Assembly (NCBI GenBank): GCA_022592445.1
Contig: JABYQR010000069.1
Location: 62,001-126,000 of the forward strand
Source: Cytidiella melzeri
Taxonomy: Eukaryota > Basidiomycota > Agaricomycetes > Polyporales > Irpicaceae
Direction of reading: 5' to 3'
Length of the DNA: 64,000 nt
The notes beneath the pieces are model-generated. The model worked only from the letters and a program-made list of their open reading frames with translations, had not been told where the DNA came from and made no database searches. Positions within the stretch are counted from its first letter, which is position 1, and every line of letters begins with the position of its first letter. Position numbers and translations under genes: made by a program. Of this stretch, positions 1 through 64,000 are shown in pieces.

Positions 1-1206
1 GTCTTCATGAATGGTAAGTAAACTAGTTTGTTCTCTCAATCTTCGGTGGGCCTTACTTGATTCATTCTAGATAATCGGACGAGAGCAGCGCTGCACGCCC
101 CGACCAGCGTGAACTGGACATATCAGATAGACTATCCGTTCGGTTCTGTACCGAACCGGAATGCTGTTGGAATTCTTGACCCAAACCCCCTTGGAGATCC
201 AAGTACGTATTCCACGAAAATCTCCAGGTTGACGTGTGTTTGAACCTTCGATGTAGGTGTCGAGTAAGTCAACAATGTACTGGACGATCGTGGATAAGTA
301 TGGAAAGCGCTGACCAGCTGAGCAAAGACCAGTCGCGTTTTTCGACGAGTTGGCATCTAATGCGAGCGCGCATGGAGTTCAAGTCATCATATATGCCGGG
401 AACGATGACACGATCGTCCCTCCTCTCAGTAGCGAAAGTGCGTGGCTGTTCGTGTTCCTCACCCTTGCCAAAAGTCCAAGCATTACTAACTCTCTCAATG
501 TGGCTACAGTCATCATACAGGTGACACACACATCCCACTGCTTTTTGTATTTTCTCGACGCTGAAGATACTTGTTGTTCTTTCTACAGAATACTACGTTC
601 GGAGGGATCCAAGGATTTACCCAAAGACCGTCCACCCCCTGGTCCGACGACTCTGGGGCGATCGCGGGCATCGTGCATCAAGAGCGCAATTGGACATACA
701 TCCTCATTGCCAACGCAGGACACCAGGTCCCCGCAGACCAACCCGACTCTGTGAGTTGATCAACTTTTTGTTCTGCATCTCCTCTCAGTCCCCAGCCCAT
801 AATGTTGTCATTCATTTGTGGTTATATGTTGTTTCTCAAGGCATTGGTGATGTTTCGCGAATTTATCCTCGGATCCAACACAACCGGGCTCCTCACCAAC
901 TCCAGCACTACCACTACTAGTCCCCCAGTGCTCATGGGCCCGAACAACGTTCTACCCGGCGGTAGTGCGATCCTGTACGGTTCAGGAAAGGCTACGAGTG
1001 TTTACGTGGCGCCCTCTGCTACGATCGCAGCGTGGAACACGTTCTTTGCAAGTGTGGCGAGCTCGGAGTCGGCTGCTGCTGCTACCGGCGGTGGTGGGGG
1101 TGGGGGAGGCTCGAGTTCGGATGGTCTGAGTATCATGTTCCGAACTCGAGGAGTCTTAGGAGGGTGGAGTTGGACGGTGCTCTTGGGGATGATGTTGGCG
1201 ATTTGA
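1..1206 (+). CDS. Secreted serine carboxypeptidase, peptidase family S10 (3' part, 5' end outside window)
   Basis: C-terminal part of an S10 serine carboxypeptidase, which removes C-terminal amino acids from peptides in the vacuole or outside the cell. Joining exons <1-13, 71-202, 257-263, 328-437, 510-520, 589-750 and 841-1206 keeps one frame and gives family landmarks: AALHAP near the start, the acidic motif GNDDTIVP with the catalytic Asp, NTTFGGIQGF, and AGHQVPADQP with the catalytic His. The catalytic Ser lies upstream of the window. The tail is Ser/Gly-rich, with a poly-Gly run, and ends in a hydrophobic stretch (about WSWTVLLGMMLAI), which suggests a GPI-anchor signal. Two exons are tiny (7 and 11 nt); both are required to keep the family motifs in frame. 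Family call is secure; the GPI anchor is inferred. Confidence 0.88.
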
Positions 1207-1620
1207 GACAATGTGAAACGTAAGATGATGTTAATTGCATGTAGCAATTTTGTAATTAGAACGTTTGAGGATCATGGCCATTTTTTTGCGGGAAAAGACT
1301 ATGCTTTTTGCCTGTTGCCCTGCAGAAAGGAGGCAAGAAGCAGAACCACCCCTTCCTGTGTGTGAAGGTGATGGCAGTGAAACAGGGTTGCTCGCGCTCT
1401 AGTCTAGTTGCGGTGCTTCCGGAGACAGTCGCTAGGGCTCCTGAACGTTGGGTGTGTACGACTCGGAAATTCAGATTACTGTATCAGCTGGCATGTCGTG
1501 AGGATCAATCAAACTGTTTTAGGCAATGGTTCTAACAGGACATTTCCCCTATGTCCTTATAGCTGTGCCTTTTGCTGTGTGTCACCACTGTCAGTCGCAT
1601 TAGCACTGCACATGACCCAC
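1207..1620. other. Intergenic region after the carboxypeptidase
   Basis: Holds the 3' flank of the carboxypeptidase and the distal upstream region of the next gene. No convincing coding exon, RNA gene or repeat was seen. Confidence 0.5.
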
Positions 1621-1860
1621 AAGATATATCAAGCCTGCCAGTTTGCCACCATGGTAGCTATAGTACCTTAGCTACCAAATCCCCTCAGCCCATAAATCCA
1701 GGTCTTTTCATTCAAGTTGCGTCAGTGCTGGTCGGTGAGTACACACATTATGCTTGCCTTGGGCCACTATACTGAAATATTTCTTACAGCTAGCTGTCTT
1801 GCTGTCCTACTATCAAATCCTCCTATCACCCTTTCACCGGGCCCTTTCTGACATACTGTC
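1621..1860 (+). promoter_or_regulatory. Promoter and 5'-UTR intron of SSP-1, shared with the gene at 55692
   Basis: A TATA-like AAGATATATC lies at about 1621-1630. A probable 5'-UTR intron runs from the donor GTGAGT at 1735 to an acceptor at 1789 or 1793. The segment aligns by eye with 55485-55691: CCACAAGATATA box, CCTCAG tract, GTCAG(T/C)GC(T/C)GG before the donor, CTAGCTGTCTT after the acceptor. Conservation outside the coding region means the duplication carried the promoter along. Confidence 0.6.
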
Positions 1861-2322
1861 ATGCACATCTCAACCTCTCTCATTTTGTTTGCTACCGTCA
1901 TCACCGGTGCATTCCATATGGTGACTGTGTCTGCCACCCCGTACAGCAGGACAGAATCCCGCTATCCAACTTCCTCCGTCAACAGGCCCAATACCTTGAA
2001 AGGACGAAGCCCAGGCAAGGACATTCCCAAGCCGGATGACTTCAACCTACCCTCACCTTCCTCACACCCACCACTGATCTCGCAATGGGTGGACGACAAC
2101 ATTAGCGACTTCCCGCTATACATCCAGACAATGATTGAGAAGCATCGTGAATCAAGTCCTTCGCAAGAAGAGTATGACAGGATGTGGAACCGTGCTCTTC
2201 AGCTTGTGAACGATAGAGTACGTGCTACTGCCGTTCCATGGGAGGACGTGGGACTGTGGCACTACATGAAATATTGTCAGGGAAAATATGGAAGTGTAGA
2301 AGAATACATGAAATACATGTAG
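1861..2322 (+). CDS. Small secreted protein, 153 aa (SSP-1)
   Basis: Single-exon protein of 153 residues with an N-terminal hydrophobic segment (LILFATVITGAF) ending near SATP, consistent with a signal peptide and about 125 mature residues. There is one cysteine near the C-terminus. The C-terminal half holds EYDRMWNR, VPWEDVGLWHY and QGKYGSVEEYMKY, which recur in the broken copy at 26396-26791. The N-terminus (SLILFA..VTG, then ESRY(P/A)TSS) matches the gene at 55692. No known domain is recognised. The start is chosen because the ATG directly precedes the signal peptide and follows the conserved 5'-UTR intron. Function unknown; secretion is inferred. Confidence 0.75.
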   Translation: MHISTSLILFATVITGAFHMVTVSATPYSRTESRYPTSSVNRPNTLKGRSPGKDIPKPDDFNLPSPSSHPPLISQWVDDNISDFPLYIQTMIEKHRESSPSQEEYDRMWNRALQLVNDRVRATAVPWEDVGLWHYMKYCQGKYGSVEEYMKYM

Positions 2323-2539
2323 AAAAATGAATGAGTCAAATGTCACCATATTCCTCACGAGAGTGCAGGATATCTGTGTTAGAATACATTGGGTGCTCTG
2401 CAGATTGCTTACTGGCATACTATCACAATAAGAATTGTTCCTGTGCATGCCAGTGCTTTGAGCCGACATGTAACACTGTTGTGCTATGCCACAAGATTTG
2501 ATGGGGAATACAAAGTTTAAGAATCTTTTTCTTACTACA

Positions 2540-2939
2540 ATGAATGCAATTGATGGGAAGTACTGATTTTGTTACTAGCACTTCAAAACGTGTTATTTGG
2601 GTGCTTCTTCCAATCAAAACACAGTATTCAATTTTTACAGCGAGAACATCTACATCAATGGCAGTAAAATTTACACCATTCAATAGCCCTATATTCTGCA
2701 GTCATTTCGGCTGCAGAAATTTGTGATTTGGAGCAAAAACTGACAGTTTACTGGAAAACAGTACTCAGACTCAGATTCAAGGTCAGCAACCGCAGCGGGC
2801 CGTGTTACTGTTAAAACGCTGAAATTGCACGGAGAACCAGCGCTTAAATGTGGGGAATATTTAGCAGTGAGGGGAATTGAACCCGGGACCCATGCAAAAC
2901 TAACAGACATGATAAACCACTCAGCTATGTGAGCATCTG
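2540..2939 (-). mobile_element. tRNA-derived SINE-like element (degenerate)
   Basis: On the minus strand 2935-2866 reads like a tRNA 5'-to-T-loop region: an A-box-like TAGCTGAGTGG (2928-2918) and a B-box GGTTCAATTCC (2883-2873) at tRNA-like spacing. No convincing anticodon stem forms, so this is not a working tRNA. The sequence downstream on the minus strand (CTGAGTCTGAGTACTG and the following AT-rich body to about 2540) recurs in the arms of the large inverted repeat. A tRNA head on a repeated body is the layout of a SINE. Boundaries are approximate and no TSD was identified. Confidence 0.5.
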
Positions 2940-3029
2940 CAGCTAGTGATGATTCATTGCAAAGTGGACACATCAACAAGATAGGATTGCTTTTATACAT
3001 ATATATAGCTACGGCCAGTATACTTATGG

Positions 3030-4110
3030 AGGTAAATGATCTAAACACATTAGTAACAAAAGTTGTAAATTCCAACAAAATTACTTTTTAAAGTGAGTAA
3101 TGCAAGCTCATTAGTAACAAAGGTTACTAGCAATGACAGAATTACTTATCAAAGTAAGTATTCTGACCAAGGTAATAATGTAAGTTGTTACCTGTCACCA
3201 AAGTACTTATGAAAGTGAGTGATTTGGATACATCGGTAACAAAAGCCGTTACTGGTTACAAAGTTGCTTATGAAAGTGGACAATGGGGTCACATTAGTAG
3301 CAAAAGTTGTCACCAAGAACAACATTACTTATCAAATTGAAGGTTGCTAGTGAGAATTGTTACCAGTAACATCAAAGTGAGTAATAAGGGAACATTAGTA
3401 ACAAAAGTTGTTACCAACAACAAAATTACATATCAAAGTGAGTAGGTCAAACACATTAGTAACAAAATTACTTGCGTGAGTGGGTAATTAGGGCACATTA
3501 GTCATAAAACTTGTTACCAATAACAAAGTCACATAAGAAAATGGGTAATCCAGACACATTAGTAACATAGTTATTACCAATAAACAATTGCTTATCAAAG
3601 TAAGTATTCTGGGCCAGTGGATAATAGAAGTTGTAACTAATAACACAATTTCTTATCAAAGTGGCTAATTCCAGCACATTAGTAAACAATTCCTCATCAA
3701 GGTGGGTAATGCAGGCACATTAATGACAAATGTTTTACCAATAAAAATTACTTATGAAAGTGAGCAATCTCAACACATTGATAATGAAAGTTGTTACCAG
3801 TCACAAAATCACTTACTGGAATGGGTAATCCAAACACATTAGTAGCAAAAGTTGTCACCAGTAACAAAGTTAGTTATCAAAGTGAGTGTTTCAAACACAT
3901 TGGAAAAAAATTGTTACCAGTAAGATGATTAGTTTTGAAAGTGGGTAAACCAGATACATTAGTAATAAAAGTTGTTGCCAATGACAAAATTACTTAACAA
4001 AGTAAGTATGCTGAGCAATTTACTAACAAAATTGGTACCAGTTACAAAAATACTTATCAAAGTGAGTTATACGGGGCAAATTAGTAACAGAAGTTGTGAC
4101 CAATGACAAA
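3030..4110. repeat. Degenerate minisatellite, period about 61 bp, roughly 17-18 units
   Basis: Successive units carry CACATTAGTAACAAAAGTTG, TTACCA(A/G)TAACAAA and ATTACTTATCAAAGTGAGTA. The AAAGT(G/A)(A/G)GT landmark recurs at 3090, 3151, 3212 and 3273, which is exactly 61 bp apart; later units vary (one is about 40 bp). Units contain complementary GTAAC and GTTAC motifs, so each could fold. No open frame persists through the array. Confidence 0.85.
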
Positions 4111-5415
4111 AGTCCATTGATGCTTGCTTGTCTCATGGGTGAACTTATCACATAACATGAGTTACATGAGACCTCAAATAAGCATATGGTAGGAGGACTG
4201 TCAGGCAATTGAAGACAGGAATTTGCTGCTTTAGCACTACTTGACAAAATCACTTAATTGAGATTCATGAAAAAATACCCAAAGGTGTTTGTGGTATTCA
4301 TTGCATATCATCATGTTGACATGCCAGAGGGATAGAATACATATTTATAACTCTGCTACAACCATTAAAGTGGAATGGTAAAGATGTTTACAGCATTGAG
4401 GATCTGTTTGAAGAGGCAGTCTGGCAAATATTAAACAGAGCTGAGGACAAACAAGACAGTCAATCATACATTGGAAGATCAACCAAGTGAACATATCAAT
4501 GTTACAGTAGACTGATTTGTACCTGCTCAAGTCAAAACTGAAATCAAATATCTTAGTGAGGTGGAAGGTATAAAATCATTCAACAAGGGTAGAAAGGACT
4601 TAGAAAAAGTCAAATACTTAACCAAACCCATAAGACACAAATAATCAACTTGAATCCAGTACTATCCAATTGACTGGGTCTCAAGGAATTCAACTGGAAT
4701 AGTTGATCATATAGTTGGGCATATGATAGCTTGTTTACTACACTTATCAACATCAAGACTAAGAAAAGTGACAAATCAACAAAATCAACTCTGACAGGCA
4801 ATAATTACTTGACAATGCTTTGTGATATCTTTAAAGATCTGTATATTGAGATAGTGATGTTGAAGATGGTACTAGCGTTAGCAAGGCTGGCAAGCAGCAA
4901 GTACAATTCCTGAAGATTGAATGAAATATTAATTTTTGAGCCAGATTTGTAAGTAAACTTGGTGCATGTAGCAGCCTGAACAAGTAATTCTGTTGGGAAT
5001 AGCTTCTTCAATGATTAATGCATAGTAATTTGGTGGTTTGTCTCCGCTGGAGCACACAATTATTCATGAAAGAAGAGGGACTGTGTTGCATTGTTTGAAG
5101 TGCAACAATGGGTGTGAGTACAAAATTAAGACATGTACAAGTTTGTGGCGTAGAGCATGGAGATAAAGATTGTTTGACATGCGTCTTCTTCTTGATGATG
5201 TTGAACTATGTTAAATATTCTAGATACAATTTGGTATACTGCAGGAGCAGGGTTGCAAGTGATTGTGTTATTGATAGCAAATTGAATAAATCATCTAGCA
5301 TGAAACAGTTAATTGCACCTGTGACTTTGTTACCAAAAGGAACCTGAGTAAACAACTCTGTTCCTGGTAAGAACTTTGCCAAGCCATCTGGTCATGAATA
5401 TTGACTGTATTACGG

Positions 5416-7264
5416 TGAGACACTTAGTCACACTTCAAACTAAGTACAACCTTAAAGGCAACACAACCAACCACGAAGTGGCAATAGAAGTGTAAAGGTG
5501 TGGAAGCGCAGAAGTGTTAAAGTGTGCGAGGTGGTCTTAGAGTCCCAGTTTTACCTGTGCTGTAAAGAGCGACAAGGTTTGTGATATATGTTTATGTGAA
5601 AGGAGCTAGACGGGCAAACTACCACGCGTATCACGGGTAAAAGGGCAAGTTGGCGTGGTGAAAGTGAAAGAGTTTAGCGCGGTTCAAAGAGAACGTGCGG
5701 GAGACGTCGCGACTTGTAGTAAAACGGCGCGCGGAGAGACGCAGATGGTAAACGCAGGTGCAGGATGAATCTCAAACACAAAATGCAGTCGCTGGTGAAG
5801 ATGAAAGTAGTCGCTGTAAAATGCGGGCGCAGTGAAAGTGAACATAGTAAACTTGACGCAGTGAAGGTGAAACGCAGACGCAGTAACACAGTAAAATAAC
5901 ACATTTAAGAAGCAAACACAGTATAAGGAAGCCGAAAGGAACCGTAAGAGAAAGACAAGCTAATGGAGCGCGAGTCACAGCGTAAGGCTATGTGAGACCG
6001 GAGTCAATTTGACTCGATAGACTGCGCGCGGGGACGGTAGTGTGGAACAACACTTCCTGAGCGGCGATGCGTATTGCAAGCGAATGCGTGGCCAACAACA
6101 ACGTTGGCAGAGCTGGTAGAATTGAACTGCACTAGTTTGCACTCGTGGTCCTTGCCTTCAAAGTCTGGTGACAGCCAACAATCTGGGTGCGGCGCGCGCA
6201 GGCGATCACAGTCAAGCAGAATGAAAGGTCCTGAACGCAGGGGAATTGGGTGGTCGCTCTGAGTGTCGCAATAGGAGCAGTTATCAAGCGAGTCCGCGAC
6301 GGAGGCGACGGACAACGCTGGCAAGGGTGATTTAGGAGTAGATCTCTCAGGGAAGACTGTAGGCGCTGCTGAGGGTTCTGGCGGCGGCGTGGGCGCGGGG
6401 ATGATGGGGTAACAGCGTAGAACCTCGCGCGGGCGCGGGCGGTAAGGGCAGCGACCGTCTGGGAAGTGGGGAACTGTGGGACAGTAACGGCAAACACGAG
6501 GCGGGTTGTCGTTGGAAGGCGCAGCGGACATAAACGTGGAAGAAGTTGCAGTGAGACAACACAGAAGAAGCTACAGCTATTGGCATGAAGAGACTCCCTC
6601 GACGCAAGCGCAAAGCGTAAAGTGAACTCTGAGAACTGGGGTGGGAATTGATTGATTTCTACGCAGTACAGGCAACACCTTTTTATATACCCTAAGGACC
6701 CTCTCCTAAACCTTTCCTTCTATGTCCTAAACCCAAACGCGAGAGCGAGGAAACATGGTGGCAGAATACTTCTGTCTGCGGAGGCAAAATGTCCAGCGAG
6801 TCGACGCCCGGCAGGACACAGCGTTGGTTGACGCAGAGTAGCGGCGCGCGCCCTTGCGCTGAAGAGGCGCCAACTGTTGCGAGCAGGTGATGAGGCGCCA
6901 TCCAGGAGTTGCACAGTGTGGTGTGATAGGAGTCTTCCTGAAACGGGTTTGCGAGTCAAGTTTCTTCTACCACTGGTCCGACCCGCGTCCGAAACACTTG
7001 GTGGCTGGCCGGCCCATGCTCCAATGCAAAAGGGGTGTGTCTGTGAGTCAGAGTTTGGTGCGATTCCTCGGCCTCGGATGTTTCTGGCGCGTTGCTGCTC
7101 CTTGTCAAGTCCTCGGATCCTCGACGAACTCCTCGTGACCTCAGTGAACTCCCCATGCCCGTGATGCTGGGAAAGTGGAGGGATTTGCCGCTCAGAATGA
7201 TGCGGGCCGCGCAAATGGCGGGCTGCTGCGGGTCTCTGCGCCTAGCCAATTTCAGGGCGTATCA
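5416..7264 (-). mobile_element. LTR-like TG..CA element, copy A (1849 bp)
   Basis: On the minus strand it begins TGATACGCCC and ends GTGTCTCA. The flanks 5412-5415 (ACGG) and 7265-7268 (ATGG) look like a 4-bp target-site duplication with one change. The empty site survives in the partner arm of foldback 1 (about 11890-11915), which lacks this insert. A TATAAAA-like box at about 6680-6690 (minus strand) lies some 150 bp before the 175-codon ORF. TG..CA ends, short TSD and an internal TATA box fit a long solo LTR or a short LTR-derived element. It is GC-rich inside AT-rich surroundings. Confidence 0.72.
6004..6531 (-). CDS. Cys/His-containing 175-aa protein of the 1.85-kb element (copy A)
   Basis: Intact frame of 175 codons, matched along its full length (about 84 percent identity by eye) by the ORF at 17699-18226 in copy B. 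Features: CRYC near residue 14, a Pro-rich run (APTPPPEPS) around residues 45-55, CSYCDTQSDHP in the middle and HAFACNTHRR near the C-terminus. No family is recognised; the paired cysteines and late Cys-x2-His could bind metal. It sits about 150 bp downstream of a TATA-like box, so it is probably read from the element's own promoter. A gag fragment or an accessory protein is possible. Confidence 0.5.
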   Translation of the reverse strand: MSAAPSNDNPPRVCRYCPTVPHFPDGRCPYRPRPREVLRCYPIIPAPTPPPEPSAAPTVFPERSTPKSPLPALSVASVADSLDNCSYCDTQSDHPIPLRSGPFILLDCDRLRAPHPDCWLSPDFEGKDHECKLVQFNSTSSANVVVGHAFACNTHRRSGSVVPHYRPRAQSIESN

Positions 7265-7497
7265 ATGGGCATTTTATAACGGGGACACCGTTGATAGGCA
7301 ACTTGATCTGGGATAAAGTGACTGTACTACAAATGATAAGTTTGGTTGCAGGAAAACAAGCCATACATTGATGACGGTAGTCACCAATGGTGGCAAGGGG
7401 CTTCATATATCTTATCATGAATCTCGTGCAGTGTTTACTGCTGATGACAGAAAATTGCTTGCTCAAGAAATGAAGGGCTTGAAATCCTGTTGAGGTA

Positions 7498-8195
7498 TAA
7501 ACTGCCTCATCTCCATTGAAACTGCCACAGGCTGTGTTCTGATTGTAACTCCTGCTCATAGAGCCACTAGTGGTTGTGAAACTGTGTGAAAGGATCAAAG
7601 GCAGTGCTCTGTGGTGATGCAACCATGTCCTGTTGATGTCTGAACTGCCTCAGCCCAACTAGAACTGCCACAGGCTGTGCTCTGATTGTAATTCCTCCTT
7701 AGAGAGCAACTAATGGCTGTGAAATTTTGTGAACCAATTGAATGCAGCGCTGGCTGCTGATGAAACCATGTCTAGCTGATGTCTCCATTGCCTCACCCCC
7801 ATCAGAGCTGCCACAGGCTATGTTCTGATTGTAACCCCTGCTTATAGAGCAACTGGTGGTTGTGAAACTGTATGGAAGAATCAAAGGCAGTGCTCTATGG
7901 TGATGCAACCACGGCCTGTTGATGTCTGGACTGCCTCAGCCCCATCAGAACTGCCACAGGCTATGTTCTAATTCTAACTCCTCCTGAGAGAGCAACTAAT
8001 GGTTGTAAAACTTTGTGCAACAATCCAATGCAGTGCTTGCTGCTGATGCAGCCATGTACTGTTGATGTCTGAACTGCCTCACCCCATTGGAACTGCCACA
8101 GGCTGTGTTCTGATTGTAACTCCTGCCTAGAAAGCAACTAACAGTTGTGAAACTTTGTGAAACAATCAGATACAGTACTCACTACTAATGCAGCC
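7498..8195. repeat. Tandem repeat, about 140 bp unit, left arm (about 5 units)
   Basis: Units share AACTGCCACAGGCTGTGTTC, GATTGTAACTCCTGC and GTTGATGTCTGAACTGCCTC. The unit start recurs at about 7640, 7783, 7930 and 8070. Short open frames in the array are shadows of the repeat. This array is the inverted counterpart of the longer one at 10050-11650. Confidence 0.8.
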
Positions 8196-10049
8196 ACAAA
8201 TTTACATTGTCCAAGAATGTAGGGATTGGGTTTGGTAGTTAGCTTCCAAAGTACTGGTAACTCTTGCTCAGAGCCAATACTATGTGTGGCATGTCTTCTA
8301 ATTGTATTCCTTGTTCAGAGAGCAAGCAATCTCTGTAGACTGCTGCACATGTACCTGACCAGAATTTGACATCATAGCAAGAGTGCAGTTTGAATCTGAG
8401 TCTGAGTGACCTTTTCCAGTAGACTGGCCATAACTTGCTCAATTCCACTTCAAATGACAGGATGTTTGTACCAAGATTTTGCCACAAGATAGGGCTATCC
8501 AATGGTGTATAATATGTACAGATTTGTACCCATGTGCAGTCTGTAAAAATCAAAAACTGCATTTTGATTGCACAAGTGATCTGATACAAAGTTATAAAGG
8601 GCTGATAACAAGGCCAGTGTGATGCCATCAGCTGTATTCATTGGTTTGTTATTGACACTGTTGCTTTCTGTATTCTGCCATCAGATTCCCACACTTTGGG
8701 GGACAAAAAGGTCACATCTGAAAAGGCATCAATGTGCTGGAGCACACTGGAACAATTCTTCTTCATTCTTCAGGAATTGTAATAACCATTAATCAAGATT
8801 GCCTGCATCATGATCTACCAGATATATCTTTCAGAGATGCAACTGGTAACAATGTAGGAGAACTTTGTGAGTATATGCTTTTACCAGCTACAAGCTCAAG
8901 ATTTATAGTGATATACTGTGATATATTTTGATGTTAATATCAATCATATGCTAGATCTACTCTATAGCACTGCACAAAGAATACCTAGAAGAATAAATCA
9001 AGTGTAATGGCTCATGTAACGGGAAAACGTTTTCCAGCTGGATGAATGCTTTAAGGCATATCACATCAAAGAAAAAGTGCACCCGCTATCATAGAGGTAA
9101 TGACAATTTATTCAAATCTGAACATATTATGCAGGCTAGTAGATATGAAGTTAACTTGCGTGGAATTGACTACATGGTAACAGCCATTTCACTTGCCATA
9201 TTATTGATAACAATGTTCATAAATTGTTTCACAATGAGATACACACTGATAGACATACTGAACAAAATGGTCACACTACAGAAATAAACTTTGATCTGTG
9301 AATAACAGTTGATCAAGGATGCAAATGTTCAGTTGCAATATATACATGCTCTACTATTAACTAAACACATTGTTTTATTTGAGATGTACAACATTCAAAT
9401 CAAATTTTGTACTTCAGGAATTGTATCTTGCCATTTGCTGGCCCTACTCCCGCAAGTCCAGTGTGCTCAAGCACATTGATGCTTTTTCAGATGTGACCCT
9501 CTTGTGCCCCAAAGCATGCGTATTTGATGGGAGAATACAGACAGTAACACTTTCAATATTAAAGCAATGAATACAGTTGATGGCATCACACTGACTATGT
9601 TATCAGCCCTTTATAACTTTGTATCAGATCAATTTTGCAATTAAAATGCACTTTTGGATTTTTACAGACTGCATATGGGTACAAATATGTACGTTTTATA
9701 CACCACTGGATAGCCCTATCTTGTGGCAACGTCCTGGTGCAAACATCCTGCCAATTGAGAAGGAATTGAGCAAGTTATGGGCAGTCTACTGCAAAAAGTC
9801 ACTCAGACTCAGATTCAAACTCCATTCTTGCTGGCACATGATGTCAAATTCTGGTCAGGTACATGCAGCAATCTGCAGAAATCATTTGCTGTCTGCACAA
9901 GGAATACAATTAGAAGACATGCCACAAATAGTACTGGCTCTGAGCAGGAATTACCAGTACTTTGGAAGCTAACTACAAATTCTCAACCCTACATTCTTGG
10001 ACAATGTAAATTTGTGGCTGCATTAGTAGTGAGTACTGTATCTGATTGT

Positions 10050-11650
10050 TTCACAAAGTTTTACAACTGTTAGTTGCTCTCTAAGCAGGAGTTACAATCA
10101 GGACACAGCATGTGGCAGTTCCAATGGGGGTGAGGCAGTTCAGACCTCAACAGTACATGGTTGCATCAGTAGCAAGCACTGCGTTGGATTGTTGCACAAA
10201 GTTTCACAACCATTAGTTGCTCTCCAAGGAGGAGTTAGAATTAGAACATAGCCTGCGGCAGTTCTATAGGGGCTGAGGCAGTTCAGACATCAACAAGATG
10301 TGGTTGCATAAGCATGGAGCACTGCCTTTGATTCTTCCATGCAGTTCCACAACCACCAGATGCTCTATAAGCAGGAGTTACAATTACAATTCCTGAAGAA
10401 TGAAGAAGAATTGTTCCAGTGTGCTTCAGCACATTGATGCCTTTTCAGATGTGACCTTTTTGTCCCCCAAAGTGTGGGAATTTGATGGCAGAATACAGAC
10501 AGTAACAGTGTCAATAACAAAACAATGAATACAGCTGATGGCATCACACTGGCCTTGTTATCAGCCCTTTATAGCTTTGTATCAGATCACTTTTGCAATC
10601 AAAATGCAGTTTTTGATTTTTACAGACTGCACATGGGTACAAATCTGTACATATAATACACGATTGGATGGCCCTATCTTGTGGCAACATCCTGGTACAA
10701 ACATCCTGTCAATTGAAGTGGAATTGAGCAAGTTATGGCCAGTCTACTGAAAAAAGTCATTCAGACTCAGATTCAAACACCACTCCTGCTGGCACATGAT
10801 GTCACATTATGGTCAGGTACATGCTCTGAACAAGGAATACAATCAGAAGACATGCCACAAATAGTATTGGCTCTGAGCAAGAATTAAGTACTTTGGAAGT
10901 TAACTACAAATTCTCAATCCCTACATTCTTGGACAATGTAAATTTGTGACTGCATTAGTAGTGAGTACTGTATCTGATTGTTTCACAAAGTTTTACAACT
11001 GTTAGTTGCTTTCTAGGCAGGAGTTACAATCAGAAAACAGCCTGTGGCAGTTCCAATGGGGGTGAGGCAGTTCAGACATCAACAGTACATGGTTGCATCA
11101 GCAGCAAGCACTGCATTGGATTGTTGCACAAAGTTTTACAACCATTAGTTGCTCTCCAAGGAGGAGTTAAAATTAGAACATACCCTGTGGCAGTTCTAAT
11201 GGGGCTGACACAGTTCAGACATCAACAGGCTGCGGTTGTATCACCAAGGAGCACTGCCTTTGATTCTTCCATACAGTTTCACAACCACCAGTTGCTCTAT
11301 AAGCAGGAGGTACAAACAGAACACAGCCTGTGGCAGCTCTGATGGGGGTGAGGCAATGCAGACATCAGCTAGACATGGTTTCATCAGCAGCCAGCACTGC
11401 GTTCAATTGGTCCACAAAGTTTCACAACCACTACTCTCTAAGCAGGAGTTACAATCAGAACACAGTCTGTGGCAGTTCCAATAGGGGTGAGGCAGCTCAG
11501 ACATCAACAATGGTTGCATTGGCAGCAAGCACTGCATCAGATTGTTCCACAAAGTTTGACAATCATTAGTTGCTCTATAAGCAGGAGTCACAATCAGAAC
11601 CCAGCCTGTGGCAGCTCCAATGGGGGTGAGGCAGTGCAGACATTAACAGG
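10050..11650. repeat. Tandem repeat, about 140 bp unit, right arm (expanded)
   Basis: Same unit as 7498-8195 in inverse orientation, with landmarks GAGGCAGTTCAGACATCAAC, GCAGCAAGCACTGC and GTTGCTCT(C/A)TAAGCAGGAG. It occurs in two blocks, 10050-10390 and 10990-11650, separated by the duplicated arm segment. Copy number is higher than in the left arm, which suggests expansion after the inverted repeat formed. Confidence 0.8.
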
Positions 11651-12437
11651 ACACATGTAACATGTTCTATCTAATGAGGCACCCTCAAGCCCTTCATTCT
11701 TGAAGCAAGGAATTTTCTAGAATTGGCAGTGCACACTGCACAAGATTAATGACAAGATAGATGAAACCCCTTGCTACCATTGGTGACTACCTTCATCAAT
11801 GTATGGCTTCTTTTCTCGCAACCAAACTTATCAATTGTAGTACAGTCACTTTATCCTAGATCAAGTTGCCTATCAAAGATGTCACCAATAGCAAATGCCC
11901 CTAATACAGTCAATATTCATGGCCAGATGGCTTGGCAAGGTCCTTACCAGGAACAGAGTTGTTTAATGAGGTTTTTTTTGGTAACAAAGTCACAGGTGCA
12001 ATTGAGTATTTCATGCTATATGATTTATTCAATTTGCTATCAATAACATGATCACTTATAACCCTGCTTCTGCAGTTTACCGAATTGTATTTAGATTATT
12101 CAACACAGTTCAACACCATTAACAAGAAGACACATGTCAAACAATCTTTATATCCATGGTCTACTCCACAAACTTGTCTTAATCATGTACTCACACCCAT
12201 TGTTGCATTTCAAACAATACAGCACAGTCCCTCTTCTTTCATGAATAATTGTGTGCTCTAGTGGAGACAAACCGCCAACTTACTATACATTAATCATTGA
12301 AGAAGCTATTCCCAACAAAATTACTTGTTCAGCCTGCCACCAGCACCAAGTTCACTCACAAATCTGGCTCAGAAAGTACAATTTCATTCAATCTTCAGGA
12401 ATTGTACTTGCCGCTTGCCAGCCTTACTAACACTAGT

Positions 12438-14191
12438 ACTACATAGCTGGTAGTCAGAATACTAACTTGGTCTGTACTGGGATATTAGGTTTATAGTTGG
12501 TGAGAGCATTAGGCTACATGCCTGCCACCACCTCATTGTTGTCTTCCACATTGTGTCCCTAGCCGCTGCGTCAAGCTCTGTCTCCGTGACACAAGCAGCT
12601 GTCAATTGTCCATACAATCCACAAATACCAACAGCTTCACAAAGACACAAAGTGCCACTTTGAGCAGTTGAAACAGAAGCTAGAGAAGCTACTAAAAGGG
12701 TTACCAGACCACGCTCCTGTCATCACTTGTCATGAGTGGCAGCTGCTGGATTGGGGATTGAAGGCAATTGGAGGAATCAGTTTCTCGGGTCTGAGGAGGA
12801 ATTACAAACAGGTGTTCAAAGCTTTAGACAAAGTTTGGGTGGACAAGTACTTCATCTTGTTCTATGTAGAATACAGTGTGGCTTCCGAAAGTCCCAATAG
12901 TAGCATTTGGTCCAGAGCTTATCTTTCCTGCAAAAACTATCCACACACCTTCAACCACCCAACCATTGAAATACTCACAACCACCCTGGACACAAATGGG
13001 GCCAGGAGCCAGCACACCAGACCTCAAAGAGGCAATCACATGAAGAGGTTGAGTGTGGGTTGTGTGCAAAAGGTGCGAGTGGGTCAAAAGACCTCTAAGC
13101 TTTGCCTAGTAAGACAAGAGTGATTGCGAGCAGCAAAGAAATGTGACCAGTTGGCCTTTGATGGTAAGAACAGAAAGCAAGCTTTGCCAAACACACAACA
13201 GACGGATATGTAAAGTGAGATGTCAATACAAACGCAAGACGAGAAGTGAAACGCAAGAAACGCTAACGCTACAACAGTAAAACTTGAGGAAATGCAACAC
13301 AGTGAAAGTAGAAACACGACACGGTAACTCAGTAAAGGATGCAGTGTTTAACGCAACAAGACAAGACTCCTTCTCCTCCCAACTCGTGTGGTTGGGTGAT
13401 ATAACTTGAGGCTCCTACTGTTCTGGCACAGGGATTCTGTCGTGGATGGCCTGACTAGCCCTTAATTTTTGCAATTTACCTCTTGTTTTTATCTGTAAAA
13501 CTCCGGGCTGCAGCTCAGTTGCAACCTTCTCTGCACAAACTCTTTTGCACATCTATTAAGCGCCCGTATCACGTGGCCTAGATGCTCCACACGGTCACGT
13601 TAGTTGCTACTACATCACACTGGCATGTGACTTAGCTTAAGTTAGACCACATGGCTACAAACACATGGCTCAGCCCACAGCTAGGGTTTGATGTCATAGA
13701 TACCGTTCACATGGACTCCTTTTGTTCTTTCCCTATTGTTCTCTTTATGGAAGGATGTTCTCACAGGTGTGGGAATGGAATAAAATAGTTGATCTTCTTC
13801 TAGATAGATTCTCTCACGAGTAGAGTTCTTGGCAAGGTCTAGACAATAGCTATTGTTCTCCTTTAGGTAGTTCTTTTGTTCTTTGTTCACACGGCTTCTT
13901 GCAAAGCCTGCCCTTAACATGGTCTGTGTGCAGGTCCCTGAAGTCTATATAAGCAGCTGCATGTACGCTCCTAGCCCCCATCTCGACCTCTTGGTCTTTA
14001 CTGGGCTAGGTAAGCAAACCCCTCTTGTACTACATAGCGGGTAGTATCAATCTAACTTGGTCTTTACTGGGCTAGCTACCTGAATAAGGTTTATAGTTGG
14101 TGAGAGCACTGTGCTACATGCCTGCCACCACCTTGTCATTGACTTCCACATCGTGTCCCTACTTGCTGTGTTGAGCTCTGTCTCCGTGACA
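12438..14191 (+). mobile_element. LTR retroelement remnant: partial 5' LTR, short interior, 3' LTR
   Basis: 12438-12592 matches 14033-14191 in direct orientation; both end TCTCCGTGACA. The complete copy 13419-14191 (773 bp) starts TGTTCTGG and ends in CA, with a TATATAAG box near 13946. The first copy is cut at its 5' side by foldback element 1. The interior of about 826 bp has one long frame, 12668-13123, starting with MKQKLEKLLKGLPDH, that is not recognised and may be a gag relic. Near 13130-13340 are short phrases also found in copy A (around 5790-5890). No pol domain was seen, so the element is non-autonomous or internally deleted. Confidence 0.58.
13419..14191 (+). repeat. 0.77-kb LTR, plus orientation
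   Basis: Runs TGTTCTGG..GTGACA. It has an inverted near-copy split over 15602-15760, 16486-16963 and 18822-18968. The flanking five bases (CCTAC left, GATTC right) do not match, so it is not a simple solo LTR, in keeping with a 3' LTR role. Confidence 0.6.
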
Positions 14192-14195
14192 GATT

Positions 14196-14880
14196 CTACC
14201 CGCGACTGACTTGGACTTGCTGTGCCTGCAGATCACAGCAAAAGTGCCGGTGTGTAGCGCAAGAGCAAACTATGAAATGCACAACGTGAGGCAGGAGAAT
14301 CTCAATGACGTTGATCTTGCACTTGGGAATGTAAGGTCGGTTGTAGGAACAAATTCTCAAGTTGCAGTTGAGATGGGGGTCAATGGCATAGATGCAAGGC
14401 TTGCAGTTCTTGCAAGGCTGTGGCAAGAGGGCTGAGCCCGGGATGTTTTGGAGAAGGAAGTTGGCGGGGTCCTCATATAGTTCAAATGAGAGGTAGACAA
14501 GTGATCGTGTGACAAGGAGGATCCTCATAGTCTATCTCCAAGTCTTGGTAGGACTCGAGCTCAGACTTGTTGTCTAGCTGGGGCTCAGGGGTAGGAGAAC
14601 TTGAAGAGATGGTGATTGGTGAATTGGGGGAGTTGTAGAAGGTACATGTTGGGTTCTCAACAAGTGTAGCTGATTGTTCTTGGCAACATGCGGGTTCCTG
14701 TGGATCACAGTAGTGACAGGAGTCGCTAGTAGCTGGTTCAGTCACCGCACTTGAGGCTGGCGTAAACAAATGGGAGATTGTTGTGTAAGTAAGGTCCTTG
14801 AGAGATACAAGGTGAGAGATACAAGGACCTGAGCCAGGCCACAGTGAGGACGCAGTAATGCAGGCCACAAACATGAGCAA
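14196..14880 (-). pseudogene. Diverged relic of the Cys-rich element ORF
   Basis: Two overlapping minus-strand frames (14880-14482 and 14528-14196) together resemble the middle and C-terminal half of the 175-aa proteins at 6004 and 17699. The first has CHYCDPQEPACC, comparable to CSYCD. The second has CKNCKPC, DPHLNC, PKCKINV and CSCATHRH, comparable to PHPDCW, HECKLV and ACNTHRR. The frame change between them suggests decay. Homology rests on spacing of Cys and His residues and is moderate. Confidence 0.45.
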
Positions 14881-15601
14881 GCTAACACATACAAGGAGTG
14901 GGGGTTTTTGAGAAGCTAACTCAGGGTGTCATATTCTGAGCTATTTGACGTACAATGTTCATGGTTCAAATACCTAACCGTTTGAAACAGCAACTGGAAA
15001 TTTTCCTATGCTATCACTCGAGGCAATGCAAGCCCATGCAAAAAAGCCAGTCTAGACACATTGCAAAAAAGGTTCCTTCTTGTCAAGGGTGGCCAAAACG
15101 GGGTGCAGTGTATCTTTAGCTTGTTTGAGATCCATGTAACCAGTACAAAAAAACCTTGTGAGCAACTAGCTGCACCACTCAAGAACAACAGGGAGGTGGA
15201 AGCAAATTTGAGGGTGTCCTCGACTGGAAGCGCCGGACTTGACAATACCAGTCCAGAGGGCAGCCAAAGTGGCTCAATATGGAAATGGCGCTTTTGATTG
15301 TACTCATTTGGATGCGGTTTGTTTGGCTTGCTCGGAAAGCAAGCATCAAGTCTTTGGGAACGGCCAAGCGCCGTGGACGCCACACCCTGCTACAAGACGG
15401 CTGACATGAGGCTTCTGTTTGTCAGGTGTTTGGCTCGTGTAGGGCACAAGGTTTGAGCCTTCTCAAGAAACCAATTGTTCTTGTACCTTGCAATGGTCTT
15501 TTCATTACTTGTGTCTACTCTCGTGTGGCATGTTGCTCTTGTGACACCTTGAGAATGTTGCTTCAGTGAGCTCTTGAGCGAAGTTGTGCTTCTTACATGT
15601 G
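14881..15601. other. Interior of the minus-strand element, no recognised gene
   Basis: Minus-strand frames of 125 aa (15383-15006) and about 101 aa (15695-15390) exist but match nothing recognised. This is treated as decayed retroelement interior. Confidence 0.4.
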
Positions 15602-15760
15602 TGTGACGCAGAGACGGAGCTCGACGTGACAAACAGGGACATGATGTTGAAAACAACAAGGAGGTGGTGGCAGGCGTGAAGCACAATGCATTCACCAGCT
15701 ATCAAACTTATTCAGAAATCTAGCCCAGTAAAGACCAAGTTAGCATTGAGTACTACTAGC

Positions 15761-16485
15761 TGTCACAGATTTTCAATGTTTCTACAAGACTTGCCTTACC
15801 AGGCAATGGTATTATTGGGAATATTTAAGCGCTTGTCAAGCGCTTATCCAGTGCTTATCCAGCGTCTATTTAGGTGCTTATCCAGCGCTTATCTGGCGCT
15901 TATCAGGCGCCTATTCCGGCGCTTATTCTCAGTGCCTATCAATTGATGTGCTGATGCGCCTCCTGTCTCTGATGCGCTGATGCGCTCCTTTCCTTATCTG
16001 TGTATCACATGATAGAACTCTCTGGAACCTTGTGGAACATGCTGGAATTATGATGTCATAGTATAGAACATTCCATTAGATGATGTCATAGTTCTTAGAA
16101 CCTTCTGGAAAAGTCTAGCCTTGTCTTAGAACAAGCTAGAACAAGTCTAGCCTTGGAACTGGGTCATGGGGTCAGGTCATGGGGACAATTGCTATTGGTT
16201 GATTATTGAAGTTGCACCACTAGGGCATAGGGCATGCTTAGTAAGGTAGATTACTTCGCTTACTCATGTAGGTATTAGGGGTCTTAGGGTAGTACCTGGG
16301 GTCCTCCCCTTCATGTATATATAGAGGCACTCCTGAGGGCATATCCCCTCAGTCTTATCCAATCTGTTGATCAAGGACTACTTCGTACTCCCCAGTACTC
16401 CCTCTCACCAACACTCTACTCTCTATATCTCTATCTCCCCCTCAAGCTAAACACTTATCTGGTGAGTGTAACCTTAACTGTTACA
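15761..16485 (+). mobile_element. Solo LTR, 725 bp, with 5-bp target-site duplication CTAGC
   Basis: Starts TGTCACAG and ends CTGTTACA, an 8-bp terminal inverted repeat with one mismatch. It is bracketed by perfect CTAGC duplications (15756-15760 and 16486-16490). Removing it restores the continuity of the surrounding 0.77-kb LTR. A TATA-like TGTATATATAG lies at about 16312-16322. Its 5' part contains a 12-bp tandem repeat (15826-15945). Confidence 0.85.
15826..15945. repeat. Short tandem repeat, about 12 bp, GCGCTTATCCAG-like
   Basis: About ten imperfect units of GCGCTTATC(C/T)(A/G)G in the solo LTR. The GCGC/AGCGCT phrases are self-complementary. Confidence 0.75.
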
Positions 16486-16963
16486 CTAGCTATGTAGTAC
16501 AGGAGGGAGTGGCTTACCTAGCCCAATAAAGACCAAGAGGTCGAGGTGGGGGGCTAGGAGCGTACATGCAGCTGCTTATATGGCTTCAGAGACCTGCGCA
16601 CAGACCATGTTAAGGGCAGGCTTTGCAAGAAGCCGTGTGAACAAAGAACAAAAGAACTACCTAAAGGAGAACAATAGCTATTGTCTAGACCTTGCCAAGA
16701 ACTCTACTCGTGAGAGAATCTATCTAAAAGGAGACCAACTATTGTATTCCATTCCCACACATGTGAGAACATCCTTCCATAAAGAGAACAATAGCAAAAG
16801 AACAATAGGAGTCCATGTGAGTGGTATCTATGATGTCAAACCCTAGCTATGGGCTGAGCCATGTGGTTGTAGCCATGTGGTCTTGCATAAGCTGAGTCAC
16901 ATCCCTGTGTGACGTAGCAGCAAGTAACATGACCATGTAGAGCATCTAAGCCACGTGATATGG

Positions 16964-18817
16964 TGATACGCCCGGAAATCGGCTAGGCGCGGAGACCCGG
17001 CAGCAGCCCGCCATTTGCGCGGCCTGCGTCATCCTGAGTGGCAAATCCCTTCACTTTCCCAGTGTTGCGGGCACAAGGAGTTCACCGAGGTCACGAGAAG
17101 TTCACCAAGGATCTGAGGACTTGGCAAGGAGCAGCAACGCGCCGGAAACATCTGAGGCCGAGAATTCGCACCAAACTCTGACTCGCAGACACGCCCCTTT
17201 TGCGTCGGAGCATGGGCCGGCCAGCCACCAAGTGTTTCGGACGCGGTTCGGACCAACAATAGAAGAAAATTGGCTCACAAACCCCGTTTCAGGAAGTCTC
17301 CTATCACGCCACGCTGTGCAACTCTTGGACGGCGCCTCATCACCTGCTTGCAACAGTTGGCGCCTCTTCAGCGCAAGGGCGCGCGCCGCTTCTCCGCGTC
17401 GACCAACGCTGTGTCCTGCCGGGCGTTGACTCGCTGGAGATTTTGCCTCTGTGAACGGAAGTATTCTGCCACCATATTTCCTCGCTCTTGCGTTTGGGTT
17501 TAGGACAAAGAAGGAAAGGTTTAGAAGAGGGTCTTTAGGGTATATAAAAGGTGTTGCCTGTACTGCGTAGAAAATCAATCAATCCCCACCCCAGTTCTCA
17601 GAGTACAGTCTACGCTTTGCACTCGCGTCAAGGGAGTCTTGCCGAACCAATAGCTATAGTCATTCCTGTGTTGCCTCATTGCGTCTTTCTCCGCGTTTAT
17701 GTCTGCTGTGCTTACCATTGACAACCCGCCTCGTGTTTGCCGTTATTGTCCCACAGTTCCCCACTTACCAGACAGTTGCTGCCCATACCGCCCGCGCCCA
17801 CGCAAGGTTCTTTGTCGCTACCCCATCATCCCCGCGCCCACGCCGCCGCCAGAACCCTCAGTAGCGCCTACGGTCTCCCCTGAGCGATCTACTCCTAAAT
17901 CACCCTCAACAGCGTTGTCCGTTGCCTCCGTTGCGGACTCGCTTGATAACTGCTCCTATTGCGACACTCAGAGCGACCACCCAATTCCCCTGCGCTCAGG
18001 ACCTTTTGTCCCACTCGACTGCAATTGCCCGCGCGCGCCGCATCCAGATTGTTGGCTGTCACCAGACTTTGAAGGCGAGGACCACGAGTGCGAACTAGTA
18101 CAGTTCAATCTTACAAGCTCTACCAACATCGTTGTTGGCCACGCATTCACTTGCAATACGCATCGCCGGTTGGGAGGTGTTGTTCTACACTATTGCCCCC
18201 ACGCGCAGTCTATCGAGTCAAATTGACTGCGGCCTTATATAGCCTTATGCTGCGACTCGCGCTCCAGTAGTTCGTCTTTCCCTTACGGTTCCTTTTGGTT
18301 TTGTTATACTGCGTTTGCTTCTTACCTGCATTATTTTACTGTGTTATTGCGTCTGCGTTTCACCTTCACTGCATCGAGTTTACTGCGTTCATTTTCACTG
18401 CGCCTGCGTTTTACAGCGACTACTTTCATCTTCACCAGCGACCACGTTTTGTGTTCAAGATTTGTACTGCACCTGCTTTTACCATCCGCGTCTTTCTGCG
18501 CGCCGTTTTACTACAAGTCGTGACATCTCGCGTGCGTTCCCTTTGAGCCGCGCTAAAACTCTTTCGCTTTCATCGCGCCGACTATTCCTTTTGCCCGCAA
18601 AACACGTGGTAGTTTGCCCGTCTAGCTCCGTTCACATAAAACCTATATCACAAACTGTGTCGCTCTTTACAGCACAGGTAAAACTAGGACTCTAAGACCA
18701 CCTCACACACTTTCACACTTCCGTGCTCCCACACCCTTACACTTCTATTGCCACTTTGTGGTTGGTTGTGTTGCCCTTAGGGTTGTACTTAGTTTTGGAG
18801 TGTGACTCAGTGTCTCA
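16964..18817 (+). mobile_element. LTR-like TG..CA element, copy B (1854 bp)
   Basis: Begins TGATACGCCC and ends GTGTCTCA, flanked by a perfect 4-bp duplication ATGG (16960-16963 and 18818-18821). The inverted 0.77-kb LTR at 13419-14191 shows the empty site (near 13560-13575), which confirms both borders. TATATAAAAGG at about 17540-17550 is followed by the 175-codon ORF. Same length and ends as copy A. Confidence 0.8.
17699..18226 (+). CDS. Cys/His-containing 175-aa protein of the 1.85-kb element (copy B)
   Basis: Full-length partner of the ORF in copy A. It has 175 residues with conserved CRYC, APTPPPEPS, CSYCDTQSDHP, HPDCWLSPDFEG and ACNTHRR-like (TCNTHRR) motifs and the identical C-terminal tail AQSIESN. 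The two proteins differ at roughly 28 positions without a stop or frameshift. The ORF starts about 150 bp downstream of TATATAAAAGG. No signal peptide, membrane segment or known domain is seen. Function unknown. Confidence 0.5.
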   Translation: MSAVLTIDNPPRVCRYCPTVPHLPDSCCPYRPRPRKVLCRYPIIPAPTPPPEPSVAPTVSPERSTPKSPSTALSVASVADSLDNCSYCDTQSDHPIPLRSGPFVPLDCNCPRAPHPDCWLSPDFEGEDHECELVQFNLTSSTNIVVGHAFTCNTHRRLGGVVLHYCPHAQSIESN

Positions 18818-18968
18818 ATGGGTGCTTAATAGATGTGCAAGGGGTTGGTGCAGAGAGGGTTGCAACTGGGTTGTAACCTGGTTTCAAAGGTAAAAACCAG
18901 AGGTAAAATGCAAAAAATAAGGGCTAGTAGGGCCATCCACAACAGCGTGGAGAATTCTGGGCGTATCA

Positions 18969-20402
18969 CTGCAGCCTTCAGTTTTATTTAACAACATGTA
19001 TAATTACTACAAAACCTTGTCAACCTGCATATTACCAGAGATAGACCTGCTTAGCATGCACTTCCAAGTTTCAATTATGCTCAAAGAAGTGTTCAGAGAA
19101 CAAGGCATCAAAGCCATGATTGACCCACCGCTTTATTCCTGAGTCAAGATTTTGTCAATCAACACCGAGTACGTACTGTCCCCTTAGAAAGACAGATCCT
19201 GCTCCATAACATCAATGGGACTCTGAATCAAGGAGGACGTATCACACACAGTGGAGCTCAAACTACAAGTTAGAGCTATCAAAGAGAACACAACATTGTT
19301 GATCACCGACATTGGACCAGAAGATTGCATTCTAGGCCTACCATTGCTTTACAAAGCAAACCCCAAGATTAACTGGGCTACCAGATAAATGGTATTGGAA
19401 GCTGAAGAGGACTTTAAACCCTTCCAGTCTATCACAGCCAATCAGAAGAAGAGACAAGCTTTGGACCTGTGCCAGTTTTACGTACTCCACAGCCATTGCT
19501 GCCAAGGCTCATCAGTGTAAAGAACAAAGGACATTCAAGCAGATGGTTCCAGAAGAGTACTGCAGACACTATACAGTCTTTTCAAAGAAGCATCACAGCA
19601 TCTTCCAGAGCACCAACCCTGGGATCACACAATTGATCTAACCGAGAACCCAAAAATGTTCAGATCTAAGGTCTACCCCATGTCTCCGAATGAACAAGCG
19701 GAGCTGGACAAGTTTATTGAGGAAAACCTAGCAAAAGAATATATTGTCCCGTCCAAGTCGCCTATGGCCTCACCAATATTCTTTGTCAAGAAGAAGGATG
19801 GCAAGCTCTGGCTTGTTCAGGATTACCAATGGTTGAATGACATCACAATCAAAAACTGCTACCCACTCCCCCTGGTATCAGATATTACCAATTGGCTTTG
19901 TCAAGCCAAGATTTTCACCAAGTTTGACGTATGATGGGGTTATCATAACATTCGGATCAAGGAGAATGACAAATGGAAGGGTGCATCTGTAACGAGCCAA
20001 GGGCTGTTTGAGCCCAAGGTGATGTTGTTTGGCATGAACAACTCACCAGCCAATGATGAATTCCATCTCTGCTAATCTCATCACAGAAGGGAAGGTCTCA
20101 GTGTACCTAGATGACATCCTCATCTTCAGCTCGGACATCACAGAACATCAGAAAGTGGTACATGAAGTACTCTTGTGACTTGAAGCCAATGACCTGTACC
20201 TTTGCCCTGAGAAATGCAGATTCAAACAGTCACAAGTCAAGTACCTAGATTTATTCATTGGTAATGGAAAGATCCGTATGGACTCCAGTCAAATAGAAGC
20301 CATTGCCAACTGGCCAGTTCCACAGAACCTCTGTGATGTTTGCGTATTCATCGGATTTGCAAATTTCTGTCAATGTTCCATCAAATACTTTGCACGGCAT
20401 AC
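18969..20402 (+). pseudogene. Ty3/gypsy pol remnant, left half (protease and reverse transcriptase)
   Basis: Broken pol coding region. Around 19150-19390 a protease-like stretch contains ITDIGPEDCILGLPLL, typical of the retropepsin region before reverse transcriptase. From 19656 the RT start is clear: VYPMSPNEQAELDKFIEENL, then IFFVKKKDGK and YPLPLVSDI. Stops interrupt it, for example TGA at 19932 directly after FTKFDV, where the family has an Arg or Gln before WGY. The YLDDI box is near 20106, and the frame continues through about 20400. Copia-1 cuts it at 20402. No gypsy LTR was found at either side. Confidence 0.85.
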
Positions 20403-20841
20403 TAATGGCTTTTCAGCTCCGGCTCACAGACTCGTAGTTACCGGATTGTCTTTTGTTTTCCGTATATGGTCGCTCTATTGTTCTTTCTTCACGCAGACAC
20501 ATCTGTATCACAGATTTTCCTTTTTGGGTCGCCTGAGGGCTCTGTCTTATATACCTTCGCCCCCGCTCCTGACACTCCATCGTGCTCTTTCTCTTTCGCA
20601 CCTGGAGTGAGTATTCTTCGTTGTCCCTCACATATGCAATATGCTCACAGCCTGTACCTGTAGATAACTCGCTTCGCTCGTGTGTCTTAGGTACAGTCAT
20701 TATGCGATCGTGCTCTTTCTCTTTCGCACCTGGAATAACTCGCTTCGCTCGTGTGTCTTAGGTCCTTACGACGGCAAGTGGGATTACGACTGCGCATCCA
20801 TCCCTGCCTCTAGACGTGTTGAATACATTTGACCGGCTTTA
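20403..20841 (+). repeat. copia-1 5' LTR
   Basis: 439 bp. Contains a partial internal duplication: GTGCTCTTTCTCTTTCGCAC and AACTCGCTTCGCTCGTGTGT each occur twice. Tail TTGACCGGCTTTA adjoins the primer-binding site. Confidence 0.92.
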
Positions 20842-20971
20842 GGTTATGAGCCCCGCCTGACTCTAATCAACACTTGTCGTTCACCTTATCGCGCCCATCT
20901 GCGCTTCGCTCCGATCAACGTCGACACACGACTCCAGGTTTCTATATCCACATCCTTAACGTCCTAACAAC

Positions 20972-23900
20972 ATGTCGAGCACCACACCTCCCACAGGTGG
21001 TTCGGCATCGTCTGGCCCTGCTGGGTCCACTCCTGCCTCTGCAGGTCCCTCTGCCGCTGGTTCGTCGTTCGTCAAGAACACTTCCAGCAACTCCTCGTTC
21101 ATCAAACTCGACTCGCTGCCTAAACTGACTGGTGCCAACAACTGGAAGGAATAGAACATGCTGTTCATCCAGTTCCTCAAGACGCAAGCCGTGTCTGGCA
21201 TGGTCGATCCTTCTCTGGTCAAGCCCGCGTCTACCGACACGGACTACGACGACTGGTGCAAGGCCGACGCCAACGTCACTCTGGTTCTCCTCGCGACCGT
21301 CGACAGCTCTCTCCACCATCTCTTCGACCTCGAGACCAACTCCGCCGCCGAGAGCTACGCTAAGCTTAAGGCCAACTACTCCGCCTCGACCACTCTCTCT
21401 GCGTTCCTCAAGTTCAAGCAATACTTCCTTCACACGATCAACGGCTCACGCCCTCTCGTTGAACAGCTTGAAGAACGTGGTCGTCTCTGGCAAGAAGTTG
21501 ATGCCTCCGGCATCCTTAGCAACAAGGAACTGCTCAAGATCTTTGGTCTCCTTTCGGTACTCCCTGACTCCTTCGCCAACATCGTCGAGCCCATCCTCGC
21601 TGTCACCGCGCCAAAGGACTTGAAATATGACGACATCCGATCGCGCCTCATCGACGAGGCTAAGCGAAAGGAATCGCCTTCAGTCTCTGCGGTCAAGTTC
21701 AACAAGTCTTCGGCTTCGTCCTCGTTGGGCAAGTCAAAGAAGCAGTGCGGGTTCTGCAAGTACAAGGGTCATACAGAGGACGAGTGTCGTAAGAAGAAGG
21801 CTGCCATTGAGGAGGCAAGGAAAGGGGGAAAAGGAGGAAAGGACAAGGGGAAGAAGGAATCTTCTGGGTCACCATCATCGTCTAACGGTTCTGCTGCTGT
21901 ACATGTAGTCTCCGCTGAGGACTCCACGTCCGAAGCCGCCAACGTCGCAAATATAGATGTTATGTTTTATGCTTCGGGTGAAACACCCTGGATGCTCGAC
22001 TCAGGCTGTACGAGACACATCACCAACAACCTCAACGACTTCCACGACTACAAGCCATTCGCTACGCCGTCGTTTGCGACACTAGCTGATGCTTCGAAGA
22101 CTTCAATGTCTACGCTTGGGTCTGGGAGCGTACGTGGAACTGTACACGTTGATGGAAAGCAGCTCACAGCGCAGTTTGACAACGTCTTATACTGCCCGGG
22201 CATCGCCTACCGACTCATTTCAATTTCCTGTCTTGACTTCAAAGGATTCTCTACCGTTTTCACTAGCGGTAAAGCACGGATACACAAGAATGATACCACC
22301 TACGGCATAGGTACTCTCAAGGGCGGCCAATACTGGTTAGGACTTCGCGTCTCTTCTTCGTCGGTCGCCTCCTCCACGCACACGCACTCGTCACCCATCG
22401 ACCTTGTACACCAACGCTATGGTCACCTGAACTGGGAAGCACTACAGAAGCTACGCTCTGATGACTCCCCGGTGACAGGTCTGACTATCGACGAGAAGAC
22501 TCCTTGCTCTGAACACGCATGCAAAGGTTGTCAACTCGGCAAGGCCACACGACGCACATTCCATTCATCCTCGACACCTCGCGCAGACAAACCTTTTGAT
22601 CTCATCCACACTGACTTGGCTGGACCTATGCAGAACTCTTCTGTAAACGGCGGACACCTTTACATGCTCACGTACATCGACGACTGCTCTGACAACGTCT
22701 GGATTTATTTCCTGAAACACAAAGACAAACAGGAGCAGAAGTTTGAGGAGTTCCGTCAGCTGGTCAAAACTCAGTTCGAGAGGGATATCAAGATTCTTCG
22801 CTCTGACAGGGGCGGTGAATACCAGTCGAAGCGCTTCGTGCAACGACTGAAGGATCTTGGCATTGTCCATCAGCGCACCACCCCGGATACACCACAACAA
22901 AACGGCAAGGCTGAGTGTTTCAACCGCACCATCATGGAGGCTGCGCTCTCTATGCTTTACACCGCCGGGATGTCCAAAGGATTCTGGGAAGAAGCCGTGA
23001 AAACCGCTGTGCATGTGCGCAACCGAGCACCCAAACGGTCTCTGGATTGGAGGACACCATTCGAGATTATCACTGGCTCCAAGCCGGATGTTTCATACTT
23101 CCGTGTTTTTGGTTGCCTCGCCTATCGCCACATTCACAAGGATCATCGCAGGAAGCTCGATGCTCACGCTCAGCCTCTTGTGCATGTTGGGTATGAAGCG
23201 GGTTCTAAAGGTTACCGCTTATGGGACAAACATACTCATAGGATCGTCTCGAGTACTGACATTGTATTCGACGAACTGATCTTTCCTAACCGTCCTTCAC
23301 CTCCTACTCAACCAACTTCGAGCATTCCAACCTCTCCGCCGACCACGTACGATCTTGAACTTTCACTCCCTTTAACGCCCTCTTCGCAGCCGGCTACTAC
23401 CACGTCGCAAGTGCCCCCAACTCAACAACCACCTCCTCCTGACGCAACATCCACGTCGGCTCCTACGCCTTCACGGATACCGCGTCCCTCTACTCCTATT
23501 CCGAGTTCGTCCACATCTGCTGAAGCAGAGCCTAGCTCTTCATCCATGCCACTCTCGCCTTCCAAACGGAAAGGCCCTCCTGTCGTACCTTCTCCCAAAC
23601 TCGAGCCAAATCCCAATCGTCTTCCGGCCGCTTCTCCACATGACTACCTTCCATTCTCCAACCCAGCTCATGCTGGTGTTACACGTCGTTCACAACGCAC
23701 TGTTGTACCTCGTGATGCGAAGCGTCTCCAGTCTATGTGGGCTGCTACTGAACAAGAGATTGAGGAGATGACTCGGGCTCGCGGCAACAAGGTCCCCTAC
23801 AAAGGCAAAGGCAAAGCGAAAGCTGACGCCGGCGCTGTCCTATCTGACGAGCAGGTCGTCATGCTGGCAGCGGCAGTTACGCCTCAGGGGGAGCCTCGTA

Positions 23901-25460
23901 CCTATCGGCAGGCTATGGGTTCACCGGATCGAGATGACTGGCGTGCAGCTATGGAGGCCGAAATCAAAGGTCTCCAGGACACTGGAACATGGAAACTAGT
24001 CGATTTGCCCCCTGGTCGCAAGGCATTAAGAGCAAATGGGTTTACAAACTCAAACTCGACAAGGACGGTAATGTTGATCGTTATAAGGCACGTCTGGTAG
24101 CCAAGGGTTTTGAGCAAGTTCAAGGCATCGATTTCACAGACACCTTCGCTCCCGTCGCCCGTCTGGAGTCTTGGCGATACCTCGTCGCTTTGGCTGCTAT
24201 TCTGGACTGGGAAATTCACCAGATTGACTTCCAACAAGCCTATCTGAACGGATCTTTGGATGAGGAGGTTTACATGGAGCAACCTGAAGGGTTTGTACTG
24301 GATGAAGGCAAAGTATGCCACCTTCATAAGGCAATCTATGGCCTAAAGCAGCAGGACGCCAATGGTTCCTCACGCTCAAGGCATGCCTCGAAGAACTCGG
24401 CTTCGTCTGTTACGACACAGGTGATGTCGCCATTTTCACTCGTCAACGAGGGGGAGCCCTCCAAATTATTGTTTGCTACGTCGACGATCTCACTATTATG
24501 GGGAACAGTCTCACCCTCATCAAGGAGACCAAGGACGCTCTTCGTTGCCATTTTGATCTCAAAGACTTAGGCGAGCTCAAGCACTATCTTGGTATCCGTA
24601 TCACTTGGGATAGGGGGAGTCGTCTCATCTACCTCGACCAAGAGGTCTACATAAATTCCGTTCTCAAACGCTTCCAGCATGAGGACTCCAATCCTGCTTC
24701 CACACCGCTTCCAACCGGTATCCAGTTGGTACACAATGAAAATCCCAAGGAGCAGTGCGACCCAGCACTTATCCACACATACCGCAGCGTACTTGGCTCA
24801 CTCATGTACGCCTCCCTTGGAACTCGACCTGACATCTCGTACGCCGTTGCGAAGCTCTGTCAATACCAGTCCAACCCCTCGCAGCTGCATCTCCGTGCTG
24901 CATATCATGTCCTTCGCTACCTTCGCGGTACATCCAGTCTCCGACTTTGTTTAGGCCATAATGACGAAGGCGTTGACGATCTTGTCGGTTACACCGACGC
25001 CGACTTTGCCGGTGACTTAGACGACTCGCTCTCCACATCTGGCGGGTTTATTTCCTAGGCTATGGCGCTGTCTGCTGGTCCTCGCGCAAACAACGTTCTG
25101 TGGCGAAGTCTACCTTTGACTCAGAATACTTTGCGGCTCACGAAGCTTGCGAGCAACTCAAGTGGTTGAAGATTCTCACTGATCAGATTGAGCAACCTCT
25201 TCCCTACCTGTCGTCCTTCATTGCGACAACAAGAGTGCTGTAGACGCTTCCAAGTCCACCCACGTGAAGCATCGCTCAAAACATACTCGCGTCACTGCGC
25301 ACGCTGTTCACGAATGCGTCACCGAAGGCCTCGTCGAATTGGTTCGAATCCCTGGAGTTGACAACCCCACTGACATCTTCACCGAGTCTTTACCGGCTGA
25401 AGCTCATGTTCGTCACTCTGAGTCCTTAGGGCTCGTCCAGTTTCACCTCGCTGAGGGGGA
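20972..25460 (+). pseudogene. copia-1 gag-pol polyprotein, inactivated
   Basis: Order is gag, protease, integrase, RT, RNase H. Gag starts at ATG 20972; TAG at 21152 breaks it directly after TGANNWKE. A zinc knuckle CGFCKYKGHTEDEC is near 21748. Protease has WMLDSGCTRH (21990). Integrase has HQRYGHL, HTDLAGPM, LRSDRGGEY and PQQNGKAE, so the DDE triad is present. RT starts near 23930 with frame breaks near 24022 and 24352; YVDDLTIMG is near 24480. RNase H has TDADFAGD, then breaks near 25057 and 25207. With nearly identical LTRs, these defects arose soon after or during insertion, or the sequence has errors. Confidence 0.9.
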
Positions 25461-25461
25461 G

Positions 25462-25900
25462 TAATGGCTTTTCAGCTCCGGCTCACGGACTCGTAGTTAC
25501 CGGATTGTCTTTTGTTTTCCGTATATGGTCACTCTATTGTTCTTTCTTCACGCGGACACATCTGTATCACAGATTTTCCTTTTTGGGTTGCCTGAGGGCT
25601 CTGTCTTATATACCTTCGCCCCCGCTCCTGACACTCCATCGTGCTCTTTCTCTTTCGCACCTGGAGTGAGTATTCTTCGTTGTCCCTCACATATGCAATA
25701 TGCTCACAGCCTGTACCTGTAGATAACTCGCTTCGCTCGTGTGTCTTAGGTACAGTCATTATGCGATCGTGCTCTTTCTCTTTCGCACCTGGAATAACTC
25801 GCTTCGCTCGTGTGTCTTAGGTCCTTACGACGGCAAGTGGGATTACGACTGCGCATCCATCCCTGCCTCTAGACATGTTGAATACATTCGACCGGCTTTA
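25462..25900 (+). repeat. copia-1 3' LTR
   Basis: 439 bp, same ends as the 5' LTR. It differs by a few transitions, for example CACGGACTC for CACAGACTC near the start and GACATGTTG for GACGTGTTG near the end. Confidence 0.92.
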
Positions 25901-25905
25901 CATAC

Positions 25906-26395
25906 TTGTCCCCTCCACAATCTCACGAAGAAAGACCAATTCTGGATGTGGGGAAAAGCACAGCAGAACACCTTTCAGATGCTCAAAGACGCATTTACCC
26001 AAGAACCTATCCTAGTCATAGGGAACCAGATTGACCTACATGTATTGAGGTAGGTGCATCATGCTTTGCAACTGGAGGTGTCCTACTACAGAACTTAGAT
26101 GATGGACAATGGAACCCAGTAGTGTTACGGTCTCAGTGTATGGCAGAAGCAGAAAGGAACTACAAGATTGAGAAATGCTCGCTATCATCAGAGCTCTCAA
26201 AGATTGGTGTTATTACCTAGAAAGCTTACCCACGTCCTTTGAGATCATCACAGATCATCAGAATCTGCAAAACTGGTGTACCGCCCAGGACCTGTCTAGA
26301 CGACAAGCTCAGTGGTCTTTGTATCTTAGCCGGTCTGATTTTGTGTTAACCCACAAATCCGGAAAGACCCTTCCTCAAGGCAGTGTGAAATTCTT
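25906..26395 (+). pseudogene. Ty3/gypsy pol remnant, right half (RT C-terminus and RNase H)
   Basis: Continues the gypsy pol frame across the copia insertion. LTKKDQFWMWG with FQMLKDAFTQEPIL is the segment joining RT and RNase H, and LAIIRALKDWCYYLE with IITDHQNLQNW is RNase H. Frame changes near 26050-26180. The homology stops after LTHKSGKT at about 26385, where SSP-like sequence begins, so integrase and the 3' LTR are absent. Confidence 0.85.
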
Positions 26396-26791
26396 GCATT
26401 AGACTTCCTCCAACTTGAAAACCAATGACAACTTGCTGTGGAAAAGCCCAGGTACAGGCAACATTGCCAGTCCCAATGTCTTCCAACAAAATGGTTCCAC
26501 CCAACAAGTGATCAAGAAAATATTGGACCCAAAATTGGTGCCGTTATACATCAAACTTACTGTTAAACACACCGCGACACACTTACAAAAGAAGAGTATG
26601 ATGAAATGTGGGAACGTGTCAAATTGCAGATCCAAAATGGTGTACCTCGCAGGAAAATACCATGGGGCAATGAGAGCGCAATGTGGGACTACTTGAGATG
26701 GCTCCAGGAAACTTTTGGCTATGCATCGGACGTAGTGAAAGCCGTCAAGGAACAGAGGGTGAGACACAGACTCGGAATAGTATCTGCATAA
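26396..26791 (+). pseudogene. Broken copy of the small secreted protein family (SSP-2)
   Basis: Two frames together line up with residues about 45-150 of the protein at 1861. The first (to about 26575) has SPGTGNIASPN, then VPLYIKLTVKH, matching SPGKDIPKPD and FPLYIQTMIEKH. The second has KEEYDEMWERVKLQ, KIPWGNESAMWDY and LQETFGY, matching EEYDRMWNRALQ, AVPWEDVGLWHY and CQGKYG. A frame break lies near 26570-26580 and the signal-peptide end is missing, replaced by gypsy sequence. Probably dead. Confidence 0.65.
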
Positions 26792-26978
26792 TAACCCAAT
26801 GAGCCTACTAGTAGACCGCATATCAAGTACTGGCGATATGTTAAATGGACTAGCGGGCCGGCCGCCGACGCCACAATACTCCGACTATCCCAAACGGGAT
26901 ACATAGCTGTGCAGTGGTTGAGTGAGTTGCTGAATGCATGTACTGTACATGTGCGCAACAGCAGATTGTCCTCCAGCT
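26792..26978. other. Flank between SSP-2 relic and copia-2
   Basis: No gene seen. Its last five bases, CAGCT (26974-26978), form the left target-site duplication of copia-2. Confidence 0.6.
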
Positions 26979-27213
26979 TGTCAGAGAGTGATCCGCCTCG
27001 ACAGACGGAGTAGGAAGGAGAGGCGGGAAGTCGGCGACTGTGCTATCAGCGCGACACCAAACACGGAGTATCCGCGATCACTTTACATGTGTATATATAG
27101 TCGGAACTGGCACAGGGGCAAACCATCTGTTGCTTAACCTGTGCCAGGTACGTGCTGCATACTGTATTCAATACCATCTGTTGCTTAACCTGTGCCAGAC
27201 CGTCTGATTGACA
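26979..27213 (+). repeat. copia-2 5' LTR
   Basis: 235 bp, TGTCAGAG..TTGACA, with TATATATAG at about 27093-27101 as probable TATA box. Confidence 0.93.
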
Positions 27214-27308
27214 GGTTATGAGCCCCGGTCAGCGTACATAGCATCAGATTTGACCCACTTCCTATCGCCACTGTACTCGCCGTTTTCCCCTATCTACAAT
27301 TCATTGCC

Positions 27309-30300
27309 ATGTCAGATCTCTCCAAATCAGATTTGACGAGGAACAAACTACCAAAACTCAAAGATGATGGAGATACCAATTCATACGGTACCTGGGTGAT
27401 GCAAGTTGAAGCAAAACTGCGATCAATGCACTTGTGGAAGTACTTTGAAGGCCCAAATTCCATTCCCCCCAACGTCCCGAAACTCAGAAAGACCTACGAG
27501 GACGAAGTTGAGGATCCCAAGACGGGAGAAGTGACTAAGGGAATAAAGAGGGGTAACGAGGACGAAGTGGAACAGGCGGTAAAGGAGGCTGAACCGTGGT
27601 ATGACGCCAATATCACTGCAATAGCGCTACTGCTTGAAGCCATTCCGCGCGGGAAAATCCATCTCATCGGCCGTACCAGAAGGGCTAAGGAGGCGTGGAC
27701 AATCTTGCAGTCTGAGTATCGCCCCACCAATAACCTTTGCGCGGCATCTTTGCACCAGAAACTGATGAGTTTCGCCTGTACCGAGGAAATGGTCGTAAAC
27801 AAATGGGTTGATAGAATGCGCTCTATTTACGCAGATCTATGTGATCAAGATCCCAATAGACTCACGGACGCCAACTTTGCGGCGACCCTTGCCGACCTTA
27901 TCCCCACCAATAACAGCTGGTGAATGTTTTCACGGACCCTTCACCACAAAATGAGCACAGCATTTTCTATTGGAAGACCAATGTCATCCTCGAGGGTTAT
28001 TGAATTGATCAAAGAGGAAGACTGGGCGCAGACTAGGAACAACCCGGAGGTGGTTGCCCAAATCTATGAAACCGATGCCATCTATAAGAAGCGCCCTGCC
28101 ATTGCCACTAGCGCGAGCCAAGCTGGCGGTCCCACAGCCAAGCGAGTCACCGAGTGGTGCGACAACCTGCACTGCGAAAGGCCACGCAGACACCTATCAA
28201 TTAATTGCATTGCTTTTGGAGGAGGGAAGTGCAGGCAGTACCCTGATTGGTGTAAATGGAAGCGAGATATCCATCTGCCGCCTGCACAACACGCACAACT
28301 ACGCCTGAAGTACAAGAATGTCTCGAAGAACTTCAATTCGAAGAAGACGCAGAAAGCAGCCACAGCAAATAATGTCACCAAAGACGTAACCGCCGTTGAT
28401 GCCAACACTGCGACTGCTCTGAACCAAGACAAAATTTTCCTTCTGAGTACCACCATCAACGTTGACCCTGAGAACTCAATTGCATGTCACGGTGCCACTG
28501 TTTACGGCGATCAGACCAAACTCGCCGCAGTTTTCCACGACTCTGGAGCTAGCCGACACATCTTCTACGACTACAATGTGTTTGCGAATTATTGGACGAT
28601 TGAACCCCTGAAGGTTCGAGGGTTTGGATCCACTCTGGCAACCTCACCTGTTGGCATGGGGGATGTGTATCTGCGCGCCAAAGTAAAGGGAAAGGAACAC
28701 ACCGTAAAACTATCCGACGTTCTGCATGTGCCGTCCGCACAGATGAATCTCGTATTGCAGGGCTGCTTGGCGCGTAGAGGGGTGGGTTTGATGACAAGTA
28801 AGGGGAATCTCGTACTTGAACTCAATAGAAATGTCATCCTCACCGGGAAGCTGGACGACAGCAACTTGTATCGCTTTAACGCTGAGATCCAATCTAAGAC
28901 CCTGAAAGACCGTATCTCCGACCCTACGGGGCAAGGGTCTCTGCTTGAACGAATCTCTGATCCTATCGCAGCTACCACGAATATCCGGTCTCTCACACCG
29001 GATTTTTGCACTGCCTACTAGGTCATATAGGCATTAAAGGGCTTTCAAGAACAACCTCCGGAATTCACATCATTCCCGACAACTCGGCCCAACACTCGTG
29101 CGAAGTATGTGCTTGCGCAAACATCAAACGTCTTCCGTTTCCGAAATCTTCGAATCTCAGGGCTGATCGCCCTCTCTTCCGTATTTATCTCGACATCTGC
29201 GGCCCTTTGCCCATTGGCTACAGTGGTGTAAAGTATTTCATGCCATGTGTCGATTGCCATGCAAGATGGAAGACTCCGCTATTCCTGAAGACGCGTGCTG
29301 ACGCTCTTACTGAATTCATCAAATATAAAACCGCCGTGGAACGCTACACGGGATACAAGATCGCGGTCATACGCGTCGATAACGCGCCGGAATTCATTTA
29401 CAGCAATTTCAAGGCATTTTGCGAGAAAGAAGGAATCACGGTAGAAAAGATCGTACCTGACGCATCACCACAGAACGGCGTAGCCAAACGAACCAACTGG
29501 ATGCTGGCATCAATGGCACGCACAATGCTCATTGACAGCAACCTACCCGACTTCTTCTGGCCACTGGCCGTTCAATGCGCGGCTCACATTCTCAACCACG
29601 TAACCACAACTGCTCTACATCCACACACAACTCCCTACCACATTTGGAACAAACGTGACCCCGACATCTCCCACTTCTGTATCTTCGGCACACGCATCAT
29701 TTTGAGGAAGACAGAGGCGGATGCGTTGAACAAGATGCAACCTCGCGGGGAGGAGGGTCGCTTCGTGGGGTACGCCCAAGATACAAAGGGTTACCTAATC
29801 TGGTTTCCTCACTCGCAAGTTGTACGTGCCCGACGCAATGTTATCTTTCTCAACGACAAACGCGCTACAGACACTCCCACCATCCACACACCAAACACAT
29901 CCCTATGGGATGACGTCCTCATGGACAACGACGCGCGTTTTCGCGATAAACAAATGAACGCTGACGCTACACTGCATCAGTACGTACCCTCTGGCATACA
30001 ATCAGAGACGAGATCTGACCTCTGTCCTGCAGACACGTCGCTCTAGCGCCCTTACAGGCTGCCAAGGATCTCAGTGCCCCGGTGGGGTCAAGACCGGCTG
30101 AAGATGCAACACAGACGCGTGAGCTGACACGCCAGTCTCGTACACTGCCGTCCAGGTATAAGGACAGCAATGCCAAGTATTTGAGCGAGGGGGGGTTGCC
30201 GATTGACAAAGAACTAATTCTCAGCGCTCTCACACACGACGTTGAGATACAAGACCCAACTACATCCCAAATCATCGACATTCTCGCCTCTCCCATCAAC

Positions 30301-31911
30301 GATCCAGACGCAAAGGACCCAAAGTCACTCGGAGAAGCCGAACGCAGCGAGTAATGGGAACACTGGTTAGCCGCCATTCACAAAGAACTGGAGGCGCTAT
30401 GCGCAAAGGGAGTATACGAAGACATCGAGAGCATTCCCCACGGCCAAAAACCTGTCGAGTCAAAATGGGTCCTTCACCTCAAGCAAAACTCAGACGGACA
30501 TATTTCGAGGTTCAAGGCGCGACTGGTTGCCAAGGGATTCACGCAGATCCCTGGCCAGGACTTCACATTCACATTTGCCCCCGTCGCACGCTGGGATTCC
30601 ATACGAACGATACTGGCCCTAGCCGCTCACGAAGATCTCTACCTACGCCACATTGACATCAAGACCGCCTTCCTCAATGGGCCATTATCCGAGGAAATCT
30701 ACATGACAAAGCCGGTGATCCTCGGGAAAGGCTATTGGCGTCTCCGGAAGGGCCTGTACGGCCTCAAGCAAGCAGGGCATACATGGTATCTCGAGTTCAC
30801 CGAGAAGTACCAAACGCTTGGATTCCGCAGGTGCGAGTCTGACTGGAGCGTGCATGTACGAGAGCAAAATGGAGTCAGGTCGATGTTGGCCACGAGCATC
30901 GACGACATACTACTGGCCACCCCTACGGAGACAGAGTCCAACGCGGTTACAGACGGGTTGAAGGGAATTTTTGACATCACCAACAACGGCGAAGTGGGAT
31001 GGTTGTTGGGCTGCAAGGTGACGAGGAACCGAGCGCGTAGGACGATTCTCCTGTCCCAAGAGGCGTACACCCTATCAATACTCCGCCTTTTCAACATGGA
31101 ATTCAGCAACGCCGCGACAACACCTCTACCGCCCAAAACAACACTGACACGCGAAGATGAGTCGAAGACCGAGGCTGAGCACGCCGAAGTAAAATTGCTG
31201 CCTTACTGCACACTCGTCGGTAAGGTAATGTATCTAGCCACCACCACCAGACCAGACATTGCGTACGCTGTTTGCGAACTCGCAAAGTACATGTCCTGTT
31301 ATGGACCCGCGCACTGGGCCGCGGCAAAACACTTACTTCGATATCTACAAGGCACTCGCTCTCTCGGTCTCACGCTAGGAAACCTCAATCCAGCGTACCC
31401 CCTGTTCTACGGTTTCACAGATTCTGACTGGGGCTCCGGAGAAGGACGCAAATCAATATCCGGATACGTCATGGTAGTGCACCAGTCGCCAGTGGCATGG
31501 AGCTCAAAACAACAGTCAGTCGTCGCCCTCTCTTTGTGCGAGGCAGAATACCTCGCCTGTACGCACGCAGCATGTCAAGTCATTTGGCTCTGACAACTCC
31601 TTGAGGAACTCGGGATTCCACAGTCGAGACCCACGTCACTGTTCTGTGACAACAACGGTACTATTGCCTGTACGCACGACCCACACGGCCACACCAGGAT
31701 GAAGCACATCGATATTCGAGCACACTTCATCCGGAATTGTGTCAACGAAGGGAAGGTCGACTTCACACGTGTATCAGGGAAGGAAAACATGGCCGATATA
31801 TTCACCAAGTTGCTACCGCGAGTACTACACACAAGAGGAGTAGAGATGCTAGGACTACTCGCGGGTCAAGGGGGGGTGTCAGAGAGTGACCCACCTCGAC
31901 AGACGGAGTAG
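27309..31911 (+). pseudogene. copia-2 gag-pol polyprotein, inactivated
   Basis: Gag starts at ATG 27309 (YGTWVMQVEAKLR). A TGA at 27921 breaks it in frame. Protease has FHDSGASRHIFYD (28540). Integrase begins near 29006 after a frame break (HCLLGHIGIKGL, then DICGPLP and IRVDNAPEF). At the third catalytic site the residue is Lys (PQNGVAKRTN) where the family has Glu. Stops follow at 30044 and 30352. RT has KARLVAKGFTQIPGQDF, GLYGLKQAGHTWY and SIDDILLA; RNase H follows with FTDSDWGSGEGRKS, TGA at 31591 and DIFTKLLPR at the end. The element cannot make its own enzymes. Confidence 0.92.
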
Positions 31912-32114
31912 GAAGGAGAGGCGGGAAGTCGGCGACTGTGCTATCAGCGCGATACCAAACACGGAGTACTATCCACGATCACTTTACATGTGTATATATA
32001 GTCGGAACTGGCACAGGGGCAAACCATCTGTTGCTTAACCTGTGCCAGGTATGTGCCGCATACTGTATTCAATACCATCTGTTGCTTAACCTGTGCCAGA
32101 CCGTCTGATTGACA
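31877..32114 (+). repeat. copia-2 3' LTR
   Basis: 238 bp; differs from the 5' LTR by scattered transitions and three extra bases near ACGGAGTACTATCC. Confidence 0.93.
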
Positions 32115-32194
32115 CAGCTGAGCACCGAAATTGTGGGTATTTTGTGAAACAGAATACCATCTCTCTATGAATGTAGCACCCGCCCGCCCACAAA

Positions 32195-34187
32195 TCAAAC
32201 AAGTTCTCTCGCCGATGAAAGTGTTGTGTTTTGACCCTGAATGGGCTGTTCTTCGTTGAAGGCGGCGTCGCCTGTACTGATTTCCCTGCTCTTATGTTTC
32301 TTGGATCGTTTGGGTGGTCGAGCCCCTCGAGGTTTGGGATGCCAATCTATCGACACATGCGCGCTTTCGGTATCGGAACCAGCTTCCGGGGTTCGTTCAC
32401 CCACTTGAGCAGATGGGGGCGCAGTCAAAGGATCCATTGCCGTGAGTACGCTCTTTGTTGAGACCTCCTCGTCAAGAACTAAGAGTGTCTGAGCTGGTGG
32501 TGTGCAGTCAGCTGGAGTACCTGATGGGGCAGAGACGTTTGCCAATGTCATAGGGGCATATCTGCCTGACGCACTCGTCGTCGTATGTGTCTCGAGTAGT
32601 CCAGGAAGCGCTTTTCCTTCTGGTAACGCAATCTGCGTTGCCGCGTCATTGTCCATCGGGTCTTCCACGTCCTGCTTCACCTCCTCTTTTCGCTCATCCC
32701 TCTCCCTCTGGCTCTCTTTCGTCATCTCCACCTCAACGTCCTTCTCCATCTTTTCTTCAAGAAGTTCCATCGTGACCTCATCCGGCACGCCCCTCCATCC
32801 CATACACACCCAGTAGCCTTCAGACGAATCTGAGCGGGATGCGGGAGGTTTGAAGTAGAGGATCTTGGAAAAGTAAGGGTTCAGGAATACACGACAGAAG
32901 GACGTCGAGATCGGATGCGCAAAGTGTTTGATCCTACGCACGGAAATTTGAATCTCAGACGCAATTCCGAACAAAAGAGATTGAGAGCACGTACACGAGG
33001 ACACCGCCGTTTTTGAGAATGGATTTTCGACGCTGTGGCTCCTTCTCGTGCTCAAGCTCGCCATGAATGTCTGTTGCGACGTCCAGTTCTATGTCCTGGC
33101 CGGTGCCTGTCAATCCGCGTTCGCGTTCAACGTCCTGTCGAGTCCATTGCGCCTGCCTGACTCTCTCCAGATGATATTCGTACCTCGTCTTCAACGTTTT
33201 CCTCGCAAAATCCCATACCGCGCGAAGCAGTGTGACCGAATGGGAAACGTCCGCGGTGCGATTGCCGGTATGTGGTGGGGAGAGGTCTGAGAGCATGAGA
33301 TCCACACGTGGCGGTGTCAATAACGACGCTGAATGTCATAGCTAGAGGATTAGCGAGCGGTAAATGCAAGGACAACACCATTTGTACTGACCTTTGCCCG
33401 TATGACCTGCGTTCAACTTGGCTAGTAGTGATGTCACGGCGTCGGGAGCGTCGGGAGAAAGGAAGTTCATTTGCAGCGTGTGCACACCCGCCAACGGCGT
33501 CATAGGTAGAATATCTAGCGCAATGAGGTTTATCGGTAAAGGAGGAGGTTGCTGAGCGGAGGTAGTAGACGATGGCTGGTCGAGGTCGCGTGAGTTCAGG
33601 TAGTCCAATGGATCCATACCTCCAAAGTCAGCACCCTCGACGTCCTTGTTGAGCCCAAACTTCTTCTTCTTGGACTTGGAGGTCGGCGGTGTCGACCATC
33701 CGTCACCTGTCTTGTTCTTCACGAGATTTTCCATTTCCAAGATCTCCTCGTCCACCAGCTCGTCGAACATCCCACTCATCTTCTTCCGTTTGCTCATCTC
33801 CTCCTTCCATTCCGCCATGTTGCTAGTTTGCTCCGTCTTGCGATGCGACAAGGGTTCCTCGAGTTCATCTCCTGCCAGCCCCAGCTTGGCCGCAATCACT
33901 TGGGACCACCCTCCGGGGGCAGCACCCAAGTCGACGACATTGAAGGTGCGCGTGTTCGCCCTTTTGGAAGTTTTGGACTTTACACTTCTCTTGGCCTCCT
34001 TCAAGAAGTCATCGAGAAACCCGAATCGCGATTCGACTTCGAGGAGCTTGAACGCAGAACGCGAACGATAATTGACGGGATTGCTAAGTCTTGCACGGAC
34101 GTAGGGGTCCTTGTACTGACGAGCAAGCCATAAGGTAGAGGACTTTGAGGCTTTCTTCAGCAGAGGTGCAGTTGGTCTGAAGGGCAT
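32195..34187 (-). CDS. FtsJ-type rRNA 2'-O-ribose methyltransferase (Mrm2-like, mitochondrial)
   Basis: Uses S-adenosylmethionine to methylate a ribose 2'-OH in large-subunit rRNA, in fungi typically in mitochondria. Exons 34187-33392, 33328-32995 and 32933-32195 join in frame to 622 residues. Seen: [13 protein letters not shown] (catalytic Lys), [14 protein letters not shown] (SAM site), [15 protein letters not shown] (catalytic Asp), VIKHFAHP (catalytic Lys) and [12 protein letters not shown] (catalytic Glu), so the K-D-K-E set is complete. The basic N-terminus fits a mitochondrial import signal. An insertion of about 85 residues follows the SAM motif, and about 190 residues rich in acidic, Ser, Thr and Lys residues follow the enzyme core; both are longer than in bacterial RrmJ. 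The gene ends 80 bp from copia-2. Confidence 0.92.
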
Positions 34188-34803
34188 AAACGGTCACTGT
34201 AAACGACCGTCGTAGATGGTAACAAACCGTACTAAGTAGCAGTAACGACATGTTGGCTTGAGATAAGCTTTGCTAGTAACGATCATGTGAAAGCTAGTAA
34301 GCAATTCAACAAGTACTTGCTCGAACTCTGTACTCACCGGCCTGACAGTCATCGGCCTTCAGCTTCACCACCCCACCCTTCATTTCGGAATATCAAGCTT
34401 TCGCATAGCAACCAGCACTGCAGAGGTAATTGATGATACCAATCAGGGACTCATTGGTATTCATCAGCTATCTCTGTCCTTATAAGTTGTTTTGAAGGAC
34501 TATTATATGCTATAGCTAGTCAGCTCATGGTTGAGGATGATACCCTACGTAGTCCACAACCTGGCCGCTATGCACATAATGTCTTTCTCAAGTAAGACAT
34601 AGGTACTCTTTCAGAGCTTGTTGCGTCGGCGAGTAGCACTGAAGTCTCACAGGTTGTGTCTCCCACGGCTAGAAGCGATGTTGACACTGTCAGGTGGACT
34701 ACCGTACGAGCTCTCCATCTTCTCGTATAGTGCAGACAAAGGTACGATTGTGGGTTTTCTACATTTACGACTGGTCTTTGATTCAATTTTGGCGTAGATA
34801 AGT
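34188..34803. other. Intergenic region between Mrm2 and SDR genes
   Basis: 616 bp. Contains the promoter of the minus-strand methyltransferase gene near 34190-34400 and the 3' flank of the SDR. Nothing else recognised. Confidence 0.5.
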
Positions 34804-35745
34804 TCAGTCCTTGAAGAACGACCTCATGTAGGTCATGTACTCTTCGTCGTTCTTGGATCCGTACTTGGCCTTCACGAAACCTCTCGCATCATCACCAATC
34901 CAGTACCTCAGCCTGTCTGTACCATCCGTCACAGCCCCGTAGATCGTGCTTGCGACGTCCTGAGAGGTCGTCGCGGCTGCACCGATCATCTTCTTGAAGC
35001 TCTCGCTTGTCTTCTTCAAGAACTCGTCGTAGTCGTGCAAGCCAAGCTCCGCCGTCGACGGGGGCATCTCCGCAGCGTAGCGCTGCACGAAGTTGTTGCC
35101 GGTGATGCCACCGTGAGGGATGACGGTTTTTACGAAGATGTTCTGGGAGGCGCACTCGTACGAGAGGGACTCGGTGAAGCCTTCGAGCGCGTACTTTGAG
35201 GCAGAGTACATGGTAGAGATGGGGAGTGCCCAGGAACCAGTCCCAGAGGAGATGTTGACGATGCCGCCGCTCTTATTGGCACGGAAGTGGGGGAGAATGA
35301 CGCGAGTCACGTCCATGACACCTGTTTAACAGAGTAAGTCAGCCATTTCTGGTTCGGTTCTAGAGACGTCAAGCCCACATTGCAGTCAAGAAAGATGCTC
35401 ACCAAAGACGTTCACTTCGAACTGCGCCCTTGCCTTCTCGCGCGAGATTGCCTCGAACAGCCCATTCTGTCCGTACCCAGCGTTGTTCACCAAAACATCA
35501 ATCTTTCCGAACTTCGAGATACCTTCCTTGACGGCTGGCTCAATGGACTCGAAATCCGAGACGTCAAGGCGGGTCACAAGGATGCGTTCTTGGGGTGCGA
35601 GCTGTTTCAGCTCAGCGGGCGCCTTGGCCGGGTTTCTCATCGTGGCGACAACGTTCCAACCCTTCGAGTGGAAGAGCTGAGCGGCGGCCAAGCCGATACC
35701 AGAAGAGGTACCGGTAATGAGGATGGTTTTAGCTGCGGCAGCCAT
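34804..35745 (-). CDS. Short-chain dehydrogenase/reductase (classical SDR)
   Basis: NAD(P)-dependent oxidoreductase acting on an alcohol or ketone. Exons 35745-35403 and 35321-34804 join to 286 residues. Seen: TILITGTSSGIG (cofactor loop, residues about 7-18), VLVNNAGYGQNG (structural NNAG), VNISSGTGSW with the catalytic Ser, and MYSASKYALEG with the Tyr-x3-Lys pair. No signal peptide, so cytosolic. Length fits classical SDRs. The substrate is not visible. It is transcribed away from the P450 at 36568 with about 0.8 kb between, and is the left member of the proposed terpenoid cluster; a role oxidising a terpenoid alcohol is inferred from context only. Confidence 0.92.
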
Positions 35746-36567
35746 TACTGTTGTTTTTGCAGATGGGCGGTCGGGTTACAAAAGCGATAAGTGATCGATA
35801 TCGTGGTCAGTACCTTTATATGTTTCGAACACTCATGGACCTTGACTAAGATTGCTTCGAGAGTAATGGCCAATGAATCAGTCCTTGTCCATGTCGTCGC
35901 GCCGGCACACATGACACGATTTTTCGTTGACGTCTTCAGAACTCGGATTCGCAGCAGGTGGAACGGCTGCCATGCCTTGAGAGGGCAACCACGAAGTGAG
36001 CTTTGCCGCCCATATGGGAATATACCGACGACAGTCAATACGTACTGATGCATCAACTATAGGCACGGGCACAGCTCCCAAATCGCGATGCCGTGGATAC
36101 GAGGGAGCGGTGTAATGGAGGGCTTTGCTGGCTCATGTCGAGGAGACGCCCGCCAGCTGCTTCTTCGCGCCTACAACCCCTCGGCTATGTCTTCTCTCTC
36201 ACCGCTACAAAATTGAGAACATTTCAAGACGCTCAAGAGGCGTCCTAACCCGGATTCGTATCTGATAGAACGGCGTTGGCACGTATTGAGACGTCTTTGA
36301 TATTTGCCGACGACGGGAATTGTCTCTCGCGTCAATTCTGGTTCCCCTTCTACCGCCGGATATCTCGACGCTGTAGCGCTGGCGTATCCGGGGTTTCTGC
36401 AATCAAAGTGGACTATCGTATGGCGGTGCGCAGCTGCGCTAAACAAGAAGCTCTTGAGGTTTTCTGATGCCAGCCTACTCTCAAGAGCACCATCTCGCGG
36501 CGGTGCAGTGACCACCGGCAGCTTCGCGTATCCCTTGGCCTTCCTCTTCCATCGATCCACACTTGCA
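35746..36567. promoter_or_regulatory. Divergent promoter region between SDR and P450-1
   Basis: 822 bp between two genes read in opposite directions. Frames within it (for example 36614-36171 minus) overlap the P450 start and show no domain, so they are discounted. No clear regulator site was identified. Confidence 0.5.
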
Positions 36568-38841
36568 ATGTCAATGCTATCATACGCCCCATGGTTACTG
36601 TGCGCTGTGCCCATAGCCTATGTCATCGCCGCGCGACCCAAGGGCAAGCTGCCACCGGGACCCAAACCTCTGCCACTCTTGGGAAACGTCTTTGACGTCC
36701 CGTCCGATGCCGCTTGGAAGGTGTTTCAGCAATGGGGCAAGAAATACGGTGAGCGTCGGCTAGGCTGCACTAGCGTCCTTTAACTTACAGCAGGCGCCTT
36801 TCATGCAGGCGACTTGATCTATCTGGAGACGTTCGGAAAGACTATGGTTGTCATCAATTCGGCCGCCGTGGCATTCGAATTGCTCGACAAACGAAGCTCG
36901 ATATACTCTTACAGGCCACAGTTCACCATGGCAAACGAAGTGTAAGTGGCTGTGTCACCCTACCATATTCCTACGTTCTGAGGATGTTTTAGAATTGGTT
37001 GGGTGCGCATATGACGCCATCTCTACTTGGAAAAAGTTCTTTTGGTTGATCGTCTCGTTAGAAATTCTCGCTGACGAGTATGGACTATGGCGAGAAGTCC
37101 AAAAGACAGCGAAAATACATGCAGTCTTACTTCCAAAAGGGCCGTCTGCAAGATTACTACGGCATCCAGCTGCGAGAAACACGCCAGATGTTGCATGAAA
37201 TGTTAACCAATCCGAAGTCATACCGCAACCACATTCGACGGTATGGTCGTATGCTTCATCAGATTATGCTTACAAGCGTCTTACGACTGTACCGCATAGC
37301 ATGGCGGCAGGTGTTACGATGATGATTGCGTACGGCCACAGAGTTGAGTCTGACGATGACGAGTTTATCAAACTCGCAGACAAGGGTGTCGCTACCATCG
37401 AAGCCGCCGGCGCGATTGGTGCCCATATAGTAGATTTCGTCCCTTGGCGTGAGTACGCCTTTATTCAGAGGTTTACTATGTTATTGACCCGTCCTTCAGT
37501 TCGTTTCATCCCTGACTGGTTCCCTGGCGCGAGTATCAAGAGTGTGCCTCCAGGGACCAAAGAGAATCTACAGGCGTTCATCAATATTCCCTTTGAACAA
37601 GTCAAGAAGCAAATGGTGAGTGTGGATAGTCAATTCGGGATAGTGTTCTGTCTTATCTGTCTTATCAAGGCCGAAGGGACTGCCACGCCTTGCTACACAA
37701 CGAAAATACTGGAAGAAACCAAGGGCACGGATGACGAAGGTGCTCGGGGCACTGCTGCCCTTGTCTATTCTGGTGAGTTAATTTTTAGGTCGACGATAGC
37801 ATATATTGAGGAAGTGTCTGTCTCGTAGGTGGTCTTGACACAGTAAGCTGGTATACTACGAACGCTACCGTCTCTAATATGATTTGCTACAGACTCTGTC
37901 ATCGATGATGACGGCGTTCACGATGATTGTTGCGAATCCCATCGTGCAAGCGCGGATTCAGGCAGAGATGGATCTCGTGATTGGCAGGGATAGATTGCCC
38001 GACTTTTCGGATAAAGTGCGTTTGCCTTATCTGCAATGCGTGATACTTGAGGTATTGCGGTGCGTGCGCATGTCACCTGGTATCATATGGGTTACTGAGT
38101 ATATCTGAACTCTAACAGATGGGGTGCAGCGACTCCAGTTGGTAAGCGGTGACTGACAGCTATACCACCGACGAGCTATGAGATGACCATTCCCTGGGAT
38201 ACTAGGTACGCCGCACCGCGTGTCGCAAGATGACACGTACGAAGGATACCTGATACCGGCCAACAGCACCATCATGGCTAACCAATGGTTAGTCTCCTAT
38301 ACTTTGTTCATCTTCTTGAGTCATTAGTTGGCATATCTAGGGCGATGCTACACGACGAACGTGTATACCCTGATCCTTCTCGTTTCAATCCGGACCGATT
38401 CCTGACAGGCGAAGGTCGCACACCTCAGAACGATCCCAGGGACGTTGCCTTTGGCTTCGGTCGGCGGTGAATACGCTTCACTACTATCTAACGACGGTCG
38501 ACTTAACTCACGATTTGTTGCGTTTGGTAGTATCTGCCCAGGCAAAGACCTCGCCGAGAACACACTTTGGATTGCTGTGGCGTCGATCTGTTATGCGTTC
38601 AAGATCACGTCCACCCTCGACGAGAACGGTGTGCCGATGCCGATAGACCTCGAATATCGAGAGCATGGAGTGAGGTAGGCGCACTCGTCATTGAGACGCG
38701 GGTTTGACGGTGACGTTGTTGCTGATGAAATTTGATCATCGTGTTTTTATCATGAATAGGCACCCTAAACCGTTCACGTGCGACATTGTACCAAGAAACG
38801 AAACCTCCGTGGACTTGATTCGTGCGGCGTTTGATGCCTGA
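36568..38841 (+). CDS. Cytochrome P450 monooxygenase 1 (14 exons)
   Basis: Haem-thiolate oxygenase, membrane-anchored in the ER. Exons: 36568-36748, 36809-36941, 36993-37002, 37062-37240, 37300-37448, 37500-37615, 37670-37772, 37829-37842, 37893-38059, 38119-38141, 38206-38287, 38341-38466, 38531-38674, 38760-38841; together 502 residues. Seen: N-terminal anchor (PWLLCAVPIAYVIA), hinge KLPPGPKPLPLLGN, HIRRMAAGVTMMIAYG, I-helix GGLDTTLSS, EVLRW (ExxR), FNPDRF, and the haem loop FGFGRRICPGK with its Cys. Two exons are only 10 and 14 nt; both are needed to keep GW and the I-helix motif. It resembles the large basidiomycete group annotated as O-methylsterigmatocystin oxidoreductase-like. Substrate inferred to be the cluster terpene. 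Confidence 0.9.
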
Positions 38842-39863
38842 GCATGAGTATGACTGGGTTTGGGGCTTCACTGCCAGGCTGCGAGCGTATCCTCGGAATA
38901 TTGGTCAGACTCGGCAGTTGCTCGATTGTCTTCATGGTGGCTTCTACTGTCTTTCGAATGACCAATATGTTGTTCCGCGCCGATGACGAAGTGTTCGGGG
39001 AAATGTGTCGAATTGGAAACCATCTGGTATGCGTTTGAGTTCAAGGGTACGTTCAAGTTTTTGTTCTGGCTATCGCTTGAAGCGTCATGAAACATGAAGC
39101 ATGTCGAAGCAATCGCCGTTGAACCTCCGACGAATCCGTAAGTTCAAGCGAAGATGTTCAAAAATCACATCTCCTCGGGTGTTCTCTCCTGCGGTACTAC
39201 GGCTTAGATGATCATGACAGTAGTAAGACCGGTGTCAGAGGCGTACTGACTTTTATGGCGATGCGATTATTACTTGTCCTGCAGAAAATCTCCACAATTG
39301 AACGCGAGCGCAACTGCACCCGCTGTGCAGCCACAAAGCGTTCAAATACCAAATATGGAATTAGCCCGACGCCTGCCGCGTGGCGCAGTGCTCTCTCCGT
39401 GAACACTCATGGCGACCAGTAGCTCTTTTTATAACGGCACACCTGATGCTACCAGACCACTCTAGTATGCAAGTTGCCTGTCTTGCGTCTGGTTGCGCGC
39501 GATCTATCCATTCAAACTGTTGTTCGTCAAGGACCAACGTCTGTCGTCTACTACTGCCGCGTTTGAACCTCCACAACCCGACTCTTTCGTATCCAGCTGT
39601 GGAACATTTCGAAGGTGCAATGCGAGCGTGGCACGGAAGCATAGACTGACGCACTAGCTGTTTGCCTACCCGCTCAGTAGTTCATCATGGGGGAACCGGA
39701 ATGCCACCTACTGGCATGTCCGTGTTGAACACGGAGATGGCGTAAGATGCACTTCATCACAAGATGCAGATGCAAGTGAGTATCATTGCTCTCTAATCCA
39801 ATAACAAAAGTCCATTCGCTAACTCTATACATTGCCCACGTTCGTGACAGTTGTTCTACCATT
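38842..39863. other. Intergenic region between convergent P450-1 and terpene synthase
   Basis: About 1 kb separating two 3' ends. Several overlapping short frames on both strands (39361-39654) show no domain or family pattern. No gene supported. Confidence 0.5.
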
Positions 39864-41221
39864 CTACATCTCATCAACCAGCGGGACGATAACGTCTTCT
39901 TTGTGGAGATCAGTGGCCTGTTTCCTCTTGGGCAGAAGCGGAACATGACGAGACTTTTGGATTTCGAGGCCCTTGCTGCCGAAATACCTCCCACTCTCAA
40001 AATTCCAGCAATCGTTGCAGCGCGGCCAGTTGGCCAGGTGCTCGATGTAAACCGCGACTTGATCGTCAACTTCCTTACCCCAAGAAGGAACCCTCTTGAG
40101 ACCGTCGAGGAATTTTGCCTCAGTCTCCTCGTGGTACTTGACCACCCATTTCATGGCCTCCGGAAGAGGGAGGTCGAATTGATGCATAACAATCGTAAGA
40201 ATGTTGTGGCGATCGTCTCCAACTGCCTGCTCCTTGTTATAGGAAGCAATGTCCTGTCGGCAAGGGGTAAGTCAATCTGCTTCTTCGCCGTATCTTTAGA
40301 AATCAACATACGTTATCTAATATGATCAGATCAGCGATCAAATATTCCAACTCCTTGATGACTGGATGGTAGAACGCATAGTCCGGGATGCTCAGGTGGA
40401 GTTCGCCAGGCACGTACGAAGGCCGGGCACCGATGTTCTGTCGGCGGGTATGCATGTAGGTCTCAACCGTGCGGAACGTATCATTGTCTCTATCTCCGGC
40501 TTGGACCACGACGCTTTCCAAGTAATCTGTGAATGCCTCAACCATATGGCGTGCTGCTTCGGGAGTGGCAGTCCTGCTGCCGCGCTCCCAGAATCTGCGT
40601 GAGATTGTGAGTAATTGCGCTGATGCTGGTTTGTTGAGCTCACTGACTGTCTAGTGATTTCGCCGAGGATGATTTCTCCTTCGGGACGAGGCTTGTGCGG
40701 GTTATGGAGCGCATCAATGACCACGTCGATCATTTCGCGGACGACGGGCATCGGCTCGACGTCTGTGTACTCATCTACCACAAAGAAGACCTAATAGGAC
40801 AATTTAGCGTGTAGCCGTTTCACTCGCTATCGTCCACTAACGTTCATCAAGTCGATGCTATAGATACCAACAAAGATACGTAAGTAGACTTCAAGTGGTC
40901 GGAGTATTGTCACTAACCCTGTGCGCAGATGCTCTCTGCTAATCGTTGGATATGCGAGGGATGCAAGACGTCCTGTCGCAAGTCATGGTTAGCTCCCATC
41001 GTATTTTTCTGCACAGTCCTCTTACCGAAGTCGCATTTGTCATATGCGTATTGAGAACGTTCGTTGAACGGCTTGAAAGACTTGAACCAGGCATTCGACT
41101 CGCGTGTCACTTCCTCGTAATACGGGTTGATGGCTCTGGGCCAGGGCCAGTTCTTCATCGTTTCGGGAAGGTAGAGCATCTGGGGAGAAGACTGGGATTC
41201 TGAAGATGAAGACGAAGACAT
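39864..41221 (-). CDS. Sesquiterpene synthase (class I terpene cyclase)
   Basis: Class I cyclase: Mg2+-dependent ionisation and cyclisation of farnesyl diphosphate to a sesquiterpene, cytosolic. Exons 41221-41026, 40972-40918, 40857-40842, 40790-40648, 40594-40312 and 40253-39864 join to 360 residues, normal for fungal enzymes. Seen: [14 protein letters not shown] at the start, the Asp-rich motif DEYTD, GEITRQFWERGS, the NSE triad across an intron join ([11 protein letters not shown]), GDDRHNIL, and [10 protein letters not shown] with the Arg-Tyr pair. All metal ligands are present. By overall pattern it fits the basidiomycete group with delta-6-protoilludene synthases, from recollection and not a tree. 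A TATA-like box (about 41277-41269) lies about 50 bp before the start. Divergent from P450-2. Confidence 0.93.
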
Positions 41222-42311
41222 GGTGAGTGGAGAAGGGTGACTGTTGTGCGTTGAAACGCGGTCGAGCCCTATTTATGCGTCAAATTTCAGCGATGCTGAC
41301 TTGAGAACCGCTTTCCAGTGATGTTCTCACCAGCACCGTCGCCTAGTCTATGAAATTCCCTGAAGCGCTCAACCCGGTGTCACCGTCGGATGCTCGTATC
41401 TTCGAAGCGACGAGTGATCCTGTCTTTGGTTATTATGGTAATTCAATCATATTTCTCCTCGCGTTCTGAAAGTGGACATGTCCAGATATGTCCTGTTGCA
41501 ATCGGTTCTAACCATCTCGACAATAGCACATCACGATAGTACATGTCTTCATGGACACTTGGGTGTATGTTGACAATGTTTGTCGCTGCAAATGGTACGA
41601 GGTCACATATTCTACAATATCTGCGCAGCGCTAGTACTAACACACCGGTTGAACGATCAGGGATCGCCATCTACCTAGTTGACCAAGGCAAATTACTCTG
41701 AGGGGATCTACAGCTACAGTGACGCGTAGCCGCTTGTACGTGTGCATGCGCTTTGCCAAACATTGCCCCAAATAGGCTCGCGACCGCGATATCTTGGCTG
41801 CCGCGTCTATGCTAGCCGGTGCCCCCGCCCATTCTCCTCACCCGAACGCCTGCGTGCTGACGTCGGGACTACGAGTGACATGTGCGACATTCAGCGAAGC
41901 AGCACCGTTAGGTGCGACATTGTCTTCTTGTGATGTCCCTGTTAATTTTGATGCAGACTAAGCCTTGCAGCTCAGCTTTTCCCCATGTAGCGGCTGACGC
42001 GCCTTCGTCAGGGGTGCCAGACATCAATCTCGTTGCACGCTAGCCATACAGCTATCCTTACGTGGGTCTGCGTCAAAGCGCTTCGACAGCCATTGTACAT
42101 ATCCCGGCAGCGGTTGAACATATCCCGACGACGGTCTTTCCATCTAAGTCAGTTCCAAACCAACACATCGCGGTTGTGGAAAAAATAGTGCGCAAGATTT
42201 GCGGTCTGGCACCACTTGTGGGTCTCGTATTTCCTTCCCACCACAAAGTACCAATCTTAAATAGTGTGGCTCATCACTGTGAATCGCTGTGCAGACGATC
42301 CCTTCCTCATC
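41222..42311. promoter_or_regulatory. Divergent promoter region, terpene synthase / P450-2
   Basis: 1090 bp shared by two genes read outward. TATA-like elements sit near each start: CATAAATAGG (minus, about 41277-41268) and TTAAATAG (plus, about 42256-42263). No conserved transcription-factor site could be assigned. A shared control region would co-express cyclase and oxygenase. Confidence 0.6.
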
Positions 42312-44614
42312 ATGATCTCTTCTACCTACGTCGCCGCTGCCCTCGTTCTTGCGTATGCGGTATACCGCTTGAGTCGCATTGGCACGCGAGAAGGCTTCCT
42401 GCCTCCCGGACCACCGACTGTGCCGATCTTGGGCAACCTGCACATCTTCCCCAAGGCCTGGGCATATCTAAAGTCGGCACATCCACTACTCCTTGTTCTA
42501 TACCTCAGCCTTTTGACGTCTTCTCAGATTTACAGAATGGTCCCGTCAATACGGCGATTGCTACAGCTTGAAGATCGGCTCTGGAACCATGGTGGTTATC
42601 TCGTCAGCAAAAGCCTTCAATGAGATTATCGACAAGAATTCCAACATCACCGCTGACCGACCTCCGAATTACTTTGCTGATCAAGTCACCAGTGGCGGTC
42701 TGAACATGGTTTTGTTAGTCGTCCGTTATCATTGACAGATTGAGCTCTAATACTGATGGGGATTGTAGGGCTAGATACGGTGTGTGCAGTGTCAAAAGAA
42801 CATTAGCCTCTTCGACCTTATCTTTGATCCCGACTAGGTGACAAGTGGCGCTCTCTGAGGCGAGGCGCACATGAGGTACTCAACCTTACCGCGGCAAAGA
42901 CACACAGGCCACTGCAAGATTCGGAAAGCGCGCAGCTCATGTACGAGTTTCTTACAACTCCCGAAGTACGTCGCGTTCTTTTGCTTTTGCTGTCTTACTC
43001 AACCGCCGATCCTTCTGTGATCTGCGCTCTCTGTAGAAAGCGTTCACATCCGTGCAGCGCTTTGCTTCGTCTGTGATCTTGTCCGTCGTGTTCGGGAAGC
43101 GCGCGCCTCAGTTTACCACAAAGGAGGTTACCGCGTTTTTCCACGTCCAACACATCTGGGAATATCTTCTCTTCCCCGGTTCGTTCGCGCCAGTCGACCA
43201 CCTGCCGTTCCTCAAGTATTTCCCCGAGCCGCTCGCCAAATGGAAGCCGGTCGTGCGCGAGGTCCGAGATTTGCAGCGCGAGCTCTACTTTGGTCTGTTG
43301 GAAGAGACAGAGAGGCGAAAGGAAGACAACGGCTGCTATATGGAGACTATTCTCGCGAGGTCGCAGGAATGGGGCCTGGATCGTGAGATGGTTGGGTAAG
43401 AATTCAAAGAATTCTCGCTTCTACCGCGCCTTTTTATCAAACTGTACTGAATTGTGTGTTGCCGTTGACTAGGTACCTCGGCGGCGTGTTGATGGAGGCC
43501 GGCTCGGACACGACGTCCTCCTATCTGAACTCGCTCATTCTCGGAATTATCGCCTTCCCGGAATGTCAGAAGAAGGCGCACGAGGAGCTGGACAGAGTCG
43601 TCGGCCATGATCGCGCGCCAGAGTTTGATGACCTCGAGAACTTGCCGTATATTCAAGCCATCACTAAAGAAACTCACCGATTTAGGCCGAACGCCCCTCT
43701 AATCCCCCGCTCGGCAACGGAGGATCTCTTCGTATGTCGCGAACAATTTTGCATCTTTTAGGATTTATCTCTCACACGTCTGTCAACGCCATAGTACAAT
43801 GGGTACAAGATTCCCAAAGGTACCGACATCATCGCCAACATGTGTAAGAATTCCCTGCGGATCCGATGGTATTGGGTTGTGCATGACTGACGGACGCCTT
43901 CATCATTATAGGGGGTATCTTCCATGACCCAGATGTCTATGAAAACCCCGAATGGTTCTGGCCGGACAGGTACATGAAGTCGGACGTAGGAACCAAGACG
44001 AAGGATGTCCCAGGACAGAGGAACGATATGGCTTTCGGCGGAGGACGGGTGAGCAGGCTTCCTGAACACCCTCGCCCTCTCATCTTGGCCGCTGATCATG
44101 AAAAATTCTTTTGTTGCAGCGTGTCTGTGCCGGTATTCATGTTGCCAAATATTCTCTGGTGAGGTTTTGCCCCCCTGCCATGTTCGTCATCCGCATCTGA
44201 TGGTGACTGACAACGTTCTTCACACGACAACAGGCCGTTGTGGCGATGAACCTGCTGTGGGCCTTCGAGTTCAGTCCTGCTCGCGACGAGAAAAGCCAGG
44301 AGATCAAGCCCGACATCTGGAACTACGCGCAGGTAAAAGTTTCAGCTTGTCCTTTTTCATTCATGACAAGAGCTCATATCATCCCGCTCTATCGGCGAAT
44401 TATTGTCTTTCTTTGTATTATACAGGCACTGGGTAGCGCACCGAACCCATTCCAATGCACGATCAAGCCTCGCAGCGCACACCATGCCGAGATGGTCCGC
44501 AAGCGGTTCGTGGACGCCACGCCACATTTACAGGCGTTCGAGCACGAGCTTAGCGAGGAGGACAGGATCTTCTTGACGAAAATGCGGGCAGAGGCCACAT
44601 CAAAGCGTTTCTAG
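42312..44614 (+). CDS. Cytochrome P450 monooxygenase 2 (11 exons)
   Basis: ER-anchored haem-thiolate oxygenase. Exons: 42312-42472, 42528-42713, 42769-42779, 42838-42965, 43037-43395, 43473-43731, 43795-43843, 43912-44048, 44120-44158, 44234-44332, 44426-44614; 538 residues. Seen: anchor [29 protein letters not shown]-helix [17 protein letters not shown] (ExxR), WFWPDRYM, and [15 protein letters not shown] with the haem-ligand Cys. Exon 3 is 11 nt and restores LARYGDKWR. It differs clearly from P450-1 in sequence and intron positions, so the two are not a recent tandem duplicate. Divergently paired with the terpene synthase, which supports a role in oxidising its product; the chemistry is not readable. 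Confidence 0.92.
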
Positions 44615-47600
44615 AGACGTCGATTGTGATTTTTTTTTCGCTCAGATACTGTCATTGTATTGATTAGAGTTGTTTTGTGCTGTGCTCTGCGTCCTTTGTT
44701 CAACTGCGCGACTGTAGGGGTGTTGGCTTATTGTGATGATTATGTCCGCCTTAAGAGAAAAAACACTGTTGTCTGAATGCTGCGCGGTGTTGAACATTGA
44801 TTGATATCTATCATGTTGGTGGTGCAGTTCAACCGCCCGGCGATTGTATTGACAGCCTTCGCAGCTTGACTTATATCTGCAAGGTCGACCGAATATCCTG
44901 CCATGCGTCGCTCGGAATAGGTGATACGGCATTTACAATAGAATAAGGCACAAGAACCCCCCGGCGGATTCGGGAAGTCGGGACATGCGGGAGTGCCACC
45001 GGGTTCGTAAGGAGGGTGATTCCTGCGGTTAAGTTTGCAGATCTCATCGTGTGAAACGCTCAGCCCGGAGATGATCTACTCACGATGTGGACAGTCACAC
45101 AACATATATTGCTGTGCAACCGCGGGGTTGCTGTGCAGTCACGGTTAGTGGGCCGGCAAATATACCAATGATGACAGGCAGTGACATCGGTCGGATACTG
45201 TTATTAGTGGGTTATGACCGAAGGGCCCAAATGTTGATGCCTGTGCGGATGTAAGTAGGGCAAAGCACCAAGCAGGTTTTTATTTTTTTTTAATTCAACT
45301 ATATATTCAGCGCGGCGTAAGACCAGAGCGCGTACAACTTATACAAGTGCGTAAAGATGGGTGACACCTCACCAAGCAGGTTATGCCAAGAGGAAACACT
45401 TTCAGTCCTGTTGACAGATGAGAGATGAGATTTGAAAAAGTGCTCAGAGTTGAGTCGGAGGCGGTTAGCTTGCTGAACAGCACCTTGATGCCAGCGGCTC
45501 GGTCGCAGCTGCGGAACGATATTGCATATGCATAAGCGACAGCGAGCTTAGGAGAGGATTCGGGGGGTATCCCCAGTGGTGCGAGACCCGCGTCGAACAG
45601 CGAACACTGCAATTCATATTGAGGCCATTTACTAACGACTAAACGGTGGAACACTCGATTAACACTGACTCACTTGGAGAAACAAGAACCGGGCCCTGTT
45701 TAGCAAAGTCTGGGGTACTGATGCCGATACAACAACCGGCGGCGGAACGTATACTCGTTACACCAGCGCATGGTACGCAACGTCTGCAAGTGACTTTGTA
45801 GGCCTGTGATCACTGATCACCGCTAACATGGGCCCTGCAAGCCTGTGACATGCAGTTCAGTGATTCGCGCATAGCGATGCAGAGACTAGATGGCTACATG
45901 GTGCAATGCTTACCTTTGCGTACAACTTGAGCGAGTGAAGCTAGTAGTGGTCCCTGAGACGGTAGCATCCATGCGAGACTGACTTGCTGCTGCGCGAGTA
46001 TACGTACAGCCCGTTATCAGACGCTGCGTCCATCATGGCACAAGTCTTGGAGCTTGGCCAAAGCCAATGCTGTAAAAGACCAACACTGTGTCGACCAATT
46101 ACATAAGTGACGGTGTTCTCCGCGCCTCGGAGCGCGCAACAACCGCTCGCTGGCGCTTCCTAGACTCTCTCCTAGACTCTCATGTCGACAGTCGCAAAAC
46201 GACGAACACTCACTATATGCTTCTCCGAGTCATAGGAGATTAGTGGGAGATTCATTGAGATAGAAACACCCTGAAAGTTGGCAGATGTTAGTACATATCA
46301 TGCCTTCGATGCCTTGCACGTACGTGTAAGTTCCCGTGTACACCCCAAAGCCTTCAGAAATATGACATGGAACGCATATACCCGTCAGTTTTGACATTTT
46401 CTCCAGATTGTCGAGGAGACCTGGACTCAGTGGCGGTGTGTTACTCTCCATTTTCTTTTTTGATTTCGCCTAACATCATGATTCAGCAGGTCACCGCTGC
46501 AGTCATTCAGCTGTTGGCGATCACAAATCGTAATCATACTCTTTGTCGCTGCCACAGACGTCAATACGTCCCTGAAGGATTGCGTGTGCATTACCAGATA
46601 ACAAAACTCACGAGGGCTTGCCTCGAGTATGGGGAAAGTCTCGACCAGTGTAATGTTTACTCGACGGTGGTACGTACGACCGCGTTAGCTTCTTTCAGAT
46701 AGCACTCACCGCATATACCCGTGACCGTGTTCTCACCCATTCAAATACCCTCAGTAAGCAACATGTATCGGCCCTTGCACTAGGATGTGCCTTGGTATAT
46801 TCCGACTAAGGTGGCAAGGGCTTATACTTATCGGCTTCCCTGCCAGTGTGGGTCTTTGGTCTGCTTGCAGCGCGCGGCACCAACGTTGATACGCACCCGA
46901 TCTAGTGGCCGGACACTGTAATAGTGCCGAGGAAGTCTCAGTATGAGCGCACAGTCAGCCACAAGCGCTGCAGAAACGTCGTAATCACCAAGAATAGAAT
47001 AAATTGGCGAGCAATGGAGTCATATGGTGCGCGTTTTCTCCCGCTCCTTGTAAGATTGACTTGATTCCCCTTCTTTGCAGAGAATGATAACACTTTGTGT
47101 GCCGATGTATTGGACCTCAGCCCACGGGTTGCTGATGATCTCAAATATTTTTACGGCCCCGAGTACAGCCAATTCCAACAGTATGGGCGGGTTGTGAAAA
47201 GTTACACGTAGTCCGACCGTGACGGAGTACGTCAATCATCGATCGGAGTTACTTTGCATCGCAGTGCCGTGCTGCCTTTGGCTGGGCGAGGGCAGTCGGC
47301 GACTTGGAATTGCCACCAGTCCGCCTCAGTGTAATTCACACGCGCCCGCCCATCATTACGGAAGTAAGCCCAGCAGGATTAATCGCTCATTCATTGTCTC
47401 TCGTGCACCCGACGCGTATACTCACAGATGATGCGCCCCGGGAGCATCGTCGCCTCATGCGTGCGCCCGAACCACAGCACGCGAACCGCCGCAGGATGCG
47501 CGCCGTCTCCCGCATTGTGGGCTCATCAGTCGACAACCGCCTCCAATATCTCGCATCAGGCTTTGAGCGCGAAGCGTATCTGTCAGTTCCTCGGCAGACT

Positions 47601-47825
47601 GTTCAGGAAAGCGCTGATATCAATCGTCCGGGAATAGCGGTTGCAAGAGGCGTCGTGAGAGGCGACCGTAAATGATGATCGGACGACCCCTCCGGTGGCG
47701 GGATATATGTATGTATCTGCATCATGGGATGACTAGCAAGCTGCCGCACACGACCCCGACTAATAACAAGCAACCTGTTCAGAGCATACGCCAGCTGTGC
47801 CCATCAGCCCCCAAACTAACCCACC
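44615..47825. other. 3.2-kb gap inside the enzyme cluster, no firm gene
   Basis: No gene with a recognisable domain. A 115-codon minus-strand frame (45654-45307) and a short one at 46451-46230 with plausible splice sites could be relics or an unrecognised gene, but give no family pattern. The last 150 bp form the FAD-oxidase promoter, with TATA-like GATATATGTATG at about 47701-47712. Confidence 0.45.
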
Positions 47826-49922
47826 ATGCACTTCCGGTTAGCCGTCCTGCTTGGCCTCGCCCTCGTCACCTCCGTGTCCGCAAAAACCACGTGCAAGTGT
47901 CTACCTGGCGACTCTTGTTTCCCTCCGCAGTCACAATGGAACACGTTTGCAAAAGGGCTCAGCCAGCCTCTCATCTCAAATCAAAGACCCTTTGCCTCTG
48001 TCTGCTACAACTCGTCTTCGAACTTCAACGTTGCCGAGTGCGCCAGTCGGAGCGCCGTGCAGTTCGATCCGGAGTCTCTCATAGATGCTGGAAACACCGT
48101 CCAGCTCATCAACTTTCAGGACGAGCTCTTGTCGAACGGGACAATCCTCCAATGTCCGTTTGATCCTTTACCAGGCGTGGTGTGCTCTCAAGGTCGCGTC
48201 CCGGTGTACGCGATCAACGCGACTACCGTGGTGGATATTCAAAAGACCGTCGCCTTTGCCTCTCAGCATAATCTGCACTTGGTCGTTCGGAACACTGGGT
48301 AAGCAGCATTTGACGTGAACATGTATTCAGGCTTGTTTCTCATGTGAAGGCTTGCGTGTGTGCGAACAGTCATGAGCTTCTGGGTCGTGCATTCGGTGTC
48401 GGTTCCGTCGAGCTCTTGGTTCATCATATGCAGGCAGTCAACTTTACCGACTCTTTCGTTCCGACCAACGCACCTTTATCAACGCCTGGGCAGTTTGGTA
48501 TGTACTCCATACGCCATATGTTGCTGGGTTATCTCTGAATGTCGTGTATAGCTGTCACCATTCAGCCTGGTGTCCAGTGGGGAACGCTCTACGAGCTTGC
48601 GGATCAGCACAACCGTTCGATTGCTGGAGGATTTAGTGTGGGTGGTACTGTCGGCGCTGGAGCTGGATGGCCCGTCGGTGGCGGTCACAGTATTCTTTCG
48701 CCGTTCTTCGGTCTCGGTACGCAACCTTACGTTTCTGGATTTATCCGTCTCGAGAGCTTGAACGTCGTCAATCATCTAGGGGTTGACAACATCTTGCAGT
48801 ACACAGTAGTGCTTCCAAATGCCACTCTTGTGACCGCAAACGCCTTCACGAACACAGACCTCTTCTGGGCTTTGCGTGGCGGCGGAGCGCCCAGTTTCGG
48901 TGTAGTGACATCCGTTACGCATAGGACGCACCCCAATGTCCCCTTCACCGCTGCATTCTATGCAGCTCAAGCAGATTCGGATGATTCCTTCCTCAGTCTC
49001 ATCACACTTTGGAACCAACATCACAATGGCATGTCAGACTCGGGATGGGGAGGCGTCTGGCCTTACTTCTCGAACCAACTGTACCTGACCCTCGTCTCCC
49101 CGGGAACTCCACCGACCAACCCCGCCGCACTGACTGCTCTCAACTCGTTCTACAACGCATCGATGCAGGTTGAGGGTGTGAACGTGTCTTTGGCAATCAC
49201 GCATCCTTACCCATCCTTCCAAGCGTTCGTCCACGACAATCTCGATGACACCTCTTTGGGCTTCGGTCTCAACTTTTCCAATTTCCATGTCTCGGGGCAG
49301 AGGGCGTATCTGTCGTCGTGGCTCCTCCCGCGGAACCTCACGGCGCCGGAGAACGCTGCAGTGCTCGCAAAGGCCTTCGTGAGCGTGCCTGCGGGTACTC
49401 CTTAGTGAGCAACCCTTCTCACACTAAATCCTCAAGTTTCCGACTTGCTGACGAGTGAACATTTTATTATTATGCCAGCATGGTCGGAGGCGGAGTTGTC
49501 TCTACAGTCCCCGGTAATGCGACAGCTGTGACCCCTGCTTGGAGAGGCGCGATCGCGGACATGACGATCATCGTCAGTTTCAACGAGACGACGAACGCGA
49601 GCGATTATCTCGCCGCCCAGCAAGCTACTCATGCCCAGATCGCTCCTTTCCAGCAGTTGGCACCTATTCCGCTGGGTGGACAGTATCTCAACGAGGTGGG
49701 TTCAGTGTCCTTGCTTTGTTTTGGTGGAAAATATAGCCTGTTGTGCTGATTCGTATTTAGGCTGATGTGTTAGAGAGCGACTGGCAGGAAGCGCAGTGGG
49801 GATCGAATTACGCGAGGTTGTTGAGCATCAAGAAGGAGGTCGATCCGAAGGATTTGCTTGTTGTCTTTCACGGTGTGAACTCGGAGGGGTGGGACGATGA
49901 GATTCTTTGCAAGACTGTATGA
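47826..49922 (+). CDS. Secreted FAD-linked oxidase, berberine-bridge-enzyme type
   Basis: Flavoenzyme of the VAO/BBE family that oxidises alcohols, sugars or natural products with O2. Exons 47826-48298, 48370-48497, 48552-48716, 48780-49404, 49479-49695 and 49761-49922 join to 589 residues. Seen: signal peptide (LAVLLGLALVTSVSA), VVRNTGHELLGR spanning an intron with the His expected to carry FAD, VGGGHS and FGLGVDNILQY in the FAD domain, LFWALRGGG, and the C-terminal BBE segment WGSNYARLLSIKKEVDP. The 48717-48779 intron is inferred because removing it restores the family motif. Secreted, several N-glycosylation sequons. It converges with the GMC gene; tailoring of an exported terpenoid is inferred. 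Confidence 0.92.
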
Positions 49923-50590
49923 GTTCGCTGCTGCCATTGCGATCCAACAACTTGAAAAGGTTTGGGATGGACACAAAGTGGGGTTTAATCGAGGGATGAG
50001 TTCTTGGAGTGGCGTTGTTGGCGAAGAGCGATGGCTGTTTTATACGTAACTTACGTGTTTTGAACCATGCAATTGGACAGGTTTACCCCCCGAATATCTA
50101 ATGAGCACGATGAAATCTGTCTGTAACAGTCTCGAGTGACCACACTGCCCGCCAGTAATTACAACGTTCAAGTTGTCAGTAGTATTGGAAGCGAATCATT
50201 ATAACATGGATGAGCCTTCAAATGTATTCTGTCAAAGGTCTGTTCAGGCTTCAAGCTGCTGCTCGTGGCGGAGTGGATTGGCAGTAGTCGTTGTAAGTTA
50301 GCATCCGGAGTCCGAGTTGATCTGCATTGTTCGGACCACAGGTAGTCTTTTAGGCGATATGATCTGGGTTGCATACGTGAACTCCTGCTCATGACTTCAT
50401 GGGTCTCATATGCCAGGTATACATCGGAAAGACCAAACACGTCGGAGTGTTATGATTTCGATTCGATAAGTAGCAACGACCGGCGTATGAAGTGGTGTAT
50501 CGCTCAATAAAAGTTCGCAGATTCATGTAACTGATAAACGACAACAAGAAACGCAAGACGGCTGCAGTAAGCATCCTGGACCTCATACTA
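49923..50590. other. Intergenic region between convergent oxidase genes
   Basis: 668 bp carrying both 3' flanks. No gene or repeat recognised. Confidence 0.55.
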
Positions 50591-53458
50591 CTAATGCCCC
50601 CTCAGAATAATATCTGCGGCCTAAATCAAAGCATCAGCAACCCGACAATTCCGGACGTTGCCGCCTCCCAAGAGAAAACAGCCTCACCTTTTCTCCTATC
50701 GCGTAGACAGTCTGCTGCAAGTTCGCGCCAACGATGATAGGCATAACACTTGCGTCTACGACTCTGAGGTTCGTGGTATGGTAGACCTTGAGATCAGCGC
50801 CGACGACGCCTCCGTCTTCCAGTGGGGCCATGGCGGCTGTTCCAGCAGGGTGCGAGGAAGACTAGACACGAACATCAGTCGGTGTTCAAAGTAGCGTGTG
50901 AGGCGAGATAGTCTTACCAAAGCATTGGACCTGATGTAGCTGAAAGGAAAAAAGAGAAAGAATGAAGCGTTAGATAGATGCAAACATTGTCGGTTTGGGG
51001 TGTATAGGCACGTACTTGATAAGATCTTCGTCTGACTGGATGTTTTCGGCCGGAGCGTTCCTCCTTGCAATGATATCCGACAGAGGGGAAATGTGCTGCA
51101 GCTTCAGCAGTAGCTTGACGCCACTAAGAACAGCTTGAACGTCTAGCGGCGCGCATAGTAAGACGGTGTGTAGCCGTTCGAAACGTCACGACGAGCTTAC
51201 CAAAGTCATTGTCAAAGTAACGTTCATCAATGACTGGATGCGCCAATGGATCTGTAGTATTGATATGCTACAAATCCGAACATCAGATTCTGCAGTACAA
51301 GGCTTGAACGCAAAGTCGGTTTGACCTACCACTGTACCACGCGCCCATGGATGCTGCAGACACAGTATATCAAAAATTGCCGTGTGCCAAAACAAGAAAC
51401 ATAGATAAAGTGAGGAAAGGGACAAACCAAGGTGCCGCAGTATGCGGAGAAGTAGCTAGAATTCGGCATAATCGGGGCGATTTGACCCCCGTTGTGGAGA
51501 ATCAGCTGGACCTCTGGGACCACTGCTTGATTAATCCATTGGCGGTGGATGGCGTGCTGAAGCGGCTGAAGAGTCCCGTTTCTGACAGGTACTTTATCGA
51601 ATATGGCTGCCATGGTCTGTACTTCTGTGGAATTGAGGTAGAATTGGAATGGGAGCCAGGTCAAAGTCGAGTCAAAGGCGGCAAGCAACCCAGTTCCGTT
51701 GGCGTTGCTAGGTAGGAAAGGTTTGATGAGAAGGCCTCAACTCCTTGCGGTGAAGTAACTCACTAAAGGGCAGTCTGCTCAGCGTCGTAGGTGGCATTGT
51801 TATGAAGAGCGTCTGAAGCATTGTCAGCGTGATGTAGGTCGCGTGTACCGCTGGAAACGCACCAAAAGTGAGGACACCTGGCTTGACTTCATATTCGACA
51901 CCAGAAAAGACGTGATCCTAGTGTGAACAGATGACTTTTGAGTATGTGCATATCCCCCTTGGCTTCCTAGCAATACGCACCTGAAGATTCTCACCCACTC
52001 CCGGAAGATCAATCAGGGTCGTCAAGTTCAGCGATTTGAGCAGAGTCGAGTTCCCAATACCTGTGAACGGTACTACGATAAAAACCGAACACGCTAGAAA
52101 ACAAGGTTTTACGCACCAGAAAGCTCAAGAAGCTGAGGCGTTTGTATTGAACCAGCAGATAAGATGATCTCTTTGCTCGCTGTCACGGTAAGCTGTGTCG
52201 AATTGACGACGAACTGGACGCCGGTTGCGGTATAAGAGCCACCTCTACCGTGAAGTAGGATCTTCGTGGCCTTCAATACAACTAGCACATCAGCGAATCC
52301 CCGCAACGAGCACTTACAAGATACTGACCTGAGCACCTGTTAGAACGATGAAGTTCTTTTGCGACTCGGACCGACAGTAGTACTGCGTAGCATAAGATCT
52401 GACTCCTCGCGTACGATCCAGAGATGACCTCGAGTTCAAAACGCCTGCTGCAGTACCGTTGTCCTGAAAAATGAGAATTAAATGCAGTTCAGTCACAGCT
52501 ACCAGGATGGATACATGGCGACATACGGCGTTGGGGTTGGTCGGTATCCCAAGGTTGTTCAAGGTCTCCACGAATGGGAAAACCGGGTCGGTATAGATGT
52601 CATTGTAAGACGACTGCTCACATCCGAATCTACGAGTGAGCAAAACTTTGCGCACTTGTACGATTTCACTAACCTGAATCGGACCTTCGAACCCGACATA
52701 ACGAGGGTCAAAGTCGGCCGTCGTCTCGTTAGCAGCGATGCCAGGGAAGGTGTTTGTCTGATTCCTTTGCGTGGTAGTGGTCCTTTTGAAGAACGGCAAG
52801 AAACCTTTGAAGGTCCAATCAAACGCTTTGGCGAAAGATGACCACGCGTCGTATTCTGGGCTCGATGCCCTGTTCCATGCGAGGAAGTGCAAGCCACTGG
52901 ACCCTCCGAGCATCTTTCCCCTATGAATATCTTCAGAAAACATGCCTCTGTCATACTGCAAAACGGGAAACATTACCTGGGAACAGGCATTTGTTTGCCA
53001 TTGAGTCCTGGCTGAGGGACCGATACGAACTCCCAATCGAAATTTGGGTTCCCAGCAGCAGCTCCAACATTAGCTGTACACCACGTTAGCCAACTCGAGA
53101 ACGTTCCGAGGAGTCATCGCAGCACTCGCCTGGTATGTCTATCAGGGGCTCCCTGGGATGATAGAGTCCCGCTTCAATCACCCCAACCTTGATAGAATGG
53201 TCATCTGCCAGTCTAGAATTCGACATGGCGGCATGAGCGGCTGTACAATCATGAGAATGGAAAGCTGCGTGCGTACCTGGATGCTAAGGCGAGGCCGGCG
53301 GTACCACCGCCTATTACCACGTAGTCAAACTTGGTAGCTGCAAACGCAGCAGGGGAGATTGACGGTGGTGAGCACGTCTTAGGATTTTGTGCAGCTGCGA
53401 ACTGCAGAAACGCGAAGAGCGTAACAGAGGATGTAAGCACAGTCGGGTGAAGCATCAT
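50591..53458 (-). CDS. Secreted GMC oxidoreductase (aryl-alcohol-oxidase-like), 17 exons
   Basis: FAD-dependent GMC enzyme that oxidises primary alcohols or sugars, giving H2O2. Exons: 53458-53277, 53212-53130, 53073-52977, 52947-52674, 52616-52527, 52463-52329, 52270-52117, 52060-51981, 51917-51863, 51812-51764, 51707-51428, 51353-51330, 51267-51201, 51142-51016, 50930-50918, 50861-50688, 50620-50591; 637 residues with the total in frame. Seen: signal peptide (LFAFLQFAAA), FDYVVIGGGTAGLALASR, GKMLGGSSGLHFLAWNR, EIILSAGSIQTPQLLELSG, SSSHPAGTAAM with the first active-site His, and LRVVDASVMPIIVGANLQQ where Asn holds the second site. One exon is 13 nt; one intron starts GC. TATTTAAG lies about 65 bp before the ATG. 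Confidence 0.93.
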
Positions 53459-55484
53459 CGGTCACTGGCAACGTTCAACCACCGTAGCACGAAAGCTCCT
53501 GGCCAGACAATCCAACGTATTGCACCTTAAATACTGCAGCACGGCGACCTGCTTTGATTTTATTGTCAGCTCGAGAAGCGAACTGAGCCAGCTGTCGGAC
53601 CACAAACATCGCATCTGCCAGAGGCGAGCTAGCCGCTTGGCGTCGCGCCAACCCAGCGCCCCGACAGCACTTGGCGCATCTGCATTGATGGACGTAGTAC
53701 TCGGGTCCCAGGAACCAAACAAGCGAGATACTGCTTGAAGAATCACGTAGTCATACTTGGTACGTGCCTGATGATATGAGTCAGCGCACTGAGTGAAGCT
53801 ACGAAACGCTGACTTACCGAGGCAATAGCGCAACAACAGAGATATAGGAGCACGGGCCAATACATTTTTTTCAGGGTGTCGATAGCCCTATCATGTGGCG
53901 GTGACCAAAGCAACGAAAGCACAACAAGTAGAGTCAGCTAACATAATTGCGACAGTAGATTGGGGGGAAATAGTACCGAACATTGGTTGCCAAACGCGCG
54001 ATTCAGCCACAGAGAACTTTCTCGCTGTACACAGCCTTTTTTCTGTTCATGATAAGCACTTTGAAGTATCAGAAAATTTACAGTTGCTATAGTGCGCCCC
54101 ATGTCGCGCAGGATGAGAAAAGGCTGTGTTTCGCAATTAATCTTCTAGGCGAAGCTGCGAGTGTCACAGTGAAACGAGCTCACCCCTGCCATAATCAGTA
54201 ATAGATATGACCCTGCTCTGTAGATTAAGGACACCTTCTGTTGCATCTCTGCTTCCGTTCAGTTCGACCACTGGCAGCGTTTGGGCCGAGGGATGAACAC
54301 AGGTCTAAGAAGATCAGCTCTTGAGGTGACCGGACGGATACAGAGCGAGCATAAGTACCTGAGATTATAGAGAATGTCTGTAGCAATCATACACCGAGAT
54401 GCAGCGTCGCCTTAGTGCCGTCGTTCTGCGCAAAGTCACGACTTGGAAGCACGAAGCGAGTGTGACATGTCACATGCACTGTAACTGTTGACATGTGTTT
54501 GTGATCTGCGCGTTACTGATGTCGCTAGGAGAATGGGTGTACTTACTGTATTGGGAAAGTTTGAGACTTGAACTTGAACCGGCAGCCGCGAACGATTCTG
54601 AGCTTCAAGTATTTCGGGCTCTGCCGAGGATTTTCCGGGTGCAGATTTGGAGATCGAGCCAAATCTTTGCGTGAGTTTTGGGCTGCCAAAATACTTTCTT
54701 GCATTATGAATCGATGATATGTCTACACCATACAAGTACCAGTTGCAATCGGGCAGGGTAGACTCTGCTTTTTTTTCCTGATTTGCGACCACAATGTCCA
54801 TTGAATCTTACTCTCTCGCATGCTCTGTCAGGCTATGACCGGTGACCCCTTTCGCTCTCTGCCGTGATAAGCATCGACAAATTTTCAGCCGAGCTGAGAC
54901 CCATACAGCCACCTCCCTCGACCCAAACCATTATCTCTTCATCCTTTTTACGCAGCTGCAAACAAAGTCACTATCCACTCATCGGACACGGGTTGCTCAA
55001 CAGCCCATCAACTTGCCATAGCAATTTGCTGTGCCTCCGTACTTTGCGGTGCAATCAATTGACCTTCGTACAACCACGGAATTTCCTTCCTTGACAACAT
55101 CTTATACAAGTCGCGCACACCAGCGGAGGGAAACAAGGTGCAAGTCTGAGTACTTGGACGAAAAACACGCCAAATGGACCAGGATTATGGTTTTCCCAAA
55201 GATGAAGATCCCTTACAATATTTTGGTACGTATCGTAAAGTCACACATCAATCACACAGGTACTACGTAGATCCCCCTATACGCGACTTGGTCAAGTGTA
55301 TGCTGTACCTCCCATTGATACACATTAAACCGCTGATTTTCCGTCATCAATAGTTTCTGGTCTTCGATACGTTTGGTGATCATGCATCCGCGGGATCTCA
55401 TTGGTACAGGAGATAACATGCAATTATGCCTCGGCCGTGCGTGCGGCGCTCATTATCCTATCTATGACACGGCATATGAACCAC
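53459..55484. other. Intergenic region, includes GMC promoter and a repeated segment
   Basis: 53524-53535 carries the GMC TATA-like box. About 53560-53695 recurs at about 58050-58190 (GGCGTCGCGCCAACCCAGCG and following), upstream of the decayed GMC copy. The rest, to 55484, shows no supported gene; a 121-codon minus frame at 54801-54436 lacks any recognisable pattern. Confidence 0.5.
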
Positions 55485-55691
55485 AAGATATAAAAGGCCC
55501 CTCGCCACCGTCCTCATACCTCAGCATTCAACACTCAGTCCCCATTACTCCTGTTCTTCTCACTGCGTCAGCGCCGGCCGGTATGTACATTGTCGTTCGC
55601 GCTGGGGGCCACTGTACTGATTTTTCTTCTACTGCTAGCTGTCTTTTCGAACCTTCTTATCCCCCTTCAACATCGTATACTTCCGCTCATC
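55485..55691 (+). promoter_or_regulatory. Promoter and 5'-UTR intron of SSP-3, shared with SSP-1
   Basis: TATA box AAGATATAAAAGG at 55485-55497. A probable 5'-UTR intron runs from GTATGT at 55581 to an acceptor at 55638. Box order and the GTCAGCGCCGG and GCTAGCTGTCTT phrases match 1621-1860. Confidence 0.65.
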
Positions 55692-56156
55692 ATGCGGCTC
55701 TCAGCCTCTCTCATCCTGTTTGCTGCCATTGTTACCGGCGTGTCCGCCGCCCCGTACGGCGGTATAGAATCCCGCTACGCAACTTCCTCCGACAACCCTT
55801 ACAAGCCGGAGGAATCCAGCACAGAGAATTCACAGTGAGTACTCGGGCTTCGTATTGCACAGTGAGTGAACAGTGTCTCTGACACTTTTCCCTCTGTTTC
55901 ATGCAGTCTGTACGACCAAGCACGTCATGTTGCCTACATTCGTGACGATACACCAGCTGCTGTTTTGCACTCACGAGCACTCGGGCTGCCGCAGCCAGAT
56001 CCGGTGCTGGGCGTGTTCAACAGGCTGGAAGCAGGTGGAGGTGAACCAAGAGAGGGTCTTAGAGAATATACTCCTCCTCCTTCTCCTCAACCTCCTGCGG
56101 CTCCTCCTTCCACTCCTAATCCTCCTCAACCTCTAGATCTATACCGCCCTCTGTGA
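55692..56156 (+). CDS. Small secreted Pro-rich protein, 130 aa (SSP-3)
   Basis: Exons 55692-55834 and 55907-56156 join to 130 residues. The N-terminus LILFAAIVTGVSAAP is a clear signal peptide with a likely cut after VSA. It shares SLILFA, VTG and ESRYATSS with SSP-1. The mature part then diverges: YDQARHVAYIRDD, then a Pro-rich tail with PPPSPQPP and NPPQPL. No cysteines, so not a typical Cys-rich effector. The shared N-terminus and promoter with a different C-terminus suggest exon shuffling or relaxed divergence after duplication. Function unknown. Confidence 0.75.
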
Positions 56157-57309
56157 TGTTCTCTTACCTTTGTTGTACTTGTTCATTCCGTCACGGCAGG
56201 TAGACCACAGCATGAGTGTAGCCTGCAGTTATGATAAAGCAGCTATAGAACAAGATGATGCATTTGTTATTGTGACTGACCCTTGAGCGTTGAGCTCTGA
56301 TCCCCGTGCAAAGATGATGTTAGCCCTAAGCGGCCCGTCGAACAAACCACTAGTGATCAAATCATTGATTCCACCTTATAGATTATGGTACTACCATTAG
56401 TGCACTCTTATCTGATATTCCTTGCTCATGTTTCATCATGCGAAATATGTACTCGAGCTGCACCCACTGGAAGGATCTGATAACCTCCTCGATTCACTAC
56501 CACGATCGCCAGAGCCAGCGCCGACCACGACAAACGCAACAACCGCACACACTGACCCGCGTCACGTAAGAGACGTGATGAAGCGTGCCCAACGGCGCAA
56601 TTACCGAAAGTGATGCATTCGTGGAGCCAGGGGAGGACATTCAAGTTCAGCGCGCCGCGACCATAGGTCTACCCACTTCGGGTTTTTCAAAGGCAGACCT
56701 GAGACTCGCGGTCTGCATATGTGGTGCTCATAGTATACCAGAAAATGGAGTGAAACGCAGGGGAAACGGCGCGACAATTGTTGACTTCTTGTTTTCTTGT
56801 CACCGTTCATCAGGTATGAACTCACCTTCCTTTTATGGGTTGTGGTGTAGAACTACATCGTAGTTTAATAGGCTCCCGCGTTCTCAACATTCGGGCGACG
56901 GTCACCCAAAGGTCTCTGCCTGTAATATCTTATTTCATTTGCGCAGACCGTCGAGATGATGTATCATGGATCCCCCAGTGCCTGCCTATTTGGGGTTCCT
57001 TGGCTTTCTGGCTCTGGATACCTGCGTTGTGAAGCCTTCGGCGATGGGTAGCGAGGTGGCGCGGTCATCGCCAAATAAGTGTCGACACAAACGAGCAGAT
57101 GGCTTCAGTTTGAGATCCTACTAGAAGTTCTCCGAGGTGTGAGAGGGTAAGGAAACATGAGCAGAGAAAAGTGAGCGGTGATATCGATGGTAAAGGTTTG
57201 GATAGCGCCAACATAGTCACGAAGACGCGAAAGAGGACAAGGACAGATGCTCGGAGAGGCGCAGGTGCTAGCGTACGCAACGAGAGCAAGGTCTAGCTCC
57301 CGTTTCCTG
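56157..57309. other. Intergenic region without supported gene
   Basis: Short frames on both strands (for example 56585-56863 plus) show no signal peptide or domain. Nothing else recognised. Confidence 0.5.
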
Positions 57310-58190
57310 CGAATAGCACTATAATAAAACCAAGACATGCTAGAAAGCGAGGTTTGCCAGTACCAGAAACTGCAGAGCGTATATATCACCAGCCGACAGG
57401 ATGATCTCTTTGCTCGCTGCCACGGTGAGCCGTGTCGAGTTAACCGGTCGCGGTGTCAGAGTCACCTTTACCGCGAAGCAGGATCTTCGCGGCCTCCAAT
57501 ATTACTCATACGTCAGTAAAATGACACAACCAGTACTACTGACGAGATACTGACCTGAACACCTGTCAAAATGAGGAAGCTCTTTTGCGACTCGGACCGA
57601 CGGTAGTACTGCGTGGCATATAATCTGACTCCTCGCGCACGATCCAGAGATCACCTCGAGCTTAGGACGCCTGCTGCAATACCGCTGTCATGAAAGCAGA
57701 AGTCCATTCGACCGCATTCGAGTCACAGTCATGAAGATCAATACTTCGCGACATAATCAGCATTCGAGTTGGTCAGTATGACGGGGTGTTTCCAAGATTG
57801 TAAGAGGACTGCTCGCATCCGAATCTCCGAGTCAGTAAAACCTCGCGCACCTTGTACAGCTCCACCAGCCTGGAACGGTCCTTCGAACACAACAAAACGA
57901 GGATCAAAGTAGACAGACGTTGGTTGGCATCGATACCAAGGAAGGCGTTCGTCTGATTCCTTTGCGTGGTAGTGTTCCTATCGAATAATGGCAGGAAGCC
58001 ATCGGAGGACCAGTCAAATGCAGACCAGGCGTCGGACCTGTTTGCTTTTACTGTAAGCTTGGTATACGAACTGAGCAAGCTGTCGGTTCGCTGACACCGC
58101 GTTTGCCAGAAATGAGCTATTCGCTTGGCGTCGCGCCAACCCAGCGCCCCGACAGCACTTGGCGCATCCGCAACGATAGACCTCCCACAC
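57310..58190 (-). pseudogene. Decayed partial duplicate of the cluster GMC oxidoreductase
   Basis: Pieces align in order with the gene at 50591-53458: 57380-57470 with 52150-52240 (exon 7), 57585-57680 with 52357-52455 (exon 6), 57780-58050 with 52590-52850 (exons 4-5; shared TTTTQRNQTN-like and RRFGCEQSSYN phrases). Beyond exon 4, the upstream flank of the true gene (53560-53695) is found at 58050-58190. Exons 1-3 are therefore missing and the flank is joined to exon 4. Frames are broken and the C-terminal half is absent, so it cannot encode an enzyme. Confidence 0.8.
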
Positions 58191-59041
58191 GGGCCCGGGA
58201 AACATACGGGCGTTTCAGCTTCAGAAGCCGCAGTAGTCCTACCAAGCCGCCTTTCAAGCTGTGCTGCAGCGCGCTGATGGGAATGGAAGAAATGATGGAA
58301 GTCAGCAGCGCCCCGCTGTCCATGTCGTCAGAACGAGCCATCAGCTCCTCAAGCTCCCGACGCTGGCTGCTGTTGCCCTTGAAGAAATGATCAAAGATGC
58401 CACCGACGATAGGTGCACCGACGGAGAAGATAGTACCGAGGGTGCTGAGCGAGATCGCGTCGCTCGTATCGATGTCGGTAGTCTGGCGAGCAAAGATATC
58501 TTCGTCGTACTCGCGCCTCTGGCTGCTATATCCCTTGAAGTGATCGAAAATGCCACCGATAACAGGTGCGCCGAGGAAAATATGGTGCCGAGTGTACCAA
58601 GCTTGATAGCATCGCTCTGGCTCATGTCGGTGGTTTGGCGAGCAAATATCTCCTCGTGACCGCGGCGCTGGCTACTATTGCCCTTGAAGAAGTGGTCGAA
58701 GATGCCACTGACAATAGGAGCACCGACAGAGAAGATTGTGCCGAGGGTCTTCAGTGAAATAGCCTCGCTGGAGTCGACGTCTGTGGCCTGGCGAGCTAGG
58801 ATCTCTTCATACTCGCGGCGCTGGCTGCTATTGCCTTTGAAGAAGTGGTCGAAGATGCCACCGACGACAGGAGCACCGACGGAGAAGATGGTGCCGAGGG
58901 TTTTGAGCGAGATGGCATCACTGTCTGCGTCAGTGGACGTATCCTGACGGCGAGCGTATGGGAAGTGGAAAGGGGAGCAGCGAAAGCAGGGGTCGCAGCG
59001 GCAGAGACAGCGAGGATAATGACAGCAGAGGAAGAGCGCAT
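58117..59041 (-). pseudogene. Secreted repeat protein with four ~47-aa repeats and two frame breaks
   Basis: Starts with a signal peptide (SSAVIILAVSAAATPAFA). Then come four repeats of about 47-50 residues, each with AISLKTLGTIFSVGAP, (V/I)GGIFDHFFKG, a dibasic (S)SQRR and an acidic linker ending ARQ(A/T)TD. Repeats lie at about 58950-58800, 58800-58640, 58640-58480 and 58480-58330. A frame break separates signal peptide and repeat 1 (near 58950) and another sits in repeat 3 (near 58573), where a base is missing relative to the other repeats. The last residues run into the duplicated GMC flank. Either a recent pseudogene or a gene with two sequence errors. Function unknown. Confidence 0.65.
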
Positions 59042-60359
59042 CTTGACTAGAAGATGAAGATGGTGCGAAGGGTTGTCGTAAGGAAGGTGATGTAGAGTAC
59101 GGTGTCGTGAAATGCGAATAAATCAAGCTAGATGAGAGTGTTAGCACTGTGTGGCTTCTCGCGGAGGAGTTCGCTGCTCTACTCACCAACCGGTGCTGAT
59201 TTGAGTGCGAAGCTAAGAACGAATTGAGGAACTCTCAGAGCTGAGGTTTTTCGGTGGACAACGCATGCTTCTTATACTGTGCAGCCACACCGTTTTTGAA
59301 TGACTTGCAGTTGAGAGTCATGACATCTCGTCACGGCAGACGGTGGCGAACACAAGGTGAAATGGATTCCTCGCTCGCGAATAGTAGGTTGCTCAGATCC
59401 GTTCAAGCGCCTTCGAGGGATAGGACGAACTGCATCTCTTTCGCCACGCATTCTGCATGGTAGCTCCCATAGTGTCTGGTAGAGAGATCATGTTGCACCG
59501 CTTGTGAGTAGCTAGTAGCCTTGATCGAAGTAGCAGATCTCGAAGACCCGTACCTGTTTAACCGGCTCGCAGAGACTGATAGCTCAGAGGTGTTTGCGTC
59601 GTAAAAACGGCTGTGTAACAGTGCATGCGTATACTGTGACTGTGAGATTTAAAGGACGCCAAAGACTCAAAGCGTAAGATCCAAGTGGCCGGCCAGTTGC
59701 CGGCATCATCGGACCTCTACCGAATGCCCATCGCCGTCTCCCTCGGCGCTCTCTGCGCGTCGCTCGACCGCGACCAGCAACTTTTGACACTCCTTCGTCG
59801 GCCTCGTCGTGCTCCTGCAATACGATAACCTTACGCTCTCTACCGCCCTCAGTGCTGGCTCAGGACCACTCCGCCATGACCTGTCCCTAAATCTACACCG
59901 GTTTATGCGATCACTACTGCGGTGCGTTGTTTATTGCCAGCCCACATAAACCAGATCGTTGCAGGCGTGTTGTCGAGAGTAATACGTCAGGCCCAATATG
60001 CCATTACAACGATTATTTCCTTCGTAAGGTCATCGGTTTCGGTTCAGCCAGCGTCGACTGGGCTGTATCAGTGCAGGTCAAGCCCGCTTCCACCTTCACC
60101 AATTATGGGCACTTGCACAAAGATCCATGCATGGTGTCCCCCTCAGTGATCTTTCATTGTGAAGTTCGGCTTTGGCGATCACACACTCACAGGTGACATT
60201 ATCTGATTTCTGGAGTCGACGTCTTTTGGCAGTAAACACATTGTTGTTGCTGTGCACTTGGCAGTTAGGGTCATGTCCTTTCATATAAAGCTGGTACGGG
60301 GATATGAGGACCTTTCACACTCTTGCACTCACTCTTTCATCCTACACTCAGCTTCGCAA
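59042..60359. other. Intergenic region
   Basis: 1.3 kb. Contains the promoter of the repeat protein (minus) and of the vWA gene (plus; TCATATAAAG at 60281-60290, about 70 bp before the ATG). No other gene supported. Confidence 0.55.
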
Positions 60360-61599
60360 ATGCGCTCCTCCCTCAATACCTTCTATCGCAGCCGTGGATC
60401 TACCCCAGGGGCTGTCGCTTCAACGTCTGCCGACGCATCTACGGATCACCCTCCTTACGAAAAACGTAGCTCTAGCACTTCCGACGATGGCTCGTTTCCC
60501 GCTGAAAAGGGCGAAGGAAAGGGCTCTCCAGTAGTGAACAGCACGAGTGATCTAAATATAGAGCAGTCTCACGGGATCGCTGGACCTAGTACTTGGGCTG
60601 CAGCGTCTCAGCCAGATCAGGCCACGCTCAGCCGCTCCGAAGATCCCCTGAATTCTCTTCGAAACTACAACACAGTCATCCTTCTCGATGACTCTGGGTC
60701 AATGTGGACAAAAGCACAGGGCATACTCTCTCGCAGAACACGTTGGAAAGTGGTGAGTGCACGACGATATATTGTCAATCAAGTACTCGGAACTCAACTA
60801 TCGAGCCTGTCGCAGGCGACACAAGCTGTTGGCCAGTTGGCGCAGAAGGCCATGGAGTATGATTCCAACGGAATAGATCTTTTGTTCATCAACGACTGTC
60901 ACAAGTTCAGCGAGGCTTATAACCTCACGGTCAGTGACTTTCTTGTCGTGCAAATTGAGGATTGTCACTCATGAGGATCCTAGCGCGAGGCAGAAGTAGA
61001 CAAAGTTTGCAAGTCCATTAGGAACAGCCATCTCGCGACGCCCACGGGCAAACGAGTGGAAGACTTGCTGCAAAAATACCAGTTTAACCTGGAGAAGGGC
61101 TTCGACAAGAAGTTGAACCTCCTGATTATCACGGCCGGCGCAGCTAGTACGTTCCGCGTTTTTCTCTTTTCTTCACAGCGCGCGTGAATCATGGAAGCTC
61201 ATCTTGTCTTCGCGTGTAGCTGACAAAGTCGCTCTGAAAATTGCTATACAGAGGCACGCCCAGTACCTAGATCAGAACGGCTACCCCCTTGACCAGGTAA
61301 GAATACGAGTCCAGATCCCCACATCAAACAGCATGCTCAGTTCTTTCGCGTTCACACAGTCAGGAATTCAGTTCATCCAGGTCGGAAACGACAAGGAGGC
61401 GACGGCGTTCTTGCAAGAGCTGGACAACGACTTGAGAGCGCCGTGGACTGAGAGCGGGAACAGACCCCCACGGGATATTGTCGACACCGTTCCTTACTCT
61501 GGGGGCGAGATGGACGGCGCGACGTTGATCAAGATTCTTCTGGGGGCTATAAATAGGAAAACCAATGTCCCTATCAGGAGGCGGGACCTACTCGTCTAG
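60360..61599 (+). CDS. von Willebrand factor A domain protein, 328 aa
   Basis: Exons 60360-60752, 60816-60929, 60984-61146, 61220-61296 and 61360-61599 join to 328 residues. After a low-complexity N-terminus of about 100 residues comes VILLDDSGSMW, the metal-ion-dependent adhesion motif DxSxS. MEYDSNGIDLLFIN, LATPTGKRVEDLL and LNLLIITAGAA follow in vWA order, and GIQFIQVGNDKEATAFLQELD near the end. Proteins of this kind are common in mushrooms and bind protein partners through Mg2+; the partner is unknown. The usual D in ITDG is replaced here (IITAGAA). No signal peptide, so cytosolic. Confidence 0.88.
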
Positions 61600-61666
61600 G
61601 GCAGATCTAAACAGTCAGGCACGTAGAAATTCCAAAGGGGAATAATAATGGTCATACAATGACAGC

Positions 61667-64000
61667 TTAAGGGAATCCAGGCGGAAGAGTGTCACTCCGA
61701 GCACTTACAGAGGACGAGCTGTCCTCATCAATTACCTCAACCTGAAGTACGTGAACGGAATTCCTCGGAGACGCTGTCCTGTCCTCTGGAGCGTGTTGGG
61801 AGGAACGCGCGCTCTCGAGGACGTCTTGCTCCTCAGAGATGTAATACACCATGTCCTGGACGTCGTAAAGCCACGTGTTGACACTGCCACCTGTGGAGGA
61901 CGACTCATCCTCCTTAGCCTTCTCTTCAATTATCGCAAGTCGGCGAGCGCGATGACTAAACGTGGTGTCCTCATCAGATGCTAAGAACGACATCAACCCT
62001 TTGATGAGAGTGTCCGGGAAGAGACTCGCGCTTTCGGCGAAGGTTTGCACCCAAGAGCGGTAAGCTGGCGTGTCTTCGCCGTCCGGAGGCTGCGAGATAT
62101 CGAGAGAGTCAATGAGCTTGAGACAGTCCTTGGCTATATCTGACTGGCATCCAATATGCCTCCTCGCCACTGGAAGCGCTTGACAAACAGCCCCCCATAT
62201 GTTCCACAACAGGTCTCTGTGGTCGTCGATTGGCGAACCATGCTCTCGCATTGCGCACAGCGACCGGAGGAGAACATGGCAGGACTTCAGTGGGTCTAGC
62301 CACTGGCCTTCGTATAACGAGTCACTGCGATGCTCGGGTCCTGACCGCTGTTTCCACTGGGCTTCGAGCACCTCACGGAGATTTTTTAGAATCGTGGGGA
62401 GCTCTAGATATTGGCACCTCTCAGTCAATGACCAGCATTCTGACCACAGTACTACGCACCAGAGCTAGGGGACGCAGCTAGTATCACATCAATGAACATG
62501 CTCTGCGCTCCTTCCTTCAGATTGCTCGACTCGGGGTCTACTTTGAGTCCCAATGCATATTTACTAGTTCCTGCAAAACATGTTTTTGTGGACAGCAGGT
62601 ACTTGAACAGGTTGAGGACTCCGTCGCGGCGGCTAATCCTGAACCATAGTTCCATAATGAGGGTTAATTTGTCGAGTGTGTATGAACTCCATTTCGGTTC
62701 AGAAAGCTCTTTCCCCACCAAGCTGACAAGAGTATCGACCAACAGATGCAAACAATCATGAGGTACTTTTGCCGTATTTTTGAGTGTATCGAGAACTGCT
62801 TCATAGGTTATAGCACTCTCTGGAGAAAAGTACTGCTGCACGAGGTGATACAGAACCAGCAACGCATCTGTGCCGTCCATAAGGACGAGCGTTCCTTGTA
62901 GTGTCTCGAGGATGTGAGGAACTGCATTCGTGTCTGAGGCGCGGATCTTGATAATGTTGAAGAAAGTCGTACGGCGAAACTGGTTAGTGAGGAGGGATGA
63001 CAAGAGCAAGTTGGCTTCCGTGAGGATAGGTGCGTTCGTCTTGGCAAATAGTAGAGACAAACAATCCTGCATCCAATCATGCCAGTCGACGCGATCGCTC
63101 GCGAGGAGTTGTCGCTTTATCTCATTACGAAGGATCTTGACGATTGAAAACATGATAGTCGAGGCTGTTTGCTTGGGTAGACGCAACAGGTCGAGAAATC
63201 CGGACGAAGGAATCACGATGTGGTCTTGCAGGCGATGGCCGATAACGGTCAGAGCAAATCTGACGTACTCAGTGCCCGGAACTCGAGAATGCTGGAGAGT
63301 ATCCATCATCGGACGTATGAGATCATCGTCTGACTGAATAGAGTCCACTGTGATCAGGATACTGAGGTCGTGTCTGTCGGTCTTCGCGGCATATTCCTCG
63401 TCGTAGGCTAGGTCTTCGTAAGACCACTTGCCGGGAGCTAGAGGTTGAGGGCGCGGTCCAGGACTATGGAAAGCTTCTCTAGTATTCGGTAGTCGCAGTC
63501 CCAGCTCCAAGCGACTGTAGACAGTCCTAAGTCACTGCACGAGCGATAGATGCTGCTTCCACATTGCCTTGGTAACAGATTTGAGCAGAGTAGTCTTGTA
63601 TGGGCAGCGAGGCGAGAAGGCAGGGGCGAAAGCAGCAGAAATGAATAAAAATCCCCATCCGGCTACGAGTGGCAGAGTCGTATGGCCAACTGAGCTGTGT
63701 ATGTCAGCCGTGAAGAAGCAAAGTCCGATGAAAAACAAGGCGAGAGATAGCTGCAGTAACAAGGGCAGCATAGCGGCTATCTCAAACACCTTCCATTTTT
63801 CAAGGCCTGGATTGCGGTAATGGCGTGCACGGAGTCGTGCCTGTGGCGAAGTGTAGTCTCCTGCAAGATACTCGCGGAGCCACTGCTTGACTAAGATGCC
63901 GAACGATGCGCTGATGAGAGCGAGTGTCAGGCTCGCGAACCAAAGGACGTTGACTCGAATGGCGTTCACGGATGGCTGGAAGGCAATTCGAGGCTGAGGA
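61667..64000 (-). CDS. DUF6535-like multi-pass membrane protein (5' end outside window)
   Basis: N-terminal part has membrane segments (VLWFASLTLALISASFGILV, AMLPLLLQLSLALFFIGLCFF and LPLVAGWGFLFISAAFAPAF) with QWLREYL between the first two, typical of the DUF6535 family widespread in Agaricomycetes. A long soluble helical part of about 600 residues follows (to 61667, ending SDTLPPGFP). An intron 62459-62404 joins ASPSS to ELPTILKNL. A TGA in the same frame (63534-63532) separates the membrane part from the rest; either a weak intron (about 63583-63512, GT..AG) removes it or the gene is interrupted. The start lies beyond the window edge. Function unknown. Confidence 0.7.

Follow-up and report, generated by a model that had tools for sequence, protein, structure and literature searches.

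A widespread sesquiterpene synthase-P450 pair that appears to be joined to a recurring P450-oxidase module in Cytidiella melzeri

Described systems and organization of the locus

In Armillaria, the melleolide/armillyl orsellinate cluster groups the protoilludene synthase Pro1, four P450s and one GMC oxidoreductase, and the synthesis of melleolides also requires the polyketide synthase ArmB; the excerpted account of this cluster names a methyltransferase but neither a VAO nor an SDR gene (PMC7778616). "Cluster 2" of Irpex lacteus consists of one sesquiterpene synthase, two P450s and two oxidoreductases according to the text of the excerpted report, the table of which lists it as a PKS cluster, so that text and table disagree (PMC11677564). 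The same species carries the clade III tremulane synthase IlIS/Il4946, which yields iltremulanol A (PMC10608071). In Postia placenta, CYP5344B1, CYP5348E1 and CYP5348J3 hydroxylate Delta6-protoilludene and are encoded away from the synthase gene, as stated in the available part of PMC6116744. As regards late oxidation, the GMC enzyme PatE (patulin synthase) is described in the portion of PMC7824139 consulted as vacuolar or cell-wall-attached and as performing the last oxidation of the metabolite.

The window analyzed here is a stretch of 64,000 nucleotides of the genome of C. melzeri, a fungus that rots wood. The block of six enzyme genes proposed in the initial annotation was recovered in full, and its span proved exact, running over 18.7 kb from the stop codon of the SDR gene to the start codon of the GMC gene (34804-53458). 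All six gene models were spliced by hand, and each is free of internal stops; the introns are of the GT-AG type in 49 cases out of 50 and of the GC-AG type in the remaining one. The features are as follows:

34804-35745, minus strand: SDR, a classical short-chain dehydrogenase of 286 aa with 2 exons (35745-35403, 35321-34804); Pfam adh_short, 1.4e-47; motifs TGTSSGIG, NNAG and YSASK
35746-36567: intergenic region of 822 bp between the divergent SDR and P450-1 genes
36568-38841, plus strand: P450-1, 502 aa, 14 exons; Pfam p450, 6.3e-70; heme motif FGFGRRICPG, hydrophobic N-terminus
39864-41221, minus strand: class I sesquiterpene synthase, 360 aa, 6 exons; Pfam Terpene_syn_C_2, 1e-47; motifs DEYTD (95), NDIASYNKE (231) and RY (320)
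41222-42311: intergenic region of 1090 bp between the divergent synthase and P450-2 genes
42312-44614, plus strand: P450-2, 538 aa, 11 exons; Pfam p450, 1e-74; heme motif FGGGRRVCAG, hydrophobic N-terminus
44615-47825: gap of 3.2 kb with no Pfam domain above the curated cut-off in a six-frame scan
47826-49922, plus strand: VAO/BBE-like FAD oxidase, 589 aa, 6 exons; Pfam FAD_binding_4, 5.6e-16, and BBE, 8.1e-10; likely signal peptide; His159 and Ser229 at the two FAD-link positions
50591-53458, minus strand: GMC flavoenzyme, 630 aa, 17 exons; Pfam GMC_oxred_N, 1.5e-29, and GMC_oxred_C, 1.4e-31; likely signal peptide; His567 and Asn610 at the positions of the catalytic pair

Both of the divergent pairs previously claimed are thus present. 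A hidden gene was sought in the 3.2-kb gap by scanning positions 44500-47903 in six frames, and the sole match was a sub-threshold Chol_subst-bind domain (14.7 bits, as against the 25 required); likewise, Pfam scans of the 30.0-34.8 kb and 54-64 kb regions revealed neither a transporter nor a regulator, although scans of this type may overlook short exons and passed over a short GMC relic. No promoter motif common to the block emerged when both whole divergent intergenic regions and the 1 kb preceding the VAO and GMC genes were compared at k = 7 to 10: no 8-mer occurs in all four regions, and 7-mers are as frequent as in shuffled sequences.

A degenerate GMC copy is located next to the block, at 57.3-58.0 kb, and synthase fragments found elsewhere in the genome indicate that decay has occurred around genes of this kind. 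These signs would fit a locus without any active pathway, in which the six genes are intact yet silent or act separately; given the six open reading frames and the usable splice sites at all 50 modelled introns, such a state is highly improbable.

The synthase and its associated P450

The metal-binding motifs expected in the synthase are both conserved: DEYTD at residue 95 matches the Asp-rich pattern D(D/E/N)xx(D/E), and NDIASYNKE at residue 231 matches the NSE pattern NDxxSxxxE. The protein is identical to the NCBI C. melzeri entry P0001 at every position where both have residues. Its top solved relative is the Delta6-protoilludene synthase 8h72 (E 2.7e-104, 352 bits), followed by 8gy0 (227 bits), 7ofl (168) and AcCop4 (145). 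Since 8h72 is K435DRAFT_659367, which bears the same number as the clade III enzyme Denbi1_659367 (PMC10608071), the synthase shows kinship with clade III, as judged through 8h72 in a comparison with solved structures. This relationship suggests that the enzyme is likely to catalyze a 1,11-cyclization. Clade III also includes pentalenene, sterpurene and iltremulanol A synthases (PMC10608071), and the fact that the same tremulane alcohol is made by two enzymes sharing 27% identity (PMC12864622) means that kinship does not settle the product. A Delta6-protoilludene skeleton and some other 1,11-derived skeleton are equally possible, neither of them reaching even odds, and a tremulane skeleton is rather unlikely; the resemblance to IlIS/Il4946 lies in the probable clade and in the related genus.

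Six loci of the genome give full or near-full synthase matches (C457 twice, C705, C656, C68 and C710), leaving aside five shorter ones (C190, C401, C162, C175 and C670) on contigs absent from the list of P450 loci. Only the present locus has P450s flanking the synthase on both sides within 4 kb. At C710, one P450 occurs at a distance of 11.5 kb, and in the 20 kb examined around the nearest paralogue (C705), no P450 match was found.

P450-1 matches the NCBI C. melzeri protein P0241 with 100% identity along its length, and P450-2 shows 99% identity to P0121. Both carry the FxxGxRxCxG heme-Cys motif, ExxR and (A/G)GxDT. They had been described as unrelated; both are members of the P450 superfamily, and local matches between them amount to 21-46%. 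Co-location was scored whenever a P450 entry and a synthase match were on contigs of equal length, the entries of a given species being counted separately. On this basis, P450-1 orthologues share a contig with a synthase match in 16 of 23 entries (15 of 20 species) and do not in the other 7, versus 1 of 23 entries in the control consisting of the next P450s (Fisher p 6.6e-6). Locus numbers of the two genes differ by only 2 to 4 in Leucocoprinus (g8990/g8992) and, twice, in Tephrocybe (010511/010514 and 003610/003614), and by 21 in Gymnopilus dilepis. A mirror-tree comparison of the 17 linked pairs (from this genome and 16 others), several gene models of which are truncated, gave a weak signal (Spearman 0.29, with 58 of 5000 permutations as high). 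In the synthase tree, comprising 75 entries (74 of the 120 matches listed, plus the synthase of this locus), the linked label carried by 19 entries requires 12 changes, as compared with an average of 17.0 in shuffles, none of which was as low (0/500). Twelve changes lead us to reject a single gain of linkage without loss. In C. melzeri itself, the P450-1 paralogue (C168) has no synthase match within 30 kb.

The repeated co-location in distant Agaricomycetes provides good support for a joint pathway involving the synthase and P450-1, which we regard as highly probable. A Postia relative of P450-1 (P0256) shows 59% identity; the hydroxylating P450s of Postia are reported to be encoded apart from the synthase, whereas P450-1 is encoded near it.

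The P450-2/VAO pair

P450-2 and CYP-Arm1 of Armillaria both have 538 aa and 11 exons, a likeness in size and exon count (PMC7778616, excerpted). The C. melzeri genome contains two full-length VAO matches, each downstream of a P450-2-type gene: the P450-2/VAO pair is repeated once more, on C323, with order and strand unchanged, where it adjoins another P450 and an old-yellow-enzyme gene, and no synthase was found within 30 kb. A third P450-2 paralogue (C125) adjoins a GMC gene. The recurrence of the pair on C323 suggests that P450-2 and the VAO belong together.

The BBE-type label previously given to the VAO holds as far as the FAD_binding_4 and BBE domains and His159 are concerned, and the enzyme accordingly fits a VAO type with a predicted monocovalent histidyl-FAD bond. 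It fails for the classical bicovalent type, in which a His and a Cys are both linked to FAD, because Ser229 aligns with Cys222 of MtVAO615 (link positions from the available part of PMC6017366). The closest solved relatives are MtVAO615 (6f72, 2e-61) and 6f74 (2.6e-56), which is labelled "Alcohol oxidase" and was read as MtVAO713 since its His159 and Ser231 fit the excerpted description of that enzyme (PMC6017366). MtVAO713 likewise retains the FAD-linking His and has Ser at the Cys position; its low activity on ricinoleic acid is documented in the same excerpt.

In other genomes, P450-2 shares a contig with a synthase in only 1 of 27 entries. I. lacteus, which belongs, like C. melzeri, to the Irpicaceae, has a synthase relative and one P450-1 entry on a 437-kb contig, a second P450-1 entry on a 980-kb contig, and P450-2 on a 593-kb contig; in its linked synthase and P450-1 genes, and in the described composition of cluster 2, it resembles the present locus, from which it differs in the place of P450-2. 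In I. rosettiformis, three synthases are carried by a 908-kb contig, P450-1 entries by contigs of 140 and 803 kb, and P450-2 by the latter. The initial annotation held that relatives in which the synthase lacks these neighbors would argue against a joint six-enzyme pathway, and the separation of P450-2 from the synthase in both Irpex species, along with the synthase-free pair on C323, shows that this is partly so. A fixed six-enzyme pathway conserved whole in related fungi would be consistent with the compact 18.7-kb block, whose left border is an FtsJ methyltransferase gene and whose right border is a region with few Pfam matches, but is improbable in view of the Irpex contigs.

The same findings on P450-2 (the C323 pair beside an old-yellow-enzyme gene and another P450, the C125 paralogue beside a GMC gene, and the single linked entry) could also mean that two independent units are neighbors by chance: a sesquiterpene unit (the synthase and P450-1, perhaps with the SDR) and an oxidative unit (P450-2 and the VAO, perhaps with the GMC) using another substrate, such as wood extractives or lignin-related alcohols. 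What makes this less likely is that the synthase and P450-2 diverge from a common 1.1-kb upstream region, that P450-1 and P450-2 are on a common contig in 3 of 15 entries (3 of 7 species), including a single case with the synthase as well, in Mycena olivaceomarginata (280 kb), and that two or more P450 loci occur within 4 kb of a point in only 0.13% of the genome, based on a list of at least 76 P450 loci, merged by eye and constituting a lower bound. P450-2 and the VAO probably act in the same pathway as the synthase and P450-1. Taken together, the co-location of P450-1 and the recurrence of the P450-2/VAO pair suggest that at this locus a widespread pair of cyclase and P450 has been combined with a recurring oxidase module, the SDR and GMC being possible partners, and we put the probability that it serves oxidized sesquiterpenoid biosynthesis in this form at about 0.6.

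Proposed route and significance

Adjacency at this one locus is what connects the SDR with the pathway, the odds of its membership being about even, and the same odds and the same grounds apply to the GMC. Aryl-alcohol oxidases are characterized by a His-His catalytic pair. This pair is absent from the GMC, in which His567 is accompanied by Asn610, aligned with a His of 7vkd, and the enzyme does not fit this type. The GMC is a sequence relative of PatE (8bxl, E 2.4e-54), which is not its closest solved relative and which, unlike this basidiomycete enzyme, belongs to the patulin pathway of an ascomycete. The signal peptides previously attributed to both flavoenzymes are likely, judging from their hydrophobic N-termini and from their excess of N-glycosylation sequons (13 versus 4.9 in shuffles in the VAO, and 12 versus 5.0 in the GMC), the other four proteins having 1-2 versus 1.3-1.7. 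These features make late extracellular oxidation plausible, although we put the chances that the last oxidation takes place outside the cell slightly below even.

Under the preferred reading, the clade III-type synthase would convert farnesyl diphosphate by 1,11-cyclization, via the trans-humulyl cation, into one main hydrocarbon or alcohol, which P450-1, probably ER-anchored, would hydroxylate first and to which P450-2 would add further oxygen. The likely secreted VAO-type oxidase, with its histidyl-FAD, would then oxidize the resulting alcohol to a carbonyl with O2, and the SDR, probably cytosolic, would form a ketone; oxidation of a terminal alcohol by the GMC, which is likely secreted as well, would complete the route.

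The joint pathway initially proposed for all six enzymes is therefore supported for the synthase and P450-1, is qualified by the recurrence of P450-2 and the VAO apart from the synthase, and extends to the SDR and GMC by adjacency. More tentatively, a clade III synthase, together with a single dedicated P450, may form an ancient two-gene unit, kept or rejoined, which makes a common early oxidized sesquiterpene and to which different lineages attach different tailoring modules, that of Cytidiella being a recurring pair consisting of a P450 and a secreted flavo-oxidase which also serves a second, cyclase-free cluster. The orders holding this unit would be the Agaricales, Boletales, Gloeophyllales, Hymenochaetales and Polyporales. 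Judging from titles and abstract openings, we found no literature on the synthase/P450-1 pair; nor did we find any naming C. melzeri.

Sesquiterpene synthase genes are abundant in mushrooms, but the P450s working with them are difficult to identify: in a screen of 184 P450s on Delta6-protoilludene, three were active, none of which is encoded beside the synthase gene according to the available part of PMC6116744. A P450 group accompanying one synthase subfamily across many genomes allows partners to be assigned directly and in a testable way, and the presence of two copies of a P450-oxidase pair in a single genome illustrates how such pathways may be assembled.

Organization of the locus

The six genes lie on contig C656 (154,620 bp, including the window) of the 49.7-Mb genome. 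The six gene models, hand-built from splice sites, were all found to be intact and were each confirmed by Pfam, so the six-enzyme locus described in the initial annotation is real. Its two divergent pairs (SDR/P450-1 and synthase/P450-2) were also recovered. NCBI records of Cytidiella melzeri match the synthase (P0001), P450-2 (P0121), and P450-1 (P0241).

Features of the locus and its borders (window coordinates)
about 30.4-31.1 kb: copia-type reverse transcriptase (RVT_2), leftward beyond the FtsJ-like gene
about 34.07-32.80 kb (matches), minus strand: FtsJ-like methyltransferase gene, left neighbor
34804-53458: SDR (-), P450-1 (+), synthase (-), P450-2 (+), VAO/BBE-like FAD oxidase (VAO, +), GMC flavoenzyme (-), with intergenic gaps of 822, 1022, 1090, 3211, and 668 bp, in that order
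57346-58033, minus strand: degenerate partial GMC copy, in pieces spanning GMC residues 145-331

On the right side (54-64 kb), the matches found were limited to this GMC relic and, at the edge of the window, DUF6535. The relic, located 4 kb from the intact GMC gene, is a decayed tandem duplicate. In the stretch 2001-14000, five of the six 2-kb bins have a G+C content of 0.38-0.43 (0.53 at 6001-8000), versus 0.46-0.54 elsewhere in the window; this stretch probably consists of repeats.

The synthase and its linkage to P450-1

The synthase carries both metal-binding motifs, as annotated initially. Its nearest solved structure is the Delta6-protoilludene synthase 8h72 (E 2.7e-104), placed in the 1,11-cyclising clade III, where nearly half of the 50 members give tricyclic products and where iltremulanol A of Irpex lacteus is also entered (PMC10608071). 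One main product is described as typical (PMC6116744, PMC9948225). Since iltremulanol A is made by two synthases sharing 27% identity (PMC12864622), the product is not fixed by kinship alone. Cluster 2 of I. lacteus is said to contain a sesquiterpene synthase in the text, but is entered as PKS in the table, of one report (PMC11677564).

The NCBI model P0001 (window 39864-41221) lacks the first 14 residues and 13 residues after the first exon, the latter being present wholly or partly in three of the four other aligned rows (a row being one listed protein match). In the tree of matches listed, the synthase P0093 of the ascomycete Oidiodendron maius groups with Jaapia inside Agaricomycete sequences (support 97/86), which makes it a candidate, on sequence grounds, for transfer between phyla.

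Partial synthase sequences elsewhere in the genome
C190:214831-215028: isolated fragment, residues 134-201, 82% identical
C401:133487-133684: isolated fragment, residues 134-201, 76% identical
C162:65261-65434, C175:32798-32956, C670:7408-7566: short C-terminal matches, residues 285-342, 49-52% identical

No further synthase sequence was matched in the 10-kb stretches searched at the C190 and C401 fragments, which are probably duplication relics; the three C-terminal matches may be either genes or relics. At C457:51552-54292, a further pair of synthase-like genes is closely spaced and convergent, with one gene on each strand.

Rows on equal-sized contigs within one species were used as a proxy for physical linkage. 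The synthase set comprised the best 120 of 390 matches (species and contig known for 108) and the P450-1 set the best 120 of 2,025. The top 41 P450-1 rows form one group, in which all rows but one (33%) reach at least 52% identity; below this group, identity falls to about 40%. Species and contig are known for 37 of the 41. With C. melzeri itself set aside, 23 rows of this group belong to species that have a synthase match as well: among the matches listed, P450-1 shares the synthase contig in 16 of these rows and in 15 of 20 species. The control consisted of the next 79 P450 rows, 65 of which were entered, including 23 from species with a synthase match. Only one of these 23 listed rows shared the synthase contig (Gautieria, 49%), and this row possibly belongs to the P450-1 group in truncated form. 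Fisher's test of the difference gives p = 6.6e-6, the rows being not fully independent. Sharing is less informative on the megabase contigs of Phlebopus and Fomitiporia; other contigs measure 20-115 kb. The locus numbers of the two genes are two to four apart in Leucocoprinus and Tephrocybe, and 21 apart in Gymnopilus dilepis. On this proxy, the synthase and P450-1 are a well-supported two-gene core.

P450-2 and the flavoenzymes

For P450-2, 37 of the 120 listed rows were entered, from species present in the other lists or close by. Among the matches listed, P450-2 occurs on the synthase contig in 1/27 rows and on the P450-1 contig in 3/15.

The only other full-length VAO match in the genome is at C323:179845-181905; a third match, on C245, is weak and confined to a single exon. 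A P450-2 paralogue (C323:175075-177169) lies directly upstream of the C323 match, with the order and strand found in the window and at a distance of about 2.7 kb, compared with 3.2 kb. This locus also holds another P450 and an old-yellow-enzyme gene, with RPAP1 farther out (Pfam covering 165-175 and 181-190 kb). No match to the window synthase was found in C323:165-195 kb, and C323:165001-190000 is a second oxidative cluster without a terpene synthase match in the stretch searched. At its left end, a LINE-type reverse transcriptase and endonuclease match was observed. About 1.5 kb separates the third P450-2 paralogue (C125) from the first match to a GMC gene of another subfamily. The P450-2-type genes found in this genome therefore adjoin a flavo-oxidase gene at all three sites.

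The closest solved relatives of VAO are MtVAO615 and MtVAO713. His159 aligns with the FAD-linked histidine of both. The initial annotation, otherwise correct, needs one correction here: a bicovalent BBE type was rejected because Ser229 occupies the place of Cys222 in MtVAO615, like Ser231 in MtVAO713. In the latter, the FAD is described as monocovalent, the active site as fairly open, and the activity towards ricinoleic acid as low (PMC6017366). The relatives of GMC, the catalytic pair of which is positioned at His567 and Asn610, include aryl-alcohol oxidases, a putative glucose oxidase, and patulin synthase, a GMC enzyme reported to perform the final metabolite step at the cell wall (PMC7824139); this likeness concerns the way of working and does not imply pathway kinship. 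Both flavoenzymes have hydrophobic N-termini and sequons at more than twice the shuffled level, and it is fair to infer that the last steps may occur outside the cell.

Extent of the proposed pathway

No P450 match was found in the 20-kb stretch searched at the C705 synthase paralogue, and no synthase match in 30 kb at the C168 P450-1 paralogue, which is surrounded by other P450s. By E-value, the nearest SDR and GMC paralogues are on C379 and C335, where the remaining cluster genes gave no match in stretches of 10 and 20 kb, respectively. Among the matches listed, P450-2 is apart from the synthase in both Irpex lacteus and I. rosettiformis, and in the latter it is on the contig of a P450-1 relative (72%). 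No promoter motif common to the four upstream regions (both divergent intergenic regions and the 1 kb preceding VAO and GMC) was found.

These paralogue, Irpex, and promoter results limit the claim to a two-gene core and a partner set, which the remaining genes plausibly constitute. The joint pathway proposed initially is well supported for the synthase and P450-1, which share a contig size in most of the species compared, and less so for P450-2; a single six-step pathway is plausible but only partly supported. Two points deserve follow-up: that the synthase and P450-1 are paired so widely, and that the P450-2/VAO module recurs.
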